Assembly (NCBI GenBank): GCA_900315605.1
Contig: OMZU01000005.1
Coordinates: 27,801 to 91,800, forward strand
Length of the DNA stretch: 64,000 bases
Direction of reading: 5' to 3'
DNA from: an uncultured Eubacteriales bacterium
Lineage (GTDB): Bacteria; Bacillota; Clostridia; Oscillospirales; Acutalibacteraceae
The position numbers were made by a program, and so were the translations under genes. Of the stretch, positions 1 to 64,000 are shown in pieces; within the stretch, counting starts at the first letter, position 1; every line of letters begins with the position of its first letter. The notes below the pieces were generated by a model. The model saw nothing but the letters and a program-made list of their open reading frames with translations. It was not told where the DNA came from and searched no databases.

Positions 1-1541
1 TCCCTTTTTGCCTTGTCTGCAATCGGATTTCCTTTTTTAAGAACAGGTTCACCATTTTCATCAAGAACAGGGCTTTCCACGGTGATTTTGTTATACCCAA
101 ACGCAATGGAATCCATTCGCTTGCTTTTGACTACAATGGTTTTGCCATCGTCAGTTTTCTTTTCGTAAGTTTTACTGTCGTAATCGCCGTAAGCCTCTAT
201 AATAAGATTGCGACAGGTTTCCGTAATATCCACACGCTTATTGCCGATTGGCTTTCTGCGCTGCTCAAAACAACCGCTGGCATCAATCAGCAGGACGTGT
301 TCTCGATGAGAATCGGGTTTATCTTTTGTGATAATCCACACATAGGTGGCAATGCCTGTGTTATAAAAGCTGTCGTTCGGCAGCTGAACGATGGCGTCCA
401 ACCAGTCGTTTTCTATAATATATCTTCTGATTTCGCTCTGCCCGCTGCCCGCGTCTCCCGTAAAGAGCGAAGAACCGTTCTGAATAATAGCCATGCGTCC
501 GGTATCCTTCAACTTGGAAATACCGTTCAGCATGAAGAGCATCTGACCGTCAGACTTTGCGGGAAGTCCGACGCCGAATCGTCCTGCATCACCTTTTTTA
601 TGCTCCTTTTCTACGTCCGCAGCTTCACGTTTCCAGTCGATACCGAAGGGGGGATTTGATATGCAGTAATCGAACTCGTACCCCGTAAACTTATCATCAT
701 TCAAGGTATTGCCAAACTGCATATTATTGGGGTCACCGCCGCGGATGAGCATATCCGCTTTGGCAATACCGAAGGTAAACGGATTAATTTCCTGACCATA
801 GCAGATAATCTCCGCTTCTGCGTCCAATGCCTTGATTCGTTCTTCCATGCAGGTGAGCATCTGGCTTGTCCCCATAGCCATATCGTAAACTGTCTTGGCG
901 GGAGCCTCCGGGTCGGAGAAATCCGCCTCCATCGTCAGCATATCGCACATAAGATAAACAATGTCACGGCTGGTGAAATGGGCTCCTGCTTCCTCGTTAT
1001 AGCTCTCGGAAAACCTTTGGACGAGGTTTTCAAATACATAACCCATGTCAATAGCGGAGATTTTGTCGGGACTCATATCCGCATTATCCTCGCAGAAGTC
1101 GCTGATAACCTGATACAGCACTCCGGCGCTGCTCATACGGTCGATTTGATCGAAAAAGCCCATATTCGCCAGTATGTCAATGACGTTATCAGAAAAACCG
1201 TTGATGAATAACTCGAAGTTAACTTTGATGTTTTCCGGGTCGGTCTTCAAACGCTCGAAAGTAAATCGACTCGTATTGTAGAAACGGTATCCTCCGGCTG
1301 CCGCACGAAGAAAACCATCCTTAACGGCAAGGTGCTTTATCTTCTCGTAAGTTTCCAGCACTTTATCATGTGTAGGGAGCAAACAGTCATGGAAGCGCTT
1401 GATGACAGCCATCGGAAGAATGACCAGTCCGTATTCATGGGGCTTGTAGGCACCGAAAAGAGAGTTTGCGACATTCCATATAAGATTCGCTTTCTCCTGA
1501 ATATTGATGCCAACCGCCTTGATTTTTTCGTTAGAGTCCAT
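1..1541 (-). CDS. hsdM: Type I restriction-modification methyltransferase subunit HsdM (partial, C-terminus off window)
   Basis: N6-adenine DNA methyltransferase subunit of a type I restriction system; it would act with HsdS and HsdR, which are not in the window. Read on the minus strand from ATG at 1541, 513 codons are open to the window edge. The catalytic motif NPPFG begins at about residue 296. The SAM-binding motif reads DMAMGTSQML near residue 210-220, a variant of the usual DPxxGTGG. The N-terminal helical domain (residues 1-140) is present. The start has AAGGAGG about 8 bases upstream and overlaps the stop of the upstream gene by 11 bases, implying translational coupling. Family assignment is firm; completeness of the system cannot be judged here. 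Confidence 0.95.
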   Translation of the reverse strand, partial: MDSNEKIKAVGINIQEKANLIWNVANSLFGAYKPHEYGLVILPMAVIKRFHDCLLPTHDKVLETYEKIKHLAVKDGFLRAAAGGYRFYNTSRFTFERLKTDPENIKVNFELFINGFSDNVIDILANMGFFDQIDRMSSAGVLYQVISDFCEDNADMSPDKISAIDMGYVFENLVQRFSESYNEEAGAHFTSRDIVYLMCDMLTMEADFSDPEAPAKTVYDMAMGTSQMLTCMEERIKALDAEAEIICYGQEINPFTFGIAKADMLIRGGDPNNMQFGNTLNDDKFTGYEFDYCISNPPFGIDWKREAADVEKEHKKGDAGRFGVGLPAKSDGQMLFMLNGISKLKDTGRMAIIQNGSSLFTGDAGSGQSEIRRYIIENDWLDAIVQLPNDSFYNTGIATYVWIITKDKPDSHREHVLLIDASGCFEQRRKPIGNKRVDITETCRNLIIEAYGDYDSKTYEKKTDDGKTIVVKSKRMDSIAFGYNKITVESPVLDENGEPVLKKGNPIADKAKR

Positions 1542-2874
1542 ATTCTCTTGCCTCCTTGATATTCTTGGTTATATCGTTCATATTCTGTGTCAATCTGGTT
1601 GTATGGATACCAAGTCGATATTTGATTCCGTTTTCTTCGATGGTATCATGGTTGATGGTAAGGAAACATCTCGCTCTCAACACATCAAATATGCAGTGGG
1701 GCATTCCTTTGAATGCTTCACATACTGCCTGCAAAGCTGTCGGATAGAAGTCCGGCAGCTTTTCTTCTGTCAAAATATAATCTTCAATTTCTTTGTTGTA
1801 ATAGTTTATCACGTCAGCCGTGGTGTCAAACTCTGGCAGACCATTTGGCAGATCGTGAACCCATTTTTTCAAATCGCTGAATGTCCATTTACCATTCATC
1901 AGTTTCATAAGAGTTTGATGTTGATCGTATGCTGCTTTCAATCTCGGGCGGCTTTCCAGACCGTCCGTAACCTGCCTGCGTTTGTAGTCATCTTGAAGGT
2001 GATTGTTAGGAATAGTCAACACGCCATCCTTAAATTTTACAGGAAAGCGTTTCCCGTCCTTATGGATGATTTCAAGCATAGCATCTCGGGCATAGCGTAA
2101 GATACACTCGTCAGTGACCACCAAATTCGCACTCGGGAACGCAATCGCCGCCGCACTGCGGATGCTGTCAACGGGATCGATATAAACCGTTTCAACAGCG
2201 TTTGAATCCAGCGTTCTCAGGAAGGTCAGTACAGTCTCCTCTGAAGAATCCTCAAGGATATCTATGCAGTACACGCCGTCATCCCGCAAAGCAAAGATAA
2301 TCGGACGTGCCTCGCGAAAAAAGACCGCCTCCATAATACCAAGTTTCTTCGGTGTGCTAACAGGAAGCAATAAAGACTCTCTGTACTGAATCCGCCTGCG
2401 CATAATAGGTCCTATAGAAGCAGTCGATGCCGGAACGCCATAATAGTCGCACACCTTCTTATAAGAAAAGCGGAAAGTTCCTTCAGCAAGCGCATCTGCC
2501 AGACGATTGGTATATCTGCATCCTTTATCTCCGAAATTGATAGGCTCCGGGAACACGCTGTTGCTGCATCCGTCGCAACGAAGATATGTCTGATAAAAGG
2601 TCAGGTCAAAAACTCGAAAGCTCCGTTTTTCACCTTCATCGGTTGGAGCCGTATCCCACAATATATCTTTGAAAGACCTTTTAACGACCTTAGAACATCT
2701 TGTTTTTGTCGAGCCGCAGGCCGGACAAATCAGCTTATCATCCGAGAAGTAACGCTTATGGACAGTATAGTAGTGACTGTCGGTGCTGGATTTAAGTGCA
2801 AGCAAGTCGGCAATGCCGAGGGCATTGGTCATAGGCTTGGACACATCTTTTTCCATGTATCGCTTCTTCCCCAA
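1531..2874 (-). CDS. ISL3-family transposase-like protein, probably domesticated, in operon with hsdM
   Basis: 447 residues. A zinc-ribbon-like N-terminus (Cys50-x2-Cys53 and Cys100-x2-Cys103) is followed by a helical DNA-binding stretch and a DDE-like domain, the layout of ISL3 transposases. The segment YIDPVDSIRSAAAIAFPSAN (from residue 231) matches the second-Asp region of that family. The first catalytic Asp, normally in an LGIDE-type motif, appears as LGIME (Met181), so transposase activity is doubtful. Start is TTG at 2874, six bases after GGAGGAG; no ATG in this frame has a comparable ribosome site. No terminal inverted repeats were seen around it. It has its own strong promoter and overlaps hsdM, so it looks like a co-expressed partner rather than an inserted IS. 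Function is unknown. Confidence 0.7.
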   Translation of the reverse strand: MGKKRYMEKDVSKPMTNALGIADLLALKSSTDSHYYTVHKRYFSDDKLICPACGSTKTRCSKVVKRSFKDILWDTAPTDEGEKRSFRVFDLTFYQTYLRCDGCSNSVFPEPINFGDKGCRYTNRLADALAEGTFRFSYKKVCDYYGVPASTASIGPIMRRRIQYRESLLLPVSTPKKLGIMEAVFFREARPIIFALRDDGVYCIDILEDSSEETVLTFLRTLDSNAVETVYIDPVDSIRSAAAIAFPSANLVVTDECILRYARDAMLEIIHKDGKRFPVKFKDGVLTIPNNHLQDDYKRRQVTDGLESRPRLKAAYDQHQTLMKLMNGKWTFSDLKKWVHDLPNGLPEFDTTADVINYYNKEIEDYILTEEKLPDFYPTALQAVCEAFKGMPHCIFDVLRARCFLTINHDTIEENGIKYRLGIHTTRLTQNMNDITKNIKEAREYGL

Positions 2875-2904
2875 TGCGCACTCCTCCCATTTTCAATATA
2901 CTTA

Positions 2905-2933
2905 ATTATACCACCAAAAACTGAACAAGTCAA
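2905..2933 (-). promoter_or_regulatory. Sigma-A-type promoter for the ISL3-like/hsdM operon
   Basis: On the minus strand TTGACT (2933-2928) is separated by exactly 17 bases from TATAAT (2910-2905), about 30 bases before the TTG start at 2874. Spacing and consensus are excellent. Confidence 0.85.
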
Positions 2934-3048
2934 TTATTTATTTACATTTTGCCACCATAATACGAATAAGAAGATTTTGGTTATTATGTTACTTCTGCTA
3001 TAATGGGAGCATGAGAAAAGACCACTTGGTCAGAAGGGAGGATTCACT

Positions 3049-3270
3049 ATAGACGAAGGCTTTAGAGAGATTAGAAATAGTGATAATCGACTGCTCTGTA
3101 AGGCAAACGACAGCACGGGCGAAGTTGAGACTCAGGGACCGCACCGCTCTTCCTACATTTTTAGCATTCCCATCGGGGGCACATTCACAGTTGTTCGGGA
3201 TAATCTCAAGTCGCTGGTAACAAGAACCGCCACAGCGTTTACCGTGGCAGATTACACTCTCGCCGCCTGA
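3049..3270 (+). CDS. Small hypothetical protein with apparent ATA start
   Basis: A 73-residue protein (xDEGFREIRNSDNRLLCKAN... ending FTVADYTLAA). The FREIRNSDNRLLCK opening resembles, from memory, a small protein that precedes sigma-like genes in Clostridia mobile elements. GGGAGG lies 7 bases before ATA at 3049, and there is no ATG, GTG or TTG in this frame between the ribosome site and the conserved segment. A 13-codon ATG frame (3011-3052) ends overlapping the ATA. Either ATA is used as a rare start, or the gene lost its ATG. Function unknown. Confidence 0.45.
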   Translation: MDEGFREIRNSDNRLLCKANDSTGEVETQGPHRSSYIFSIPIGGTFTVVRDNLKSLVTRTATAFTVADYTLAA

Positions 3271-3310
3271 CGCGGCAATGAAAATCAAATAGGCGAATCC
3301 GCAGAGCTGC

Positions 3311-3372
3311 AAGACGGCCTGGATTTAGTTCAAAACCCGTTATGGGTGAACTATATCCAAGCCGTCTTTTTC
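3311..3372 (+). terminator. Long-stem rho-independent terminator or attenuator
   Basis: AAGACGGC (3311-3318) plus flanking bases pair with GCCGTCTT (3361-3368) in a stem of about 22 bp with three internal mismatches, followed by a T run. It sits between the small gene at 3049 and the sigma-like gene at 3428, so it could end the first transcript or attenuate the second. Confidence 0.8.
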
Positions 3373-3427
3373 TCTACGGATCAGAAACGGCTCCTGCGGA
3401 TTCAAATGAATCTGAAAGGAGCCAATT

Positions 3428-3829
3428 ATGAAAATTACATACGCATTTAACAACGGAGAAATCAAGGAGGTCGAGGTTTCGGAGGAAATCGGTGCCGTGA
3501 TTGAAGAGTCCCGCCGCAAGGAAGCGGCTCTCGCCAAAAAGGAACAGCGCCACTGCTATTCTCTGGACGCCGTCACATACGAGGGATTGGAGTACGGAGA
3601 GCCTGATTTTACCGCATCAATGTGTGACGGCAGTGAAGAGCGCAGTGCGCATATCAGAGATGCGTTCTCGCACCTCACTGAAACACAGCGGCGCCGCATC
3701 CTTATGCTTGCTGCAGGAATGTCGATAAGAGAGATTGCCGCTCGCGAAAATACACATCACCGTGCGGTTGAAGACTCTATCCAACAGGGCAGAAAAAAAT
3801 TTTTAAAACATTATAAACAACCCCATTAA
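3428..3829 (+). CDS. Phage/ICE-type sigma-70 region-4-like protein (copy 1)
   Basis: 133 residues. The C-terminal 50 residues (HLTETQRRRILMLAAGMSIR onward) form a sigma region-4-like helix-turn-helix ending in a basic tail (QQGRKKFLKHYKQ). The N-terminal half is charged and family-specific. It most likely acts as an alternative sigma or transcription activator for the mobile element. GAAAGGAG precedes the ATG. The gene is almost identical in DNA to copy 2 at 6695-7084, differing mainly in a few codons and at the C-terminus (LKHYKQPH here, MKFF there). The two copies therefore form direct repeats about 3.3 kb apart. Confidence 0.75.
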   Translation: MKITYAFNNGEIKEVEVSEEIGAVIEESRRKEAALAKKEQRHCYSLDAVTYEGLEYGEPDFTASMCDGSEERSAHIRDAFSHLTETQRRRILMLAAGMSIREIAARENTHHRAVEDSIQQGRKKFLKHYKQPH

Positions 3830-3876
3830 TGTATCTTGCTTTTTTTCACTAAACAAAGCAAACATAAGAATACAAA

Positions 3877-3914
3877 AAACGTGTAAGCGGTGATCTCTCA
3901 TTACTTACACGTTT
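3877..3914. terminator. Bidirectional terminator between convergent genes
   Basis: A perfect 11-bp stem (AAACGTGTAAG at 3877-3887, CTTACACGTTT at 3904-3914) with A/T runs on either side lies between the sigma-like gene (plus) and the Xre gene (minus), suited to end both transcripts. Confidence 0.75.
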
Positions 3915-3917
3915 GCT

Positions 3918-4160
3918 TTACTTTATTTCCTGTTCAGTATCATCAAACAACGGACAGTCGAAAAACTGTCGAACGGTTATTTCCAGCCCGTCGCATATTT
4001 TTTTGATGGAAACGACACCGGGGTTCTGACTTTTGGTGTTCAGCATACTGTATATGGTTGACGGGGCTACTCCTGAGATATTTGCAAGGGCATTGACTGC
4101 GATGTTTCTTTCGGCACAGAGGTCGATTATTCTCTGCGCCACAGCTTCTTTTGTTGTCAT
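3918..4160 (-). CDS. Xre/Cro-C1 family transcriptional regulator
   Basis: 80 residues, nearly all one helix-turn-helix domain: AVAQRIIDLCAERNIAVNAL, then GVAPSTIYSMLN as recognition segment, then VSIKKICDGLEITVRQFF. Proteins of this size bind operators as dimers. It is transcribed away from the SLOG-type gene at 4220, with a 59-bp shared intergenic region carrying an inverted repeat, so it probably represses both directions. Which genes it controls beyond that is not visible. Confidence 0.85.
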   Translation of the reverse strand: MTTKEAVAQRIIDLCAERNIAVNALANISGVAPSTIYSMLNTKSQNPGVVSIKKICDGLEITVRQFFDCPLFDDTEQEIK

Positions 4161-4161
4161 A

Positions 4162-4197
4162 ATCGCATTTCCAAAAGAAGTGTGCTATAATTGCGAT
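4162..4197. promoter_or_regulatory. Divergent operator/promoter of the Xre-SLOG pair
   Basis: Half-sites AATCGCA (4162-4168) and TTGCGAT (4191-4197) are inverted around a TATAAT hexamer (4186-4191) pointing toward the gene at 4220. The plus-strand promoter therefore lies within the palindrome, as expected for repression by the adjacent regulator. The -35 hexamer is weak. Confidence 0.5.
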
Positions 4198-4219
4198 ATA
4201 TCCCACAAAGGAGATTATT

Positions 4220-4699
4220 ATGCTTCCATTATACACGGTGTGTTTCTTTAGTCACCGCAGGATTGATGATATTATTTCTGTTGAAACCTCGGTTGAAAAT
4301 GTTATAGATCAAGTACTCCGTCAACATGAATATGTCGAGTTCCTTGTCGGATGCGACGGGGATTTTGACCGGATCGTATCCTCGGCTGTTCTGCGATACA
4401 AAAAGAGAACCGATGCCGGAAATTGCTCTCTCACTTGGGTTATGCCGTATATGAAATCGGAGTATATACATAACCGGGAAAACTACGACAGCTATTATGA
4501 TTCGATCGAGGTTTGTGAACAATCCGCTTTGGCTCACCCGAAATCTGCTATACAAATCCGCAACCGGGCTATTGTTGACCGTTCCGATCTGTGTGTTTTT
4601 TATGTTTGCAAAAAACATGGCGGCGCCTATCAGACGATGAAATATGCCGCGAACCAAGACAAAGATATAGTCAATTTGTATGATGACAGTTTTGTCTGA
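4220..4699 (+). CDS. SLOG-type (DUF1273/YspA-like) nucleotide-binding domain protein
   Basis: 159 residues. The pattern matches the SLOG Rossmann-like family related to DUF1273/YpsA: an opening YTVCFFSHRRID, LVGCDGDFDRIVSSAV in the first third, and AIQIRNRAIVDRSDLCVFYV with HGGAYQTMKYA near the C-terminus. SLOG proteins bind nucleotide-derived ligands and often sit in mobile or conflict-related loci. AAAGGAG lies 8 bases before the ATG. It is divergent from a Xre repressor, implying conditional expression. The specific ligand and role are unknown. Confidence 0.7.
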   Translation: MLPLYTVCFFSHRRIDDIISVETSVENVIDQVLRQHEYVEFLVGCDGDFDRIVSSAVLRYKKRTDAGNCSLTWVMPYMKSEYIHNRENYDSYYDSIEVCEQSALAHPKSAIQIRNRAIVDRSDLCVFYVCKKHGGAYQTMKYAANQDKDIVNLYDDSFV

Positions 4700-4769
4700 A
4701 CTATGTCTTGAATGTTGCTGGATATATTAAGGCTATTATGGTAAGGTACTTGTCAAAGGAGTTGGAATT

Positions 4770-5066
4770 ATGAGTTTATTTGATGATCTTTACTACGGAA
4801 ATATAAATATAAGTGAGCGCGATGTTGCAGACGGCTCTGACGAAAAAGCGGCTCTTGAAGCTGCTGTTGCTGCCGAGAACGCGCTTTCTGAGCAGTTGCC
4901 CAATAACCTGAAACCATTGCTGACTGCTTTGGTTTCTGCTCACGATGTCCTGCTTGACGCAACGAGCCGCAGTGTTTTTGAAATCGGATTCAAATACGGT
5001 ATGCGGTTCGCGGTCGCAGGACTATCGGATGATAAAAACGGGGTTGACAACTCCGAGGACGAATAA
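4770..5066 (+). CDS. DUF6809-like small hypothetical protein
   Basis: 98 residues, acidic and predominantly helical, with the opening LFDDLYYGNINISERDV and a later RSVFEIGFKYGMRF segment. From memory this resembles DUF6809, a small protein of unknown function common in Clostridia mobile elements. AAAGGAG precedes the ATG. It lies 70 bases after the SLOG-type gene in the same orientation and may share its transcript. Confidence 0.55.
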   Translation: MSLFDDLYYGNINISERDVADGSDEKAALEAAVAAENALSEQLPNNLKPLLTALVSAHDVLLDATSRSVFEIGFKYGMRFAVAGLSDDKNGVDNSEDE

Positions 5067-5084
5067 TATAATAAAACCAACCTA

Positions 5085-5213
5085 TAAAGAGTACGCAAGA
5101 GACAAGCTCGTTGACCGTACACCAACCTGCCCGCGGGCAAGGTGGTAATGCTTGAACGATGGGTGTGCTGAATATTGACCGGTAACGCTCATCATAACGA
5201 TGGGCGTTTTTCT
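5085..5213 (+). ncRNA. Structured leader or small RNA candidate ending in a terminator
   Basis: ACCAACCTGCCC (5121-5132) pairs imperfectly with GGGCAAGGTGGT (5135-5146). A terminator-like stem follows: ACGCTCAT (5185-5192) with ATGGGCGT (5200-5207) and TTTTCTT. This precedes the gene at 5259 by about 50 bases, like an attenuator. I do not recognise a known riboswitch. Confidence 0.35.
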
Positions 5214-5258
5214 TATGTCCTCTTTATGGGAAATATTATCTTTCAGGAGGGCATTTAT

Positions 5259-5552
5259 ATGTCAAAAACAATCAGAGAACTGAGCAAAACGAATGGTCGC
5301 GTTTACGTTTATCTTCGCACGCCGGAACTCGGAGAGCGATTTCTCCGACAAGCCGAGCAGGAAGGCTTCACATTTTGTGACGGTGCCAAACCGACCGCAA
5401 GGCCGGCTGCCGATGTGATGGCGATCAACCATGACGGAACAATCAATTATGTCGGCACAAACGGCAGAATCGTGTATGGCAGCGGAGCTACCCACATAGG
5501 AGATAAAAAACTGAATCGTATTGATTACGAATTGCATCTCCAACGAGAATAA
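5259..5552 (+). CDS. Hypothetical 97-residue protein
   Basis: Start is chosen at ATG 5259 because CAGGAGG lies about 8 bases upstream; an earlier in-frame start at 5175 would run through the terminator-like hairpin. The protein opens MSKTIRELSKTNGRVYVYLR and contains FLRQAEQEGFTFCDG and a short DGTINYVGTNGRIVYG segment. It looks like a small globular alpha/beta protein. I do not recognise its family. It is followed by a new promoter at 5604, so it is probably expressed alone. Confidence 0.6.
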   Translation: MSKTIRELSKTNGRVYVYLRTPELGERFLRQAEQEGFTFCDGAKPTARPAADVMAINHDGTINYVGTNGRIVYGSGATHIGDKKLNRIDYELHLQRE

Positions 5553-5603
5553 ATCTTCTCGGGAATAAAAGTTACAATTTTTAATGGTTTTGTAATTTTT
5601 CTC

Positions 5604-5632
5604 TTGACAAATCCAAATTTTTACAATAAAAT
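5604..5632 (+). promoter_or_regulatory. Sigma-A-type promoter with long 5' leader
   Basis: Consensus TTGACA (5604-5609), exactly 17 bases, then TAAAAT (5627-5632). The next gene starts only at 5850, leaving an untranslated leader of about 210 bases that may be structured. Confidence 0.8.
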
Positions 5633-5849
5633 ATTAAGTAGCGTATAGAACATCAGTTCGATAGCACAATTGAATAGAAACGAATGAAATGAAGTTTTTA
5701 AGCCAGAGGAAGCAGATACAAGAGTGATTGAATAAGCGACAAATCAAACCCACCCGGTGGAGCGGTATCTCATCCAAAAAGCTGAGAACGTATCCTCCGG
5801 TTTCTTTTCGGAGATTTATTTGTCTGCAGTGACAGAAAGGATGGTTGAA

Positions 5850-6041
5850 ATGATAGGAAGAAGAATAATTACCTGCACACAATGCGGAAGAACCTTAGCT
5901 AAATTGTGCGATGGTTCAGAGGGCGAAATAACTTGCCCGAAATGCAAGGAAGAGTACGCATTCGAGATAAAAGAGAACACTGTTGTACTCAAGGCAGTCA
6001 AGCAAAAAAACACCACCAATAATTGTTACAGAGTCGGATAA
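5850..6041 (+). CDS. Small zinc-ribbon protein (Com-like)
   Basis: 63 residues from ATG 5850, chosen because GAAAGG lies 9 bases upstream. Four cysteines in two pairs (CTQCGRTLAKLC and CPKC) form a probable zinc ribbon, reminiscent of Com-type phage zinc-finger regulators. The rest is a short strand-rich tail. It has its own promoter at 5604 and a strong terminator at 6166, so it is a monocistronic unit. The role as a nucleic-acid binder is inferred only from the fold. Confidence 0.55.
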   Translation: MIGRRIITCTQCGRTLAKLCDGSEGEITCPKCKEEYAFEIKENTVVLKAVKQKNTTNNCYRVG

Positions 6042-6165
6042 CCGTTCCCACAACCGAATATCGTCGGAGCCATCCTTGGAAATGTATTTGGCGTAGTACC
6101 ATCAGGATTTCAGTGCTTCCGATAAGTGTTTATTGAAGAGCTGAATTTGGCACCGAATCATTAGG

Positions 6166-6223
6166 AGCCCCGTAAACAGTATCCTTACTTTCTTTAGTAG
6201 GGTCTGTTTGCGGGGCTTTTTTT
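6166..6223 (+). terminator. Strong rho-independent terminator
   Basis: AGCCCCGTAAACAG (6166-6179) pairs with CTGTTTGCGGGGCT (6204-6217) with one mismatch, closing a smaller internal stem, followed by seven T. It ends the zinc-ribbon transcript. Confidence 0.85.
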
Positions 6224-6300
6224 ATTTTGCCTGAAAAACCTTAAAAAAACAGGATTTCGTGTCCTAACTATTAGAAAGGAAAAATTTTTGAACCTTTTTT

Positions 6301-6341
6301 GAAAACAGCCCCCCATAATGCCGATTTTGATTCCGTATAGT
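6301..6341 (+). repeat. GAAAA-spaced TATAGT motif, copy a
   Basis: A T run, then GAAAACAGCC, then TTCCGTATAGTGAAGGG, with 35 bases from the G of GAAAA to the first base of TATAGT. The same spacing recurs in three other copies. Confidence 0.6.
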
Positions 6342-6419
6342 GAAGGGTCATTGTTTTCAGAGAACTACCCCCACAAAACACGCTGCTTTTCTCCTTATTG
6401 TGGAATAGGAAATTTTTTT

Positions 6420-6461
6420 GAAAAACACCCCGACAAAACGGCGTTTATTATTCCGTATAGT
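6420..6461 (+). repeat. GAAAA-spaced TATAGT motif, copy b
   Basis: GAAAAACACCCCG followed 36 bases from its G by TATAGT (6456-6461) within TTCCGTATAGTGAGAG. It lies 120 bases after copy a. Confidence 0.6.
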
Positions 6462-6694
6462 GAGAGAACAAAATAATCAACCACACCCGCTTGGGTGATA
6501 AAAAAATAATATCGAAGTCTGAGTGCGCATCAAGACAGGATATTGATATCGCTACATACGCTGATGATTCAGCCGGAGTAGCGTAATCGGTACCCTTTAC
6601 CTTGTTGCGCTCTTTTTGTGTATAGGTCGGTGCCGATTGGTTCCGACCTATCTTTATGTCCTGTCCTGACTGCCCTCAGCGGAAAGGACAAGCC

Positions 6695-7084
6695 ATGAAA
6701 ATCAAATACTCATTTAACAATGGAGAAATCAAGGAGGTCGAGGTTTCGGAGGAAATCGGTGCCGTGATTGAAGAATCCCGCCGCAAGGAAGCGGCACTCG
6801 CCAAAAAGGAGCAGCGCCACTGCTATTCCCTTGACGCTGTCACCTACGAGGGAGTGGAGTACGGAGAGCCTGATTTTGCCGAATCACTGTTTGACGGCAG
6901 CGAAGAGCGCAGCGCTCATATCAGAGATGCGTTCTCGCACCTTACCGAAACACAGCAGCGCCGCATTCTTATGCTTGCTGCCGGAATGTCGATAAGAGAG
7001 ATCGCCGCTCGCGAAAATACACATCACCGTGCGGTTGAAGACTCTATCCAACAGGGCAGAAAAAAATTTATGAAGTTTTTTTGA
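6695..7084 (+). CDS. Phage/ICE-type sigma-70 region-4-like protein (copy 2)
   Basis: 129 residues from ATG 6695, which has GGAAAGGA 6 bases upstream and aligns with the start of copy 1; an earlier in-frame ATG at 6656 would add a Cys-rich leader absent from copy 1. The C-terminal helix-turn-helix (HLTETQQRRILMLAAGMSIR) is nearly the same as in copy 1. The gene ends on a slippery-looking T run (AAG TTT TTT TGA) that is itself part of motif copy c. It stands directly before the phage early genes, so it is a candidate activator of them. Confidence 0.75.
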   Translation: MKIKYSFNNGEIKEVEVSEEIGAVIEESRRKEAALAKKEQRHCYSLDAVTYEGVEYGEPDFAESLFDGSEERSAHIRDAFSHLTETQQRRILMLAAGMSIREIAARENTHHRAVEDSIQQGRKKFMKFF

Positions 7085-7124
7085 AAAAACACTCGCCAAA
7101 ATGCCCCAAAAATGTCCGTAAGGT
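7083..7124 (+). repeat. GAAAA-spaced TATAGT motif, copy c (variant)
   Basis: GAAAAAACACTCGCC followed 36 bases from its G by TAAGGT (7119-7124) in TGTCCGTAAGGTGAAAGG. It overlaps the stop of the sigma-like gene and precedes the early genes. Confidence 0.55.
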
Positions 7125-7164
7125 GAAAGGCAATGAAACAGCCATTCAGAAAGGATGAAAAGAA

Positions 7165-7356
7165 ATGAAGCACAGACTCAAAATCAGCGTCAGCAAGAAG
7201 CCCGTCAACAAAGGTGTGGTCGCTTGGCGCAAAGTATCGGTCAGAGAACGGTTCCTCCGCTTTCTGCTCGGTGACAAGACAAAACTCACGGTCATCGTGC
7301 CCGGTGACAGCGTGGAAGAATTATCAATTCAGGAGGTAGCGCATGAAACTGTATGA
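7165..7356 (+). CDS. Small basic hypothetical phage protein
   Basis: 63 residues, very basic at the N-terminus (KHRLKISVSKKPVNKG), with a short beta-rich C-terminus. AGAAAGGA precedes the ATG. It overlaps the next gene by 14 bases and opens the early operon. No family recognised. Confidence 0.6.
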   Translation: MKHRLKISVSKKPVNKGVVAWRKVSVRERFLRFLLGDKTKLTVIVPGDSVEELSIQEVAHETV

Positions 7357-7858
7357 AATCAATGAGCAAATCGAAAGGCTCACCGACCAAATCACCTTTG
7401 ACGAGGATACCGGAGAAATCCTCTGCGACATCGACGCCATCACCGCTGAGATGAACGCTCTGCAGATGGAAAAGAAATCGGTGCTTGAGTATCTCGCTAA
7501 ACTCGTCCTCAATCTCCGCGCAGAGGCAGCGGCAATCAAGGCTGAGGAGATTCGGCTCAGGGAACGCCGCACACAGCTCGGCAAGAAAGAAGAGCACCTT
7601 ATGGCGATTCTCGACCGCGAGTGTAACGGTGAGAAAACCGATCTCGGCGTTGCTACGGTATCCTACCGTAAAACAAACCGTATGGAGATCACCGACAGTG
7701 GCGAGGCGCTGTTCTGGCTGAGAGAATTCGGTTATACCGATTGTTACAAAACGCCGGCTCCCGAGATTTCCAAATCCGAGGTAAAGAAGCTGGTTAAATC
7801 CGGCGTTGAAGTTCCCGGCTGCGAACTTGTCGAGGACTACTCATGTTCGCTGAGATAA
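7343..7858 (+). CDS. Siphovirus Gp157 family protein
   Basis: 171 residues. An N-terminal coiled coil (residues 1-100, alternating charged and hydrophobic) is followed by a conserved core with LGVATVSYRKTNRMEI and the ending GVEVPGCELVEDYSCSLR, typical of the Gp157 family in siphovirus replication operons. Gp157 proteins are linked to DNA replication or phage resistance, but the biochemical role is not settled. Start ATG 7343 has CAGGAGG 7 bases upstream, and it lies 13 bases before the ATPase gene. Confidence 0.85.
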   Translation: MKLYEINEQIERLTDQITFDEDTGEILCDIDAITAEMNALQMEKKSVLEYLAKLVLNLRAEAAAIKAEEIRLRERRTQLGKKEEHLMAILDRECNGEKTDLGVATVSYRKTNRMEITDSGEALFWLREFGYTDCYKTPAPEISKSEVKKLVKSGVEVPGCELVEDYSCSLR

Positions 7859-7871
7859 GGAGGTATCACAG

Positions 7872-8813
7872 ATGCTGAACATTACCACAGGAAAAATCGA
7901 CCGCGCCTTAAAGGTGGTCGCTTACGGCAGCGAGGGCATCGGCAAAACAACGTTTGCCGCCGCTTTCCCGGAACCGCTGTTCATCGACACAGAGGGCGGT
8001 ACTTCACACATGGATGTGCGCCGTATCAACCGATCGAAATCGTGGAGCGAGCTGCTCTCCATCATCGGCGAGGTAGCCGCCACTGCGGACGTTTGTAAAA
8101 CGCTTGTGCTTGACACAGCGGATTGGGCGGAACAGCTTTGCGTCACTCACGTCTGCGAGAAGTACAAGCAGAGCAGTATTGAGAGCTTCGGCTACGGCAA
8201 AGGCTACACCTACCTCGCCGAGGAGTTCGGCAGACTGCTCACAGCACTGGACAAGGTTATCGACTCCGGCAAGAACGTGGTTATCACGGCTCACGCCAAG
8301 ATGCGGAAGTTCGAGCAGCCGGACGAGCAGGGTGCCTATGACCGTTGGGAAATGAAACTCTCCAAGCAGGTGGCGCCGCTGTTGAAGGAATGGTGCGATA
8401 TGCTCCTCTTCCTCAACTATAAGACCTATGTCATCACAACCGACACCAACAGCAAAAAGGCTCAAGGCGGCAGGCGCGTCATCTATACTTCGCACCACCC
8501 CTGTTGGGACGCAAAGAACCGTCACGGTCTGCCGGAAGAGATGGATTTGGATTTCAAGAACCTCGCGCATCTTTTCAAGACCAATCCCAAGCCTGCCGCT
8601 GTCGAACAGAAGCCTATCGACAAACTCCGTTCCCTGATGGAGAAAATCGAGGCTACAGACACAGAAGTTCAGCAGGTGGTATCCGACAAGGGACACTACC
8701 CGGCTGACACGCCTATCACGAATTATTCCGACAAATTCATCACCGGCTGGCTTATCAAATACTGGCCGCAAATCACTCAAATCATCTGCACCAACCGCAT
8801 GGTTGAAAACTAA
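7872..8813 (+). CDS. Sak4-like RecA-fold ATPase (AAA_24), probable single-strand annealing protein
   Basis: 313 residues. Walker A is GSEGIGKTT (from residue 19), with LVLDTADW as the Walker B region near residue 80 and VVITAHAKMRKFEQPD as sensor region. This is the compact RecA-like core of phage AAA_24/Sak4 proteins, which anneal or pair DNA in phage recombination. The C-terminal 80 residues are family-variable. It is flanked by Gp157 and a DUF669 protein with an SSB-like tail, the usual Sak4 setting in which the ATPase works with a single-strand binding partner. AAGGAGG precedes the ATG. Confidence 0.85.
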   Translation: MLNITTGKIDRALKVVAYGSEGIGKTTFAAAFPEPLFIDTEGGTSHMDVRRINRSKSWSELLSIIGEVAATADVCKTLVLDTADWAEQLCVTHVCEKYKQSSIESFGYGKGYTYLAEEFGRLLTALDKVIDSGKNVVITAHAKMRKFEQPDEQGAYDRWEMKLSKQVAPLLKEWCDMLLFLNYKTYVITTDTNSKKAQGGRRVIYTSHHPCWDAKNRHGLPEEMDLDFKNLAHLFKTNPKPAAVEQKPIDKLRSLMEKIEATDTEVQQVVSDKGHYPADTPITNYSDKFITGWLIKYWPQITQIICTNRMVEN

Positions 8814-8833
8814 AAATATGGAGGTAAATTATC

Positions 8834-9328
8834 ATGGCAGATTATCTTAACAACAATGTAGGAATGGATTGGGACGATGTCCTTGAAACCGACGGGCAGG
8901 AATACATCATCCTTCCCGAAGGAGATTACAACTTTGAGGTCACGGATTTCGAGCGCGGTCATTTCCCCGGCTCCGCAAAAATGGCGCCGAGCAACAAGGC
9001 TACGCTGACGCTGAAGGTCGTCACCAAGGACGGCATCGCCAACGTCCGCACCGACCTCATTCTGAACCGTCTTGTCGAGTTCAAGATCGCCGCGTTCTTC
9101 CGCTGCATCGGTGAGAAAAAGCACGGTGAGAAGCTCGTCATGAACTGGAACAAGGTGCTCGGCAGTAAGGGTCGCGCTCATTTCAAGCCGCGTACTTACA
9201 CCGACAAGGACGGCAACGAGCGTCAGGCAAATAACGTAGAGCGTTTTATCGACTATGACGAGAAGTTCTTTCCGGCTGACGGCGGCTTCGTTGACCTTAC
9301 CGATGACGGCGACCTGCCCTTCGATTAA
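8834..9328 (+). CDS. DUF669 protein, probable single-strand DNA-binding protein
   Basis: 164 residues. The DUF669 pattern starts with ILPEGDYNFEVTDFERG and continues with NRLVEFKIAAFFRCIGEKKH. The C-terminus, VDLTDDGDLPFD, closely imitates the acidic DDDIPF tip by which bacterial SSB recruits replication and repair proteins. This supports an SSB-like role next to the Sak4-type ATPase. It has ATATGGAGG upstream and a 12-base gap to the helicase gene. The SSB function is inferred from the tail and neighbours. Confidence 0.8.
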   Translation: MADYLNNNVGMDWDDVLETDGQEYIILPEGDYNFEVTDFERGHFPGSAKMAPSNKATLTLKVVTKDGIANVRTDLILNRLVEFKIAAFFRCIGEKKHGEKLVMNWNKVLGSKGRAHFKPRTYTDKDGNERQANNVERFIDYDEKFFPADGGFVDLTDDGDLPFD

Positions 9329-9340
9329 GGAGGGAGCGTA

Positions 9341-10924
9341 ATGTTTCAACTCAGACCTTATCAGGCGGAGGCGAAACAGGCGATTCTTACCGCGTGGGAC
9401 GAGGGGTTCCGAAAAACGCTCCTCGTCCTGCCGACAGGATGCGGTAAGACGATTGTGTTCTCTTCCGTAACGGAAACGCAGGTCAACAAAGGACATCGCG
9501 TCCTGATTATGGCTCATCGCGGTGAGCTGCTCGAGCAGGCTGCCGATAAGCTGAAAGCAGCGTCAGGTATCGACTCTGTCTTGGAAAAAGCCGAGTCCAC
9601 GAGCCTTGGCAGTATGTTCCCGGTGACGGTCGGCTCTGTGCAGTCTCTGGCACAAGCGAAGAGGCTCGCCCGGTTTTCTTCAGATTACTTTCAGGACATC
9701 ATTGTCGATGAAGCGCACCATTGCCTTTCCGACAGCTATAAGAACATACTCGAGCACTTTCCCGACGCGAATATTCTCGGCGTCACAGCGACCCCCGACA
9801 GAGGCGACAGACGGAACCTTGGTGAGTTTTTTGATACTCTGGCTTACGAGTACAGTATGGTGGACGCTATCCACGAAGGGTATCTCAGCCCGATCAAAGC
9901 GCAGACGATTCCGTTGGAGTTGGATATCGGTGATGTCGGTATTTCAAACGGTGATTTTTCCGCGAGTGATATCGGTAACGTTTTGGAGCCGTATTTGTAT
10001 CAGATCGCGGAGAAAATGTGGGAATACTGTCACGGCAGAAAAACCGTTGTGTTCCTTCCGCTTATTGCTACCTCTCAAAAGTTCTGTTCCATTCTTAACG
10101 AAACGACAGGGCTTCGCGCGGCGGAGATAAACGGCAAAAGCACAGACCGTGCCGAAATACTCTCGGATTTTGAGAACGGCAAATACGATGTTCTCTGTAA
10201 CAGTATGCTGCTTACCGAAGGGTGGGACTGCCCGTCGGTGGACTGCATCATCGTTCTCAGACCAACAAAGATTCGCGCTCTTTATCAGCAGATGGTCGGT
10301 CGCGGTATGAGGTTATCGCCCGGAAAGGATAACCTTCTGCTTCTCGATTTCCTGTGGCTGTCGGAAAAGCACGACCTCTGTAAGCCCTCATCGCTGATCA
10401 GCAAAGACGAGCAAATCGCCGGCATTATTGATGAGCGAATGAAAACCGATACCGAGGCGTTTGACCTTGTCGAGGCCGAGGAACAGGCAGAGCGTGATGT
10501 ACTTGCTGAACGCGAAGGAAATCTCGCAAAGGAACTCTCACAGATGCGTAAAAGGAAAAGCCGTCTTGTTGATCCGATTCAGTACGCGCTGTCAATCGCG
10601 GCGGAAGATTTAGCAAACTACGTTCCCTCATTCGCTTGGGAAATGGCTCCGCCGTCAGAAAAGCAACTGGCGTTTTTGGAACGCAGAGGGATTTCCGCGG
10701 AAAGCGTTTATAATGCCGGACTCGCGTCGCTGCTGATTGGCAAATTGAAAAGGCGACAGGATGCGGGACTCTCCACTCCCAAACAAATCCGCTGCTTGGA
10801 GCGTTACGGTTTCAGACAGGTCGGCACATGGCAGTTTGATGATGCCGGCGCTTTAATCAGCAGACTCGCACAAAACAACTGGCGCGTTCCCTATGGAGTG
10901 ACGCCTGCATTATACAGACCTTAA
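9341..10924 (+). CDS. Superfamily 2 DEAD/DEAH-box helicase
   Basis: 527 residues. Motif I is PTGCGKT (Lys36), motif II is DEAH (residues 123-126), motif III is GVTATPDR, and the second RecA domain has the motif VI segment QMVGRGMRLSPG. The layout is that of phage DEAD/DEAH helicases related to type III restriction/UvrB folds. A C-terminal segment of about 110 residues (from LVDPIQYALSIAAEDLANYV) includes repeated helical pieces (KQLAFLERRG, KQIRCLERYG). It probably unwinds DNA during replication or recombination. Ribosome site AAGGAGG; part of the early operon. Confidence 0.9.
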   Translation: MFQLRPYQAEAKQAILTAWDEGFRKTLLVLPTGCGKTIVFSSVTETQVNKGHRVLIMAHRGELLEQAADKLKAASGIDSVLEKAESTSLGSMFPVTVGSVQSLAQAKRLARFSSDYFQDIIVDEAHHCLSDSYKNILEHFPDANILGVTATPDRGDRRNLGEFFDTLAYEYSMVDAIHEGYLSPIKAQTIPLELDIGDVGISNGDFSASDIGNVLEPYLYQIAEKMWEYCHGRKTVVFLPLIATSQKFCSILNETTGLRAAEINGKSTDRAEILSDFENGKYDVLCNSMLLTEGWDCPSVDCIIVLRPTKIRALYQQMVGRGMRLSPGKDNLLLLDFLWLSEKHDLCKPSSLISKDEQIAGIIDERMKTDTEAFDLVEAEEQAERDVLAEREGNLAKELSQMRKRKSRLVDPIQYALSIAAEDLANYVPSFAWEMAPPSEKQLAFLERRGISAESVYNAGLASLLIGKLKRRQDAGLSTPKQIRCLERYGFRQVGTWQFDDAGALISRLAQNNWRVPYGVTPALYRP

Positions 10925-10937
10925 GGAGGATTTTATT

Positions 10938-12956
10938 ATGGATAATCAGATTTTATCAGCATTAAAAGCAATCGATGTTTCAACGCTCACCCGCGCCGAC
11001 TGGATCGCGGTCGGCATGGCTCTCAAAGAGGAAGGTTTCCCTTGTTCTATCTGGGACGACTGGAGCCGCAACGACAATCGTTATAAGCCCGGCGAATGCG
11101 AATGCAAATGGGAAGGTTTCCGAGGAACGGGCAACCCCGTCAAAGGCGGCACCATTATCGCTATGGCCAAGGCTCACGGCTGGATGCCGTTCAGCGGCGA
11201 GGACGGATGTATGAATTGGGATGACACCATCGAGTATGACGGCAATGACGGGTTCAACGGATTCTCGGCGCCGGATGCGTGGTCACCGACGCAAGACCTT
11301 ATCACTTACCTCGAACTGCTCTTTGACCCGGAAGACCGCGTCGGATATGTCACGGGAGATGTTTGGCAGGACGGTGACGGCAAATGGATGCCGAGCAAAG
11401 GCGTCTATGACCGAACCGCGGGTGAGTTGATCGCGTCCCTCAAAAAGCACCCTGACGACCTCGGCGCTACAGTCGGAGATTGGAAACCGCAGGTCGGAGC
11501 ATGGATTCGTTTTAACCCCGTTGACGGCGAAGGCGTCAGAAACGAGAATGTCACTAAATTCAAGTACGCCTTGGTAGAGTCGGACACGCTGAAGATTGCG
11601 GAGCAGGACGTTCTCTTCCGCAAGTTGGAGTTGCCTATCGCCGCACTCGTTCACAGCGGCGGCAAAAGCCTCCACGCTATCGTTCGCGTCGATGCCGACA
11701 GCTACGAGGAATACCGCAAGCGCGTTGAGTATCTTTATGATTTCTTGGAGAAGCACGGCGTTTCAATCGATAAGCAGAACCGCAACCCGTCCCGTCTGTC
11801 CCGTATGCCCGGCGCTACGAGAAACGGCAACCGTCAGTATCTCGCCGCTGTCAACATCGGCAGAAAATCGTGGGTGGATTGGCTGGACTACGCGGAAGGC
11901 GTCACAGACACGCTGCCGGATATGGAGCCGCTGTCCGTGTACAGGGATAATCCTCCCGCGCTGCCGGAGGAACTTATCAAGGGCATCCTCCGCAGAGGAC
12001 ACAAGATGCTGATTTCAGGCTCCTCCAAGGCAGGCAAATCGTTCCTGCTGATGGAACTGTGCGCGGCTCTGGCATCAGGCTCCAAGTGGCTCGGTTTCGA
12101 TTGTCGCAAGGGCAAGGTGCTCTACATCAACCTTGAAATCGACCCGGCTTCCTGCGTTGACCGTTTTCTCCGCATTTTCCGCAGGTTGCGCTTGGATTTC
12201 TCTCACCTTGACAATATCGTTATCTGGAACCTGCGCGGTCACGCTGTTCCGCTTAACGAACTTGTGCCGAAGCTGACGCGAAGAGTACGCGATATGGATT
12301 TGGAGGCTATCGTCATTGACCCCATCTACAAGGTCATCACAGGAGATGAGAACAACGCCTCTGAGATGGGTGCGTTCTGCAACCAGTTTGACAAAATCTG
12401 CAACGAAACGGGATGCAGCACCATCTACTGCCATCACCACAGCAAGGGTCCGCAGGGATATAAGAAAGCGGTGGACAGAGCGTCAGGTTCCGGCGTGTTT
12501 GCCCGCGACCCCGACGCGCAGCTTGATATGATTCAGCTTGAGGTGAATGATGATGTTGATCTCGGATATCAGGAAAGAAACGCCACTGCTTGGCGCTTAG
12601 AGTCCTCGCTCCGTGAGTTTCCAAATATCAAGCCCATCAACTTCTGGTTTGATTATCCCGTTCACAGAATCGATGAAGCGGGTAAGCTGGACGAATGCCC
12701 TACTGAGGGCAGTTCGGAAGCCGGACGCAAGAAAGCCGCCGAGGTCAACGAGAAAAAGAAAGAAGAAGCCAACAACAGGTTCCGCGCCGCTTTCGATATT
12801 CTTAACCTCAACGGTGACGGAGTGACCGTGAAGGAAATGAGCGAGTACCTCGAAGTCGGAAGACAGACCGTATATAACCGGGTCGAAAAAATGAACGGAG
12901 AATTCGTCATCGATAACGGTAGAATCACCAAGAGCGATAATTCTGAAAACGAATAA
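10938..12956 (+). CDS. Bifunctional primase-helicase (PriCT + AEP-like + AAA_25)
   Basis: 672 residues. The N-terminal 80 residues match a primase C-terminal type domain (WIAVGMALKEEGF ... GGTIIAMAKAHGW). Residues about 200-300 look like an archaeo-eukaryotic primase core, with VESDTL as metal motif and SGGKSLHAIVRVD carrying the S-x-H motif. Then comes a RecA-like ATPase with Walker A GSSKAGKS (residues 361-368) and IVIDPIYK, of the RepA/AAA_25 type. A C-terminal winged helix (VTVKEMSEYLEVGRQTVYNR) closes the protein. It would prime and unwind at the phage origin. AAGGAGG is placed well before the ATG. Confidence 0.85.
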   Translation: MDNQILSALKAIDVSTLTRADWIAVGMALKEEGFPCSIWDDWSRNDNRYKPGECECKWEGFRGTGNPVKGGTIIAMAKAHGWMPFSGEDGCMNWDDTIEYDGNDGFNGFSAPDAWSPTQDLITYLELLFDPEDRVGYVTGDVWQDGDGKWMPSKGVYDRTAGELIASLKKHPDDLGATVGDWKPQVGAWIRFNPVDGEGVRNENVTKFKYALVESDTLKIAEQDVLFRKLELPIAALVHSGGKSLHAIVRVDADSYEEYRKRVEYLYDFLEKHGVSIDKQNRNPSRLSRMPGATRNGNRQYLAAVNIGRKSWVDWLDYAEGVTDTLPDMEPLSVYRDNPPALPEELIKGILRRGHKMLISGSSKAGKSFLLMELCAALASGSKWLGFDCRKGKVLYINLEIDPASCVDRFLRIFRRLRLDFSHLDNIVIWNLRGHAVPLNELVPKLTRRVRDMDLEAIVIDPIYKVITGDENNASEMGAFCNQFDKICNETGCSTIYCHHHSKGPQGYKKAVDRASGSGVFARDPDAQLDMIQLEVNDDVDLGYQERNATAWRLESSLREFPNIKPINFWFDYPVHRIDEAGKLDECPTEGSSEAGRKKAAEVNEKKKEEANNRFRAAFDILNLNGDGVTVKEMSEYLEVGRQTVYNRVEKMNGEFVIDNGRITKSDNSENE

Positions 12957-12988
12957 TAAATATCATAATTTGTCGCTGTCACCCCCTA

Positions 12989-13060
12989 CTATATATGTTC
13001 ATATATAGATGGTTACACCCTCCAAGGGGAGGGCTGAAAGCCCGCCCTCCCTTGAGAGGT
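12989..13060 (+). repeat. Tandem inverted repeats after the primase gene
   Basis: CTATATATG (12989-12997) and CATATATAG (13000-13008) form a perfect AT palindrome. It is followed by a GC-rich hairpin in which CCAAGGGGAGGGC faces GCCCGCCCTCCCTTG. They lie in the 180-base gap before rusA, and could be a terminator, processing site or part of a replication origin. Confidence 0.5.
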
Positions 13061-13135
13061 GCAGCCGTAACAAAAAGGGATGACAAAAGAGAAATACGAC
13101 AAGGGTACACGACAATACGGAAGGAGAATTTGATT

Positions 13136-13534
13136 ATGGATTTTTTTATGAATATGGACCCGCCGACAGTCACGGCTCAGGAGCATAAGGTCACGATGGT
13201 TGGCGGCAGACCGCACTTCTATGACCCGGCTCCCGTAAAGGACGCAAAGAAACAGCTTACCGCTCACTTGCTCCCTCACAAGCCGAAGGAACCGTTTATC
13301 GGTGCGGTGGCATTGTCAGCGGTGTGGCTGTTCCCGAAAGGAAAGCGTCACAAGCACGGTGAGTGGCGCGTCACGAAGCCGGACACGGACAACCTGCAGA
13401 AGCTGCTCAAAGACTGTATGACGAAGTGCGGATTTTGGAAGGATGACGCGCAGGTCGTTAGAGAGACCGTTGAGAAACGGTGGTCGGATGAGCCTGCGGG
13501 TATTTACATTGAGATCACAGATTTGGAGGTTTGA
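13136..13534 (+). CDS. rusA: RusA-family Holliday junction resolvase
   Basis: 132 residues from ATG 13136 (AAGGAGAATTTGATT upstream; the open frame extends further but without a ribosome site). The hallmark KPDTDNLQKLLKDCMTK followed by FWKDDAQVV gives the catalytic Asp cluster of RusA-type endonucleases that cut four-way junctions. In phages RusA resolves recombination intermediates before packaging. It lies after the replication block and 1 base before the next small gene. Confidence 0.9.
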   Translation: MDFFMNMDPPTVTAQEHKVTMVGGRPHFYDPAPVKDAKKQLTAHLLPHKPKEPFIGAVALSAVWLFPKGKRHKHGEWRVTKPDTDNLQKLLKDCMTKCGFWKDDAQVVRETVEKRWSDEPAGIYIEITDLEV

Positions 13535-13535
13535 A

Positions 13536-13706
13536 ATGAGAACGTCAAGAAACACGGAAGGATATGCCGACCCCACAGCGGCAGCCGCTATAGCAAGGAT
13601 CATCGCAGAGGAGCGTAAGGCTCGTAACAAAGGACAGCGCAGGAAACGCAATCCTCGGAAAAGGCGTTATCCTGCTAACGGAGGTCGCTATGGACAGAAA
13701 CTATGA
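13536..13706 (+). CDS. Small basic phage protein
   Basis: 56 residues with a conserved-looking opening (SRNTEGYADPTAAAAIARII) and a very basic tail (KGQRRKRNPRKRR). GGAGG lies 6 bases before the ATG. Similar short proteins occur beside RusA in Clostridia prophages. The role is unknown; the tail suggests nucleic-acid binding. Confidence 0.6.
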   Translation: MRTSRNTEGYADPTAAAAIARIIAEERKARNKGQRRKRNPRKRRYPANGGRYGQKL

Positions 13707-13911
13707 AGATCTGATTCAGGCAATAGCTGTTCAGGCAGCAAGGGATTACCGAAAGGCTCTCAGATTGCTAATCAGGAATCCGCGAGACCGTGAGGCGAAG
13801 TGTCACAAAGACGAGATTGAGGTGTTCTTTCGCTCACAGTGGTTCTGCGACATTACTACGGCAGACGGAGAGTTCATTATTCAGGCATTGCAAAAGGAGG
13901 TATCGTTTTAA
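13690..13911 (+). CDS. Hypothetical phage protein, 73 residues
   Basis: Helical protein (MDRNYEDLIQAIAVQAARDY ... EVFFRSQWFCDITTADGEFI). ACGGAGG precedes the ATG. It overlaps the previous gene by 17 bases, and its TAA shares an A with the ATG of the next gene, so all three are translationally coupled. From memory, such short proteins sit just ahead of the ArpU/DUF1492 regulator in related prophages. Function unknown. Confidence 0.65.
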   Translation: MDRNYEDLIQAIAVQAARDYRKALRLLIRNPRDREAKCHKDEIEVFFRSQWFCDITTADGEFIIQALQKEVSF

Positions 13912-14336
13912 TGACATCAAAGGAGTATTTCAGGCAGGCGTACAGGCTTGACCAGAGAATCAATCTGAACATAGCGGAGTTGGATGAGCTGCGGGCTATG
14001 GCTTGCAACATTACGTCCTCCGCTCTGTCAGAGAAGGTTGCCCGCTCCCGTGACGGCAACGCTCCGTTTGTCAAAGCAATCGAGCGCATTACAAAACTCG
14101 AACAGGAAATTGACGCGGAGGTGGATACCTTTGTTAATCTCAAGACAGAGATGCGCGGTGTTATTGAGTCAGTGGAAGACCGTAATGAGCAGCTTATTCT
14201 CCACTACCGCTATATCCTCAATTACACATGGGAGAAGATTGCCGAACTGCTCGGGACAAGCGTCCGCACGATTCACAGGTGGCACGACAGTGCGCTGCGA
14301 AACGCCGTCATTCCGAAAAGCCCTACAAAAATATAA
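13911..14336 (+). CDS. ArpU/DUF1492-like late transcription regulator
   Basis: 141 residues from ATG 13911 (AAGGAGG upstream). It has a long N-terminal coiled coil with EIDAEVDTFVNLKTEMRGVI. A sigma region-4-like helix-turn-helix follows (HYRYILNYTWEKIAELLGTS, then VRTIHRWHDSAL). DUF1492/ArpU proteins control phage late gene expression. The position, directly before a promoter and the packaging genes, fits that role. Confidence 0.8.
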   Translation: MTSKEYFRQAYRLDQRINLNIAELDELRAMACNITSSALSEKVARSRDGNAPFVKAIERITKLEQEIDAEVDTFVNLKTEMRGVIESVEDRNEQLILHYRYILNYTWEKIAELLGTSVRTIHRWHDSALRNAVIPKSPTKI

Positions 14337-14375
14337 ATTTTTTGAAATTGGCACGGTATGTCATACTTTGTCACC

Positions 14376-14404
14376 TTGTTTCACGGTGAGAAAACTGATA
14401 TAAT
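14376..14404 (+). promoter_or_regulatory. Probable late promoter before HNH/terminase genes
   Basis: TATAAT (14399-14404) with a weak TTGTTT 17 bases upstream, in a 98-base gap after the ArpU-like gene. The stretch GTCATACTTTGTCACC upstream could be the activator site. Confidence 0.5.
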
Positions 14405-14488
14405 ATAATTGGGACAACAGAATACAGACAAGCCTTGTGGACTAACCCTCCGCAGGGCTTTTCTTTTTGCCCGGAAGGAGGTGCGGTT

Positions 14489-14836
14489 GTGCCAAAGAAA
14501 CCCAAGCGACCGTGTTCGTATCCCGGCTGTCCGAACCTATGTGACGGACAGTACTGTGAGGAACACAGAACGCAGGCTCGTAGGCAGTACGACAAATACG
14601 AGCGATCCCCCAACGTCAATAAGAAGTACGGTCGGGCTTGGAAACGTATCCGCGACCGTTATGTAGCGGAGCATCCGCTGTGTGAGCGTTGCAAGGCTGA
14701 GGGTCGTCTGACTCCTGTTGAGGAGGTTCATCACATCCTGCCTGTATCAAAAGGCGGAACACACGAGCGCAGCAACCTTATGGCGTTGTGTCGTTCATGT
14801 CACACCAAGATTCACCACGATCTGGGCGACCGGTAG
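14489..14836 (+). CDS. HNH endonuclease
   Basis: 116 residues from GTG 14489, chosen because GAAGGAGG lies 6 bases upstream. An N-terminal zinc cluster (CSYPGCPNLCDGQYCEEH) precedes the HNH core: EVHHILPVSKGGTHERSNLM then ALCRSCHTKIHH. Phage HNH proteins beside the terminase are needed for cohesive-end cleavage in HK97-type phages. That role is inferred from its place immediately upstream of terS. Confidence 0.9.
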   Translation: MPKKPKRPCSYPGCPNLCDGQYCEEHRTQARRQYDKYERSPNVNKKYGRAWKRIRDRYVAEHPLCERCKAEGRLTPVEEVHHILPVSKGGTHERSNLMALCRSCHTKIHHDLGDR

Positions 14837-14959
14837 GGCGGTCTTGATCTCTGCGGGTCCCTTACGGGGCAGCGGCCCGGGGCTTCGTGTGTAAACTCGC
14901 GGAAGTTTTGGAGGGAATAGCCCCGATGATTTGAATAACAGTTAGAAGGTGTATTTTAC
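14837..14959 (+). other. Non-coding gap between HNH and terS; possible cos region
   Basis: 123 bases, GC-rich at the start with a GCGGGTCCCTTACGGGGC-type hairpin. Phages with HNH next to terminase usually carry cos here. No overhang can be deduced from sequence alone. Confidence 0.3.
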
Positions 14960-15505
14960 ATGGGTAAACGCGGCCCGAAGCCGGGTATGGGCGGTCGGCC
15001 AAGAAAACCCATATCCGAGAAAATCATAAACGGCAACCCCGGCGGTCACAAAATGACAGTCCTTGATTTCAAAGACAGCGCCGCCGACCTGCAAGGTGTG
15101 CCGATGCCGAAACCGTCCGACTACCTTTCGGCAAAACAGAAAAACGGCACAGATTTCTTTGCCGTGGAAGTGTATGAGATCGTTTGGAACTGGCTGAAAG
15201 AGCGCGGCTGCGAAAGCCTTGTTCCTCCGCACGTTTTGGAGGAGTACGCTATGTGCAAGGCGCGCTGGATTCAGTGTGAGAACCTGACGAGCGAACACGG
15301 CTTTTTAGCTAAACACCCCACCACCGGCGCCGCCATTACATCTCCGTATGTCAGCGTTGCTAACACATACTTCACTCAGTTCAATCGGTTGTGGGGAGAT
15401 ATTTTTCAGATTGTAAAAGATAACTGTACCAAAGAATACAGTGCGACCCCGCCTGACGATTCTATGGAGCAGCTGTTAAGAATGAGAGAAAGAAGGAATG
15501 GTTAA
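14960..15505 (+). CDS. terS: Terminase small subunit, P27 family
   Basis: 181 residues. It opens MGKRGPKPGMGGRPRKPI with NGNPGGHKM, the signature of P27-type small terminases. The central helical domain holds VWNWLKERGCESLVPPHVLE and VSVANTYFTQFNRLWGDIF. It recognises phage DNA for packaging by TerL. AGAAGGTG precedes the ATG, and its stop shares a base with the SAM synthetase start. TerL is displaced 6.7 kb downstream by the cargo block. Confidence 0.9.
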   Translation: MGKRGPKPGMGGRPRKPISEKIINGNPGGHKMTVLDFKDSAADLQGVPMPKPSDYLSAKQKNGTDFFAVEVYEIVWNWLKERGCESLVPPHVLEEYAMCKARWIQCENLTSEHGFLAKHPTTGAAITSPYVSVANTYFTQFNRLWGDIFQIVKDNCTKEYSATPPDDSMEQLLRMRERRNG

Positions 15506-16290
15506 TGTACGAAAAGGTCAATCCCGCGCACCCCGATAAAATCGCAGACAGGATTGCCGGCGCCTTAGTCGACCTTGCTTACGCAAAGGCTGACAACCCG
15601 AAGATTGCTGTTGAGGTTTTGATAGGTCACGGCGTGTGTCACATCATTGCGGAAACATCCGAGCATTTCACCTTGGCTGAGGTGCTTTCTGTCGTGGAGC
15701 GCATTGCAGGTCCCCTTGAGGTCGATTACCAAGAGGTCGCTCAGGATGTACATCTCGCGGCAAATCAGAACCGACACATTCGCTGCGGCGACAACGGTAT
15801 CTTTAAAGGAACACCCGTTACCGATGAACAGCGTGAACTCGCAACTGTCGCGGAGCGTCTGTATGATAAGTATCTGTGTGACGGCAAATATATCCAGACC
15901 AACGGTCACCTCATAATCTGCCAGAGCAACGCTGCGACAAGCGAACTCCGCAGGCTGTTCCCGAGAGCCGAAATCAATCCTCTCGGTGATTGGACGGGCG
16001 GCACTGACGTTGATACAGGCGCCACCAACCGCAAGCTCGGCTCGGATATGGGCGACAGCGTCACGGGTGGAGGTCTGCACGGCAAAGACCTGTCTAAGGC
16101 TGATGTCAGCGTAAACATCTACGCATGGATCATGGCTCAGGAAACCGGGCAGCCGGTGGAACTATGCTGTGCCATCGGTGATGAATTCGTTGACGGCATT
16201 CCCTATGAGGATATCGTGGGCATCGCTGAGGATTTCATTGATTCTCTCGGCGGCTTTGAGAAATTCGCGGAATGGGGTTTGATTCGATGA
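15505..16290 (+). CDS. metK: Phage-type S-adenosylmethionine synthetase (shortened)
   Basis: 261 residues, against about 380-400 for cellular MetK. Recognisable motifs are VNPAHPDKIADRIAGALVD at the N-terminus (ATP/metal site), the glycine-rich DSVTGGGLHGKDLSKADVSV near residue 185-205, and a PVELCCAIGDEF segment. It would make SAM from methionine and ATP. Its gene overlaps those of TerS and of two DNA methyltransferases, so it probably supplies SAM for phage DNA methylation. The central domain is reduced compared with cellular enzymes; activity is likely but not certain. Confidence 0.85.
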   Translation: MYEKVNPAHPDKIADRIAGALVDLAYAKADNPKIAVEVLIGHGVCHIIAETSEHFTLAEVLSVVERIAGPLEVDYQEVAQDVHLAANQNRHIRCGDNGIFKGTPVTDEQRELATVAERLYDKYLCDGKYIQTNGHLIICQSNAATSELRRLFPRAEINPLGDWTGGTDVDTGATNRKLGSDMGDSVTGGGLHGKDLSKADVSVNIYAWIMAQETGQPVELCCAIGDEFVDGIPYEDIVGIAEDFIDSLGGFEKFAEWGLIR

Positions 16291-17525
16291 TCACTACCAA
16301 AGAAATGCAGCTCGTTCCGATTGAAAAGTTAATACCTTACATCAATAACGCGCGGACGCATTCTCCTGAGCAGATTGCGAAACTCCGCGCGTCTTTGCGT
16401 GAGTTCGGTTTTATCAACCCGGTCATCATCGACAAGGACTATACCATCATCGCCGGTCACGGACGCTGTGCCGCTGCCAAAGAAGAAGGTCTGACCGAAG
16501 TGCCCTGCGTTCTCGCCAATCACCTGACAGATGCTCAGAAGAAAGCGTACATCATAGCTGATAACCGTATGGCGATGGACGCGGGCTGGGATGAAGAACT
16601 GTTGCGTGTTGAAATTGAGGCGTTGGAGGCTGAGGATTTCGACCCTCTGCTCACAGGCTTTGATGAGGATGAACTGTCTAAGCTGTTTGACGATGGTAAC
16701 GACACCAAAGACGATGATTTTGATGTTGACGCTGAACTCGAAAAGCCCGCTTTCACCAAGCCGGGTGATGTCTGGACGCTCGGCCGACACAGACTCGTCT
16801 GCGGCGACTCCACCGATCCCGCCACCTTCGATACGTTGATGGACGGTAAGAAAGCGAACCTCGTTATTACCGACCCTCCGTACAACGTGAACTACGAGGG
16901 CAGCGCCGGGAAAATCAAAAACGATAATATGGCTAATGACGCTTTTTATCAGTTCCTGCTCGATGCGTTCAAAAACACCGAGGCGGCTATGGATAACGAA
17001 GCGTCTATTTATGTGTTCCACGCGGATACCGAGGGCTTGAATTTCCGCAGAGCGTTTGCCGATGCAGGCTTCAACCTGTCCGGCTGCTGCATTTGGAAAA
17101 AGCAGTCACTCGTTTTAGGGCGCTCACCATACCAATGGCAGCACGAGCCGGTGCTGTTCGGTTGGAAGAAGAAAGGCAAGCATAAGTGGTATGCCGGCCG
17201 CAAGGAGACCACCATCTGGGAGTACGACAAGCCGAAGAAGAACGGCGATCACCCGACAATGAAACCGATACCGCTGCTTACGTATCCCATTCAGAATTCG
17301 TCCCTGACTAATTCAATCGTGCTTGACCCGTTTGGGGGTTCCGGCTCCACGCTCGTTGCCTGTGAGCAGACTGACCGTATCTGTTATACGATTGAGTTGG
17401 ACGAAAAATTCTGTGACGTTATCGTTAACCGCTATATCGAGCAGGTAGGCTCTGACAGCGATGTATCTGTTCTGCGGGACGGCGTCACGTTAACATACAA
17501 GGAGGTCGTGGCTGCTGATGAGTAA
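16287..17525 (+). CDS. ParB-domain DNA methyltransferase (N6-adenine/N4-cytosine)
   Basis: 412 residues from ATG 16287, which overlaps the metK stop in ATGA form; an in-frame ATG 15 bases earlier is possible. The N-terminal ParB/sulfiredoxin-like domain (residues 5-90) includes LRASLREFGFINPVIID and IIAGHGRCAAAKEEGL. The catalytic motif DPPY is at residues 196-199, and the SAM motif DPFGGSGST starts at about 347, the beta-class order. It probably protects phage DNA from host restriction. An acidic linker (residues 120-160) joins the domains. Confidence 0.9.
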   Translation: MITTKEMQLVPIEKLIPYINNARTHSPEQIAKLRASLREFGFINPVIIDKDYTIIAGHGRCAAAKEEGLTEVPCVLANHLTDAQKKAYIIADNRMAMDAGWDEELLRVEIEALEAEDFDPLLTGFDEDELSKLFDDGNDTKDDDFDVDAELEKPAFTKPGDVWTLGRHRLVCGDSTDPATFDTLMDGKKANLVITDPPYNVNYEGSAGKIKNDNMANDAFYQFLLDAFKNTEAAMDNEASIYVFHADTEGLNFRRAFADAGFNLSGCCIWKKQSLVLGRSPYQWQHEPVLFGWKKKGKHKWYAGRKETTIWEYDKPKKNGDHPTMKPIPLLTYPIQNSSLTNSIVLDPFGGSGSTLVACEQTDRICYTIELDEKFCDVIVNRYIEQVGSDSDVSVLRDGVTLTYKEVVAADE

Positions 17526-19491
17526 AGAATTGACTCTCGGCAGTCTTTTTGACGGGTCGGGCGGATTCCCTCTGGCGGGTCTCCTGTCCGGTATCACTCC
17601 TGTCTGGGCTTCGGAAATTGAGCCGTTTCCCATCAGAGTGACAACAAAGCGACTGCCTTTCATGAAACACTACGGCGATATTTCCGCTATGAACGGAGCG
17701 GAAATCGAGCCTGTCGATATCATCACGTTTGGTTCACCATGCCAAGATATGTCAGTGGCAGGAAAACGAGCCGGGCTGGACGGCTCCCGATCCAATTTGT
17801 TCTATGAAGCTGTCCGAATCATAAAAGAAATGAGGTGCGCCACCAATGGCGAATATCCAAGATACATCGTCTGGGAAAACGTCCCCGGCGCGTTCAGTTC
17901 AAACAAGGGAGACGATTTCAGGTGCGTCCTCGAAAGCGTCTGCAAAATCAAAGACGAAACCGCTGTTATTCCTCAACCTGACAAGTGGCAGCCCGCGGGA
18001 GAAATCGTGGGAGATGATTACTCCATCGCGTGGAGAGTCATGGACGCGCAGTATTGGGGAGTTCCCCAACGCAGAAAACGTATCTTCCTTGTCGCGGATT
18101 TTGCAGGCAGGAGTGCCGGAAAAATACTATTTGACTCCGAAGGCCTGTCAGGGTATTCTGCGTCGAGCCTCCGTGCGTGGCAAGAAACTGCCTGCCGTTC
18201 TGGAGAAAGCCCTGATTCACCAAGCATCTGCCTGAACGACCAAGGTGGCTCCCGAATAGATGTCACCGAGGAAGTGACCAACACTCTCCGTGCAGAAGCC
18301 CATCACCCACCATGTGTAATGGACAACAAAGAAACCACAGGGGCACTTCGCACGGAAACATATTCTGCAGGCTTTTGTACCGAGCATTCGGCAAAGGCAC
18401 GTTCCATCGGTTATGAGGAAGAAAAGTCTCCTACGCTTCGAGCCGGAACTGTTCCGGCGGCCGTTTATGAAAACCACAGTCAGGACACCAGATATACGGG
18501 CCCCGTTGATGTTTCTCCCACCGTCAGTTCAACCTACGGTATGGGCGGGAACAATCAACCGTTTGTGGTTGAAACACCCAAGACGCTAAAAATCCGCTCC
18601 GGCTGTGACGGCGGCGGTAAAGGCGCGTTAATACAAGAGGATAAATCGGCAACGCTGTCATGCAATAATGACCAGACGCTTTTCGAGCCGAAGGTTTACG
18701 GTATCTGTTCAAAGCACAGCAACTCTATGAACTCCGGCAATCCGAGCAGCGGATTCTATGAAGCGGAAACCGCAAGGACAATCGACACGGGCAATCAGTC
18801 TCCCTGCAAAAATCAGGGCGGTATGGTCGTGGTCGCTGTTCAGGGTTCCATGATCGGCAGAGCAGATAAGAACGGACCCCAAGGCAGTGGCGTCAATGAG
18901 GATGTGTCTTTCACCTTGGACAGCTGTGACCGTCACGCTGTCGCTTACGGTATCGACCGCGCAGCGTATAACCAAGGCACTAACGCCAAATTCAATATCG
19001 CGGTTGAACCGGAACTCGAGCCGACCATCGTTGCGAAAGGTCCCGGCGCGGTAGGTCAGCCAATCTACCACTCGAGCAAGAACTCGTTTCAAACCAATTT
19101 CACTTCCGATGAGGCAACGGATACCCTTGTAGCAACCGATTACAAAGACCCGCCTGTTGTCGGCACGGAATACATTGTACGCAGGCTCACTCCAACTGAG
19201 TGTGCCAGACTGCAGGGCTTTCCCGATTGGTGGTGCGCAGACCTCGGCACGGAGAACCCGACCGAGGAAGATATTGCTTTCTGGCGCGGAGTATTTGAAA
19301 CGCATAGAAAGATAACGGGTACGTCCACCAAGCCAAAAACAGATAATCAGTTGATAAAATGGATAAAGAATCCTCACTCCGACTCGGCTGAGTACAAAAT
19401 GTGGGGCAACGGTATCAACCTGAATATCGCGGTTTTTGTGCTTTCGGGAATTGTATATAATGATTCAAGAGGTGAATCCGATGAGTTATGA
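17518..19491 (+). CDS. DNA (cytosine-5) methyltransferase with extended target-recognition region
   Basis: 657 residues. Motif I is LFDGSGGFPL, the catalytic Cys75 lies in GSPCQDMS, and motif VIII QRRKRIFLVADF is near residue 180. The C-terminal motifs IX/X (RRLTPTECARLQGFPDWW and NGINLNIAVFVLSGI) come only after residue 555. Between them lie about 330 residues with repeated threonine-, serine- and glycine-rich pieces (NTLRAEAHHPP, GALRTE, PTLRAG, PTVSSTYGMGGN, ATLSCNN, FTLDSCDRHA). Such an extended region is known from multispecific phage methyltransferases. It overlaps the previous gene by 8 bases. Confidence 0.9.
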   Translation: MSKELTLGSLFDGSGGFPLAGLLSGITPVWASEIEPFPIRVTTKRLPFMKHYGDISAMNGAEIEPVDIITFGSPCQDMSVAGKRAGLDGSRSNLFYEAVRIIKEMRCATNGEYPRYIVWENVPGAFSSNKGDDFRCVLESVCKIKDETAVIPQPDKWQPAGEIVGDDYSIAWRVMDAQYWGVPQRRKRIFLVADFAGRSAGKILFDSEGLSGYSASSLRAWQETACRSGESPDSPSICLNDQGGSRIDVTEEVTNTLRAEAHHPPCVMDNKETTGALRTETYSAGFCTEHSAKARSIGYEEEKSPTLRAGTVPAAVYENHSQDTRYTGPVDVSPTVSSTYGMGGNNQPFVVETPKTLKIRSGCDGGGKGALIQEDKSATLSCNNDQTLFEPKVYGICSKHSNSMNSGNPSSGFYEAETARTIDTGNQSPCKNQGGMVVVAVQGSMIGRADKNGPQGSGVNEDVSFTLDSCDRHAVAYGIDRAAYNQGTNAKFNIAVEPELEPTIVAKGPGAVGQPIYHSSKNSFQTNFTSDEATDTLVATDYKDPPVVGTEYIVRRLTPTECARLQGFPDWWCADLGTENPTEEDIAFWRGVFETHRKITGTSTKPKTDNQLIKWIKNPHSDSAEYKMWGNGINLNIAVFVLSGIVYNDSRGESDEL

Positions 19492-19615
19492 GCGTGTAAT
19501 CGAGTATCTTGAAATGATAAAGCTGGAATACCCCGGCGGTGATGTGTGCGAAGCCTGTGACAGAGCTATTGCGGCCGTTGAACTTGAAAGACAAATGTGT
19601 ACTACTGACGAATAG
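19481..19615 (+). CDS. Small hypothetical protein, 44 residues
   Basis: ATG 19481 overlaps the methyltransferase stop by 11 bases, with AGAGGTG upstream. The sequence (MSYERVIEYLEMIKLEYPGG then a CEACDRAI pair) is acidic and helical with three cysteines. Function unknown; the overlap suggests coupling to the methyltransferase. Confidence 0.5.
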   Translation: MSYERVIEYLEMIKLEYPGGDVCEACDRAIAAVELERQMCTTDE

Positions 19616-19653
19616 TCACAAATAATACCTGTGTTCTTCTGTATTATTCACAC

Positions 19654-19682
19654 TTGATAATCGGCGCAAGTGACGGTAATAT
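19654..19682 (+). promoter_or_regulatory. Cassette promoter 1
   Basis: TTGATA (19654-19659), 17 bases, TAATAT (19677-19682). The same hexamers and spacing recur at 20897 and 21627, with a CACAA/TAATA-rich stretch immediately upstream. Confidence 0.75.
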
Positions 19683-19713
19683 GTGACTACCAAAATTAAA
19701 GGAGGACTTCACA

Positions 19714-20400
19714 ATGTCAACATTCACAGCAGAATTCAACGTCACAGGCGCACGTCGCAAGGAACTCGTCACCCGCATTTCAGAGGCTATGGAATGCCCG
19801 GCAAAATACCAAGGCGCACCTTCATTTGCCTACATGGTCGACTACATCACCATCGACCGCAACGGCACCGTCAGCTTTGACGACAGAGCCGACAGCGAGG
19901 AGATCGAACACCTTTTTGATTACCTCGATGAGCACGGCTTTGGCGCGGAGCGCAAGGAAGCCGAAGCAACCGAAGAAGAACCCTCGGGGCTTACGATTCG
20001 GGTTCCGAAAGACAAGGTCGGCGTCAAGAACCTTTGCCTGATTCTTCTCGGCAAGGGAGCCTTGATCAAAAAGGCTCTGGGGCTTAATGACCTTCCGCTG
20101 GAAGAGGACGGTGACGAGATTACATTTCCTTGGTTCAGCGATGTCGGCAAACTCGATCCCGATGAGGTGAAAGCCTACACTGATTTCATCGGCAAGCTGT
20201 GCGAGTTCAGCGCGAACGCCAAGCGCGTATCAATGAAAGAAAAAGCGGTGGACAACGAGAAATACGCCTTCCGCTGCTTCCTTCTCCGCCTCGGCTTTAT
20301 CGGAGCGGACTTCAAGACCGACCGCAAAATACTCCTCAGAAACCTTGACGGTTCGAGCGCATTTAGGGATGGAGGTGCTGACGATGAAAATGCCGAGTAA
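19714..20400 (+). CDS. Accessory protein annotated elsewhere as 'virulence-related'; function unknown
   Basis: 228 residues. An N-terminal domain starts TFTAEFNVTGARRKELVTRI. A negatively charged linker (EATEEEPSG) leads to a second domain with TIRVPKDKVGVKNLCLILLG and a C-terminal helical part with RCFLLRLGFIGADFKTDRK. From memory this is a widespread Clostridia mobile-element protein often called virulence protein without experimental support. AAGGAGG precedes the ATG, and it has its own promoter. It forms a three-gene cassette with the next two genes. Confidence 0.6.
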   Translation: MSTFTAEFNVTGARRKELVTRISEAMECPAKYQGAPSFAYMVDYITIDRNGTVSFDDRADSEEIEHLFDYLDEHGFGAERKEAEATEEEPSGLTIRVPKDKVGVKNLCLILLGKGALIKKALGLNDLPLEEDGDEITFPWFSDVGKLDPDEVKAYTDFIGKLCEFSANAKRVSMKEKAVDNEKYAFRCFLLRLGFIGADFKTDRKILLRNLDGSSAFRDGGADDENAE

Positions 20401-20620
20401 ACATCGCATCGCTTTCCTGCGGGAGCAATACCCCGCAGGCACCCGTGTAGCTTTGGTCGCTATGGACGATGCCCAAGCGCCTCCTGTCGGGACGAAAGGA
20501 ACCGTTCTCGCGGTCGATGATATTGGCAGCCTAATAATGCGCTGGGACAACGGCAGCGGATTGAACGTTGTGCTTGACGGCGGCGACCGTGTTTGCAAAC
20601 TTGACGAGGTGGACGAATGA
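20384..20620 (+). CDS. DUF4314-like protein
   Basis: 78 residues from ATG 20384 (GGAGGTG upstream), overlapping the previous gene by 17 bases. The core, GTRVALVAMDDAQAPPVGTK followed by GTVLAVDDIGSLIMRWDNGS, is an SH3-like beta barrel typical of DUF4314 in mobile elements. Unknown role. Confidence 0.7.
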   Translation: MKMPSKHRIAFLREQYPAGTRVALVAMDDAQAPPVGTKGTVLAVDDIGSLIMRWDNGSGLNVVLDGGDRVCKLDEVDE

Positions 20621-20802
20621 AAGTGACCGATACCATTATGGATCAAATCCTCGCAATCCGCGATACAGGGCTGACCAATATGTTCGCCGTCAATACGGTG
20701 CAGCGTCTCGCTTATGACCGCAATTACTTTGAGTTGGTAATGTTCATTGAGAACGAGCCAGCCGCTTATGTAAAATTCATTATGACGGGCGACCGCTCAT
20801 AA
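20617..20802 (+). CDS. DUF5049-like protein
   Basis: 61 residues. ITDxI-type opening (MKVTDTIMDQILAIRDTGLT), then NMFAVNTVQRLAYDRNYFEL and a short C-terminus. It matches DUF5049, a small protein usually found beside DUF4314. Overlaps the previous stop by 4 bases. Unknown role. Confidence 0.7.
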   Translation: MKVTDTIMDQILAIRDTGLTNMFAVNTVQRLAYDRNYFELVMFIENEPAAYVKFIMTGDRS

Positions 20803-20821
20803 ACCTTTCTTCCTGCCGGGA

Positions 20822-20846
20822 ACGGAGCCGAAAAAGGCTCTGTTTC
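20822..20846 (+). terminator. Cassette 1 terminator
   Basis: GGAGCC-GAAAAA-GGCTCT hairpin followed by GTTTCTC. The same GAGCC/GGCTC hairpin ends cassettes 2 and 3. Confidence 0.55.
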
Positions 20847-20896
20847 TCGTGGTACATTTACACAATTATCTATTTTATCCTTGTGTAGTATATTCG

Positions 20897-20925
20897 TTGA
20901 TATATCTCTCTTTTAGAGTTAATAT
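20897..20925 (+). promoter_or_regulatory. Cassette promoter 2 with ACACAA/TTGTGT inverted repeat
   Basis: TTGATA (20897-20902), 17 bases, TAATAT (20920-20925). ACACAA and TTGTGT half-sites lie within the 30 bases upstream and may bind a regulator. Confidence 0.75.
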
Positions 20926-20957
20926 GTACCTACCGAATTTGAAGGGAGACATTAACC

Positions 20958-21266
20958 ATGACAAGAGCAGAAAGAAACGAGTACAACTACATTAAGCGCA
21001 ACCTGAAAAACCTCGGCGAGAACCCCTACGGCGCACAGCTGACAATCCGCACCGACGCTGGACGCGAGTATAAGCAGGCGCTCCACGAGTTCTACACAAG
21101 CCTCGGTTTTCACCCGGCAAGCGTCAGAGTCGACACGCATTGGTTCGACGACCAAGAGCGCATTGTTTACATCTACGGAATCTACTGCGGCGAGGAAAAT
21201 CAGGTTCACTGGTCGCAGCTTTACACCAAAGAGGAAAAAGATCGCTTCGCCGCGGCTTTACGGTAA
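20958..21266 (+). CDS. Hypothetical cassette protein, 102 residues
   Basis: Opens TRAERNEYNYIKRNLKNLGE, with a central beta stretch (SVRVDTHWFDDQERIVYIYG) and a charged helical end. GAAGGGAG precedes the ATG. First gene of cassette 2. No family recognised; probably a small globular mobile-element protein. Confidence 0.6.
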   Translation: MTRAERNEYNYIKRNLKNLGENPYGAQLTIRTDAGREYKQALHEFYTSLGFHPASVRVDTHWFDDQERIVYIYGIYCGEENQVHWSQLYTKEEKDRFAAALR

Positions 21267-21280
21267 AGGAGGAGTCGACC

Positions 21281-21535
21281 ATGAGAGATTTTACAACGAT
21301 GGAACACCTGCAGGAAAGGGTTTCAAGCTACGGCGCGGTTTTAAGATACAACGACAGGGTGTTCGTTACCGATATCACCCACACCGGACAGTTCCGGGCA
21401 TCAATTTATGAGTTTGTTGATGAGCCGGACGTTGATTTTGACCAAATCGAATGCAGGTTGTTCCTCATTGATACCTCGCACAAAGCATTCGAGGACGCGG
21501 GTCACGCAGTCGCTTGGTGCCTTAGGCAGAAATGA
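21281..21535 (+). CDS. Hypothetical cassette protein, 84 residues
   Basis: Start ATG 21281 has AAAGGAGGAG 6-8 bases upstream. Opens MRDFTTMEHLQERVSSYGAV, continues with two beta hairpins and an acidic loop (EPDVDFDQIE), and ends in a helix (AFEDAGHAVAWCLRQK). It follows the previous gene by 14 bases and is ended by a GAGCC/GGCTC hairpin. No family recognised. Confidence 0.6.
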   Translation: MRDFTTMEHLQERVSSYGAVLRYNDRVFVTDITHTGQFRASIYEFVDEPDVDFDQIECRLFLIDTSHKAFEDAGHAVAWCLRQK

Positions 21536-21551
21536 ACCGGTAAAACACGGT

Positions 21552-21576
21552 AGCGGAGCCGAAAGGCTCTGTTGCT
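21552..21576 (+). terminator. Cassette 2 terminator
   Basis: AGCGGAGCC-GAAA-GGCTCTGTTGCT hairpin with a weak T tract, the same core as in cassettes 1 and 3. Confidence 0.5.
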
Positions 21577-21626
21577 CGTAGAATAAACTACACAATAATA
21601 AACATTTTCCTTGTGTACAATATAGC

Positions 21627-21655
21627 TTGATAAATCCTCCGTTTGACGGTAATAT
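21627..21655 (+). promoter_or_regulatory. Cassette promoter 3 with ACACAA/TTGTGT inverted repeat
   Basis: TTGATA (21627-21632), 17 bases, TAATAT (21650-21655), preceded by ACACAATAATA and CCTTGTGTA. Confidence 0.75.
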
Positions 21656-21686
21656 ACAGTCACCAAAACAACAGGAGGTCATCAAA

Positions 21687-22124
21687 ATGACAAACAACTT
21701 CATCGCAGAGTACAACGAACTCACAAACATCCGCAACGCTTACGACAGAGCCGAGAGCGAAGTCGAAAAGAACGCCGCCCGCGGGGATTTCAAAGCCTTC
21801 AAAGAGCGGATCGCCGCAAAGGGAAACGACTACGCAAAATACTTCTGGATTTTCGAGGACGCTTGGAGAAGAGGCAACAACTACATTGATTTCAGCGACG
21901 TGATCAGGGACGAGGATGTTCCGAACATGATTACCACCTTAAGAACCCTCGGCTTCAGAAAATTCACCTTTTCCTCCTCTTGGTCGAGCGCGGTTGAAAC
22001 CGCATGGCTTTTCACCAAAAACGGATGCCTGCTTGAGGGTATGGTTGAAATCAACAGCAAGCACAAGGATTTTGAAACAGACGAGTACGAAAGAATCCCC
22101 GCGTACCTCTTCAACCTCAACTAA
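21687..22124 (+). CDS. Hypothetical cassette protein, 145 residues
   Basis: ATG 21687 with AGGAGG 8 bases upstream. Residues 1-60 are helical and charged (EYNELTNIRNAYDRAESEVE). The remainder is mixed alpha/beta with FSDVIRDEDVPNMITTLRTL and WLFTKNGCLLEGMVEIN. Single gene of cassette 3. Family not recognised. Like the neighbouring cassettes it carries its own promoter and terminator, so it can be expressed in the lysogen independently of late transcription. Confidence 0.6.
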   Translation: MTNNFIAEYNELTNIRNAYDRAESEVEKNAARGDFKAFKERIAAKGNDYAKYFWIFEDAWRRGNNYIDFSDVIRDEDVPNMITTLRTLGFRKFTFSSSWSSAVETAWLFTKNGCLLEGMVEINSKHKDFETDEYERIPAYLFNLN

Positions 22125-22143
22125 ACAACCCTATTCGGGAATC

Positions 22144-22190
22144 GAGCCGAGAGGCTCTTTTCCTCTCTACAGCCCACGGGCTGTTTTTTT
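22144..22190 (+). terminator. Double terminator before terL
   Basis: A GAGCC-GAGA-GGCTC hairpin (22144-22157) with TTTTCCTC is followed by ACAGCCC (22169-22175) pairing with GGGCTGT (22178-22184) and a seven-T run. Confidence 0.8.
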
Positions 22191-22207
22191 ATGCCCGAAA
22201 AAAGGAG

Positions 22208-23818
22208 GTGGCAGATATACGAAAGCTAAAAAAGTACAAACCAACCAAGTTCAAAGCAAAGAACTCTGTGTACGATAAGGATTCAGCTGATTTCGCCGTG
22301 AAGTTTATCGAATGCCTCTGCCACACCAAAGGTAAGTGGGCAGGTCAGAAATTTGAGTTGATAGATTGGCAGGAACAGATAATCCGCGACCTGTTCGGCA
22401 TACTCAAGCCGAACGGCTACAGACAATTCAATACCGCGTATGTAGAGATACCGAAGAAGATGGGCAAATCGGAGTTAGCCGCTGCGATTGCCCTTTTGTT
22501 ATGTTGCGGAGATGGTGAACAGCGCGCCGAGGTTTACGGCTGTGCCGCTGACCGAAATCAGGCAAGCATCGTATTTGACGTTGCCGCTGACATGGTTCAA
22601 CTATGCCCTGATTTGGAAAAGCGCGTCCAGATATACAAGTCAAACAAGAAACTCGTGTACCTTCCGACCAACAGCTTTTATCAGGTGCTTTCGGCAGAAG
22701 CCTACTCCAAGCACGGTCTGAATGTTCACGGAGTTGTGTTCGATGAGCTTCACGCGCAGCCGAACAGGAAACTTTACGATGTTATGACAAAAGGTTCCGG
22801 CGATGCCCGAATGCAGCCGCTGTACTTCCTTATTACGACAGCCGGAAACAATACCGAATCCATCGGTTATGAGATTCACCAAAAGGCAAAGGACATCCTT
22901 GAGGGCAGAAAAATCGATCCTACCTTCTATCCCGTAATATACGGTGCTGAGGAGGGTGATGATTGGACAGACCCCAAGGTGTGGAAAAAAGCCAATCCCT
23001 CGCTCGGCATTACCGTTGGCATCGACAAAGTGCGTGATGCCTGCGAGTCCGCCAAACAGAATCCTGCGGAAGAAAACTCGTTCCGGCAGCTGCGCCTTAA
23101 CCAATGGGTAAAACAATCCGTTCGGTGGATGCCGATGGACAAGTGGGATAAATGCGCGTTCGCTGCCGACCCTTCACAGCTTGAAGGAAGAGTCTGCTAC
23201 GGCGGTCTTGACCTCTCCTCCACAACGGATATAACGGCGTTTGTGCTTGTGTTCCCGCCGGAGGACGAGGATGACAAATACATTGTTCTCCCGTATTTCT
23301 GGATACCGGAAGAGAATATGCAAATCCGCGTCAACCGTGACCGTGTGCCGTATGACCTCTGGGAGCGTCAGGGTTATTTGCAGACCACCGAAGGAAACGT
23401 TATACATTACGGATTTATTGAGAAGTTCATAGAGCAACTTGGAGAACGGTACAACATTCGGGAGATTGCTTTTGACCGTTGGGGTGCCGTACAGATGGTT
23501 CAAAACCTCGAGGGTATGGGCTTTACCGTTGTTCCTTTCGGACAGGGATTCAAAGATATGTCTCCGCCAACAAAAGAATTGATGAAGCTCGTCCTTGAGG
23601 AGCGTATCGCTCACGGCGGTCACCCGGTTCTGCGGTGGATGATGGACAACATCTTCATTCGCACCGATCCTGCCGGCAACATCAAAGCCGACAAAGAAAA
23701 ATCAACGGAAAAGATAGACGGCGCCGTTGCCACGATTATGGCTCTTGATAGAGCAATTCGCTGCGGCAATAACACCGGAGCCTCGGTTTATGATAACCGC
23801 GGGCTTCTTTTTATATAG
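22208..23818 (+). CDS. terL: Terminase large subunit
   Basis: Up to 536 residues. The packaging ATPase has Walker A PKKMGKSELAAA near residue 83-90 and Walker B VVFDELHAQ near 178-184. The nuclease domain shows GGLDLSSTTDITAFVLV and the C-terminal DGAVATIMALDRA. It translocates DNA into proheads and cuts it. The start is unclear. GTG at 22208 overlaps the AAGGAGG ribosome site itself; ATA at 22217 is at ideal spacing. An ATG at 22191 opens a 12-codon frame in another phase. The coding assignment itself is firm. Confidence 0.95.
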   Translation: MADIRKLKKYKPTKFKAKNSVYDKDSADFAVKFIECLCHTKGKWAGQKFELIDWQEQIIRDLFGILKPNGYRQFNTAYVEIPKKMGKSELAAAIALLLCCGDGEQRAEVYGCAADRNQASIVFDVAADMVQLCPDLEKRVQIYKSNKKLVYLPTNSFYQVLSAEAYSKHGLNVHGVVFDELHAQPNRKLYDVMTKGSGDARMQPLYFLITTAGNNTESIGYEIHQKAKDILEGRKIDPTFYPVIYGAEEGDDWTDPKVWKKANPSLGITVGIDKVRDACESAKQNPAEENSFRQLRLNQWVKQSVRWMPMDKWDKCAFAADPSQLEGRVCYGGLDLSSTTDITAFVLVFPPEDEDDKYIVLPYFWIPEENMQIRVNRDRVPYDLWERQGYLQTTEGNVIHYGFIEKFIEQLGERYNIREIAFDRWGAVQMVQNLEGMGFTVVPFGQGFKDMSPPTKELMKLVLEERIAHGGHPVLRWMMDNIFIRTDPAGNIKADKEKSTEKIDGAVATIMALDRAIRCGNNTGASVYDNRGLLFI

Positions 23819-23860
23819 TTATCAACACACAATTTCAAATATACGCAGGAGGAATAATTT

Positions 23861-25171
23861 ATGGGCTTGTTTACAAGCATATTTAGGTCGCGCGACAGAC
23901 CTAAAAACCTATCCGGCGGAACCTCATTCTTTATGGGCAGTTCCTCATCGGGCAAAGTGGTAACGGAACGCTCCGCAATGCAAATGACAGCGGTTTACGC
24001 TTGCGTCCGTATTCTGTCAGAAGCGATTGCCGGACTGCCGCTTCACCTCTACAAATACACCTCGGACGGCGGCAAAGAAAAAGCCATCAACCACCCGTTG
24101 TACCAACTGCTCCACGATGAACCAAATCCCGAAATGAGTTCATTCGTTTTCAGGGAAACGCTCATGACACACCTTTTGTTATGGGGCAACGCCTACGCAC
24201 AGATAATCAGGAACGGCAAAGGTGACGTCATTGCTTTATATCCGCTGATGCCGAACAGAATGCGCGTTGACCGCGATGATAAAGGTCAGTTGTATTACAC
24301 TTACAATCGCGTGTTTGACGAGGCATTAAAGGACAAATCAATGACGGTCGTACTGAAACCGTATGATGTTCTGCATATCCCCGGCTTGGGCTTCGACGGA
24401 TTAGTCGGCTATTCGCCAATAGCGATGGCAAAAAATGCTATCGGTCTGGCAATCGCCACCGAGGAGTACGGCGCTAAGTTCTTCGCAAACGGCGCGGCAC
24501 CGAGCGGTGTTCTTGAACATCCGAGTACACTGAAAAATCCCGAAAAGCTGCGTGAAGCGTGGCAGTCGCAGTTTGGCGGCAGTCAGAACTCTAACCGCAT
24601 AGCAGTTTTGGAGGAAGGACTGAAATACACACCAATCTCCATATCGCCGGAACAAGCGCAGTTCCTCGAAACACGAAAATTTCAAATCAATGAGATCGCT
24701 CGAATTTTCAGAGTCCCGCCTCATATGGTCGGCGACCTTGAGAAGTCGAGTTTTTCTAATATTGAACAGCAGTCGCTTGAGTTCGTAAAATACACGCTCG
24801 ACCCTTGGGTAGTCCGTTGGGAGCAGAACCTGCAACGTATTCTTTTGAATCCCGATGAAAAGAAGGATTACTTCTTCAAATTCAATGTTGACGGTCTGCT
24901 GCGCGGCGACTACGCAAGCCGCATGACGGGTTACGCTACGGCGCGTCAAAACGGCTGGATGTCGGCGAACGATATCCGAGAACTTGAAAATCTCGACCGT
25001 ATCCCGACCGAACTCGGAGGCGACCTTTACCTTATCAACGGCAATATGCTGCCCATGCAGAACGCAGGCGCGTTTGCCGACAACAATACTACAGAAACGG
25101 AGGAAGATTCCAATGAAAGCACAGAAGTTTTGGAAGTGGAAGAATCAGTCGGAAGAAGAACCGTCCGCTGA
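23861..25171 (+). CDS. HK97-family portal protein
   Basis: 436 residues. Conserved stretches include SAMQMTAVYACVRILSEAIA, MTHLLLWGNAYAQIIRNGKG, and the C-terminal IFRVPPHMVGDLEKSSFSNI typical of phage portal family PF04860. It forms the dodecameric DNA channel at one capsid vertex and contacts TerL. GGAGGAAT lies before the ATG. The last 40 residues are acidic and Glu-rich and overlap the start of the protease gene by 59 bases. Confidence 0.95.
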   Translation: MGLFTSIFRSRDRPKNLSGGTSFFMGSSSSGKVVTERSAMQMTAVYACVRILSEAIAGLPLHLYKYTSDGGKEKAINHPLYQLLHDEPNPEMSSFVFRETLMTHLLLWGNAYAQIIRNGKGDVIALYPLMPNRMRVDRDDKGQLYYTYNRVFDEALKDKSMTVVLKPYDVLHIPGLGFDGLVGYSPIAMAKNAIGLAIATEEYGAKFFANGAAPSGVLEHPSTLKNPEKLREAWQSQFGGSQNSNRIAVLEEGLKYTPISISPEQAQFLETRKFQINEIARIFRVPPHMVGDLEKSSFSNIEQQSLEFVKYTLDPWVVRWEQNLQRILLNPDEKKDYFFKFNVDGLLRGDYASRMTGYATARQNGWMSANDIRELENLDRIPTELGGDLYLINGNMLPMQNAGAFADNNTTETEEDSNESTEVLEVEESVGRRTVR

Positions 25172-25829
25172 ACGTGTGCTTGAGTTCTACGGCACTATCG
25201 CCGAGGAAAGCTGGTATGACGATGATATCACCCCGGCAATGTTCAAAGAAGAACTGTTTGCCGGCAGCGGTCCCATTACCATCTGGATTTCCTCGCCCGG
25301 CGGCGACTGCATTGCAGCAAGCCAGATCTATTCCATGCTGATGGACTACAAGGGAGATATCACAGTCAAGATTGACGGCATCGCGGCATCGGCGGCATCG
25401 GTGATTGCCATGGCCGGCACAAAGGTTCTGATGGCTCCCACAGCGGTAATGATGGTTCATAACCCGGCAACGATGGCGTTCGGTGATCACGTTGAGATGG
25501 AAAAGGCAATTGAGATGCTCTCGGAAGTTAAAGAAAGCATCATCAACGCTTATGAAATCAAAACAGGGCTGCCGCGCAAACAGCTCGCCAAGATGATGGA
25601 TAACACCACTTGGATGAACGCTAACAAAGCTGTCGAGTTCGGTTTTGCCGATGACATTCTGACAGACGAAAAACGCAATCCCGATACCAATGAAGGGTAT
25701 GAGTTCGAGGCTTCGGCTGTGGAACGTACCCTTATCAATAAGATTTCAAACAAAATGAAATCAAAATCGAACACAACCGGGCGCCGGGTAGATGACCTTA
25801 AAGCGTCCCTTTACAAAAAACTGCTTTAA
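25113..25829 (+). CDS. ClpP-type prohead protease
   Basis: 238 residues from ATG 25113, selected for its GGAGGAAG site. The ClpP fold is clear: ISSPGGDCIAASQIYSML, the catalytic Ser93 in GIAASAAS, and His116 in MMVHNPAT. It processes scaffold and capsid N-termini during prohead maturation. Its position between portal and capsid is canonical. The C-terminal 40 residues are basic and disordered, probably a capsid-interacting tail. Confidence 0.95.
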   Translation: MKAQKFWKWKNQSEEEPSAERVLEFYGTIAEESWYDDDITPAMFKEELFAGSGPITIWISSPGGDCIAASQIYSMLMDYKGDITVKIDGIAASAASVIAMAGTKVLMAPTAVMMVHNPATMAFGDHVEMEKAIEMLSEVKESIINAYEIKTGLPRKQLAKMMDNTTWMNANKAVEFGFADDILTDEKRNPDTNEGYEFEASAVERTLINKISNKMKSKSNTTGRRVDDLKASLYKKLL

Positions 25830-25846
25830 TACAGGAGGATTTGATT

Positions 25847-27025
25847 ATGACAATTACTGAACTCAGAAACAAAAGAGCAAAGCTGTGGAATACGATGGAA
25901 GGTTTCCTCGACACCCACAGAAACAGCATGGGTGTTCTCTCCGCTGAGGACGATAACACCTACTCCAATATGGAGCGCGACCTCGACAGTCTTACCAATG
26001 AAATCAAGCGTATGGAGCGCCGTGAGGCAATCGAAACGGAACTGAACAAGCCCGTCAATCAGCCGCTCACTTCTGCTCCTTCCGGTGCTGAGATGCCCAA
26101 GAGCGGACGCGCCTCCAACGAATACAAGGAAGATTTTGACCGTCATCTGCGCGGCAAGGTTCTCGTTCACAACGTGCTGTCCGAGGGCACCGATGCCGAT
26201 GGCGGCTATCTCGTGCCGGAAGATTTTGAGCGTGACATCGTTACCGCGCTCGAGGAGGAGAACGTGATCCGTTCCCTCGCAAAGGTTATCACAACTCAGC
26301 ACGAGCGCAAGATTCCCGTTGCTACGGGTCACTCCACCGCGCAGTGGACTGCCGAAAACGCTGCTTACACCGAGAGCAACCCCACCTTCGGTCAGAAACA
26401 GATCGATGCTTTCAAGCTGACTGATCTCTGCCGTGTGAGCGTTGAACTCCTGCAGGATTCCGCTTTTGACATCGAGGACTACCTTATGAAGGAATTTGCC
26501 CGCGCTTTCGGTATTGCCGAGGAGCAGGCTTTCTGCGTTGGCACCGGCGTTAATCAGCCCACAGGTATTTTTACCGCAAACGGCGGTCAGGTCGGCGTCA
26601 CCGCTGCTTCTTCTACCGCGATCACCGCTGATGAACTTATCAGCCTTGTATATTCGCTGAAATCGCCCTACCGCAGAAACGCGAAGTTCCTGCTGAACGA
26701 TGCCACCATCTCCATTATTCGCAAGCTGAAGGACGGCAACGGCGCTTATCTCTGGCAGCCCTCCGTTCAGGCCGGTCAGCCCGACAGACTGCTTGGCTAT
26801 GAGATTTACACTTCTCCGTATGTTCCCACCGTTGCCGCAGGCGCTCTTGCGATCGCGTTCGGTGATTTCAAGAACTACTGGATCGGTGACCGCGCAGGTC
26901 GTACCGTGCAGCGCCTTAACGAACTGTACGCCACCAACGGTCAGATCGGTTACGTTTCGACCGAGCGTGTAGATGGCAAGGTTATCCTTCCCGAAGGCAT
27001 TAAGCTGTTTAAGATGAAGCCTTAA
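25847..27025 (+). CDS. HK97-family major capsid protein
   Basis: 392 residues from ATG 25847 (AGGAGG 8 bases upstream). Residues 1-110 form a charged coiled-coil delta/scaffold region expected to be removed by the protease. The HK97 fold follows, with DADGGYLVPEDFERDIV at its start, SAFDIEDYLMKEFARAFGIA in the P-domain and FGDFKNYWIGDRAGRTVQRL near the end. Shell protein of the virion. Confidence 0.95.
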   Translation: MTITELRNKRAKLWNTMEGFLDTHRNSMGVLSAEDDNTYSNMERDLDSLTNEIKRMERREAIETELNKPVNQPLTSAPSGAEMPKSGRASNEYKEDFDRHLRGKVLVHNVLSEGTDADGGYLVPEDFERDIVTALEEENVIRSLAKVITTQHERKIPVATGHSTAQWTAENAAYTESNPTFGQKQIDAFKLTDLCRVSVELLQDSAFDIEDYLMKEFARAFGIAEEQAFCVGTGVNQPTGIFTANGGQVGVTAASSTAITADELISLVYSLKSPYRRNAKFLLNDATISIIRKLKDGNGAYLWQPSVQAGQPDRLLGYEIYTSPYVPTVAAGALAIAFGDFKNYWIGDRAGRTVQRLNELYATNGQIGYVSTERVDGKVILPEGIKLFKMKP

Positions 27026-27058
27026 GGCATAGCAGGAAATATCTAAGGAGGCAGCGTG

Positions 27059-27370
27059 ATGGACACTCTGTTAGAGAAAGTAAAAGCAAATTTAATACTG
27101 GAACATTCCGTTGATGACGCGCTTTTGGAAATGTACATCACGGTTGCCGTTTCCTATGCAGAGAGCTATCAGCATATTTCGGAAGGCTACTACAGTGAGC
27201 ATACAATGCCGGCTACTACCCAGCAGGCAGTCATTATGCTTGCAAGCCATTTCTATGAGTCGCGTGACGGTTCCACAGGAGGTTTTTTCGCAGACAATGT
27301 TCAAGCCGGTGAGCAGGTTTTCAAAACAGTCAATCTGCTCTTGCGGCTTGACCGCGATTGGAAGGTGTAA
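27059..27370 (+). CDS. Head-tail connector protein (gp6-like)
   Basis: 103 residues, helical. Opening MDTLLEKVKANLILEHSVDD and AVIMLASHFYESRDG match the phage gp6-like connector family (HK97 gp6/SPP1 gp15 type) that docks under the portal. AAGGAGG upstream; an in-frame GTG lies one codon earlier. Order capsid-connector-closure is canonical. Confidence 0.85.
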   Translation: MDTLLEKVKANLILEHSVDDALLEMYITVAVSYAESYQHISEGYYSEHTMPATTQQAVIMLASHFYESRDGSTGGFFADNVQAGEQVFKTVNLLLRLDRDWKV

Positions 27371-27372
27371 CG

Positions 27373-27708
27373 ATGAGTTACGGAAAAATGAATGGATTTG
27401 CTTTAATCAAGCAACTGTATAAACAGAAAGACGCGGACGGCTTCACAAAGGACGCGGAGTTGATTCTCGCTAAGGTCAGATGTTACCGCGAAGGTCGGCA
27501 CGGCAGCGCACGGTGGGCAAACCTCTCCACCTTTACGCAGGCTACCGACCTGTTCCGTATCAGGGTAATTCCCGATGTGATTGTTACCCCTGACCTTTAT
27601 CTTGATTATCAAGGTGAGCGTTTCAAAATTGTTTCGGTCGAGAACGTTTGCGGTCGCGGTATGTATCTTGAAATACTCGCTGAAAAGGTCGTGAGCAACG
27701 TTGGCTAA
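27373..27708 (+). CDS. Head closure protein
   Basis: 111 residues from ATG 27373, two bases after the connector stop. Beta-rich, with the motif FRIRVIPDVIVTPDLYLDYQ and GERFKIVSVENV of the SPP1 gp16/HK97 head-tail adaptor family. It seals the portal channel and receives the tail. Assignment rests on pattern and position. Confidence 0.8.
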   Translation: MSYGKMNGFALIKQLYKQKDADGFTKDAELILAKVRCYREGRHGSARWANLSTFTQATDLFRIRVIPDVIVTPDLYLDYQGERFKIVSVENVCGRGMYLEILAEKVVSNVG

Positions 27709-28132
27709 GGTTCAAGTGAAGATGCCTGACGAGTTCCTTGAGAAGATTTCAAAACTCGGAAAGCATACCGATGAAATAACCGGAAAAGCGCTGCGTTCCG
27801 GTGCTGAGGTGGTTCTCGGAAACTTCCAAGCAAATCTCAGCGGCGTGATCGGAACCGGCACTAAGTACGAAAGCCGTTCCACAGGTGAGCTGGAACGCTC
27901 CCTCGGCATCACGTCAGTCAGGATTGATAAAAACGGCAATCACGATATCAAAGTCGGTTTTGCTGAGCCGCGTTCCGATGGCGACAGCAACGCCAAGATT
28001 GCGAACATTATCGAATACGGAAAGCACAATCAACCGGCGCGTCCTTTTCTCAAGCCTACAAAAACATCATCGCGCAAGCCGTGCAAGGAAGCGATGATAC
28101 GAACATTTGAAGAGGAGATTAAAAAGCTATGA
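27701..28132 (+). CDS. HK97 gp10-like tail-joining protein
   Basis: 143 residues. The N-terminus FLEKISKLGKHTDEITGKAL and C-terminus NIIEYGKHNQPARPFLKP are signatures of HK97-gp10 family. The start is TTG at 27701 overlapping the previous stop; no strong ribosome site is visible, so translation is probably coupled. It participates in head-tail joining or tail termination. Confidence 0.85.
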   Translation: MAKVQVKMPDEFLEKISKLGKHTDEITGKALRSGAEVVLGNFQANLSGVIGTGTKYESRSTGELERSLGITSVRIDKNGNHDIKVGFAEPRSDGDSNAKIANIIEYGKHNQPARPFLKPTKTSSRKPCKEAMIRTFEEEIKKL

Positions 28133-28494
28133 GTTTTTTTAGCGAAATCCACGCTATTCTTTCACCAATCGGCGTGCCAATGGAAACAGGAGTTTTTTCA
28201 GACAAGGCTCCCGATGAATATATCGTGGTAGTTCCTCTCACAGAAGAATTTGAATATTTCGCGGATAATCAGCCGCAGGTCGATGTCCACGAGTTACGGA
28301 TTTCCATTTACACAAAGGGTAATTATACAAAGCTGAAAAACGCTGTCGTAAAGGCGTTTATAGATGCCGAGTACACGATTACCGACAGACAATATCTCGG
28401 CTACGAAGCCGATACGGGCTATCACCACTACAATGTGGATGTAGCGAATTACTACGAAACGGAGGATTTATTCTATGGCAACAATCGGTCTTGA
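28129..28494 (+). CDS. Tail terminator/completion protein
   Basis: 121 residues, alpha/beta (EIHAILSPIGVPMETGVFSD ... DEYIVVVPLTEEFEYFADNQ). Position between gp10-like and major tail protein matches the tail terminator. It overlaps both neighbours by a few bases. Sequence family is consistent with a gp11/DUF3168-type terminator, but divergence is high. Confidence 0.75.
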   Translation: MSFFSEIHAILSPIGVPMETGVFSDKAPDEYIVVVPLTEEFEYFADNQPQVDVHELRISIYTKGNYTKLKNAVVKAFIDAEYTITDRQYLGYEADTGYHHYNVDVANYYETEDLFYGNNRS

Positions 28495-29068
28495 CAAACT
28501 TTACTATGCTCCAATTACCGAGAACGCTAACGGCGAGGAAACCTACGGCACACCCGTTCAGCTTGCCAAAGCGATCTCCGCAGACCTTTCTGTGGAATTG
28601 GCTGAGGCTACGCTTTACGCTGATGACGGTGCGTCTGAGGTCGTTAAGGAGTTCAAAAGCGGAACGCTCTCCCTCGGCGTTGATGATATAGGAGCGTCAG
28701 TCGCTGCGGCACTCACAGGCGTCACCATCGACAGAAACAAGGTCATTATTTCAACGAGCGAGGACTCGACCGCTCCTGTGGCTGTCGGATTCAGGGCAAA
28801 ACGCGCCAACGGCAAGTACAGGTATTTCTGGCTCTACCGCGTAAAGTTCGGCATTCCGGCAACGAACCTCGCCACAAAGGGCGACAGCATTACCTTCAAT
28901 ACCCCGACCATTGAGGGTACGGTAATGAGGAGAAACAAAGAGGACAGCAACGGCAACCACCCGTGGAAAGCCGAGGTCACTGATGGCGATACGGGCGTCA
29001 GCGCGTCAACTATTAACGGTTGGTACAGTGCGGTTTACGAACCGTCCTATACCGCGTCAAGCAATTAA
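28475..29068 (+). CDS. Major tail tube protein
   Basis: 197 residues. The opening GLDKLYYAPITENANGEETY and the central FKSGTLSLGVDDIGASVAAA are typical of phage major tail proteins of the phi13/TTP_1 type. It polymerises into the tail tube. CGGAGG lies about 8 bases before the ATG. It ends 12 bases before the tail chaperone gene. Confidence 0.9.
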   Translation: MATIGLDKLYYAPITENANGEETYGTPVQLAKAISADLSVELAEATLYADDGASEVVKEFKSGTLSLGVDDIGASVAAALTGVTIDRNKVIISTSEDSTAPVAVGFRAKRANGKYRYFWLYRVKFGIPATNLATKGDSITFNTPTIEGTVMRRNKEDSNGNHPWKAEVTDGDTGVSASTINGWYSAVYEPSYTASSN

Positions 29069-29080
29069 CGGAGGTACATT

Positions 29081-29464
29081 ATGGCTAACGAACGCAGTTC
29101 TATTATCAATATCGGTGGTGTGGAGCACGAACTTCTGCTCACCACCAAAGCAACCAAGGAAATCGCCGGACGTTACGGCGGCTTGGAGAACCTCGGCGAT
29201 AAGCTGATGTCCTCGGACAATTTTGAGCAAGCCCTCGGCGAAATCATCTGGCTTATCACGCTCCTTGCCAACCAAAGCATTTTGATTTATAACATCAAAA
29301 ACAAGGCAGCACCCAAAGATTTGCTTACTGAAGAAGAAGTCGAAATCCTCACAACGCCGCACGACCTGACCGAATACAAGTCAGCTATTACCGAGGCGTT
29401 GTTCAAAGGCACACAGCGTAACGTAGAAAGCGAGACTGACTCAAAAAACGCGACAGTCGAGTAA
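29081..29464 (+). CDS. Tail assembly chaperone, short form (gpG-like)
   Basis: 127 residues in frame 0. Helical, opening RSSIINIGGVEHELLLTTKA with the MSSDNFEQALGEIIWLITLL core, matching Firmicutes tail assembly chaperones. It escorts the tape measure protein during tail building. Its 3' end contains the slippery heptamer A-AAA-AAC (29443-29449), so a fraction of ribosomes would make the longer product. ACGGAGG precedes the ATG. Confidence 0.9.
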   Translation: MANERSSIINIGGVEHELLLTTKATKEIAGRYGGLENLGDKLMSSDNFEQALGEIIWLITLLANQSILIYNIKNKAAPKDLLTEEEVEILTTPHDLTEYKSAITEALFKGTQRNVESETDSKNATVE

Positions 29465-29652
29465 ACTATTCTGAATTGTTTACTCGACTCCTTTACTATG
29501 GCATAGCCCACCTTCATCTTTCTCAAGACGAGGTGTGGCTAATGCCGTTTGGCTTGCTGCTCGACCTCGTTGAATGTCACAAACATTATCACGGAATGGC
29601 AAAGCCCAAACGTGATATCTTTATTGACGATATTATCCCTGAAGGCATTTAG
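29081..29652 (+). CDS. Tail assembly chaperone, -1 frameshift form (gpGT-like)
   Basis: Predicted 190-residue product made by slipping back one base at 29443-29449. The new frame reads CGC GAC AGT and continues NYSELFTRLLYYGIAHLHLS to KRDIFIDDIIPEGI, stopping at TAG 29650-29652. This T-part has no start codon or ribosome site of its own, yet is intact and protein-like, as in lambda G/GT and its Gram-positive counterparts. Confidence 0.85.
29443..29449 (+). promoter_or_regulatory. Programmed -1 ribosomal frameshift heptamer
   Basis: A-AAA-AAC in the correct phase (codons TCA AAA AAC), 13 bases before the frame-0 stop. It joins two open frames that together match the tail-chaperone family. Confidence 0.85.
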
Positions 29653-29659
29653 CGTCTTG

Positions 29660-29688
29660 TGGACATTTATTAGTTTTTGTGTTATTAT
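29660..29688 (+). promoter_or_regulatory. Promoter of the AT-rich insert
   Basis: TGGACA (29660-29665), 17 bases, TATTAT (29683-29688), just after the chaperone stop and before the gene at 29722. Confidence 0.65.
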
Positions 29689-29721
29689 ATAGGCATATCA
29701 CGCAAAGGAAGAGGTTTCCCT

Positions 29722-30174
29722 ATGAACACAGATAATTTTAATAGCATCCGGGATGAGTATATAAATGCGAGATCCAAACAAAGAAATAAAATCGTTAACT
29801 TGCTCGAAAAGAATAATTTTACTGTTATCACAAGAGGCACTGCCGGAACAGGAAGAAAAAATTATAAGGGTGGCGGCAAATATGATCCTCCTCACGATCT
29901 ACGTCACCACAAATGGATTGAAGCAAACAAAAATGGAGTAAATTTTCTTATTAGCCTTAATCCCTACGAAGTCGATTCTAACTCTGGCAATCCGCATCAT
30001 TTATATGACCGTATTGGAGTACAAGCATACTTGGGTAATAATGATGAAACCAATATTCGTACAGCTATGATAATCACAAAATGGTCTCTTCCGATAGATG
30101 AAGATAACGGCAAGGAACTAATCGATTTTTTAGAAAAGCTAATCAAAATGTTTCAAGTATGGGGTAGTCAATAA
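29722..30174 (+). CDS. Hypothetical protein of an AT-rich insert (moron), 150 residues
   Basis: Start ATG 29722 has GAAGAGG 8 bases upstream. The protein is basic at the N-terminus (INARSKQRNKIVNLLEKNNF) with a KNYKGGGKYDPPHDLRHHK loop rich in His and Lys, then a beta-strand core (GVNFLISLNPYEV). No family recognised. It lies where the tape measure gene normally follows directly, is clearly richer in AT than its neighbours, and has its own promoter. This marks it as a later acquisition, perhaps a lysogen-expressed superinfection or defence gene. Confidence 0.6.
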   Translation: MNTDNFNSIRDEYINARSKQRNKIVNLLEKNNFTVITRGTAGTGRKNYKGGGKYDPPHDLRHHKWIEANKNGVNFLISLNPYEVDSNSGNPHHLYDRIGVQAYLGNNDETNIRTAMIITKWSLPIDEDNGKELIDFLEKLIKMFQVWGSQ

Positions 30175-30186
30175 TACTTCAAAAAA

Positions 30187-30567
30187 GTGTATTCTGCCAC
30201 AGAAATCAGAAACATATTGAGAAATGCTATAACAAAAGCATCTCGAAGATATGGATTCAACCGTTGTGAGGATTCCACGCGGGTAATCACTATAAAAATG
30301 ATTGATCGCTGGCATTCTCTCATAGAACACAGTTGTGATTTCGCAATTGTTTACGGCAATCAGTATATTCGGTTCAACAAGGAACATCAAACGTATATAT
30401 GGGCGAATCAATCTAAAGGATATAAGGGCATCGAAAAGAAAGCCGATATCCTTAAAAATCACGGAAACAAAAAGTATTGGCAAGAAGTCAGAGATGTATA
30501 TATCGACAAAAAAACTTCAATACCGATCCCGATATACACTCTCGCTCTATATATGCAGAAACCATAA
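30187..30567 (+). CDS. Hypothetical second protein of the insert (possibly split from the first)
   Basis: 126 residues from GTG 30187, with no ribosome site. It is in the same frame as the upstream gene, separated only by a TAA at 30172-30174 and four codons, so it may be the second half of one gene broken by a stop, or be read by reinitiation. Content: YSATEIRNILRNAITKASRR, a beta segment with CDFAIVYGNQYIRFNKEHQT, and a basic helix. Family unknown. Confidence 0.45.
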   Translation: MYSATEIRNILRNAITKASRRYGFNRCEDSTRVITIKMIDRWHSLIEHSCDFAIVYGNQYIRFNKEHQTYIWANQSKGYKGIEKKADILKNHGNKKYWQEVRDVYIDKKTSIPIPIYTLALYMQKP

Positions 30568-30620
30568 ACGAGGTATATACGCGTTTTCAAAACGACAAAC
30601 AATAAAACTATTCACATTAA

Positions 30621-30650
30621 AGGCATCACAGAAATGTGGTGTCTTTTCTT
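30621..30650 (+). terminator. Terminator of the insert
   Basis: GGCATCACA (30622-30630) pairs with TGTGGTGTC (30635-30643) with two wobbles, followed by TTTTCTT. Confidence 0.6.
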
Positions 30651-30670
30651 ATGCCTTATTGGAGGTAACT

Positions 30671-30874
30671 ATGATAACAAACGCAAATCCGGCAGTTGTT
30701 CTGCCGGGCATTCAAAACGTAATGACAGCCGAGTTATACGGCTTATCAACTGACACAAAACACACATTGGAAATCCCGAACGGCTCTGTATTTATCGAGA
30801 TTGACACCGGTAACGTACTATTCTTCAACGGTAGCACCAGCACGTGGGTTAGCACTAACAATTCGGAGGCGTAG
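30671..30874 (+). CDS. Small virion-region protein, 67 residues
   Basis: ATG 30671 with GGAGG 5 bases upstream. Beta-rich: NPAVVLPGIQNVMTAELYGL then IPNGSVFIEIDTGNVLFFNG. Similar short proteins accompany tail or neck genes in related phages. No function assigned. Confidence 0.6.
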   Translation: MITNANPAVVLPGIQNVMTAELYGLSTDTKHTLEIPNGSVFIEIDTGNVLFFNGSTSTWVSTNNSEA

Positions 30875-30877
30875 CTT

Positions 30878-31051
30878 ATGGATGTAGTAAGTTATCTGCT
30901 GGCAAAAGCCGGAGGCGGTTCCACCACACCAAGCGAGTCCGTGAGCTGCGCCGGTGTTCTAACCCTCACTATGATAGATACTGAACCCGTTGCTGTAACG
31001 GAAGATATGCTTTCGGAAGTTACTGTAATCGAATTGAATGGAGGGATATAG
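30878..31051 (+). CDS. Small virion-region protein, 57 residues
   Basis: ATG 30878 follows CGGAGG at 8 bases. It opens MDVVSYLLAKAGGGSTTPSE; the AKAGGG motif recurs at the N-terminus of small structural phage proteins. It ends ELNGGI. It is three bases after the previous gene and one base before the next. Function unknown. Confidence 0.55.
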   Translation: MDVVSYLLAKAGGGSTTPSESVSCAGVLTLTMIDTEPVAVTEDMLSEVTVIELNGGI

Positions 31052-31052
31052 T

Positions 31053-31274
31053 ATGGCTGGATCACCCGAAGGTGAGGAACGAGTATTAATTATTCCTGCC
31101 GCAACAGACACAAATACCAAAATACTGTTTATTATAAAAAACGTTGATGAGTCTCTCCATATTAAAGACCCAAACGAAAAAATAATAGTTCAAATCAATT
31201 CAACTCGAATGATGACAATTCTCATGTATAACACCGGAACAGCATGGCGCTGTGTTGAGTTGCTTGAAATGTAG
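31053..31274 (+). CDS. Small virion-region protein, 73 residues
   Basis: ATG 31053 with GGAGGGAT upstream. Beta-rich sequence (ERVLIIPAATDTNTKILFII ... MTILMYNTGTAWRCVELLEM). Part of a run of three tightly packed short genes before the tape measure. Possibly a decoration or tail accessory protein; not recognised. Confidence 0.55.
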   Translation: MAGSPEGEERVLIIPAATDTNTKILFIIKNVDESLHIKDPNEKIIVQINSTRMMTILMYNTGTAWRCVELLEM

Positions 31275-31291
31275 TTAGGAGGTGAGCGTGT

Positions 31292-34200
31292 ATGGCTGAT
31301 GGTTTCGGTCTAAAAATCGGTGTTGAGGGCGAGCGCGATTTCAAGAAAAGTTTATCGGAAATCAACCAGACCTTTAAGGTTCTCGGCTCTGAGATGAAGC
31401 TCGTTCAATCGCAGTTCGACAAAAACGACAATTCGGTTGAAGCGCTCACAGCGAGAAACGCGACCCTTAACAAGCAAATCGACAATCAAAAAGAAAAAAT
31501 ATCTACCCTGAAAGCCGCGTTGGAAAATGCGGCTTCTTCTTTTGGAGAAAACGATAAGCGTACACAGGCTTGGCAGATTCAGCTGAACAATGCGGAAGCC
31601 GCGCTGAACAAAATGGAGCGCGAACTGTCGCAGAACGATCAGGCTCTCGATAATGTCGGTGACGAGTTCAGCAAAGCGGAGAAAAAAGCGGACAAGTTCG
31701 GTGATGAAGTCAAGGAGACAGGTGAACAGGCTGAATCCTCGGGCGCTAAATTCAAGAAGGTCGGCGAGGTTCTAAAAAACGTAGGCGTTGCGATGGCAGC
31801 CGCTACTGCCGCGATTGGCACCGCTGCTGTCGCCGCAGGAAAAAAGCTGTGGGATATGGCAAGCGAGACCGCTAAATCCGGAGACGAGATCGATAAGACA
31901 TCTCAGAAGCTCGGTATGTCCGCAGAAGCCTATCAAGAGTGGGATTACGTCTTAAGTCAATCCGGCGTTGAAATAACTTCAATGACCACCGGCCTTAAAA
32001 CTCTGACAAACCAGATAGACGACGCTAAAAACGGCAGCGTAAAAGCGCAGGAGCGATTTGCTAAACTCGGCATCTCACTGAACGATCTGAATTCGATGTC
32101 GCGTGAGGACATATTCTCCGCTGTCGTATCCGGTATGCAGGGAATGGCTGACACCACTGAGAGAGCGGCTCTTGCCAACGACCTCTTCGGTAAATCTGGT
32201 CAGAACCTGACTCCTCTGTTCAATGAAACGACAGAATCGACTGAGCAACTGAAACAGGCGGCTCACGACCTTGGTTTTGTGATGTCCGATGAAGCGGTTA
32301 AGGCTTCTGCCGAATTCAACGATTCGCTTGACACCTTGAAGCGCACGTTCTCCGGCGTTAAAAACAACCTTGTCGGAGAACTTCTTCCCGGCTTCTCCAC
32401 GTTGCTGAACGGCTTATCCGCGTTGCTTGCCGGAAACGATAAGGCTAAAGAGCAAATACAGAAAGGCACACAGGAAATCGTTGACTCGCTGAAAGACATC
32501 TTCCCGAGGGTGATGGATATCCTGATGACATTGATCGGAGCAGTCGCCGAGATCGCGCCGGTTATTATTGATTCCATCGTTCAGGGAGTCAGTGCCAATA
32601 TGGGCGAACTTGTCAGCGCGGCAAGTGACATCGTAATCACGTTTTTGGAAAGCCTGATTGCTGCCTTGCCAGAAATTGCAAAAGGCGCGGTGAAACTCAT
32701 CACACAGCTGACAGACGCGATTCTCGATAATCTGCCGTTGCTGATGAGTACAGCGATGCAGGTCATCACAACGGTAATCAACGGTGTTGCAGATGCTTTG
32801 CCTGCGCTTATACCCGAAATCGTTTCTGCTCTGCTTGATGCGGTGCAGGCTATCATCGATAATATCAGCGCGTTTGTGGACGCGGGTGTCAAAATTATTC
32901 TTGCACTCGTTGATGGCATCATTCAGGCAATACCCGTGCTGATTCAGAAGATTCCCGAAATTGTTAAATCGGTCATTGAAGCACTTAAGAATGCGTTACC
33001 GACATTGATTAACGGCGTTAAGCAGTTGATCACCGCTCTGGCTCAGGCATTGCCCGAAATCATCACAGCGATTGTCGAGATGCTGCCCGACCTGCTGACG
33101 ACCATCGTTGAAGGCATTAAGGAATTGCTCCCCGTGCTGATCGAGGGCATCATCGACATCGTGAACGCCATCGTCGAGGCACTGCCCGACATCCTGAACG
33201 CGCTGATCGAGGCGCTCCCGACTATCCTCGAATCTATCCTAAACGCGGTCATCGAGCTGCTGCCGGTCATCCTCGATGCAGTGGTTCAGCTGATTATGGG
33301 TATCGTAAACGCACTGCCCGAACTGATACAGTCCATCATTGAGGTATTACCCACGCTGATCGACAAAATCATAACAGCAGTCGTCAATATGATTCCCGTG
33401 CTGATTCAGGCGATACTCGACTGCCTGCCCACTCTGATTAACGGTCTGATTCAGTTGATTATGGGCATAGTCGGAGCACTTCCCGAAATCATCAAATCAC
33501 TGATCGAAGCTCTGCCGCAGATCATTTCATCTGTGGTGACCGGTCTGATACAGTGTATCCCGCAGCTCATCATGGGCGCTATTCAGTTGATACTCGGATT
33601 GGTACAGGCTATTCCCGAAATCATCACGGCTTTGATAGACGCGCTCCCCGAGATAATTGAATCCGTTATCACCGGATTGCTCGAATGCTTGCCGCAGCTG
33701 ATTCAGGGCTGCATTCAGCTGACAATCGGTCTTGTCAAGGCGATCCCCCAGATCATAGTTGGACTGATTAAGGCTATCCCGACTATTATCACAAGTATAG
33801 TCGAGGCGTTCGGAAAGGGACTGAGCAAATTTGTAGAAATCGGCGGTCAAATCCTCTCGGGAATATGGGAAGGAATAAGCGGAGCTGCCGGTTGGTTATG
33901 GGATCAGATATCCGGCTTCTTTGGTGGTATTGTTGACGGCATCAAAGGCTTCTTTGGTATTCACTCTCCGTCCACCTTGTTCCGCGACCAAATCGGTAAA
34001 AACCTCGCCCTCGGTATCGGCGCGGGTTTCAGTAACGAGATGGCAGATGTAGCAAAAGAAATGCAGAATGCGATTCCGACTGATTTTGATACCGAAGTAA
34101 ACACGACCGCAGCTATGAACAATGTCGGATTCAGCTCCGACGAAGGAGTAATGGGCGGTGTTTTGCGGTCTATCGTGAACAACATCACTTTCGGTGATGT

Positions 34201-34297
34201 CACTATCAACAATGATATGGATATTGAGGACATTGCTCATCAGGTTTCTGATGTTATCGTCTCCGATGTCTATATGAAAGGAGGAGCGTATGCCTAA
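31292..34297 (+). CDS. Tape measure protein
   Basis: 1001 residues. An N-terminal coiled coil (1-160) is followed by a Gly/Ala transmembrane-like stretch near 165-190. A central phage TMP domain (TSQKLGMSAEAYQEWDYVLS, to about 370) comes next. From about residue 400 to 860 there is a remarkable array of hydrophobic 11-residue units (LPxxIxxII pattern), late copies of which repeat every 44 residues (LPTLINGLIQLIMGIVGALP ... IPQLIMGAIQLILGLVQAIP). It sets tail length and is ejected into the host. C-terminus FFGIHSPSTLFRDQIGKNLA is typical. Confidence 0.95.
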   Translation: MADGFGLKIGVEGERDFKKSLSEINQTFKVLGSEMKLVQSQFDKNDNSVEALTARNATLNKQIDNQKEKISTLKAALENAASSFGENDKRTQAWQIQLNNAEAALNKMERELSQNDQALDNVGDEFSKAEKKADKFGDEVKETGEQAESSGAKFKKVGEVLKNVGVAMAAATAAIGTAAVAAGKKLWDMASETAKSGDEIDKTSQKLGMSAEAYQEWDYVLSQSGVEITSMTTGLKTLTNQIDDAKNGSVKAQERFAKLGISLNDLNSMSREDIFSAVVSGMQGMADTTERAALANDLFGKSGQNLTPLFNETTESTEQLKQAAHDLGFVMSDEAVKASAEFNDSLDTLKRTFSGVKNNLVGELLPGFSTLLNGLSALLAGNDKAKEQIQKGTQEIVDSLKDIFPRVMDILMTLIGAVAEIAPVIIDSIVQGVSANMGELVSAASDIVITFLESLIAALPEIAKGAVKLITQLTDAILDNLPLLMSTAMQVITTVINGVADALPALIPEIVSALLDAVQAIIDNISAFVDAGVKIILALVDGIIQAIPVLIQKIPEIVKSVIEALKNALPTLINGVKQLITALAQALPEIITAIVEMLPDLLTTIVEGIKELLPVLIEGIIDIVNAIVEALPDILNALIEALPTILESILNAVIELLPVILDAVVQLIMGIVNALPELIQSIIEVLPTLIDKIITAVVNMIPVLIQAILDCLPTLINGLIQLIMGIVGALPEIIKSLIEALPQIISSVVTGLIQCIPQLIMGAIQLILGLVQAIPEIITALIDALPEIIESVITGLLECLPQLIQGCIQLTIGLVKAIPQIIVGLIKAIPTIITSIVEAFGKGLSKFVEIGGQILSGIWEGISGAAGWLWDQISGFFGGIVDGIKGFFGIHSPSTLFRDQIGKNLALGIGAGFSNEMADVAKEMQNAIPTDFDTEVNTTAAMNNVGFSSDEGVMGGVLRSIVNNITFGDVTINNDMDIEDIAHQVSDVIVSDVYMKGGAYA

Positions 34298-35105
34298 GTA
34301 CGATTTTAAGTTCGGGCAGTTTTGGTTATCGGAGTTTGGCGCGGTTTCCGCTGAGGAACCTTCAATGGAAATCGCGCAGAGAGATGTCACATTTATCTCG
34401 ATTCCCGGCAAAGACGGAAAAGACTGTATTGACAACAAACGGTACGATAACGTGGAATTCAAACGCAAAATCGCCTTTGTAGGCAACCGAGATTTTAACG
34501 TGCGTGAAAAAGAACACAGTCTGATAAACAGCTACGCTTATCTGCAGGGCTATCAGGATTTTGAGGACGTTCATCATCCGGGGTTCATCACCAAGGCTGC
34601 GCTGAAAAACTTTAACGCAGTCCAGAGAAATCTGCGAACAATGCATACCGCGGAGTTATCTTTCACACGACTGCCGTTTTGGTATTTGAAAACCGGACTC
34701 GAAGAAATACCGCTTGATATTAATGCGTTGATTGCTGACGGTGTAGAAATAATCAATCCGTTTCCTGCCGCCGCTAAACCTCTGCTTCGTTTTAATGTTA
34801 CTTTTACTGGCTCTGCTGAAACCACCACCTGTCGTATTGCTTTCGGTATCACAGCTAATTACGGAGGCGTATATGAAGAGCGTAAAATTAACAAGCCCGG
34901 AATCCGTATAACGCCTACGCATCATTTTGTAGTAATTGATGTTGAGAACCAACGCGCTTCTGTTCAGGACGAGAACGGAGATATTTATAGCTATATTGAT
35001 ATGCCTATTCCTGATCCGATTGGTAAAGGAAAAGCTACTATCAGGATAACGGTTCAAAGTAAAACTAACGCTATGTCTATTATCCCTCGCTGGAGGTGCT
35101 TATAA
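34290..35105 (+). CDS. Distal tail protein (Dit)
   Basis: 271 residues. Opening YDFKFGQFWLSEFGAVSAEE and DVTFISIPGKDGKDCIDNKR are typical of the siphovirus Dit family. The C-terminal galectin-like part is beta-rich. It forms the hub joining tail tube and baseplate. AAGGAGG precedes the ATG, and it overlaps the tape measure gene by 8 bases. Confidence 0.85.
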   Translation: MPKYDFKFGQFWLSEFGAVSAEEPSMEIAQRDVTFISIPGKDGKDCIDNKRYDNVEFKRKIAFVGNRDFNVREKEHSLINSYAYLQGYQDFEDVHHPGFITKAALKNFNAVQRNLRTMHTAELSFTRLPFWYLKTGLEEIPLDINALIADGVEIINPFPAAAKPLLRFNVTFTGSAETTTCRIAFGITANYGGVYEERKINKPGIRITPTHHFVVIDVENQRASVQDENGDIYSYIDMPIPDPIGKGKATIRITVQSKTNAMSIIPRWRCL

Positions 35106-36232
35106 TGCTCCCCAAATTATATGATGAGTTTTCCAAGAACGGCGAAGATTACCAAATGACGTATCTCGGAACTATCAACCACTGCACAAAGTGTCAGGTG
35201 AAGGAGGTACGCAACGGTGCGTACACGCTTTCTATGGAAACTACGGAAAATGATGATTGCGCCGGTTTTATCACTTCTCAAAAAATCATCGGCGCAAAAG
35301 CAAATCCCTTCGACCCGGTACAATACTTTGAAATACAGAAAACCGAACGTACCCAAGACGGCATAATAAAAGTTGAAGCAAAACACGTAAAGAACTTCTG
35401 CTTTCAGATTTGTTCCGAAGGTGATATTACCGCTGAAAACCGTGTCGTTTCAGAATCGGGGACACCAAAGGAAGTATGGGATTTGCTTGTCAGAGATTAT
35501 ATCGTTACAACCGTCCCTTTTACATTCGCGTCAAATATTTCCGCGAGAAAAAAGTTCTCTCTCGGTCTTCAGCTTGCCGAAACGCTCGGTGACATTCTCG
35601 GCGGCAGCGAAGGGGCTTTTTTGGATTTATGGGGTGGTGAGTTTCATTGGGACAACTACTCAATCACACTCAACTATGCCCGCGGGTCGGCTAAGGATTA
35701 TCAAATCCGTTACGGCTCCAACATTTCCAATGCCAAGCAGACGGAAAGCTGTGAGAACACATACACCCATATTCTGCCATACGGCAAAGTCGGCGTCACA
35801 GGCTCAAACACAAAGATCACCTTTTCCGCGCCGTTGTACGCTATACCGTCAAGCGAATCAAAATACACAAAGGTTTACAAACTCGATTGCACAAGCCTGC
35901 TTGACAGCTACGAAGTAGGCACTACAGGTCAGAACTACTCCACAGTTAAGGCCGCGATGACCAATTACGCAAGGACATACGCGGCGAACCGCAGCCTCGG
36001 CAAAGTGTCTGTCAGCATTGATATTACGCTCCGTGCGGAGTTGGACGAGATGGCACAAATCGGTTTGTGCGATACCGTATCTGTTATCTTGGATAACTTC
36101 GGTACGACCGCGACAGCTAAAATCACGGAAACCACCTATGACAGCCTTATGGAGCGTTGGGACAAATTGGTGGTCGGCGCGACCCGAGTGACTGTGGCTG
36201 ATATGATATTAAACAGAAAGAGGTATATTTAA
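35105..36232 (+). CDS. Tail-associated/endopeptidase-type protein (Tal N-terminal family)
   Basis: 375 residues from ATG 35105 (TGGAGG upstream), sharing a base with the Dit stop. The hub fold of the prophage tail-endopeptidase family appears as YLGTINHCTKCQVKEVRNGA and AEALGDILGGSEG-type motifs (LAETLGDILGGSEGAFLDLW). It has no obvious peptidase domain at the C-terminus, so it is a short Tal. It closes the tail tip and anchors the fibre protein that follows. Confidence 0.85.
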   Translation: MLPKLYDEFSKNGEDYQMTYLGTINHCTKCQVKEVRNGAYTLSMETTENDDCAGFITSQKIIGAKANPFDPVQYFEIQKTERTQDGIIKVEAKHVKNFCFQICSEGDITAENRVVSESGTPKEVWDLLVRDYIVTTVPFTFASNISARKKFSLGLQLAETLGDILGGSEGAFLDLWGGEFHWDNYSITLNYARGSAKDYQIRYGSNISNAKQTESCENTYTHILPYGKVGVTGSNTKITFSAPLYAIPSSESKYTKVYKLDCTSLLDSYEVGTTGQNYSTVKAAMTNYARTYAANRSLGKVSVSIDITLRAELDEMAQIGLCDTVSVILDNFGTTATAKITETTYDSLMERWDKLVVGATRVTVADMILNRKRYI

Positions 36233-38919
36233 TGATTGTAGATAAAAATATCCCGATTGACCTCAACCGGGTACAACCGTTGAAAACCCTCCATGTTCAC
36301 GAGGGCGATGTGAACAGTGTCCGTCTCGTCCTTTCATTAACGAAGGACGCACAGGATGTTGATTTAACAAATATCACTGTCAAATACGATGCTGTGATTG
36401 CCGGGCATCTCGCGGAGCAGAACGCCAACGGCAGCGTGGAGGACGGCAAGGTCATTATTCCGCTCACAGCAAATATGACGATTATGGGCGGCATCCTCAA
36501 AGTCGATGTAAAGCTGATTGAGGGCACCGCTGTTCTTTTCACGCAGACCATTAAACTGCTCGTTGACCGTTCCGTTATAGACGGCGATACCATCATCGAT
36601 ATTTCCGGCACAACTATCGGTCAGCAGTTAGAAGCGTTCCGGCTGCAGCTTGACGGCTTTGTCGGAAACCACTACACCAAAGCAGAAACGGATACTCTTC
36701 TGAACTCCTATTACACCAAAACCGAAGCAAACAACCTTCTGAACGGCAAGATGAAATACGAATATCACCAAGGTGTTCACGCGGAGGATCTGGATACCTA
36801 TACAGACGCGCAAACAATCTACCGCATTTACTACGAAGGTACTTATCAGTTCCTCGTCTGCACCTCCGGCACCGGCGGTCAGTATCGTTTCACCAAGTTC
36901 GGTGATGTGTATTACCGTGTTTACAATATGGGAAATAACACATGGGGCGAATGGAAAACGCTCGGAGCTATTGCCGATAACTCTCTTTCCGGCGCGAAGC
37001 TCACAGACGGCTCTGTTTCAGGAACAAAGCTGACGGATGGGACTGTCGCTAACTCGAAATTGTCTGACACCTATTTTCGCCTGTTTACAGATTTTAACCT
37101 AAACAATGCGTACTCAATTGAAGAAACGGGAATTTATAAGGGCACCGCGCCATCAACATGGCAGTTCACTTATGAAGTCAGCGGTGATTTTATTCTCTAT
37201 CATGATGTTGACCGACAAATACTTTATTTTAACACAGATAACAGAACGTTTATCAGGACACGTTCCGGCTCCGTTTCTGATTATAGCTGGAACTCATGGG
37301 TTGAAATCACACCGATCACTGAGAGTCGAGTCAATACGCTTATTTCAAATCAGCTTGGTTCATATTACACGAAATCCGAAGCGGACACAAAGTTCGACAA
37401 CCGTCTGAAAGTCGTAACAAAATCTTCCGCGACGCTTTCTGACTGCGACACCTGCACCGACCCCGGAACACTCTATCGTCTGTACATCGGTGGGTTGTAT
37501 CAGTTGCTGCTTAACACCTCCAATACGGGCGGTCAGTTCCGCTTTACCCGTGACGGAAACATTCTCTACCGTACCTACAACACAGGAAATAATACATGGA
37601 GCGATTGGGCTGTCGCATTTAAGAATATCCCTAACGGAGTTATCACAGAGGCGATGCTCGACAGCAACTTCCTTCTTTCATACGACAACATCGAAGATGA
37701 ATACATCCGTTATTTTGACATCACCAGCGCATCTGAATTTGACACACTGTATGATTACGGCATCTATACCGGCACTTCCGATAACGTCTGGACATCGCAT
37801 TATAACGCGACAGGCAATTTCATTCTGCTGGTACTGGATGAGAATCAGGTACTGTTTTTCCCTGACTGCAATAAGCTGTTTGCAAGAATTCGTCCCATTA
37901 ATGGCACTTGGCAAACGTGGACGGACATCTCACCGATTACACAGTCGCAGGTTACCACTATTGCGGGTAATGTCGCCGACAGCAAACTGGCAAATTACTA
38001 TACTCAGTCCGAAACAAACACAAGGCTGAACAACAAAGTTAATTACGTCATCAATACCAGTGCTACGTTATCCGATTGTGATAATTGCTATCTGTCGGAA
38101 ACTATCTATAGGCTGATTATTAACGGTCACGAGCACCTCATAATCAATGCCGGAACTCACGGTACACAATACCGTTTCACGGAAGGTCATGTGTATTATC
38201 GCAGTTATAGCGGCGGCGCTTGGGGCTCTTGGCAAGACCTTCTGACGCTGATCCCGAACAATACGATCACGACCGACATGATTCAGAGTGGTGCCGTTAC
38301 CGCAAATAAACTCGAGGAAGGATATATGAGAGCATTCTCAGGTGAAGACCTCACTGACATCAACAATTGGGATGCCGGTATCTATACAGGTGAACTCGGC
38401 GAAAACTGGCGCGCACGGTATGGTTATACAGGTCATTATATTGTGATTGCCGAGGAGATTCAACTAATGATAATTCCCGAGGTTCAAAGGATTCGTTATC
38501 GTTACAGGAACTACGCGCGCATTTGGGGAGACTGGATTGATATTGATTTTGTGACATTGGAGGACGTTAATAACGCGGTTCACGGTGAGTCCGGTACAAT
38601 CGGAACAAACTACGCTTGGTACACCGACCAAAGTCAAGGGCTCTCGCTAACAGGCACCTATACCTTGATCGGCGATTTTTGCACAATAAACGGCACCTGC
38701 CCGTTGATTGAGGGATGGAACACTGTTTACTATTCTCTCCCGTGTGCAAGCCTGTACTCGGCAGCCACAATTGCCCGCTGCGGAAGTGCTGTCTTATCGG
38801 TTGTCACAAACACGCTAAACAACGTCTCCGTGTTAGAAATCAAGAAGCTCGATGGTGGCGCGTTGCCATCGGGAACCATCAGTTTTACTCTCACATACAG
38901 ATATCAACAATATGAATAG
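36232..38919 (+). CDS. Receptor-binding fibre: BppU N-terminus with repeated pyocin-knob modules
   Basis: 895 residues. Residues 1-140 match the baseplate upper protein N-terminus (NRVQPLKTLHVHEGDVNSVR). Trimeric-fibre repeats follow (YTKAETDTLLN, YTKTEANNLLN). Knob-like modules then recur about every 220 residues: QTIYRIYYEGTYQFLVCTSG, GTLYRLYIGGLYQLLLNTSN and ETIYRLIINGHEHLIINAGT, each followed by an RFT...YR-YN...W segment. Linkers carry SGAKLTDGSVSGTKLTDGTV. The last 100 residues form a separate tip. Host recognition role. Confidence 0.85.
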   Translation: MIVDKNIPIDLNRVQPLKTLHVHEGDVNSVRLVLSLTKDAQDVDLTNITVKYDAVIAGHLAEQNANGSVEDGKVIIPLTANMTIMGGILKVDVKLIEGTAVLFTQTIKLLVDRSVIDGDTIIDISGTTIGQQLEAFRLQLDGFVGNHYTKAETDTLLNSYYTKTEANNLLNGKMKYEYHQGVHAEDLDTYTDAQTIYRIYYEGTYQFLVCTSGTGGQYRFTKFGDVYYRVYNMGNNTWGEWKTLGAIADNSLSGAKLTDGSVSGTKLTDGTVANSKLSDTYFRLFTDFNLNNAYSIEETGIYKGTAPSTWQFTYEVSGDFILYHDVDRQILYFNTDNRTFIRTRSGSVSDYSWNSWVEITPITESRVNTLISNQLGSYYTKSEADTKFDNRLKVVTKSSATLSDCDTCTDPGTLYRLYIGGLYQLLLNTSNTGGQFRFTRDGNILYRTYNTGNNTWSDWAVAFKNIPNGVITEAMLDSNFLLSYDNIEDEYIRYFDITSASEFDTLYDYGIYTGTSDNVWTSHYNATGNFILLVLDENQVLFFPDCNKLFARIRPINGTWQTWTDISPITQSQVTTIAGNVADSKLANYYTQSETNTRLNNKVNYVINTSATLSDCDNCYLSETIYRLIINGHEHLIINAGTHGTQYRFTEGHVYYRSYSGGAWGSWQDLLTLIPNNTITTDMIQSGAVTANKLEEGYMRAFSGEDLTDINNWDAGIYTGELGENWRARYGYTGHYIVIAEEIQLMIIPEVQRIRYRYRNYARIWGDWIDIDFVTLEDVNNAVHGESGTIGTNYAWYTDQSQGLSLTGTYTLIGDFCTINGTCPLIEGWNTVYYSLPCASLYSAATIARCGSAVLSVVTNTLNNVSVLEIKKLDGGALPSGTISFTLTYRYQQYE

Positions 38920-38930
38920 GAGTTTTTGAA

Positions 38931-39176
38931 ATGAAGATTTATTACGATTACACTCTTGAACAGCTTACAACTACGTCCGTAAATGTATTGGTGAGCTCGT
39001 CCGCAACCATCAATAAAGAGCGTAGAGTTATCGGCAAGAGCCGTATGTCCTACACAAATTCCACTCTCGGCCGATCAAAACTGTCCGAGGAATTGCCGGA
39101 GGAATACGCTAACGCTGTGTTTGCTATTTGGGGTGACAAGCCCAAGGTGACCGATCCGCCCGAAGGAGGAGTTTAA
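38931..39176 (+). CDS. Small phage protein, 81 residues
   Basis: Opens MKIYYDYTLEQLTTTSVNVL and ends DKPKVTDPPEGGV. AGGAG precedes the ATG. Located between fibre and lysis genes, where short structural or regulatory proteins occur. No function recognised. Confidence 0.6.
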   Translation: MKIYYDYTLEQLTTTSVNVLVSSSATINKERRVIGKSRMSYTNSTLGRSKLSEELPEEYANAVFAIWGDKPKVTDPPEGGV

Positions 39177-39177
39177 C

Positions 39178-39528
39178 GTGACAGAAGCGATAGCCTGCGC
39201 GATTATTGCCGGTCTTGCCGCTGTGGTTGTGGGTGTTATCAATGCGCTCTCACAGCGCAAGGCCAAAAATGAACTGGAGCACGAGATACAAAGGCAGCAA
39301 CAGTCAGCTGCGGATAAGGAAAACGCAAGAAAAGAATTTGAAATCCACATGATAAAGGGTATCATAGCGTCAAACTCTTTGGGCGAAGCGACTGCCCGCG
39401 CTGTCCAGCGTATTCCCGATGCTCATTGTAATGGGGACATGGATGCGGCTCTTGAGGAAGAGGGTCGTGTCAAGAAAGATATTCAGCTTTTCCTTGCTCG
39501 GCAAGGTATCAATAACATCATCGATTAG
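39178..39528 (+). CDS. Membrane-anchored coiled-coil phage protein
   Basis: 116 residues from GTG 39178 (AAGGAGGAG at 9 bases). An N-terminal transmembrane helix (AIACAIIAGLAAVVVGVINA) is followed by a coiled coil (AKNELEHEIQRQQQSAADKE) and a soluble end with VKKDIQLFLARQGINNIID. It resembles an Rz-like or hemolysin-XhlA-like accessory lysis protein but has no decisive motif. It directly precedes the holin gene. Confidence 0.6.
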   Translation: MTEAIACAIIAGLAAVVVGVINALSQRKAKNELEHEIQRQQQSAADKENARKEFEIHMIKGIIASNSLGEATARAVQRIPDAHCNGDMDAALEEEGRVKKDIQLFLARQGINNIID

Positions 39529-39579
39529 GCGTTGGCACAAAGCGTGTCAGCGCCGTTTTTATGAAACGGAGGTAATTTT

Positions 39580-39804
39580 ATGACGAAAGAAAAAATCATT
39601 GTATGGCTCAAATACGCAGGAATACGCGCCGCTAAAACTCTGGCGCAGACCGCTATCGCCACCATTGGCACAACCGCGCTTTTCAATGAAGTGGATTGGG
39701 TGGTTGTTGGTTCCGCGTCACTCCTTGCGGCAATTCTCTCACTGCTCACCTCGCTTGCGGGTATTCCCGAAGTAAAGGAAGAAACGGACGCTAAAAAACG
39801 GTAA
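39580..39804 (+). CDS. r1t-type phage holin
   Basis: 74 residues. Charged N-terminus, two hydrophobic helices (KTLAQTAIATIGTTALFNEV and VVVGSASLLAAILSLLTSLA) and a charged C-terminus (EVKEETDAKKR). This matches the r1t holin family, which forms membrane holes that release the endolysin. CGGAGG upstream; 21 bases before the endolysin gene. Confidence 0.85.
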   Translation: MTKEKIIVWLKYAGIRAAKTLAQTAIATIGTTALFNEVDWVVVGSASLLAAILSLLTSLAGIPEVKEETDAKKR

Positions 39805-39825
39805 ACACTTTTTGGAGGATTAGTT

Positions 39826-41532
39826 ATGAGTTTAATTGGCAAAAAGGGTGTCGATATTTCGTCCAACAACGGCAGTGTCGACATCGCAAAAATCAAAAGC
39901 GCCGGATACGATTTCGTGATGATCCGCTGCGGATTCGGTGAAAACATCACCTCTCAGGACGATAACCGCTGGGAGGAAAACGTCAGAAAATGCGAGGCGG
40001 CGGGTATGCCTTGGGGAGCGTATTTTTACAGCTATGCCTGTTCCGAAAGCTCTGCCAAGAGCGAACTCGAACACGCACTCAGGCTTCTCAAAGGCAAGAA
40101 GCCCACATTACCTGTAGCGTTTGATATGGAGGACGCTGATGGCTACAAGGCGCGTCATGGCGGATGGAACAAAACCAACGTTGACCGTGCCTGCCGTATC
40201 TTCTTGGAAGGTATCGCCAAGGCGGGCTACTATCCGATGCTTTACGCGGGCTTCGAGGAGATGAACAATTACATTTCCTCCGAGGTCTGGAACAAGTATG
40301 ATATCTGGTTCCCGCATTGGGCGGCTAAATGCGGCTACAAAGGAAAGAACCTGTGTATGTGGCAGTATGGCGGTGAGACGAACAAGCTCGAAAGCAACTC
40401 GATTCTGGGCGTCGGCGTCATAGATAAAAACATCTGCTACAAGGATTATCCTGCCATAATCAAGCAGGGCGGTTACAACGGATGGACAAAAACAGGCTCG
40501 ACCGCAACGACTACCGCAAAAGCGACTGTAACAGAGGCACAGCTCCGGCAGAGCGTTGCTGACATCATCAACAGCTGGCTCGGCGCAAAGGAAGGCGACA
40601 GCGTCCACGCTGAGATTCTGAAAATCTATAACGCGCAAAACCCACTGCCGGTCGGCTACAAGATGCAGGTACATGACGCTTGGTGTGCCGCGACTGTATC
40701 TGCCGCGTGGCTCAAAGCCGGTATTGCTCAGTACACGGGTACGGAGTGCGGCTGCGGACGTTTCCGCGATGACGCAATTAAGCGCGACATCTGGGTTGAA
40801 AACGATGCCTACAAGGCGAAAATCGGCGACGCAGTTATCTATTACTGGTCTGACAACGGCGTCGGTGACTGCAAGACAGGCGCGGACCATATCGGACTGG
40901 TAACGGCAGTGAGCGGCAACACCTTTACCGTCACCGAAGGAAACACAGGTAACGGTATTGTAGGCAAACGAACCATGCAGGTCAACGGCAGATACATCCG
41001 CGGCTTCATCGCTCCTAACTACGCTGATATCGCCAAAAAGGTCAGCGGTGTTGTAACCGTCACCAAGCCGTCGACCACCACGACCACCGTTGCAGCCACA
41101 ATTCCCGATATCTTCTATCGTGTTCGCGTTGCGGGTCACTGGCAGGCTCAGGTGAAGAACGGCGCGACAGCCGGTATTCGCGGCAAGGCTATCACCGACA
41201 TCGCAATCAAGGCAGCGAAGGGCAGCGTCAAATACCGTGTACATATCAAGGGCGGCAGATGGCTGCCGTTCGTCACGGGCTACGATGTTAACGATGCGAA
41301 AAACGGTTATGCCGGAATGGACTATTCCATTGACCTCGTTGAGGTGTATTACTTCACCCCGGCTGATGTTGTAAAAGGTGTCGGCTATCTCCGCGCCAAG
41401 TACCGCGTTTCCCCGACAAACGGTTCGTTCTACGCTTATCAATATGATAACGAAACAAAGAACGGGCAAGACGGCTACGCGGGATACACTGGCAAAGCAA
41501 TCGACCAATTTCAGCTTACGCTTGCAAAATAG
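39826..41532 (+). CDS. Endolysin: GH25 muramidase + CHAP-like amidase/endopeptidase + wall-binding repeats
   Basis: 568 residues. Residues 1-200 are a GH25 lysozyme (GVDISSNNG with Asp10; FDMED with Asp100 and Glu102). A linker rich in Thr (KTGSTATTTAKATV) leads to a CHAP-like domain, about 235-395, with Cys287 in HDAWCAAT and His355 in GADHIGLV. Another Thr-rich linker is followed by a C-terminal wall-binding region with YRVRVAGHWQAQVKNG and YRVHIKGGRWLPFVTGYDVN. Two catalytic activities in one lysin would cut glycan and peptide parts of the wall. GGAGG upstream. Confidence 0.95.
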   Translation: MSLIGKKGVDISSNNGSVDIAKIKSAGYDFVMIRCGFGENITSQDDNRWEENVRKCEAAGMPWGAYFYSYACSESSAKSELEHALRLLKGKKPTLPVAFDMEDADGYKARHGGWNKTNVDRACRIFLEGIAKAGYYPMLYAGFEEMNNYISSEVWNKYDIWFPHWAAKCGYKGKNLCMWQYGGETNKLESNSILGVGVIDKNICYKDYPAIIKQGGYNGWTKTGSTATTTAKATVTEAQLRQSVADIINSWLGAKEGDSVHAEILKIYNAQNPLPVGYKMQVHDAWCAATVSAAWLKAGIAQYTGTECGCGRFRDDAIKRDIWVENDAYKAKIGDAVIYYWSDNGVGDCKTGADHIGLVTAVSGNTFTVTEGNTGNGIVGKRTMQVNGRYIRGFIAPNYADIAKKVSGVVTVTKPSTTTTTVAATIPDIFYRVRVAGHWQAQVKNGATAGIRGKAITDIAIKAAKGSVKYRVHIKGGRWLPFVTGYDVNDAKNGYAGMDYSIDLVEVYYFTPADVVKGVGYLRAKYRVSPTNGSFYAYQYDNETKNGQDGYAGYTGKAIDQFQLTLAK

Positions 41533-41551
41533 AATAATCACTGTATTTATG

Positions 41552-41590
41552 CCTCATCACTTTTCGGTGGTGGGGCTTCTTTTTATTTTA
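41552..41590 (+). terminator. Terminator of the late operon
   Basis: CCTCATCAC (41552-41560) pairs with GTGGTGGGG (41567-41575) using wobbles, followed by a T-rich tract. It ends transcription after the endolysin. Confidence 0.7.
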
Positions 41591-41893
41591 CCGCTGTTTT
41601 TTCAATAACACCATAAACTGAGAGTTAATAACTTAACTGTGGGTTTAAGTTTGCAAGGATGAAGGGGATTAGATATATGTATTGTTACAGGTTTTATTCC
41701 GAGTCCTCGATGATGAAGACTCAGAAAATGCAATAAACAAGCCGTTTTTCGTTTAGATTAAGGTTGCATTTTTTATATCGTTTACATTCTTATTATCACG
41801 GAAAGCAAAACTAAAAACTAAATTTAATAATTTTTTGAAAAACACTCGCCAAACCACACCCTAAATGTCCGTATAGTGAAAGGATGTGGTATC
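41591..41893 (+). other. AT-rich non-coding stretch between lysis and recombination modules
   Basis: No gene seen. It carries motif copy d (41837-41877) at its right end, and may hold the phage attachment region or a promoter for the recombination module; nothing else recognised. Confidence 0.4.
41837..41877 (+). repeat. GAAAA-spaced TATAGT motif, copy d
   Basis: GAAAAACACTCGCC followed 35 bases from its G by TATAGT (41872-41877) in TGTCCGTATAGTGAAAGG, directly before the HTH/zinc protein gene. Confidence 0.6.
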
Positions 41894-42322
41894 GTGACCA
41901 TCGAAGAAAGAAACAGCATAGTCCGTTTGCGCAAAGCGGGTCAGGGCTACAAAACAATAGCTGTAACATTAGGATTGTCCAAGGAGACTGTAAAGTCGTT
42001 TTGTCAGCGTAATAATATGGGAGGTCAACGCGTACGTTCCGCTGATTCTCAAAGAGGGATAATCTGTCCGTTCTGCGGTAAAAAGATACAGCAAACGGAG
42101 CACACCAAGCCCAAGAGATTCTGCTCCGCTGAATGTCGGCAAGCGTGGTGGAACGCTCACCCGGAATGCGTCGGTCAAAAAGCTGTCTATACTTTCACCT
42201 GCGCGCAATGTGGGCGGGAGTTCACCGCATACGGAAACAGTCACAGAAAGTATTGCTGTCATAGCTGTTATATAGCGGCTCGTTTCAAGGGAGGTGTGTC
42301 CCATGACGCGAGAGCAATTTGA
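41894..42322 (+). CDS. HTH protein with C-terminal zinc fingers, recombination module regulator
   Basis: 142 residues from GTG 41894 (GAAAGG about 10 bases upstream). Residues 1-45 are a helix-turn-helix (VRLRKAGQGYKTIAVTLGLS). Then come paired cysteines: CPFCGKKI with CSAEC, and CAQCGREF with CCHSC, giving two zinc ribbons. It opens the recombinase operon and is immediately preceded by motif copy d. It probably regulates the recombinases or acts as a directionality factor; this is inference. Confidence 0.65.
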   Translation: MTIEERNSIVRLRKAGQGYKTIAVTLGLSKETVKSFCQRNNMGGQRVRSADSQRGIICPFCGKKIQQTEHTKPKRFCSAECRQAWWNAHPECVGQKAVYTFTCAQCGREFTAYGNSHRKYCCHSCYIAARFKGGVSHDARAI

Positions 42323-42470
42323 CAACGAGGTAATGTTTCAGGCGAGTATAGCTCCGTTCAAATCAATGCTGCGTGAAGGTATCATCACGGCGGAAGAATA
42401 CACTAAAATATTCACCATATTAGACGAGGAATACCACCCCATCTTTGTCGGTAATATTGTATCAATATGA
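42303..42470 (+). CDS. SHOCT-like small protein
   Basis: 55 residues from ATG 42303 (AAGGGAGG about 8 bases upstream), overlapping the previous gene by 20 bases. The core MLREGIITAEEYTKIFTILD is the SHOCT (short C-terminal) pattern often found beside serine recombinases in Clostridia. It may be a recombination accessory protein; no direct evidence. Confidence 0.6.
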   Translation: MTREQFDNEVMFQASIAPFKSMLREGIITAEEYTKIFTILDEEYHPIFVGNIVSI

Positions 42471-42471
42471 G

Positions 42472-42500
42472 TGGATAATAAGGTGTTTTAGAGGTAATAT
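42472..42500 (+). promoter_or_regulatory. Promoter of the recombinase trio
   Basis: TGGATA (42472-42477), 17 bases, TAATAT (42495-42500). The -10 TAATAT and spacing are identical to the three cargo-cassette promoters. Confidence 0.65.
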
Positions 42501-42523
42501 ATACCTGCCGAGGAGGTGATATT

Positions 42524-43822
42524 ATGGCAAAAAATGTAGTTCAAATCCAACCGAACAAGCCGGAACTGCAACAAAGGTCACGGGTGGCAGCCTATGCCAG
42601 AGTGTCCTGCGGTAAAGATACTATGCTGCATTCGCTTGCGGCGCAGATCGATTATTATCGGGAAATGATTATCCGTAACCCGGAATGGAGGTTCGCCGGG
42701 GTGTTCGCTGATGAAGCAAAGACCGGCACCAAAGAGGATAGACCGGAATTCCAAGCCTTGATAGCAAAATGCCGCGCGAAAAAGATAGATATGGTTATTA
42801 CAAAATCCATAAGCAGATTCGCTCGAAACACAGTTACTCTTTTGAAGTATGTCCGCGAATTGAAAAATCTCGGAGTTGATGTATTTTTTGAAGAGCAAAA
42901 CATCCATACGATAAGCGCGGATGGTGAAGTAATGCTCACCCTGCTTGCGTCTTTCGCTCAGGCAGAGAGTTTATCAGTCAGCGAAAACTGTAAATGGCGT
43001 ATCCGCAAGGGCTTTGAAGAAGGCAAATCAACAAGTGTTCGTTTGCTCGGTTATCAACTGATTGACGGGGAGTTCACCATCATCCCCGAGGAAGCGGAAA
43101 CTGTACGCCGTATCTTCAACCTGTATCTTCAGGGATATGGTATTCAGACTATCTCAAATATGTTAGAATCCGAAAACCGCGCTACCGTCTGCGGTGGCGT
43201 TTGGCTTCCAAATAAGGTAGCGGAAATTCTTGACAACGAGAAATATTGCGGAGATTTGCTCCTACAAAAGACAATCGTTCAGAATCACATCGATAAAAAG
43301 ACCATTCTCAATACCGGGCAACTACCGCAGTATCTTATTGAAAATAATCACGATGCGATTATCGACAAGGACATATTTCTTAAGGTGTCGGAAGAACGCA
43401 AACGCCGGGCAATTAACAAAGGAGTCAAGCGAGAGTATTCCGCGTTGACAGGTATGATCCGATGCCCGTATTGCGGAAAGAACTATCGCAGAAAAACCAC
43501 AACGAGATGTATAAAGTGGTGCTGCTCGACCTTTAATTCAAAAGGCAAAAAGTTCTGTCCTGACTCAAAGATGATACCGGAAGATACGGTTATTCAGGCG
43601 ATATGTTCAATGCTCAACATGGACAGTTTTGATGAGAAAAAATTTGTAAAACTGATTGACCATATCGATGCCTGTAAGGAAAACACACTTCGGTTTCATT
43701 TTACAGACGGAAACAGCCGCGATTACGTTTGGGCTGACCGATCACGGGCAGAAAGCTGGACTCCCGAAATGAGAGAAACCGCGAGAAAAAACACTATAAG
43801 GAGGCGCTCAAATGGCAAATAA
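42524..43822 (+). CDS. Large serine recombinase 1
   Basis: 432 residues. Resolvase domain with catalytic Ser28 (AAYARVSCGK) and SISRFARNTV. The recombinase domain (LGYQLIDGEFTIIPEEAETV) follows, then a zinc ribbon with CPYCGKNY and a C...C pair near CCSTFNSKGKKFCPDS. The long coiled coil common in large recombinases is short here. AGGAGGTG precedes the ATG. It overlaps recombinase 2 by 11 bases. Confidence 0.9.
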   Translation: MAKNVVQIQPNKPELQQRSRVAAYARVSCGKDTMLHSLAAQIDYYREMIIRNPEWRFAGVFADEAKTGTKEDRPEFQALIAKCRAKKIDMVITKSISRFARNTVTLLKYVRELKNLGVDVFFEEQNIHTISADGEVMLTLLASFAQAESLSVSENCKWRIRKGFEEGKSTSVRLLGYQLIDGEFTIIPEEAETVRRIFNLYLQGYGIQTISNMLESENRATVCGGVWLPNKVAEILDNEKYCGDLLLQKTIVQNHIDKKTILNTGQLPQYLIENNHDAIIDKDIFLKVSEERKRRAINKGVKREYSALTGMIRCPYCGKNYRRKTTTRCIKWCCSTFNSKGKKFCPDSKMIPEDTVIQAICSMLNMDSFDEKKFVKLIDHIDACKENTLRFHFTDGNSRDYVWADRSRAESWTPEMRETARKNTIRRRSNGK

Positions 43823-45449
43823 AAAAATAACCGTAATTCAGCCGACAAAGCCGCTTCATTCTTCTGATTTTCAGAGTTACTCCAAAAGAAGGCTCGTGGC
43901 TGCATATGCGCGCGTATCTACAGATCACGAGGAGCAGGAAAGCTCGTTTGAAGCACAGGTCAGTTATTACGAACAGAAAATCAAAGCAAACCCTGCGTGG
44001 CAATTCGTAGAGGTGTATTCGGATGAGGGTATTACAGGCACCAGTATGAAAAAGCGCGATGGCTTTAATCGTATGATCAAGGACGCGCTTGCCGGGAAGA
44101 TTGACCTCATCCTTACAAAATCAGTCAGCCGATTTGCTCGAAACACAGTTGACAGTCTCACCACCGTCCGAAAGCTGAAAGATAAAGGCGTTGAGGTGTT
44201 TTTTGAGAAAGAAAACATTTACACGCTCGACTCCAAAGGAGAACTGCTTATAACTATTATGAGTTCGCTTGCTCAGGAAGAAGCGCGGAGCATTAGCGAG
44301 AACACAGCGTGGGGTCATCGTAAAAGATTCGCTGATGGTAAATTCAGCTTAGCTTATTCCACATTTCTTGGTTATGATAAAGGACCCGATGGAGAGTTGG
44401 TGATCAACGAAGAACAGGCTGTCATTGTCAGACGCATTTATGATGATTACCTTGCGGGACTGTCACCCTATACAATAGCAAAACGGCTGACAGAGGATGG
44501 TATAGAAACCCCTGCTCATAAAACTGTGTGGCAAGCAAGCACGGTATACAGTATCCTCAAAAACGAAAAATATTACGGAGCCGCAATTTTACAAAAATGC
44601 ATCACTACTGATTTTTTATCTAAGAAGCAAATCAAAAATACCGGGCAGCTTCCGCAGTATTATATAGCTAACGACCACGAAGCCATCATCCCGCCTGAGA
44701 AGTTCAAAATGGTTCAGGACGAAATGCAGCGACGGGAAGATGCCGGGTTCAAAGCCCAGTGCGTTTCGATTTTTTCCGCAAGAATTGTCTGCGGCGACTG
44801 CGGCGGTTTTTACGGCAGAAAAATCTGGCACGCCGGGTCAAAGTACGCTTCTTGGCGATGGCACTGCAACAACAAATTTCAGAAGCGTAAGTACTGCTCA
44901 ACTCCCACTCTTAAAGAAGAGAGCCTTAAGGAGGCTTTCTTGGAGGTTTTCAACGGGCTTATCAAACGGCGTGATAAAATCGAGAAAAACTACAACCGCT
45001 GCCTTGACGCGATTACAGACACATCCGAATATGAGCGTCAGTTGGAGGAGTTAAACAAAGGCTGTGCCGAGGTTCATCAGCTAATCAAAAGTCTGTTAAT
45101 TTCGCACGGAAAGCAATCAGAGGATGAAAGCATTTCCGATATGTACGCGGAGTATGAGAACCGGCTTGACACTCTCGCAAAACTCAAACAGGAGTTAGAT
45201 ATGAAGATCGCAGCTTGTTCGGCAAAGCGAACTCAGGTCAATGGTTTCCTTAGTGAACTGAAGAAGCACGACCAACCGCTTGTCGAGTTCGATGACCTTG
45301 TGTGGCAGGCAGTGATCCACCACGCCAGAGTTGATAATAACAACACAATCACCTTTGTGTTCCGCGATGGCACTGAGGTCACCACACCCATCAAAAACGG
45401 TGTGAAACCGTACAGAAAGCGAAAGAAGGAGGAGCCTTCGGATGAGTAA
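43812..45449 (+). CDS. Large serine recombinase 2
   Basis: 545 residues, full architecture. The resolvase domain has catalytic Ser36 (AAYARVSTDH) and SVSRFARNTV, and the recombinase domain contains FLGYDKGPDGELVINEEQAV. The zinc ribbon has CGDCGGFYG, and a coiled coil (residues about 400-490) precedes the C-terminal strand IHHARVDNNNTITFVFRDGT. It is the most complete of the three and the best candidate integrase. AAGGAGG upstream; overlaps both neighbours. Confidence 0.95.
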   Translation: MANKKITVIQPTKPLHSSDFQSYSKRRLVAAYARVSTDHEEQESSFEAQVSYYEQKIKANPAWQFVEVYSDEGITGTSMKKRDGFNRMIKDALAGKIDLILTKSVSRFARNTVDSLTTVRKLKDKGVEVFFEKENIYTLDSKGELLITIMSSLAQEEARSISENTAWGHRKRFADGKFSLAYSTFLGYDKGPDGELVINEEQAVIVRRIYDDYLAGLSPYTIAKRLTEDGIETPAHKTVWQASTVYSILKNEKYYGAAILQKCITTDFLSKKQIKNTGQLPQYYIANDHEAIIPPEKFKMVQDEMQRREDAGFKAQCVSIFSARIVCGDCGGFYGRKIWHAGSKYASWRWHCNNKFQKRKYCSTPTLKEESLKEAFLEVFNGLIKRRDKIEKNYNRCLDAITDTSEYERQLEELNKGCAEVHQLIKSLLISHGKQSEDESISDMYAEYENRLDTLAKLKQELDMKIAACSAKRTQVNGFLSELKKHDQPLVEFDDLVWQAVIHHARVDNNNTITFVFRDGTEVTTPIKNGVKPYRKRKKEEPSDE

Positions 45450-46908
45450 CGCTATACCTATTATTATAGAGCCTCATGAGCCGGAACGCGGCAAATACCG
45501 TGTAGCCGCGTACTGCCGCGTTTCAAGTTCAAGCGATGAGCAGATGCACAGTTATTATGCGCAGGTTGGCTATTACAAAAAATTGTTTGCCGAGGTCGAT
45601 TCCTACGTCTTTGTCGGGGTCTACGGCGATGCCGGTATTTCCGGCACAAGAACTTGTAATCGTGATGGCTTTCTAAAATTGATTGAGGATTGCCGAAACG
45701 GACTGGTAGATTGTATATGGACAAAAAGCGTGTCGCGGTTTGGGAGAAATACCGTTGACACGCTTATTTTTACACGAGAGTTGCGCAACCTTGGAATCGA
45801 TGTATTCTTTGAAAAGGAAAACATACACTCAATAGATTCTTCCGGCGAATTGCTTTTGACGTTAATGGCGGCCTTCGCTGAATCTGAATCGAAAAATATG
45901 TCAGATAATATTGCTTGGGGTAAACGGCGAAGGTTTGCAGAGGGATTGGTACAGACAATTACGATAGGCAATTTGCTCGGCTTCCGGCAAGAAAACGGTG
46001 TCGTTACGGTTGTGGAAGAAGAAGCCGAAATAGTCCGTAAGATTTTTCAAAAGTATCTGGACTGTTACAATTTTGGAGAAATTGCGGAGATGCTGAATCA
46101 GGAAAACGCTCCCAAGCGATTCAAAGGAAAATGGAGCAGAACGGAAGTTAGAAATATTATACTGAACGAAAAGTACGCCGGGGATTGTTTGCTGCAAAAA
46201 TATTATGTAGTTAATCCGCTTGAACACAAACGCGCTCCGAATACAGGTCAGTTAGCACAGTATTTCGTAGAAGGATGTTTCCCTGCCATTGTAAAAAAAG
46301 ACGACTGGCTTGTTGCTCAGGAGATGGCAAAAAGCCTCTCGAACAGAAGTGTAGTCAACAGCGATGAAAGACCGTTCGTAGGAATGATGTACTGTGCCGT
46401 TTGCGGAAAGCAGTGTAAAATCCATACCACGGTAGGTATGGGCGGTAATCCACTGCGAAGATACAGGTGTGTGAGTTTTAAAGATAACAGCGGTGTGGAA
46501 ATACCCGGAATGACATATGTTCGTCCTCACACCTCGCGGTACATAAAGAACCCTACACCGAAGCTAAAAGCGTGGAGAGAAAAATACGCGCCGCCCCGGA
46601 TGACGAGACAATATTATTGTTCCGACACCAGAATCGAAGCCGATCACCCTTATGAAGTGTTTATCAAGGCGTGGAACTATCTCGTTACCAACAGGCAACG
46701 ATACCTTCCTACTATATATAATATGATAAGCGCGGAAGATGTCCTGCTCCGATTCAATGCTTCGGTAATGTACAAATTACTCAGCAAGGGTGATATGCTC
46801 CACGAATTTGACACACGATTATTCAGAAAAACCGTTGACCGAATCGAGGTACATCCTTCCGGCAAACTGACATTTATGTTCAAAACAGGCTTAAAAATCA
46901 CGAAATAA
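45442..46908 (+). CDS. Large serine recombinase 3
   Basis: 488 residues. Catalytic Ser28 (AAYCRVSSSS), SVSRFGRNTV and the recombinase domain NLLGFRQENGVVTVVEEEAE are present. A zinc ribbon (CAVCGKQC) is followed by an unusual segment with YVRPHTSRYIKNPTPKLKAW and a C-terminal strand LTFMFKTGLKITK. The coiled coil is reduced. AAGGAGGAG upstream; overlaps recombinase 2 by 8 bases. All three would be made together; they may form mixed complexes or act at different steps. Confidence 0.9.
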   Translation: MSNAIPIIIEPHEPERGKYRVAAYCRVSSSSDEQMHSYYAQVGYYKKLFAEVDSYVFVGVYGDAGISGTRTCNRDGFLKLIEDCRNGLVDCIWTKSVSRFGRNTVDTLIFTRELRNLGIDVFFEKENIHSIDSSGELLLTLMAAFAESESKNMSDNIAWGKRRRFAEGLVQTITIGNLLGFRQENGVVTVVEEEAEIVRKIFQKYLDCYNFGEIAEMLNQENAPKRFKGKWSRTEVRNIILNEKYAGDCLLQKYYVVNPLEHKRAPNTGQLAQYFVEGCFPAIVKKDDWLVAQEMAKSLSNRSVVNSDERPFVGMMYCAVCGKQCKIHTTVGMGGNPLRRYRCVSFKDNSGVEIPGMTYVRPHTSRYIKNPTPKLKAWREKYAPPRMTRQYYCSDTRIEADHPYEVFIKAWNYLVTNRQRYLPTIYNMISAEDVLLRFNASVMYKLLSKGDMLHEFDTRLFRKTVDRIEVHPSGKLTFMFKTGLKITK

Positions 46909-47265
46909 TACGCAAAAATCAGGGTCCCTGCTGCCGTTGTGTAACAGGGATTTCTTGCTTTTTCCAATTGAATTATTGCTAATTTAGCAAGGATGATATT
47001 GCTTTTCTCGTTTGATATATTGGCATAATTCACTCGATTTTTGACTCGATTTTTGTTACACACTTTTGGGTTTTTGGGGTATTTCTCAACTTCACTCGAA
47101 ACTACTAATGAAATTCTTAGTTGATTATTCGATGCATATCGACAGGGCTTCTTGCCGGTCATAGCCCAAATAACCCAGATTCTAAGCCATTATTTGAAGT
47201 TGCACCCCTTTATGCACCCCTTTGGCATTTTGGGGTGATGAAAATTAAATTGTATCAATGGAACG
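46909..47265. other. Right junction of the prophage, probable attachment region
   Basis: 357 bases without a gene. A weak hairpin (TCCCTG/CAGGGA) follows recombinase 3. Short tandem repeats lie here: ACTCGATTTTTG near 47032-47057 and GCACCCCTTT twice near 47202-47221. The sequence then joins in frame to a serine-recombinase gene lacking its first half, so the integration crossover is probably within about 30 bases of 47240-47266. The exact core cannot be fixed without the left end. Confidence 0.5.
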
Positions 47266-48099
47266 GTGCAGACGCAGAAGACGTATATTTCTGATTTTCT
47301 CTCAAAAAAAGTCAAGAAAAACAACGGGGAGCTTCCGCAGTATTACGTTGAGAACGGTCACGCGCCGATCATAATTCCGGCAGACTGGGACGTTGTGCAG
47401 GAGGAGATCGCCCGCAGAAAGGAAGCGGGCAAAGCGTACAGCTCCGCCACCGTTTTGTCTTCTAAGCTGATCTGTGAGGACTGCGGCGGGTTCTTCGGCA
47501 TAAAAGTCTGGCACTCCACCGACAAATACCGCAGAGTAATCTACCGCTGCAACAACAAATACGCAAACAAAACGCCCTGCCGCACCAACCATTTCACGGA
47601 GGAAGAAGTCCATAAAATGTTCTTGGCGGCGTATAACGAGTACATGGGCAACCGTGAAAATATAATCCGCGGAGCAGAAAAAATGTGCCGCGTTCTATCC
47701 GATACGACCGACCTGACGCGGAAGCTTGAACAGAAAACGGCACAGCGTGAAACCAAGGCTGAACTATACCGCGCTTGGATTTCTCAGGGAGCCGGGGCGC
47801 GCAGCGAAAACTTCAAGAAGCGCGAGGAACAGCTGTACGCCGACTATGACGCGCTTGATAAGGAGGTCAACGCGCTCACGAAAAAAATCGCAGATATCAA
47901 CAACCGTCATACCAAGCTCGTCAATTACATCAAAGGCTTGCAGGAAAAACCGCTGATCCTCGAAAAGTGGGATACCGCCATGTGGATCACAACCATACGT
48001 CACTGCATTGTCCACCGCGACGATTCGATCACTTTTGTTTTCAGGGACGGCGCAAAAATAGATATTCAGCCTGTGGGCAGAACGCGGGGGATTATATGA
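47266..48099 (+). pseudogene. Large serine recombinase lacking its catalytic domain (3' part only)
   Basis: 277 residues remain, beginning in the recombinase domain (KTYISDFLSKKVKKNNGELP). They then show the zinc ribbon (CEDCGGFFG), the coiled coil and the C-terminal strand HCIVHRDDSITFVFRDGAKI. The N-terminal resolvase domain with the catalytic Ser is absent, and homology begins abruptly at about 47264 after non-coding DNA. The simplest reading is that the prophage inserted into this gene; its 5' part should then lie at the left end, outside the window. GTG 47266 is only the first in-frame start. Confidence 0.8.
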
Positions 48100-48323
48100 C
48101 ACGGGACAAAGATATCGGCAAAATACTTCGCAGCAGACGGCTGGAGCTTGGCATGACACAGGAGCAGGTTGCGCTGAAGCTCGGCATGAGCATTCACCAA
48201 TACCAGCGTTACGAATACGGCGAACACAGGTTTCCGAACATTCCGATGAGGATCGGGCTTCGGGTCTGCACCGTGCTTGAACTCGACCCGTTTGAGTTAT
48301 TGCCAATCAGCAAGGACGAATAA
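48096..48323 (+). CDS. Xre family regulator, 75 residues
   Basis: ATG 48096 overlaps the stop of the truncated recombinase. A single helix-turn-helix domain: IGKILRSRRLELGMTQEQVA, LGMSIHQYQRYEYGEHRF, and LRVCTVLELDPFELLP. As the last gene of the interrupted recombinase operon it probably regulated that element. After the insertion it may be expressed only from readthrough. Confidence 0.85.
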   Translation: MTRDKDIGKILRSRRLELGMTQEQVALKLGMSIHQYQRYEYGEHRFPNIPMRIGLRVCTVLELDPFELLPISKDE

Positions 48324-48407
48324 AAAAGCAAATCCGCTTTCCGAGTAGTATCAATAGTCACTTTTCAAGTCCAATCTTCAGAGAGGTACACATATCGTTT
48401 AATTAAC

Positions 48408-48451
48408 GTTGTGTTGTAACGCTTGACTTTACAACACAACTGTGCTATACT
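48408..48451 (+). promoter_or_regulatory. Rrf2 autoregulatory promoter with perfect inverted repeat
   Basis: GTTGTGTTGTAA (48408-48419), nine bases, TTACAACACAAC (48429-48440) is a perfect 12-bp inverted repeat whose spacer contains the -35 TTGACT (48423-48428). TATACT lies 17 bases further (48446-48451). A bound repressor would block RNA polymerase. Confidence 0.85.
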
Positions 48452-48475
48452 TTCTTCAATGAAAGGGTGGTATGT

Positions 48476-48922
48476 ATGCAAATATCAAGCAGATTTACGA
48501 TAGCGATTCATATTTTTTCCTGTATCAATACTTTTGAGGATGAGCATAGGATTACAAGCGAGTTCTTGGCAACAAGCATTCAGGTCAACCCTGTCATTAT
48601 CAGAAGACTTCTCGGACAATTAAAAGAATCCGGACTTATTACAGTTCAACGTGGTTCCGGTGGTGCGAGCATAGCAAGACCTGCCGAAGAAATAACATTA
48701 CTTGATGTGTTCAATGCGGTAGAGAGTCTTGAAGACGGCAAGCTGTTTCATTTTCACGAAAATCCGAACCCTGAATGTCCTGTCGGAAAAAGCATTCACC
48801 CTGTTCTTGATTGTCGGCTTGATCAGATTCAGGCAGCAATGGAAAGAGAAATGCAGAGCATTACGCTCGCCGATATTTTTGCCGATACAAAAAAATACAT
48901 TGAAGATAATTCGCACTCATAA
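48476..48922 (+). CDS. Rrf2-family transcriptional repressor (YwnA-like)
   Basis: 148 residues from ATG 48476 (AAAGGGTGG upstream). Winged helix with ITSEFLATSIQVNPVIIRRL and LKESGLITVQRGSGGASIA, the hallmarks of Rrf2. The sensor loop has ECPVG and one further Cys (LDCRL), as in YwnA-type members, rather than the three-Cys iron-sulfur cluster site of IscR. It probably responds to a thiol-reactive or redox signal. Operators of identical design occur at its own promoter and at the next gene. Confidence 0.85.
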   Translation: MQISSRFTIAIHIFSCINTFEDEHRITSEFLATSIQVNPVIIRRLLGQLKESGLITVQRGSGGASIARPAEEITLLDVFNAVESLEDGKLFHFHENPNPECPVGKSIHPVLDCRLDQIQAAMEREMQSITLADIFADTKKYIEDNSHS

Positions 48923-48951
48923 CGGGTGCGAAATTTTTTGAAAAAATTCCG

Positions 48952-49014
48952 TTGTAACTATTGACATTACAATAAATGTGTGTTATATTATGGTTGTAAC
49001 AAGTTAGGTTACAA
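48952..49014 (+). promoter_or_regulatory. Promoter with two Rrf2-type operators
   Basis: TTGTAA-N9-TTACAA at 48952-48972 covers the -35 TTGACA (48961-48966). TATATT follows after 17 bases (48984-48989). A second TTGTAA-N9-TTACAA lies at 48994-49014, just downstream of the -10. Same geometry as at 48408. Confidence 0.85.
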
Positions 49015-49046
49015 TAAACAAAAACCAATTTACGGAGGTAAAGATT

Positions 49047-49679
49047 ATGAAATTAGCAGTAGTAGCAGCAAACGGCAGAGTAGCACAGAAGGTTATTAAG
49101 GAAGCGTTTGACAGAGGCTTTGAAGTCAAGGCGTTCGGACGTGACGATGAAAACAAAACCGTTGCAAAGGCTTATGTAAAAAAGGATATTATGGATCTGA
49201 CAAAAGAGGATATTGTTGGTTTTGACGCTGTTGTTGACGGCTTCGGCGCGTGGACAGACGAAGAACAGCCGATGCACATCAAGACGTCTCAGCATTTGTG
49301 TGATCTTCTCAGCGGCAGCGATACCCGTCTGTTGATTGTCGGCGGCGCAGGTTCTCTCTATGTAAATCCCGAGCATACTGTTCAGGTCAAGGACGCTCCC
49401 GATTTCCCCGCTATGTTCCTTCCTTTGGCAAACGCGCAGGGTGCAGAGCTTGACGAGCTTCGCAAGAGAAATGACGTCAAGTGGACATTCATCAGCCCCG
49501 CCGGTGATTTTCAGGCTGACGGCGAGAGAACAGGCGAATATATCCTCGCAGGTGAGGAGCTTACTCTCAATGATAAAGGTGAAAGCATTATTTCCTACGC
49601 CGATTACGCGATCGCAATGGTTGACGAAATCGAAAACGGCGACCACATTCAGCAGAGAATCAGCGTTGTAAGAAAGTAA
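49047..49679 (+). CDS. NAD(P)-binding oxidoreductase (atypical SDR, NmrA/YwnB-like)
   Basis: 210 residues. The Rossmann motif is degenerate: VVAANGRVAQKVIKEAFDRG in place of GATGxxG. The later LLIVGGAGSLYVNPEHTVQV and WTFISPAGDFQADGERTGEY match atypical short-chain dehydrogenases of the YwnB/NmrA group. In Bacillus a ywnA-ywnB pair has the same Rrf2-SDR arrangement. It lies under two Rrf2 operators and probably reduces a quinone or other electrophile. CGGAGG precedes the ATG. Confidence 0.85.
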   Translation: MKLAVVAANGRVAQKVIKEAFDRGFEVKAFGRDDENKTVAKAYVKKDIMDLTKEDIVGFDAVVDGFGAWTDEEQPMHIKTSQHLCDLLSGSDTRLLIVGGAGSLYVNPEHTVQVKDAPDFPAMFLPLANAQGAELDELRKRNDVKWTFISPAGDFQADGERTGEYILAGEELTLNDKGESIISYADYAIAMVDEIENGDHIQQRISVVRK

Positions 49680-49702
49680 TCACACATTTTTTCAAAAAGT
49701 GC

Positions 49703-49734
49703 AGCCTCGCGGTTGAAGGATCGCGGGGCTTTCT
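49703..49734 (+). terminator. Terminator of the SDR gene
   Basis: AGCCTCGCG (49703-49711) pairs with CGCGGGGCT (49722-49730) with one wobble, followed by TTCT. Its loop contains the next promoter's -35. Confidence 0.65.
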
Positions 49735-49741
49735 GTATAAT
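49713..49741 (+). promoter_or_regulatory. Promoter of the ferredoxin-macrodomain-sirtuin operon
   Basis: TTGAAG (49713-49718), 17 bases, TATAAT (49736-49741), nested in the preceding terminator hairpin. Confidence 0.6.
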
Positions 49742-49777
49742 AGAAAAAACAATTATGCGATACAAAGGAGCATATCT

Positions 49778-50398
49778 ATGACCGCAGCAGATTATCTGAA
49801 CTATATCGTCAATGAGATTCACAGAACCATTGTTGCAACCGTCGATAAAGAGGGCTTGCCTGTCACCTGTGCGATTGATATGATGGACTGTGACGAGAAC
49901 AGTCTGTACTTTTTGACAGCAAAAGGCAAGGCGTTCTATGACAGGCTCAAGGAAAGAAAGTTTCTCGCTTTTACCGCTATGAAGGGTGAGGACACAATGT
50001 CGAGCGTGGCGGTGTCTGTTCGGGGCAAGGTCAGAGAATTAGGCTTTGAAAGAATACCAGAGCTTTTCCAAAAGAATCCGTATATGAATGAAATCTATCC
50101 GACAGAAGAATCCCGCAAAGCGCTGACGGTATTTCAAATATACAAGGGCGACGGCGAGTGGTTCGATCTCAGCAAAAAACCGATTGAGCGTGCGAGCTTT
50201 ACATTTGGAAAAACAGAAACCGCTCAAAGCGGATATTTTATCAATGATAACTGTATCGGCTGCGGGAGTTGCTTGGACGTTTGTCCTCAAAGCTGCATTG
50301 ATTTGAGCGTTACTCCTGCGGTAATCCGTCAGGATAATTGTCTGCATTGCGGAAATTGTATAAATGTTTGCCCTGTAAACGCAGTAGAAAGAAGATGA
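49778..50398 (+). CDS. FMN-binding (PNPOx-like) protein fused to a 2[4Fe-4S] ferredoxin
   Basis: 206 residues. Residues 1-145 are a split-barrel flavin domain (VATVDKEGLPVTCAIDMMDC ... SLYFLTAKGKAFYDRLKERK). Residues 150-206 are a ferredoxin with two clusters: CIGCGSCLDVCPQSC and CLHCGNCINVCP. It is a flavin-to-iron-sulfur electron carrier. AAGGAG upstream. First gene of an operon with a zinc macrodomain and a class M sirtuin, an unusual partner for that pair. Confidence 0.9.
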   Translation: MTAADYLNYIVNEIHRTIVATVDKEGLPVTCAIDMMDCDENSLYFLTAKGKAFYDRLKERKFLAFTAMKGEDTMSSVAVSVRGKVRELGFERIPELFQKNPYMNEIYPTEESRKALTVFQIYKGDGEWFDLSKKPIERASFTFGKTETAQSGYFINDNCIGCGSCLDVCPQSCIDLSVTPAVIRQDNCLHCGNCINVCPVNAVERR

Positions 50399-50402
50399 TA
50401 CT

Positions 50403-51170
50403 ATGACACAGCTTGAAAGAAGAAAGTATTTAATCAATTATCTGCTCTCCGAAAGAAATGAATCGGCGGATATTCCAAAGGACGAATACAGTCAGAAGCG
50501 CCTTTTGCGTTCGCTTTTCAATATCCGTATGCCGAAACCGGTCAGCGAGGAATTTGCAACAATTCAGGACGAATATATGCAGGAAGAAACCGCGCGTAAG
50601 GACATTACCGATATTACTGACTTAATACCTATGGAAAAAGACATCTATCTTTGGCAGGGCGACATCACTACGCTGAAATGCGACGCGATCGTCAATGCCG
50701 CCAACTCGCAAATGCTCGGCTGCTTTAGTCCCTGTCACGGCTGTATCGACAACGCCATTCACACTTTTTCCGGCGTTCAACTCAGAAATATCTGTTATAA
50801 GATTATGAAAGAGCAAGGTCACGATGAGCCGACAGGTCTGGCAAAAATCACACCTGCGTATAATCTGCCTTGTAAGTATATCATTCATACCGTCGGCCCG
50901 ATCGTCAGCGGCAGGCTTACGGCAGAGGATTGCGAGCTACTCAAAAGCTGTTACCTTTCCAGCTTGAATCTCGCTGAGGAAAACGGTGTGAAAAGTATAG
51001 CCTTTTGCTGTATCTCGACCGGCGTTTTCGGATTTCCGCAAAGAGAAGCGGCAGAAATAGCTGTGAAAACTGTCAGAGAGTTCAAAGAAAAAACAGGCAA
51101 CAAAATAAAGGTTATTTTCAATGTATTCAAAGACGAGGATTTATTGATTTACAAGAAGGTGTTGAAATGA
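50403..51170 (+). CDS. Zinc-containing macrodomain, protein ADP-ribosyl hydrolase
   Basis: 255 residues. A helical N-terminal extension (about 75 residues) precedes the macrodomain: WQGDITTLKCDAIVNAANSQ, GCFSPCHGCIDNAIHTFSG with the Cys/His zinc site, and CCISTGVFGFPQREAAEIAV. This is the zinc macrodomain type encoded beside class M sirtuins, which removes ADP-ribose from modified proteins. It overlaps the sirtuin gene by 4 bases (ATGA). Confidence 0.92.
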   Translation: MTQLERRKYLINYLLSERNESADIPKDEYSQKRLLRSLFNIRMPKPVSEEFATIQDEYMQEETARKDITDITDLIPMEKDIYLWQGDITTLKCDAIVNAANSQMLGCFSPCHGCIDNAIHTFSGVQLRNICYKIMKEQGHDEPTGLAKITPAYNLPCKYIIHTVGPIVSGRLTAEDCELLKSCYLSSLNLAEENGVKSIAFCCISTGVFGFPQREAAEIAVKTVREFKEKTGNKIKVIFNVFKDEDLLIYKKVLK

Positions 51171-52156
51171 AAAACATATGGAAGCAACAGCCCGACGGCT
51201 ATCGGGATACAATTGAGCAGGGTTTGAACGCTGTCCGTTTTTTTGATCAGGGGATCATCTCTGACTTTCTTTCAAAAGAAGAAAGTATACAAAAACTCAA
51301 GGAAGTGATTGCCGATGCTGACGCGATCGTCATAGGCGCGGGCGCGGGATTATCTACTGCGGCAGGCTTTACCTACAGCGGCGAGCGGTTTCAAAAATAC
51401 TTTTTTGACTTTGCGCAGCGCTTCGGTATCAACGATATTTACTCGGGCGGGTTTTATCCCTTCCCGGACAAAGAGACTTTCTGGGCATGGTGGGCGCGCC
51501 ATATTTATTACAACCGCTATATCGACGCGCCGAAGCCCGTCTACGGTAATTTGCTGAGGCTGGTTAAGAACAAGGAATATTTCGTCATCACAACCAACGT
51601 TGACCATCAGTTTCAGAAGGCAGGCTTTGACAAAACCCGTTTGTTCTATACGCAGGGCGATTACGGTCTGTTCCAAAGCGTTAACCGAAACATTCAAAAG
51701 ACCTACAACAATGAAGAATGGGTCATAAAAGCGTTGGAAGCGCAGGGCTTTGTTAAGGACGAAAACGGCGTGTATCAGCCGCCTGCTAACGGAAAGCTTT
51801 TAATGCGCATTCCGACTAAGCTTATCCCGAAATGCCCCAACGATGGCAGTGATATGACGCTGAACCTGCGCTCAGACGATTCTTTTGTTGAAGACGAGGG
51901 CTGGCACAAAGCCTCTGCCGCCTATGCGGATTTTCTGAGCCGCCACAAAGCCGATCGCGTTCTCTATCTTGAGATCGGCGTGGGGGCAAACACCCCGGTC
52001 ATCATAAAATATCCGTTCTGGCAGATGACGCTTCAAAACGATAATGCGACCTACGCCTGTCTGAACTATAACGAGGCGTTCTGCCCGGTTGAGATTCAGA
52101 TACAGTCGATCTGTATAAACGGCGACGCGAATGAGATAATACGAAAACTGCTTTAA
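51167..52156 (+). CDS. Class M sirtuin (SirTM), NAD-dependent ADP-ribosyltransferase type
   Basis: 329 residues from ATG 51167. NAD-binding motif IGAGAGLSTAAGFTYSG (from about residue 56). The TTNVDHQFQKAGF segment carries the NID-type motif, and the distinctive insert FWAWWARHIYYNRYIDAPKP is also present. SirTM proteins add ADP-ribose to a partner protein, and the adjacent macrodomain reverses this. In staphylococci and streptococci the partner is a lipoylated GcvH-like protein; none is present here, so the substrate may differ, possibly the FMN/ferredoxin protein. Confidence 0.92.
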   Translation: MKNIWKQQPDGYRDTIEQGLNAVRFFDQGIISDFLSKEESIQKLKEVIADADAIVIGAGAGLSTAAGFTYSGERFQKYFFDFAQRFGINDIYSGGFYPFPDKETFWAWWARHIYYNRYIDAPKPVYGNLLRLVKNKEYFVITTNVDHQFQKAGFDKTRLFYTQGDYGLFQSVNRNIQKTYNNEEWVIKALEAQGFVKDENGVYQPPANGKLLMRIPTKLIPKCPNDGSDMTLNLRSDDSFVEDEGWHKASAAYADFLSRHKADRVLYLEIGVGANTPVIIKYPFWQMTLQNDNATYACLNYNEAFCPVEIQIQSICINGDANEIIRKLL

Positions 52157-52175
52157 AAGACTATTAAATTCTCTG

Positions 52176-52207
52176 CCCTGTCGAGATAATCGGCAGGGTG
52201 GTTTTTT
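52176..52207 (+). terminator. Terminator of the sirtuin operon
   Basis: CCCTGTCG (52176-52183) pairs with CGGCAGGG (52191-52198) with one wobble, followed by TGGTTTTTT. Confidence 0.8.
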
Positions 52208-52250
52208 ATTGCAAATCACGTCTCTACCGACGTAGACGAGCTTTCATATG

Positions 52251-52284
52251 TATGGTATATATGTACTTACCATAATGGTATAAA
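52251..52284 (+). promoter_or_regulatory. Palindromic control region of the recombinase-Fic operon
   Basis: TATGGTA (52251-52257), ten bases, TACCATA (52268-52274), then a further ATGGTA half-site overlapping TATAAA (52279-52284). This looks like an operator on a -10 element; no good -35 is present, which suggests activator dependence. Confidence 0.45.
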
Positions 52285-52350
52285 AGTAACAGTCGGAGGG
52301 AGGTTTTGCATGATTGCTCAATACACATTTTTGGCTTTGGAGGTGAGACT

Positions 52351-54546
52351 ATGGATGACGTCAGGCACGCCGCCAAGGAACGCGCTGCCCGACCGAAGAA
52401 AGCCCCTGTAGGCTCAAGCTTCGAGTCGGAACGTCAGCGCGAAAAGAATGCCCTTGTCCGCCAGCTTGACGCTCAGGACGGCAGAAACGTACACAAGATT
52501 TCCGCCGCTCCCGAAATACCGGAGGGCGAGCGCGTGCTGCGTGTTGCTGCATATTGCCGTGTATCTACCGACGACATTGACCAGAAGCTTTCCATTCATC
52601 TGCAGATACAGCAGTATATGAAGCGTATCAAGGAAAACCCCAACTGGAAATACGCCGGCTGTTATGTCGATGACGGCTTCTCGGGAACAAATACAGCTCA
52701 CCGGCAGGGCTTCCAGAAGCTGATGAAGGACGCGATGGACGGCAAGATCGATATGATCATCACCAAAGCTGTCTCCCGTTTTGCCCGTAATCTGATGGAC
52801 TGTATTGGCTGGGTAGAGGCTTTGCAGAATCACGATCCGCCGATAAGGGTGTTTTTTGAACAGGAGAACCTCGACACCATGTCGCAGACGAGCGGTATCA
52901 TCCTGTTTGTACTCGCCATGGTCGCGCAGGAAGAAAGCCATATGAAAAGCGAGGCGATCCTGCTCTCGCTCGAATGGCGTTTCAGCAGAGGTCGCTTTCT
53001 CACCCCGCGCCTGTTCGGGTATGACAAAGTCGAAGTTCCCGACGGGTTCGGAGGCAAAAAGAAAATCCTGTCCGTCAACGAGAGCGAGGCACGTGTGGTT
53101 CGCTGGATGTACTCGACTCTTGTCAACGGCGGCACGCCGGAGGAGATGGCAGATGTTCTCACCGAAATGGCGATCCCCACAGGCGGAAGACGGCGTGACG
53201 GTACGCTGAACACACATTGGACGGCAGGCGGGATTGTCTCTATCCTGCGAAACGAAAAGCACTGCGGCGACGTTCTCGCGCGAAAGACATATACGCCGAA
53301 TTACAAAGATCACAAATCCAAAAGGAACAACGGCAAGAAGAATAAGTATTTTCAGCCTGATCACCACGAGGCTATTGTTTCAAGAGCAACGTGGAACGCG
53401 GCACAGCGTATTCTGAACAGCCGAAGGTACAGGCACGAAGGCACTTACCTCCCGATGCGGATCATTGACCACGGCGCTCTGACGGGATATATCTCGATGA
53501 ATCGTTCTTGGGCAGGCTTTGATTTCGAGGACTATTACCGCGCAGGACAGATCGCAATGGGTATTCTCGATGAAGACCTTGAGGTCGATCTTGAAACGGA
53601 ATATCTGCCCGAAGCCGGTCGTAAGCTCGGCGGACTCGTGGACGACCACGGCATCTCCCGTATAGCCCGTGACCTTACCGCCGCCGAACAGGAGATCAAG
53701 GACGAGCTTGAAGGCAAGGCTGTGGAAGAAGCAGAAGCTGTTGATAAGGAAAACGCCGCCAAGACGTTTCAGGTTGTCAGCGGTAATATGTTCTCCCGTG
53801 CCCGCGACCCGGTTCTCTGCATTACAACAACCGGGATTACCTTCAATAAAACCTGTGTGGATAAGCTACATAAAGTCACACATGTAGAGCTGCTGTTCAA
53901 TCCGGTAGAGCGAATCATTATTGTGCGACCGTGCTCATCCGATCATCCTAACGCGATTGTCTGGGATTCCAAATACAAGAGTGCGGGACCGTTGGCAAAA
54001 GTGCTGTATAACAGCATGGGCTGGGAAACAGACTATACTTTCCGTATTCCCTGTCAGGTGATACGCAACACGAACATGTCACCCTCGACAGGCACGGTTC
54101 TCGCTTTTGATCTGGATAACTATATCGGTCGCACTACAGGCAAAAAGGACGAGGTAATTATCCCCGCAAAAGAACCCGACTCGCCTGCCTATGAAGAGCA
54201 CGATGAAGCCAAAAGCTATTACTATCCTCCCGACGAGGATGAGCCGCAGGAAATACGCGAAATGGAAGAAAAGTTTCAGCAAGCTGTTGATCTCAACAAC
54301 AAGCTTTTCGGGACGCCTGTTTTTCAGTATGAAGAAGGCATCAGAAAGCTTTGCTCAGACACATCAGGAGACGATTGGGAAATGCTGACTCCGGCGAGAC
54401 CGCTGGATATTTCTCACACGGTCGACGCCGAAACGGTTGACAGCCTTCTGCTTGAGATCATTGACGATCCTCCCGTTCTTCCGCCGCAGTCACAGGAGTA
54501 TCCGAATACTCCGATCAATGTCAATATCAGCAGCGAGGAGGTGTAG
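52351..54546 (+). CDS. Large serine recombinase fused to a long unknown C-terminal extension
   Basis: 731 residues from ATG 52351 (GGAGGTGAG 5-8 bases upstream; an in-frame TTG at 52306 is less likely). A basic N-terminal extension of 65 residues precedes the resolvase domain: catalytic Ser72 in AAYCRVSTDD, and AVSRFARNLM. The recombinase domain runs to about residue 345. It lacks the usual Cys zinc ribbon. In its place lies a 380-residue extension containing, at about 473-590, a domain repeated in the genes at 55370 and 56155 (FNKTCVDKLHKVTHVELLFN, then NPVERIIIVRPC and MGWETDYTF). An acidic tail follows. Confidence 0.85.
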   Translation: MDDVRHAAKERAARPKKAPVGSSFESERQREKNALVRQLDAQDGRNVHKISAAPEIPEGERVLRVAAYCRVSTDDIDQKLSIHLQIQQYMKRIKENPNWKYAGCYVDDGFSGTNTAHRQGFQKLMKDAMDGKIDMIITKAVSRFARNLMDCIGWVEALQNHDPPIRVFFEQENLDTMSQTSGIILFVLAMVAQEESHMKSEAILLSLEWRFSRGRFLTPRLFGYDKVEVPDGFGGKKKILSVNESEARVVRWMYSTLVNGGTPEEMADVLTEMAIPTGGRRRDGTLNTHWTAGGIVSILRNEKHCGDVLARKTYTPNYKDHKSKRNNGKKNKYFQPDHHEAIVSRATWNAAQRILNSRRYRHEGTYLPMRIIDHGALTGYISMNRSWAGFDFEDYYRAGQIAMGILDEDLEVDLETEYLPEAGRKLGGLVDDHGISRIARDLTAAEQEIKDELEGKAVEEAEAVDKENAAKTFQVVSGNMFSRARDPVLCITTTGITFNKTCVDKLHKVTHVELLFNPVERIIIVRPCSSDHPNAIVWDSKYKSAGPLAKVLYNSMGWETDYTFRIPCQVIRNTNMSPSTGTVLAFDLDNYIGRTTGKKDEVIIPAKEPDSPAYEEHDEAKSYYYPPDEDEPQEIREMEEKFQQAVDLNNKLFGTPVFQYEEGIRKLCSDTSGDDWEMLTPARPLDISHTVDAETVDSLLLEIIDDPPVLPPQSQEYPNTPINVNISSEEV

Positions 54547-54548
54547 AT

Positions 54549-55349
54549 ATGCAAGCGTCAAGAAATCCCGCCAAAAGCCGTCCGCTGTCAGCAAACGTGA
54601 AACGCCTGATGCGCTTGGCGAGAGCTTCTCCGAAGAATGACAGCATCATCGTGCTGCAAAGGGAGTTTACCGCGCGCGAATACGCCTACTGTCATAAGCA
54701 GGGCAATCTTTTCATGGAAGCCGCGTCAATGGGTATCGGCATGGAAGAATTTGCTCCGCTCTTTATGACCAGCCAGCTTGCCGGTGTTTTCGACGTCAGC
54801 TTTGCGGCGGCGTGCGGTATTGAGAACGACGAGCTTTCCAATCTGCTTAGGATACCCATCCTGCTGAAAAGCCCTGAAACTATTGTTGAGGCGCTGTACT
54901 GGATCGACGATATCATTTCAAAAGCCGGGGACGGCGAAAACAAAAGCCTGCTTCTTTCACAGGCATATAACGCGGAAATGCTCCGGCTTCCGGCAGCTCT
55001 GTCGGAATTGCCCGAGGAGCCGAACAGGAATATCGACGAGTTAGCTTACGCATACTGGTTAGGATACATTTACCGGTGCGAATGTCTGCTTCACGAGGAA
55101 TCAAGCCGTATGGTTTACGGCGCTTTCAGTGAAAAGGTCATGAGGAAGGCATACGAAGAGCTGCTTAAAAGTCCACTGAACAGTGCCGACCTGACAGACA
55201 GCGCCATGGAAATATGCTCGGAGCTTGACAGACTGCTCGTGGAAAAGATATGGCCTGCGAAGTCGAAACAGCGAAAACTATTGCAGGATAAAGAGCTGGA
55301 ACGGCAGTCACAGTTTTCAAAGCAAAAACCAATAAAACAAATGAAGTAA
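54549..55349 (+). CDS. Unknown helical protein of the recombinase-Fic operon
   Basis: 266 residues. Basic N-terminus (MQASRNPAKSRPLSANVKRL), helical body, and the segment ELAYAYWLGYIYRCECLLHE followed by SSRMVYGAFSEKVMRKAYEE near residue 175-215. That YWLGYxYR-x-SS pattern resembles, from memory, a helical family found in toxin-antitoxin-like loci in Clostridia. A basic tail ends the protein. GAGGAGG lies before the ATG, two bases after the recombinase stop. No enzyme motif seen. Confidence 0.55.
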   Translation: MQASRNPAKSRPLSANVKRLMRLARASPKNDSIIVLQREFTAREYAYCHKQGNLFMEAASMGIGMEEFAPLFMTSQLAGVFDVSFAAACGIENDELSNLLRIPILLKSPETIVEALYWIDDIISKAGDGENKSLLLSQAYNAEMLRLPAALSELPEEPNRNIDELAYAYWLGYIYRCECLLHEESSRMVYGAFSEKVMRKAYEELLKSPLNSADLTDSAMEICSELDRLLVEKIWPAKSKQRKLLQDKELERQSQFSKQKPIKQMK

Positions 55350-55369
55350 AAAAGGAGGTCTGACGACTT

Positions 55370-56158
55370 ATGGCGGAAAACATTCAGCCTTGGTCACAAT
55401 CAAGACAGGGATACCGACCCGGCCCGCAGAATCCTCAGCGCATGTCATATCCCGGATTTCCGAAGCCCACGGCGACAAACCCACAGGGTATGAACGGTTT
55501 GACGCGGGAAGAACGGCAGGAAGCGAAACGGCTTGCCGAAGAAGCAAACTTTAATTTCAGCGGGTATCAGGTGGTGCGCAGAGAATTTATCTCCCACCGC
55601 TTTGACCCGGCTATGACCATTCGCGGCAACAGCATCACGTTCAACAACTCCTGTATCAGCAAGCTGGAGGACGCGACATATATTCAGTTCCTGATCAATC
55701 CCGAAGAACGCAAGCTCGCGATAAGACCTTGCGAGGAAGGAGCACGTGACGCGGTTCGTTGGTGCGTCGTTCGCGGTGATAAGCGAAAGAGCCGTGAAAT
55801 CACCTGCAGACCGTTTACAACCAAACTATACGAGCTTATGGGCTGGGAACAAATATACAGGTACAAGCTTCAGGGTATGAAGATCACCTATCAGGGGGAG
55901 AATCTGTATTTGTTTGACTTATGCGCAAAAGAAGCGTTCCTGCCTCAGACCCGCGATCCCGAAACGGGAAAAATCAAACGCCCGAAACCCATTCTGCCGA
56001 AAGAGTGGCTGGAAACATTCGGAATGACCGTTGACGAACATCTTGCTTCTACGCAGGTTGATTTGTCAGAAGGCTTCGTTTCATCCGGTATTACACCGCC
56101 GGAAAACAATACAACTATTTCAAATCCCGATAAAGAACCTATGGAGGTAGTCGAGTGA
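55370..56158 (+). CDS. Unknown protein repeating the recombinase extension domain
   Basis: 262 residues. Proline/Gln-rich N-terminus (QPWSQSRQGYRPGPQNPQRM), then from about residue 64 the repeated domain: FNNSCISKLEDATYIQFLIN with NPEERKLAIRPC, and YELMGWEQIYRYKLQG. The C-terminus has QTRDPETGKIKRPKPILPKE and an Asp/Glu-rich end. Because the same domain ends the recombinase and fills the next protein, these may assemble together. AAAGGAGG upstream. Function unknown. Confidence 0.6.
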   Translation: MAENIQPWSQSRQGYRPGPQNPQRMSYPGFPKPTATNPQGMNGLTREERQEAKRLAEEANFNFSGYQVVRREFISHRFDPAMTIRGNSITFNNSCISKLEDATYIQFLINPEERKLAIRPCEEGARDAVRWCVVRGDKRKSREITCRPFTTKLYELMGWEQIYRYKLQGMKITYQGENLYLFDLCAKEAFLPQTRDPETGKIKRPKPILPKEWLETFGMTVDEHLASTQVDLSEGFVSSGITPPENNTTISNPDKEPMEVVE

Positions 56159-56508
56159 ATACTCAAATTATAATGACATTGAATTTGCCGGAAGATTCTA
56201 TTCTTCTGAACGAAGGTGTATTAGCGGCTCTGGACAGACCGCGTCAAGTCCAGATCCTGATCAACAAAGAAGAAAAAATACTGCTTCTCCGCTCCTGCAC
56301 TGTTGACGACCTGCAGGCTGTCGTGGTACCCGATGAACGCGCCATGCAGTTTGAAATCAGCGGGAGGAGTTTCTTAAAAAAGATTCGGAAGCTTGTCGGC
56401 TGGAACGATGACCGCCCGAGAATGTGTTACGGCGAATATATCCCCTCTCATCAGGCGATTCGGTTCAGGCTTGATGACGCTCAGCCTGTAGAGATCGAAG
56501 CCCGATAA
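56155..56508 (+). CDS. Minimal single-domain version of the repeated unknown domain
   Basis: 117 residues from GTG 56155, overlapping the previous stop (GTGA). Almost the whole protein is one copy of the domain: LNEGVLAALDRPRQVQILIN, NKEEKILLLRSC and IRKLVGWNDDRPRMCYGEYI line up with the copies at about 473-590 of the recombinase and 64-185 of the previous gene. GGAGGTAG precedes it. It could be a subunit or antagonist. Function unknown. Confidence 0.6.
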   Translation: MNTQIIMTLNLPEDSILLNEGVLAALDRPRQVQILINKEEKILLLRSCTVDDLQAVVVPDERAMQFEISGRSFLKKIRKLVGWNDDRPRMCYGEYIPSHQAIRFRLDDAQPVEIEAR

Positions 56509-56530
56509 ACTGCGCACGAGGAGGCAGAAA

Positions 56531-58966
56531 ATGAATCGAGAAAAACTGTTTAAAAATCTGGAAAAGCGTTATACATCAAAACGCGATATGATTTCGCGCA
56601 TACCCCTCGGCGTTAATCCCGACTCTCTGTGGCAGGAGCTGCTGAATCTTCGACGTTCCTCAAGCACAGTTCTGCCTCTGTACAGCTGTAACGGGAAACC
56701 GTACTGGTATGTGACAACAGAAAAAATGGTCGCGTCGAGCGAAAAAATCGTGGACGCACTGTTTGAAAATGAAACGGAACACGACCCATACGCCGAGCCG
56801 CTGCCGGTGATGACGCTGGAGGAAGTGTTCTTCACGGGCTACATAGAAGGAGCCCAGATTACCCTTCGGGCGGCGATGGATTTTCTGACAGGAGAACAGC
56901 CGCCGCGTGACATTGAGGAACAGCTGATCGTCAATAATCGAATGGCGGGCAGTTATGCTTCCGAAAATTTGTACAGACCGATTGACGCTGATTTCATGCG
57001 CGAGCTTATCGGCATTCTGACGGACGGCATGGACACCGGCGGTCAGGATTACCGTTTCACCGACGAGACGGATTATATCTCTGCTGACGGTGAACTGTTA
57101 CAGTTCCCTCCCCCACACGTTATCCCCGAGCGCGTCAACGCGCTGTGCGGTTTCCTCAATGAGCAAAACATACATCCTCTGATAAAAGCGGCGATAGCGC
57201 AGGCATATCTGATCGTCACCCGACCGTTCCCCGAAGGAAATGAACGGCTGGGGCGTATCCTTTCCTGTATGATCCTTTTGCGGTCGGGATACTCTTTTTT
57301 CAGCGACGTCAGCCTTTCCGCTCTGATTGCCCGTCGGAGTTATGCGTATTATGAGGCCGCCGCAAACATACTCCGCGAGGAGAACGAGGGCGACATGACC
57401 TACTTCGTAGAGTATTACCTTGAGCTGCTGTCACGCGCCGTTGACGAAAGGCGCCTGCGCATACAAAATGCCGAAAACGAGCTGCGACAGGCAGAGATAG
57501 AAATGGCACGAACGACCTTGTCACCTCCTTCTCATACGGGTCCTCCGGGGAACATGACAGCCGCTCGGGAAAAGGAGGTTATCGCTGAAGAAAATGAATT
57601 CCCCGATGGATTCCATACCGTTTCAGCCAACGAGCCGGAGCAGTCTTTTGATGGCGGCAATGGTTTTGAAATCAGTTTAGCCCGCATTAAGGACAGGTTA
57701 TATGAGATGATTGGCGGAAAAGGAGAAATCTCCAAAAAATGTTCTAAGGTACTGCTGAAGCTGTTTGATGAAGGCGTGTATTCTTTCAATTCTGAGGATT
57801 TTGTTCAAAGGTGCGGCGTATCCCGAAATTCGGCGAGCGTATTTATCGGGCATTTGCGCGAAAGGGGACTTATTGAATACGGAGATCAGTCTCCGGGAGA
57901 ATACAAGACTTATCGGGTAAAATCAGATCTTCCTCCGCTTTTACCCGGCGATTACGCCCCAAGTATACTAAACACTATCCGAGAGTTGCAGCACTCTGAA
58001 ACATCCGAAAACGACAGGCGTCTTGGAGATCTGTTATTATCCTGCCTGCCAAAAGGTCTGATTACAGCAGCAGACTATGAACAGTACAATGTCATCGAAA
58101 AGATGCCGTCAGAAATGTCTCTTCCTTTGCAGATGGGGTTGGTTACAAAGGTCACCCGGCACGTTTACAGAATAAACAGAAACGTGAGCAAGGAAACCAT
58201 TTTAATCACAGAGACAACAAAAAAGGTTCTGTCGATTGTTTACCGGAATTTCGGGCATGAGTGGTTTACGCGAAAAACCGTAATGCCGGTTTTGAACAAA
58301 TGCAAGTCAGCTGTCGACAAAGAGCTTCACAGGTTATCTCAGCTGCATATTTTTGAATGTCAGAACGAGTCACCGCATAAATATCGCCTGCTTGTTGACC
58401 CGGAAACGCACCCCACCTTCTTTGCCGAAAACACTGTTCCCTTAGCAGATACCGCGCCGGTCACGGAACAGAACGACGCAGACTATTCCGACGAGGTCTA
58501 TGAGCTTATCAATACACTTGCAGCATCCGAGTTTTCCACAAGAGACCGGCGTCTCGGAACGGTCATGCAGCAATGCATAGAGAAAGGTACACTTTTCAGG
58601 AGCGACTATGACGACTGGGGATACACGGAGAACATGTGGAGCATTGATACGGAACTCGCGGTACAGCTCGGTCTCATCAGCAAGGAGTCGCCTGACTGCT
58701 ATTCTCTGAATAAAGAGCTACGTCCCGAGCTTCGCCCGACGCAAAAGAAAACACTGACCGCAATCTACGAGGCTTTCGGTTACGAGGAGTTTTCTTCGGA
58801 TATGTTTATCGCCACACTGAATTATTCCGTCTCCTACACCTATGCTTCCCTGCACAAGCTGACGCTGCTGCGTTTATTGGATCAAAACATCGATGAAAAC
58901 GGCAACCGCTACCGACTCGTTGTCACTCCCGAGGATAATCCCGAGTGCTTTGAGCCCGCGGCATAA
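56531..58966 (+). CDS. Fic-like protein with substituted catalytic His and duplicated C-terminal half
   Basis: 811 residues. N-terminal Fic-fold: the inhibitory-helix pattern T102-G-Y-I-E106-G107 matches [S/T]xxxE[G/N]. The active-site loop reads RPFPEGNERLGR at 231-242, where canonical Fic has HPFxxGNGRxxR, so His231 is Arg and the second Gly is Glu. AMP transfer is therefore unlikely. After a linker rich in Glu/Pro come a winged helix (about 400-470: KVLLKLFDEGVYSFNSEDFV) and two tandem copies of a 150-residue unit: ENDRRLGDLLLSCLPKGLIT... and TRDRRLGTVMQQCIEKGTLF.... Probably a DNA-binding regulator. GAGGAGG upstream. Confidence 0.75.
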   Translation: MNREKLFKNLEKRYTSKRDMISRIPLGVNPDSLWQELLNLRRSSSTVLPLYSCNGKPYWYVTTEKMVASSEKIVDALFENETEHDPYAEPLPVMTLEEVFFTGYIEGAQITLRAAMDFLTGEQPPRDIEEQLIVNNRMAGSYASENLYRPIDADFMRELIGILTDGMDTGGQDYRFTDETDYISADGELLQFPPPHVIPERVNALCGFLNEQNIHPLIKAAIAQAYLIVTRPFPEGNERLGRILSCMILLRSGYSFFSDVSLSALIARRSYAYYEAAANILREENEGDMTYFVEYYLELLSRAVDERRLRIQNAENELRQAEIEMARTTLSPPSHTGPPGNMTAAREKEVIAEENEFPDGFHTVSANEPEQSFDGGNGFEISLARIKDRLYEMIGGKGEISKKCSKVLLKLFDEGVYSFNSEDFVQRCGVSRNSASVFIGHLRERGLIEYGDQSPGEYKTYRVKSDLPPLLPGDYAPSILNTIRELQHSETSENDRRLGDLLLSCLPKGLITAADYEQYNVIEKMPSEMSLPLQMGLVTKVTRHVYRINRNVSKETILITETTKKVLSIVYRNFGHEWFTRKTVMPVLNKCKSAVDKELHRLSQLHIFECQNESPHKYRLLVDPETHPTFFAENTVPLADTAPVTEQNDADYSDEVYELINTLAASEFSTRDRRLGTVMQQCIEKGTLFRSDYDDWGYTENMWSIDTELAVQLGLISKESPDCYSLNKELRPELRPTQKKTLTAIYEAFGYEEFSSDMFIATLNYSVSYTYASLHKLTLLRLLDQNIDENGNRYRLVVTPEDNPECFEPAA

Positions 58967-58992
58967 AACACCTATCCCCATCAAAAAAACAT

Positions 58993-59039
58993 GGCAAGGC
59001 TGCAATCACTCAGCTCGAATTGCAGTCTTGCCGTTTTTT
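58993..59039 (+). terminator. Strong terminator of the recombinase-Fic operon
   Basis: GGCAAGGCTGCAAT (58993-59006) pairs with ATTGCAGTCTTGCC (59019-59032) with one wobble, followed by six T. Confidence 0.9.
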
Positions 59040-59188
59040 CTTTTCAAAACGCCCCACGTTTGCCCTGTGTCGCGTTATAATTTTTCTTGGATAAATTCTC
59101 AATTCAGCACTGAAAACGCGCTGTGGGGCAACACGTCGCGGCAGTGAGGCAGTAAAGCAAAAAGCGAAAACTATCCGCTAAGTATTTC

Positions 59189-59217
59189 TTTACAAAGAAC
59201 CCGGAGTCGGGTATAAT
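59189..59217 (+). promoter_or_regulatory. Promoter of the HTH-nuclease-like gene
   Basis: TTTACA (59189-59194), 17 bases, TATAAT (59212-59217). The gap from 59040 to 59188 shows nothing else. Confidence 0.8.
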
Positions 59218-59251
59218 AGTGGCAGAAAGACTAAATGAAAGCCGTTGAAAA

Positions 59252-60046
59252 ATGATTCGAGAACAAACAGAACGAAAAATATGTGCGGCGATCTGTCAAA
59301 GCAACGGACTGAAAGCCAAGGATATCGCCCGGCAGTTGAACCTCGACAGGAGCACGGTGAACCGCGTCCTGTATGCGTCGCCGCTTCTGAAGGATTTGTG
59401 CTATCAGGATGACGATTACCGGTGGCACGGCATTATCCGGCAGTCCGTTCCGCATGACGGCTTATATGAGTTTTCAGGGTATTACGCAATGGTTTCGGAT
59501 TTTGTGAAGCTGACCGAAGACGAGTGGATGGACGAGCTGATTAAGGGCTGTCAACGAATCGGACGTAATCTCAACGATACGCGCGGTCTGCTTCACTCTT
59601 TCCGCGATTGCAGGGAACAAATAATCAATCTCTTCGCCGACTTGCAAGATATGCTTGGCAACGCCTGTCTGGATTGGGAGATCGCTTTTGAGTTCAGGCT
59701 GAAACGAGGTCGATATGTTCGCATTTACGCGGACGTTCTTGTGATTACGGAAAACAAGGTTTTCTCTTTGGAATTCAAAATGAAAGACAAAATTGATTCT
59801 GAGGAAGTTTCCCAAGCAGCGAAGTATGTTCCGTATCTTGAAATCGTATTCGGCACTGACTATGAGATAATTCCCGCTTTGGTGCTTACCGCAGCAAAGG
59901 ACTATTTTGATTTCGCAGCAATCGGCAGAAGTGATTCAATCCTCCCCGTTTGCTCGGGTGATATGCTGTTCAATGTGTTTGACGAGTATCTGGGATTTTT
60001 GTCGGATGAATCAAATACCAATAATGCTTTTCGAGCAAAAGAATAG
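59252..60046 (+). CDS. HTH protein with PD-(D/E)XK nuclease-like domain
   Basis: 264 residues. Residues 5-50 are a helix-turn-helix (SNGLKAKDIARQLNLDRSTV). The C-terminal half contains RYVRIYADVLVITENKVFSL leading to LEFKMKD, giving Asp161, Glu174 and Lys176 in the D...ExK order of PD-(D/E)XK nucleases, with Gln188 in the following helix. Related N-terminal domains occur in DUF2075-type proteins. It may cut DNA or be a nuclease-fold regulator. It has its own promoter directly after the recombinase-Fic operon. The ribosome site is weak. Confidence 0.65.
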   Translation: MIREQTERKICAAICQSNGLKAKDIARQLNLDRSTVNRVLYASPLLKDLCYQDDDYRWHGIIRQSVPHDGLYEFSGYYAMVSDFVKLTEDEWMDELIKGCQRIGRNLNDTRGLLHSFRDCREQIINLFADLQDMLGNACLDWEIAFEFRLKRGRYVRIYADVLVITENKVFSLEFKMKDKIDSEEVSQAAKYVPYLEIVFGTDYEIIPALVLTAAKDYFDFAAIGRSDSILPVCSGDMLFNVFDEYLGFLSDESNTNNAFRAKE

Positions 60047-60051
60047 TGAAT

Positions 60052-60174
60052 ATGGGAGTTAAGGACAAAGATGGCAAGATCTGCTATGTCATTGGCGTTA
60101 CAAAAGCTATATGCAAAAAGATCGACAAATCCTTCGGCGACACCGTTGCCATCACGATTTGCGAAAGAGTTTAG
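60052..60174 (+). pseudogene. DUF1905-like fragment
   Basis: 40 residues from ATG 60052: GVKDKDGKICYVIGVTKAIC then KKIDKSFGDTVAITICERV. This is the C-terminal part of a DUF1905 beta-barrel domain; the N-terminal strands are missing, so it is probably a remnant, though a ribosome-like site precedes it. Confidence 0.5.
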
Positions 60175-60183
60175 GAGGAAAAT

Positions 60184-60627
60184 ATGGATCAGATTACAAA
60201 AGCGATAGAACTGTTCGGGCAGGGATATATGTGCTCGCAGGCGGTATTCGCCGCGTTCTCGGAACAGTTCGGGATTACCGAACAACAGGCTTTGAAAATC
60301 GGCGGCTGCTTCGGCGGCGGGATGAACAAGGGTGAAGTCTGCGGAGCCTGCACGGGTGCTTTGATGGTACTCGGAATGAAATACGGTCAGGTCGATTTGA
60401 ATGACCAAAAAAGCCGTGCACAGGAGCACGCAAAGGCGGAAGAGTTTCTCGAAGAATTCAAAAAATGCAAGGGTTCCTATATCTGCCGTGATATTCTCGG
60501 CTGCGATATTTCTACCGAAGAAGGACGAGCGTATGCCCTCGACAACGGGCTGTTCGGTAAGCTCTGTCCCGAAATGGTTAAAACCGCCGCTGAAATTGTT
60601 TCGGAAATGCTTGCGGAAAACGAGTGA
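60184..60627 (+). CDS. C_GCAxxG_C_C family probable redox protein
   Basis: 147 residues. Conserved CSQAVFAAFSEQFG, then GGCFGGGMNKGEVCGACTGA, then CRDILGCDIST and LFGKLCPEMV, the family-defining cysteines. Members are thought to bind a metal or act as redox proteins, with no settled function. AGGAGG upstream. It forms an operon with DUF5714 and flavodoxin genes, a common association in anaerobes. Confidence 0.9.
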   Translation: MDQITKAIELFGQGYMCSQAVFAAFSEQFGITEQQALKIGGCFGGGMNKGEVCGACTGALMVLGMKYGQVDLNDQKSRAQEHAKAEEFLEEFKKCKGSYICRDILGCDISTEEGRAYALDNGLFGKLCPEMVKTAAEIVSEMLAENE

Positions 60628-60632
60628 GATAA

Positions 60633-61193
60633 ATGAGATTAGAAGACAAAGGAAAACAGATTATTAAGGACATCAAAGCAGAAACCGACACAAGTCCCAT
60701 CAGAATTTTTAAGAATATGGCGCACAAGGACTATATCGCGATTCACGGACCCGAGCACCATGTGCTTGACGGCGCGAGTCTGCTTGTCGCCTGCAAAAAC
60801 GCGGGAATGGAAATCAATCTTGATGAAAGCCTGAATAAGCTTTTGAGTGAAGGACTGAGGATGCCCGGCGCGATGTGCGGCTTGTGGGGCGTATGCGGCG
60901 CAATCACATCAATCGGCGCATCTCTCGCAATTATCGACAGTACAGGGCCTCTCTCTGATGACGGAAGCTGGGGAGAGCATATGTCCTTTACCGCCGACGC
61001 TGTAAAAGAACTTTCTGAAATCAACGGTCCCCGCTGCTGTAAAAGAGACGCAATGCTCGCCTTCAAGCACGCCGTTGAATATGTGAACCACCATTATGGT
61101 GTTACGCTTGAATACGAAGAACAGGAATGCGAGTTTTCACATTTAAACCAGCAGTGTATAGGACAGCGATGTCCGTTCTATAAAAAGGGATAG
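60633..61193 (+). CDS. DUF5714 protein
   Basis: 186 residues, Cys/His-rich. Signature GPEHHVLDGASLLVACKNAG, then GAMCGLWGVCGAITSIGASL, and RCCKRDAMLAF with a C-terminal CIGQRCPFYKK. Metal or cluster binding is probable from the conserved Cys/His, function unknown. It starts 5 bases after the previous stop. The usual neighbours are C_GCAxxG_C_C, flavodoxin and EFR1, as here. Confidence 0.85.
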   Translation: MRLEDKGKQIIKDIKAETDTSPIRIFKNMAHKDYIAIHGPEHHVLDGASLLVACKNAGMEINLDESLNKLLSEGLRMPGAMCGLWGVCGAITSIGASLAIIDSTGPLSDDGSWGEHMSFTADAVKELSEINGPRCCKRDAMLAFKHAVEYVNHHYGVTLEYEEQECEFSHLNQQCIGQRCPFYKKG

Positions 61194-61207
61194 AAAAGGA
61201 GTTTTAA

Positions 61208-61732
61208 ATGAAAGGCGTCATACTATATACATCAAAGTACGGAGCAACAAAGCGTTACGCCGACTGGCTTGCTGAGGAAACCGGCTTCGACTGCATAGAA
61301 ACAAAAAATGCGAAAGTTAAGGACGTTATGCAATACGACACGATTATTCTCGGCGGTGGTATATATGCCTCCGGAATTGCGGGCTTGTCGTTTTTGAAAA
61401 AGAATATCGGTCAGCTTGGCGGAAAGAAAATAATAATATTCTGCAATGGAGCTTCACCATATGAGGAAGATGCGTTCCGACAGATAGTTGAGCATAATTT
61501 AAAAGATGCCCTATCGGATTTGCCGTGCTATTACTGCCGCGGCGCATGGGATATGGATTCAATGAGCTTCAAGGACAAAACGCTCTGCAAAATGCTTCAA
61601 AAAGCAGTCGCGAAAAAGGATCCGAAGGATTATGAGGTGTGGGAAAAAGCGTTGATGGTCGCAGGAAGCGAAAAGTGCGACTGGACGGATAAGGCATATA
61701 TCGAACCCATTCTGGAAGAAATAAAGAAGTGA
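61208..61732 (+). CDS. Flavodoxin-domain protein (HemG/MioC-like)
   Basis: 174 residues. FMN-binding loop YTSKYGATKRYADWLAEETG near residue 7-26 and GGGIYASGIAGLSFLKKN in the second loop, typical of flavodoxin-like oxidoreductases of the menaquinone-dependent type. It carries electrons for the redox proteins around it. AAAGGAG upstream. Confidence 0.9.
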   Translation: MKGVILYTSKYGATKRYADWLAEETGFDCIETKNAKVKDVMQYDTIILGGGIYASGIAGLSFLKKNIGQLGGKKIIIFCNGASPYEEDAFRQIVEHNLKDALSDLPCYYCRGAWDMDSMSFKDKTLCKMLQKAVAKKDPKDYEVWEKALMVAGSEKCDWTDKAYIEPILEEIKK

Positions 61733-61759
61733 ATTATATGACGTGTCAAAAATTATCAT

Positions 61760-61897
61760 GACGAATCGCTCAATAGATTTCAGACCGTCTTTCCTGCCTG
61801 CGGAAGCAGCAACAGCGCTATTGAACTGACACTGCCGGAGCTTGAAAAACACTCGCAGTATGTGGCTTGGGTAGATATCAGCAAGAACCAATTATGA
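61760..61897 (+). pseudogene. Duplicated 3' fragment of the YbaK-like gene
   Basis: 45 residues in frame (DESLNRFQTVFPACGSSNSA ... WVDISKNQL) with a TGA at 61895-61897 match the C-terminus of the intact copy ending at 63436 (WVDVGKSQL). The upstream part is missing. Left by a duplication with deletion. Confidence 0.85.
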
Positions 61898-61965
61898 TTG
61901 GTTAAAAATTTCTCCTAAAATTCTCCGCTAAAAAAAGCGAAGGTTTATGTTGTAAACTTCACACA

Positions 61966-62093
61966 GCGAACGTCTGACAAGACGTTATATGTGTAAAATG
62001 AAAATGGCACCCCTCAAAATGAAAATGGGGTACCCGAAAATGAAAATGAGGGGTGTTTTTGCTGTCGTTCATCGACCGCGATAATGATTGTAT
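61966..62093 (+). repeat. Repeat element copy 1 with short tandem units and terminator
   Basis: Begins GCGAACGTCTGACAAGAC, holds degenerate copies of a 21-base unit (AAATGAAAATGGCACCCCTC), a CACCCCTC/GAGGGGTG hairpin with T run, and ends TCATCGACCGCGATAATGAT. A second copy is at 63623-63771. The GGCACCCC-type units recall IS21-like terminal repeats. Confidence 0.7.
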
Positions 62094-62157
62094 GATTCTA
62101 TTATACAATACAGTCAAGCATGTTACAAGTGTAACATATTAGAAAAACGAGGTTTTT

Positions 62158-63000
62158 ATGAAAAAGGTTATCTATTGCTTCAGCGGTACGGGCAACAGCC
62201 TGAGAGCGGCAAGAATCATAGCAAAAGAAATTGGCGGAGCGAGAATAGTTTTCGTTAAAAAGGACACGGAAAGCAATCTCGCCGCCGACGCGGAGTGGAT
62301 CGGCTTCATCTGTCCCGTGTACGAATGGGATATTCCCGAAACCATGAAGGACTTCGCCGAAAGGCTCAATGTCAATCCGAATGCGTATATTTTTATGATT
62401 GCGACCTATGTCGCGATTCACGGAAAATGCTTTGAAACGATGGATAATATTCTTCGTGAAAAGGGCGCGAGGCTTGACTACGGCAAGCCGCTCAGATGCG
62501 TGGCAAGCCAGTGCGTCGCTTACGAGCCGTTTCCGTTCCCGAAGCTGATGGTTCCTCATTCCGACCGACGCGCAAAAAGGTTCGGAAAGCTGATTGCCGC
62601 ACGCAAAACCAACAACTATCCGAAAATGTCAGCAATCACCAGAAAGCGATACGATAAGGCGATGATACCGTTTTTGAATGTTCAGCACGAATACGACAAG
62701 GGCTTCTACACCTCGGAAAACTGCGTCGGCTGCGGCTTGTGCGAAAAGCTCTGCCCGTGCAAAAATATTACAATGGACGGCGGACATCCGGTTTGGAACC
62801 ACAGCTGTATCGGCTGCAACGCTTGTGTGGTTTACTGTCCCAAAAAGGCGATCCTATATAAAACACCCGAAGCGTATGAAAAGCTCGATAACTTTATCAC
62901 TCGCCGTATGGGACTGCCTGACAAAAGAACGAGATACCACAATCCGCACATTTCGGCAATGGATATCATATCCGACGGAGAGGAAAATCCAAATCCGTGA
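62158..63000 (+). CDS. EFR1-family ferredoxin-flavodoxin protein
   Basis: 280 residues. Flavodoxin part with CFSGTGNSLRAARIIAKEIG at the N-terminus and GFICPVYEWDIPETMKDFAE. Ferredoxin part near residue 190-240: CVGCGLCEKLCPCKN and CIGCNACVVYCPKKA give two [4Fe-4S] clusters. EFR1 proteins are electron carriers common in Clostridia. ATG 62158 has a weak GAGG upstream. Its 3' end overlaps the YbaK-like frame. Confidence 0.92.
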   Translation: MKKVIYCFSGTGNSLRAARIIAKEIGGARIVFVKKDTESNLAADAEWIGFICPVYEWDIPETMKDFAERLNVNPNAYIFMIATYVAIHGKCFETMDNILREKGARLDYGKPLRCVASQCVAYEPFPFPKLMVPHSDRRAKRFGKLIAARKTNNYPKMSAITRKRYDKAMIPFLNVQHEYDKGFYTSENCVGCGLCEKLCPCKNITMDGGHPVWNHSCIGCNACVVYCPKKAILYKTPEAYEKLDNFITRRMGLPDKRTRYHNPHISAMDIISDGEENPNP

Positions 63001-63436
63001 ATATGGTATTGAAGACAGGATTCAGGAATTTGAGGTATCAAGCGCAACGGTAGAGCTCGCCTCAAAAGCACTTAACTGTGAGCCTTGCAGAATCGCTAAA
63101 ACGTTGTCGTTTATGGTGAACGGCGCCCCGATTCTTATCGTCACTGCCGGGGACGACAAAATCGACAACGGAAAATATAATGCGCAGTTTGGAGCAAAAG
63201 CAAAAATGCTCAAGGCTGATGAGGTGACGCAATTGATCGGTTACTCAGTCGGCGGTGTTTGTCCTTTTGCGGTCAATGACGGTGTCAAAGTTTATCTGGA
63301 GGAATCGCTCAAAAGATTTCAGACCGTCTTTCCTGCCTGCGGAAGCAGCAAAAGCGCTATCGAGCTGACACTGCCGGAGCTTGAAAAATACTCCCAGTAT
63401 GCAGCTTGGGTAGATGTCGGCAAGAGCCAATTATGA
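62987..63436 (+). CDS. YbaK/EbsC-like aminoacyl-tRNA deacylase, 5' end eroded
   Basis: About 149 residues; conserved core EDRIQEFEVSSATVELASKA, CRIAKTLSFMVNGAPILIVT, GDDKIDNGKYNAQFGAKAKM and VGGVCPFAVNDGVKVYLEES. The family removes misattached amino acids from tRNA. There is no ATG/GTG/TTG in frame near the expected start: the N-terminal REYGIEDRIQEF seems to have lost a few residues and runs back into the EFR1 gene in another frame. Either a non-ATG start at 62987-62993 is used after GGAGAGG, or the gene was truncated by fusion and is not translated. Confidence 0.7.
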   Translation: MQIREYGIEDRIQEFEVSSATVELASKALNCEPCRIAKTLSFMVNGAPILIVTAGDDKIDNGKYNAQFGAKAKMLKADEVTQLIGYSVGGVCPFAVNDGVKVYLEESLKRFQTVFPACGSSKSAIELTLPELEKYSQYAAWVDVGKSQL

Positions 63437-63470
63437 TCCGTGATTGGCTGAATCAGAAATAAAAATATTT

Positions 63471-63510
63471 ACAGCCGCCAAGCAGGAGTTCATTTCCGCT
63501 TGGCGGCTGT
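63471..63510 (+). terminator. Perfect 13-bp hairpin after the YbaK-like gene
   Basis: ACAGCCGCCAAGC (63471-63483) and GCTTGGCGGCTGT (63498-63510) pair perfectly. There is no T run after it on this strand but A/T-rich sequence before it, so it may serve the other strand. Confidence 0.55.
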
Positions 63511-63511
63511 G

Positions 63512-63634
63512 CTTAACATTGAAGACGAAACAGCTCTTGATAAAGCAGAATCAATTATGGCAAATACCAAAATGGCGCTGCTATACAATAGCGGCTTCTC
63601 CGATGTAATACATTATTCAGGAGCGAACGCCTGA
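63512..63634 (+). pseudogene. 3' remnant of an unidentified small gene
   Basis: An open stretch reads LNIEDETALDKAESIMANTK then MALLYNSGFSDVIHYSGANA and stops at TGA 63632-63634. There is no start or ribosome site; the first part seems lost. The end runs into repeat element copy 2. Confidence 0.35.
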
Positions 63635-63771
63635 CAAGACATTATATGTGTGAAATGAAAATGGCACCTCTCAAAATGAAAATGGCACCCCTCAAAATGA
63701 AAATGGCACCCCTCAAAATGAAAATGAGGGGTGTTTTTTCTGTCGTTCATCGACCGCGATAATAATTGTAT
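63623..63771 (+). repeat. Repeat element copy 2 with 21-base tandem units
   Basis: Same start (GCGAACGCCTGACAAGAC) and end as copy 1, with about three regular 21-base units (AAATGAAAATGGCACCCCTC plus one base) and the GAGGGGTGTTTTTT terminator. It is longer than copy 1 by roughly one unit. Confidence 0.75.
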
Positions 63772-63797
63772 CAAAGGTGGAGTGAAAAGCCAGAAAC

Positions 63798-63817
63798 GCC
63801 GGAACTGACGTTCCGGC
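63798..63817. repeat. Perfect 8-bp inverted repeat
   Basis: GCCGGAAC-TGAC-GTTCCGGC, a compact hairpin in non-coding DNA. The surrounding 63772-63961 shows no gene. Confidence 0.5.
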
Positions 63818-63961
63818 TCAATGAATAGAGAATAGAGAAGAACGAATCGTTTATAACAGATAATCCTTTGAGGCGTTTCTGTATTATTCGTTATTCACTA
63901 GTGTTAATTGTTTTAGCGAAGCACATCTAACTTAATAGCCCAATCCCTTTGAAGTAGATTT

Positions 63962-63992
63962 GAGGTTGACGTTTACCGTCAGCCTCTTTTTC
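63962..63992 (+). terminator. Rho-independent terminator at the window end
   Basis: GAGGTTGACG (63962-63971) pairs with CGTCAGCCTC (63977-63986) with one wobble, followed by TTTTTCTT. Confidence 0.8.
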
Positions 63993-64000
63993 TTGGCTGA

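What the first reader, a model, noticed from the sequence alone, without database searches (positions are those of the whole stretch)
52251..60046. Candidate undescribed system: serine recombinase-extension fusion, repeated partner domains, inactive-looking Fic and an HTH/PD-(D/E)XK protein
Five tightly packed genes (gaps of 2-22 bases or overlaps) form one operon with a palindromic control region and a strong terminator. A recombinase with an intact catalytic Ser lost its zinc ribbon and gained a 380-residue extension. The extension's core domain recurs in two further proteins of the operon. The last gene is a Fic-fold protein with both a substituted active site and a duplicated winged-helix-rich C-terminus. 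A nuclease-fold protein follows under its own promoter. The domain set suggests programmed DNA inversion or excision controlled by a non-catalytic Fic sensor, or a defence/anti-mobile-element device. I know of no described system with this composition.
Basis: partly seen in the sequence, partly recalled or inferred. Interest (0 to 1): 0.9.

Follow-up and report, generated by a model that had tools for sequence, protein, structure and literature searches.

The report
Phage recombinase module with shared domains
A gene cluster shared by gut phages and mobile islands pairs a DNA-cutting recombinase, in which the usual zinc-binding part is replaced by a new domain, with two small proteins made of that same domain; what it does in the cell has not been tested.

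Summary
The operon is real, and it recurs. RX (window 52351-54546) is a serine recombinase with an intact active site. Its zinc ribbon is replaced by a domain, here called X, that also makes up the partners W3 and W4. RX-W3-W4 is a module of phages and islands. Of 160 loci examined, 32 (type A, as in the window) carry a Fic-fold protein and mostly W2; 100 (type B, 63 on viral contigs) carry a protein I call ParB-like and/or a DUF6551 protein; 28 are cut or other. The catalytic Ser is kept in 120 of 121 distinct RX sequences that cover it; the Fic histidine is Arg in 26 of 26. In 28 of 144 RX loci a Ser-less recombinase-like gene lies just upstream. Published streptococcal phage Phi1207.3 has the split form: orf2, a resolvase without zinc ribbon, and orf3, an X protein. 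The best (weak) fold match of X is MraZ, a DNA-binding protein. Two type A loci are bracketed by an inverted palindromic site. I read it as an accessory recombination complex of phages, many of which carry tandem serine integrases. Function is untested; the flanking gene W6 is not part of it.

The parts
52173..52201 (+). Intrinsic-terminator-like hairpin with T run after the upstream gene, directly outside the site
   Evidence: hairpins outside the other sites were read by eye
52217..52236 (+). Degenerate copy of the conserved palindromic site ACGTCTGnnCAGACGTRGA
   Evidence: this copy is one of those the matrix was built from; next best in window scores 14.0 against 31.7
52233..52261 (+). Promoter-like TAGACG-17-TATATA abutting the site
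   Evidence: sequence only; not among the promoter-like sites
52351..54546 (+). W1 = RX, serine recombinase without zinc ribbon, with C-terminal X domain (X about 53758-54051)
54549..55349 (+). W2, no family; in 28 of 32 type A loci, 0 of 100 type B, 5 of 28 cut or other
55370..56158 (+). W3, X-domain protein
56155..56508 (+). W4, minimal X-domain protein
56531..58966 (+). W5, Fic-fold protein with duplicated C-terminus
57221..57256 (+). Substituted Fic motif RPFPEGNERLGR
58983..59042 (+). Terminator-like inverted repeat after W5
48138..48323 (+). HTH_3-type gene; homologous DNA lies just upstream of RX in eight relatives, here 3.9 kb away
59252..60046 (+). W6, HTH-like protein; flanking gene, not a conserved part

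Best explanation
RX-W3-W4 is an accessory site-specific recombination complex of Firmicutes temperate phages, many of which also carry tandem large serine integrases; the window holds a copy in a genomic island beside such an integrase array. RX is the catalytic subunit. X domains, probably DNA-binding and MraZ-like, stand where ordinary large serine recombinases have the zinc ribbon and coiled coil that place and steer them (role recalled). W3 and W4 supply further X domains, so RX, W3 and W4 probably assemble on DNA arms and set which sites pair and in which direction. Exchangeable partners (W2 and pseudo-Fic, or ParB-like and DUF6551, sometimes a Ser-less recombinase) would gate the reaction, most plausibly prophage integration and excision. 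Shown: homology, architecture, conservation, phage context. Inferred: complex, DNA binding, recombination, control.
For: Shared RX-X-X core in two partner settings (22 complete type A and 84 complete type B of 160 loci). Catalytic Ser in 120 of 121 covering RX sequences, both SRFAR arginines in 124 of 124. No zinc ribbon. X shared by RX, W3 and W4. MraZ is the first row for two models (weak). Split form in Phi1207.3 at the left end, tandem integrases at the right end. At least two further serine recombinases of 380 aa or more on 42 of 87 loci of 14 kb or more. HTH repressor-like gene next to RX in relatives.
Against: No recombination site for RX is shown. Of 45 type B loci with at least 7 kb beyond the DUF6551 gene, 21 have no opposing integrase gene within 9 kb, and 35 of 87 long loci have no second recombinase of 380 aa or more. 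A recombinase-fold protein could act only as a regulator. The MraZ match is below the tool's trust level, and profiles give no sequence link. X proteins without RX exist (G433, G454). All-RX monophyly is unresolved.
Confidence: 0.44

Rival explanations
1. Lysogeny regulator: RX and the X proteins act mainly as an immunity or regulatory complex next to the phage repressor; the recombinase fold is used for DNA binding.
For: Position beside HTH genes; Ser-less relatives in 28 of 144 RX loci; MraZ-like fold; palindrome abutting a promoter-like box. Precedent from a search listing only: SPbeta MrpR master repressor, PMC10516654 (that it has a tyrosine-recombinase fold is recalled).
Against: RX keeps the catalytic motifs tested, which a pure regulator would not need.
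Confidence: 0.17
2. Type A is an autonomous mobile element: RX moves the stretch between two inverted palindromic ends, placed next to terminators.
For: Inverted sites bracket the gene array in L034 (33 nt, 97%) and L027 (27 nt, 81%); right sites also in L033 and L038; the 30-nt match begins 28-43 nt after the last gene in the three measured, L033, L034 and L038; different left neighbours (HTH gene in relatives, another gene in the window); in L045, L106 and L107 similarity ends at the Fic stop and different genes follow.
Against: Only two loci show both ends; most type A loci with flanks show neither or one; of 81 type B loci, 80 have no flanking inverted repeat above the shuffled level; the right site also looks like a promoter; in L027 the central dinucleotides differ; no empty site found; breakpoints between related loci share no motif.
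Confidence: 0.14
3. Anti-phage or superinfection-exclusion device.
For: Prophage position; SoFic PADLOC hit for W5 (2.4e-32); restriction-type genes within about 8 kb after the operon in L106 and L107.
Against: SoFic-type catalytic motif lost; no PADLOC match for W2, W3 or W4 and only a weak JetB match (0.032) for RX; neighbours vary and look like cargo.
Confidence: 0.13
4. Programmed inversion switch (phase variation) by RX.
For: Inverted sites in L027 and L034.
Against: No inverted isomer of the operon in 95 similar locus pairs; three pairs, all with L078, show an inverted block, at the locus edge. The promoter-like boxes sit at the inner side of the sites, so inversion would change little.
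Confidence: 0.06

Closest known systems
Phi1207.3 / Tn1207.1 orf2 resolvase with orf3 (Streptococcus phages; PMC4260502, AY657002)
   Same: Serine recombinase without zinc ribbon (37% identity to W1 over 363 aa) followed by an X protein (profile probability 98.1 for the 98% identical phi-SsuNJ5_rum copy); third recombinase of a phage with tandem integrases
   Different: X is a separate protein; one X only; no W2, Fic, ParB-like or DUF6551 partner in the 8.7 kb of phi-SsuNJ5_rum searched; orf3 is a hypothetical protein in the record
Large serine recombinases (phage integrases, CcrA/CcrB)
   Same: Resolvase and Recombinase domains, active-site motifs
   Different: No zinc ribbon; X domain instead; partner X proteins
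MraZ
   Different: No sequence-profile link; different genomic setting
Fic AMP transferases / SoFic
   Same: Fic fold with C-terminal extension
   Different: Catalytic His replaced by Arg, GNGR by GNER or GNDR, in 26 of 26
SPbeta MrpR
   Same: A phage master repressor (listing seen only); a recombinase fold used as repressor (recalled)
   Different: Tyrosine-recombinase type (recalled); here serine type with catalytic motifs kept

Membership tests
Large serine recombinase | Resolvase catalytic domain with active-site Ser and Arg motifs | tested here: met
Large serine recombinase | PF07508 recombinase domain | tested here: met
   E 9.6e-18
Large serine recombinase | Zinc ribbon PF13408 | tested here: not met
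   (two of the three neighbouring integrases do match it); no CxxC after residue 320
Large serine recombinase | Coiled coil in the zinc domain | not tested
   none
Large serine recombinase | Site-specific recombination between att sites | not testable with these tools
   needs biochemistry
Fic AMP transferase | Fic fold | tested here: met
   Pfam match; no model made
Fic AMP transferase | HPFx[D/E]GN[G/K]R motif (PMC2686095, abstract in listing) | tested here: not met
   26 of 26 distinct sequences
SoFic defence | PADLOC SoFic profile | tested here: met
   E 2.4e-32; NCBIfam's adenylyltransferase Fic model scores 31.1 against a cut-off of 550
SoFic defence | Anti-phage activity | not testable with these tools
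   none
MraZ | Double beta-alpha-beta-beta fold | tested here: inconclusive
MraZ | Sequence profile similarity | tested here: not met
   probability 0.66 or less
Invertible DNA switch | Inverted recombination sites flanking the segment | tested here: inconclusive
   both sites in L027 and L034; none above shuffled level in 80 of 81 type B loci
Invertible DNA switch | Both orientations observed | tested here: inconclusive
   none seen at the operon in 95 assembled locus pairs; reads not available

The most novel reading that the evidence does not exclude
A multi-subunit serine recombinase machine: the single-chain zinc ribbon and coiled coil of large serine integrases is replaced by an MraZ-like assembly made of RX and two X proteins, tuned by catalytically dead paralogues (a Ser-less recombinase, a His-less Fic), and used by gut and streptococcal phages beside their tandem integrases.
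Probability: 0.33. Interest if true: 0.82.

Novelty: new variant of a known kind. Interest (0 to 1): 0.62.

Why it matters
How serine integrases choose direction is usually explained by one chain with a coiled coil plus a small directionality factor (recalled). This module would be a natural case in which that part is removed and supplied by other proteins. It is found in many human-gut phage sequences and has a relative in a well-known resistance prophage, so knowing it would help to understand how these phages settle and leave.

Tried and rejected
Rejected: W6 as part of the system (one other locus only among 183 fetched, many of them short). X as a sliding clamp: Foldseek's top rows for W3 are clamps but weak (best E 0.016), PCNA for W4 (0.03), while the slower aligner puts MraZ first; profiles link X to neither DnaN, AbrB nor MraZ (highest probability 1.14). 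X in solved structures by sequence: none at E 1 or less. Empty-site test with the window's flanks: the flanking genes are themselves patchy (25 of 60 and 5 of 60 genus genomes), so no junction could be compared. Common end motif at block edges in four locus pairs: none. Flanking repeats in type B: in 80 of 81 nothing above the shuffled level; L080 has one. Genome-wide search for the palindrome with up to 2 mismatches: 3 of 391 genomes, the same number as the reversed control pattern (3), only one of them an RX locus; an exact scan of viral contigs gave 9 contigs, none with a match to the operon's proteins by tblastn. Tree: type A RX (8) and Ser-less relatives (14) each monophyletic (support 1.0), all RX together not resolved (best split support 0.098).

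Limits: the 160 loci are the best 80 of 120 and the best 80 of 105 and include near-copies. They were found with W3, so X without W3 is under-counted. ORFs were called mechanically; gene labels rest on BLAST to the window and phage proteins. Type B means a hit to the ParB-like or the DUF6551 protein.

Papers: PMC4260502 and PMC9226167, passages seen; PMC2686095 and PMC10516654, listing and start of abstract only.

Full report
Observation. The five genes, their spacing, the control region, the terminator-like hairpin, the missing zinc ribbon, the related extension and the altered Fic motif are all in the sequence. The start of W1 is probably 52351. W6 is a flanking gene: by BLAST among the ORFs of 183 fetched loci only L029 carries it besides the window; many contigs end early.

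What surrounds it. The window holds a tailed-phage prophage (primase, terminase, portal, capsid, tape measure, endolysin) that ends with three tandem serine recombinases (42524-46908), a recombinase fragment (47266-48099) and an HTH_3 gene (48138-48323). Then come about 3.9 kb of genes that I name by eye Rrf2, NmrA, ferredoxin and sirtuin-like, plus a macro-domain gene (Pfam), then the operon. In relatives L025, L027, L028, L030-L032, L034 and L035 DNA homologous to the HTH gene lies directly before RX, so in the window either these genes were inserted or the operon moved (inference). Only 2 of 60 genus genomes, its own counted (G000, G015), and 4 of 98 genomes in all have W3; 10 of 391 class genomes have X, its own counted, among them G433 and G454 whose X proteins stand alone in the stretches read.

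Relatives. W3 finds 25 phage records (20 listed), largely gut phages; those I opened (PV036411, PV036410, PV036458, later PV036453, PV036445, PV036413) are labelled Ca. Heliusvirales. In the first three, RX-W3-W4 (all annotated as hypothetical proteins) is followed by a protein that I call ParB-like by eye (no Pfam match in the two scanned) and a DUF6551 protein (two scanned); PV036453 has genes of the same sizes in the same order. In 160 loci (the best 80 of 120 and of 105) I count 100 type B, 32 type A (Fic) and 28 cut or other; full gene order in 84 and 22; W2 in 28 of 32 type A, 0 of 100 type B and 5 of 28 others. 63 of the type B and 7 of the type A loci are from the viral collection. The RX motifs are kept: Ser in 120 of 121 sequences that cover it (4 of 125 gapped, 1 Leu), both SRFAR arginines in 124 of 124. 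The Fic histidine is Arg in 26 of 26, and the motif's second Gly is Glu in 24 and Asp in 2. In 28 of 144 RX loci a gene for a 200-249 aa resolvase-like protein lies directly upstream; 27 read YIR[YF]FNQT and one YIRTHH where RX has YxRVST, so the Ser is lost; the two scanned match Pfam Resolvase, one of them below its cut-off.

The split form. Streptococcus phages phi-SsuNJ5_rum and Phi1207.3 carry a 370 aa recombinase without zinc ribbon and, next to it, a 138-139 aa X protein. The Phi1207.3 paper calls orf2 a resolvase (Resolvase and Recombinase domains only), reports three serine recombinases and places the tandem pair orf56-57, both with zinc ribbon, at the other end (passages). Two gut phages (PV036445, PV036413) have a similar split pair, 399-404 aa and 145-155 aa. 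Fusion in one line and separate neighbours in another is the usual sign that two domains work together.

Sites. In type A loci a palindrome ACGTCTGnnCAGACGT abuts a TAGACA-like box; it is found left of RX in the window, L025, L027, L028, L030-L032, L034, L040 and L044, and in reverse orientation at the right in L027, L033, L034 and L038. Only L027 and L034 show both; the other type A loci scanned, L104-L110 among them, gave none over the threshold at the operon's ends. The four right sites have TAGACA-17-TAnnAT pointing inward. A matrix made from nine of these sites (which match by construction) found L033's right site and also weaker places inside or away from the operon in L025, L027, L053, L104 and L105 (identical), L124 and L141, and none in 30 shuffled loci. 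They may be ends of a mobile unit or paired promoters with one operator; I cannot decide.

Modularity. L045, L106 and L107 share about 7.3 kb at 88-90% up to the Fic stop; beyond it, within about 8 kb, lie different genes: CoiA-UvrD; a C5 methylase and an AAA_5 gene; an EVE-AAA_5 gene and a type I restriction subunit. L055 and L058 share only 5.5 kb at 96% by megablast. Edges compared in four pairs show no common motif. So the module is exchanged between elements, with no sign in type B that it moves itself.

Verdict. A recurring accessory recombination module of phages, not described in the papers I could search (nine searches; one search was swamped by plant invertases), best placed as a new variant of serine recombinase systems. 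The Ca. Heliusviridae paper does not use the words integrase, invertase or recombinase in its main text. What the module works like (a recombinase with outsourced DNA-binding domains) is inferred.

Noticed in passing
window 42524-48099: Three tandem serine recombinases at the end of a tailed-phage prophage, followed by a C-terminal recombinase fragment (47266-48099); the third has no zinc ribbon match, and the RX search aligned only its recombinase part, not X.
   Followed up: partly
L078 1-1840 vs L079 1-1840: Two RX-bearing loci, 99% alike further in, differ at their edge: a stretch of about 630 bp is inverted (85% identity), and a gene that I read as TetR-type, whole in L078, is split in L079 into two pieces of opposite orientation.
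   Followed up: partly
L324 7639-8031, L325 7585-7977: X-domain proteins of 130 aa in clostridial genomes, no RX in the stretches read.
   Followed up: partly
L034 9282-9662, L040 7101-7493: A further, very divergent X-like protein after the Fic gene (W4 profile E 5.4e-10 and 0.0012).
   Followed up: partly
window 50403-52156: Macro-domain gene next to a gene that looks sirtuin-like by eye (Pfam gave no support), in a cluster seen partly in genus genomes G035 and G055.
   Followed up: no
window 61738-61898 and 63276-63437: A 162-bp repeat, 89.5% identical, 1.5 kb apart.
   Followed up: no
window 5079-5165: SAM riboswitch near the prophage's early genes; a gene with an S-AdoMet synthetase N-terminal match lies 10 kb further on at 15505.
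   Followed up: no
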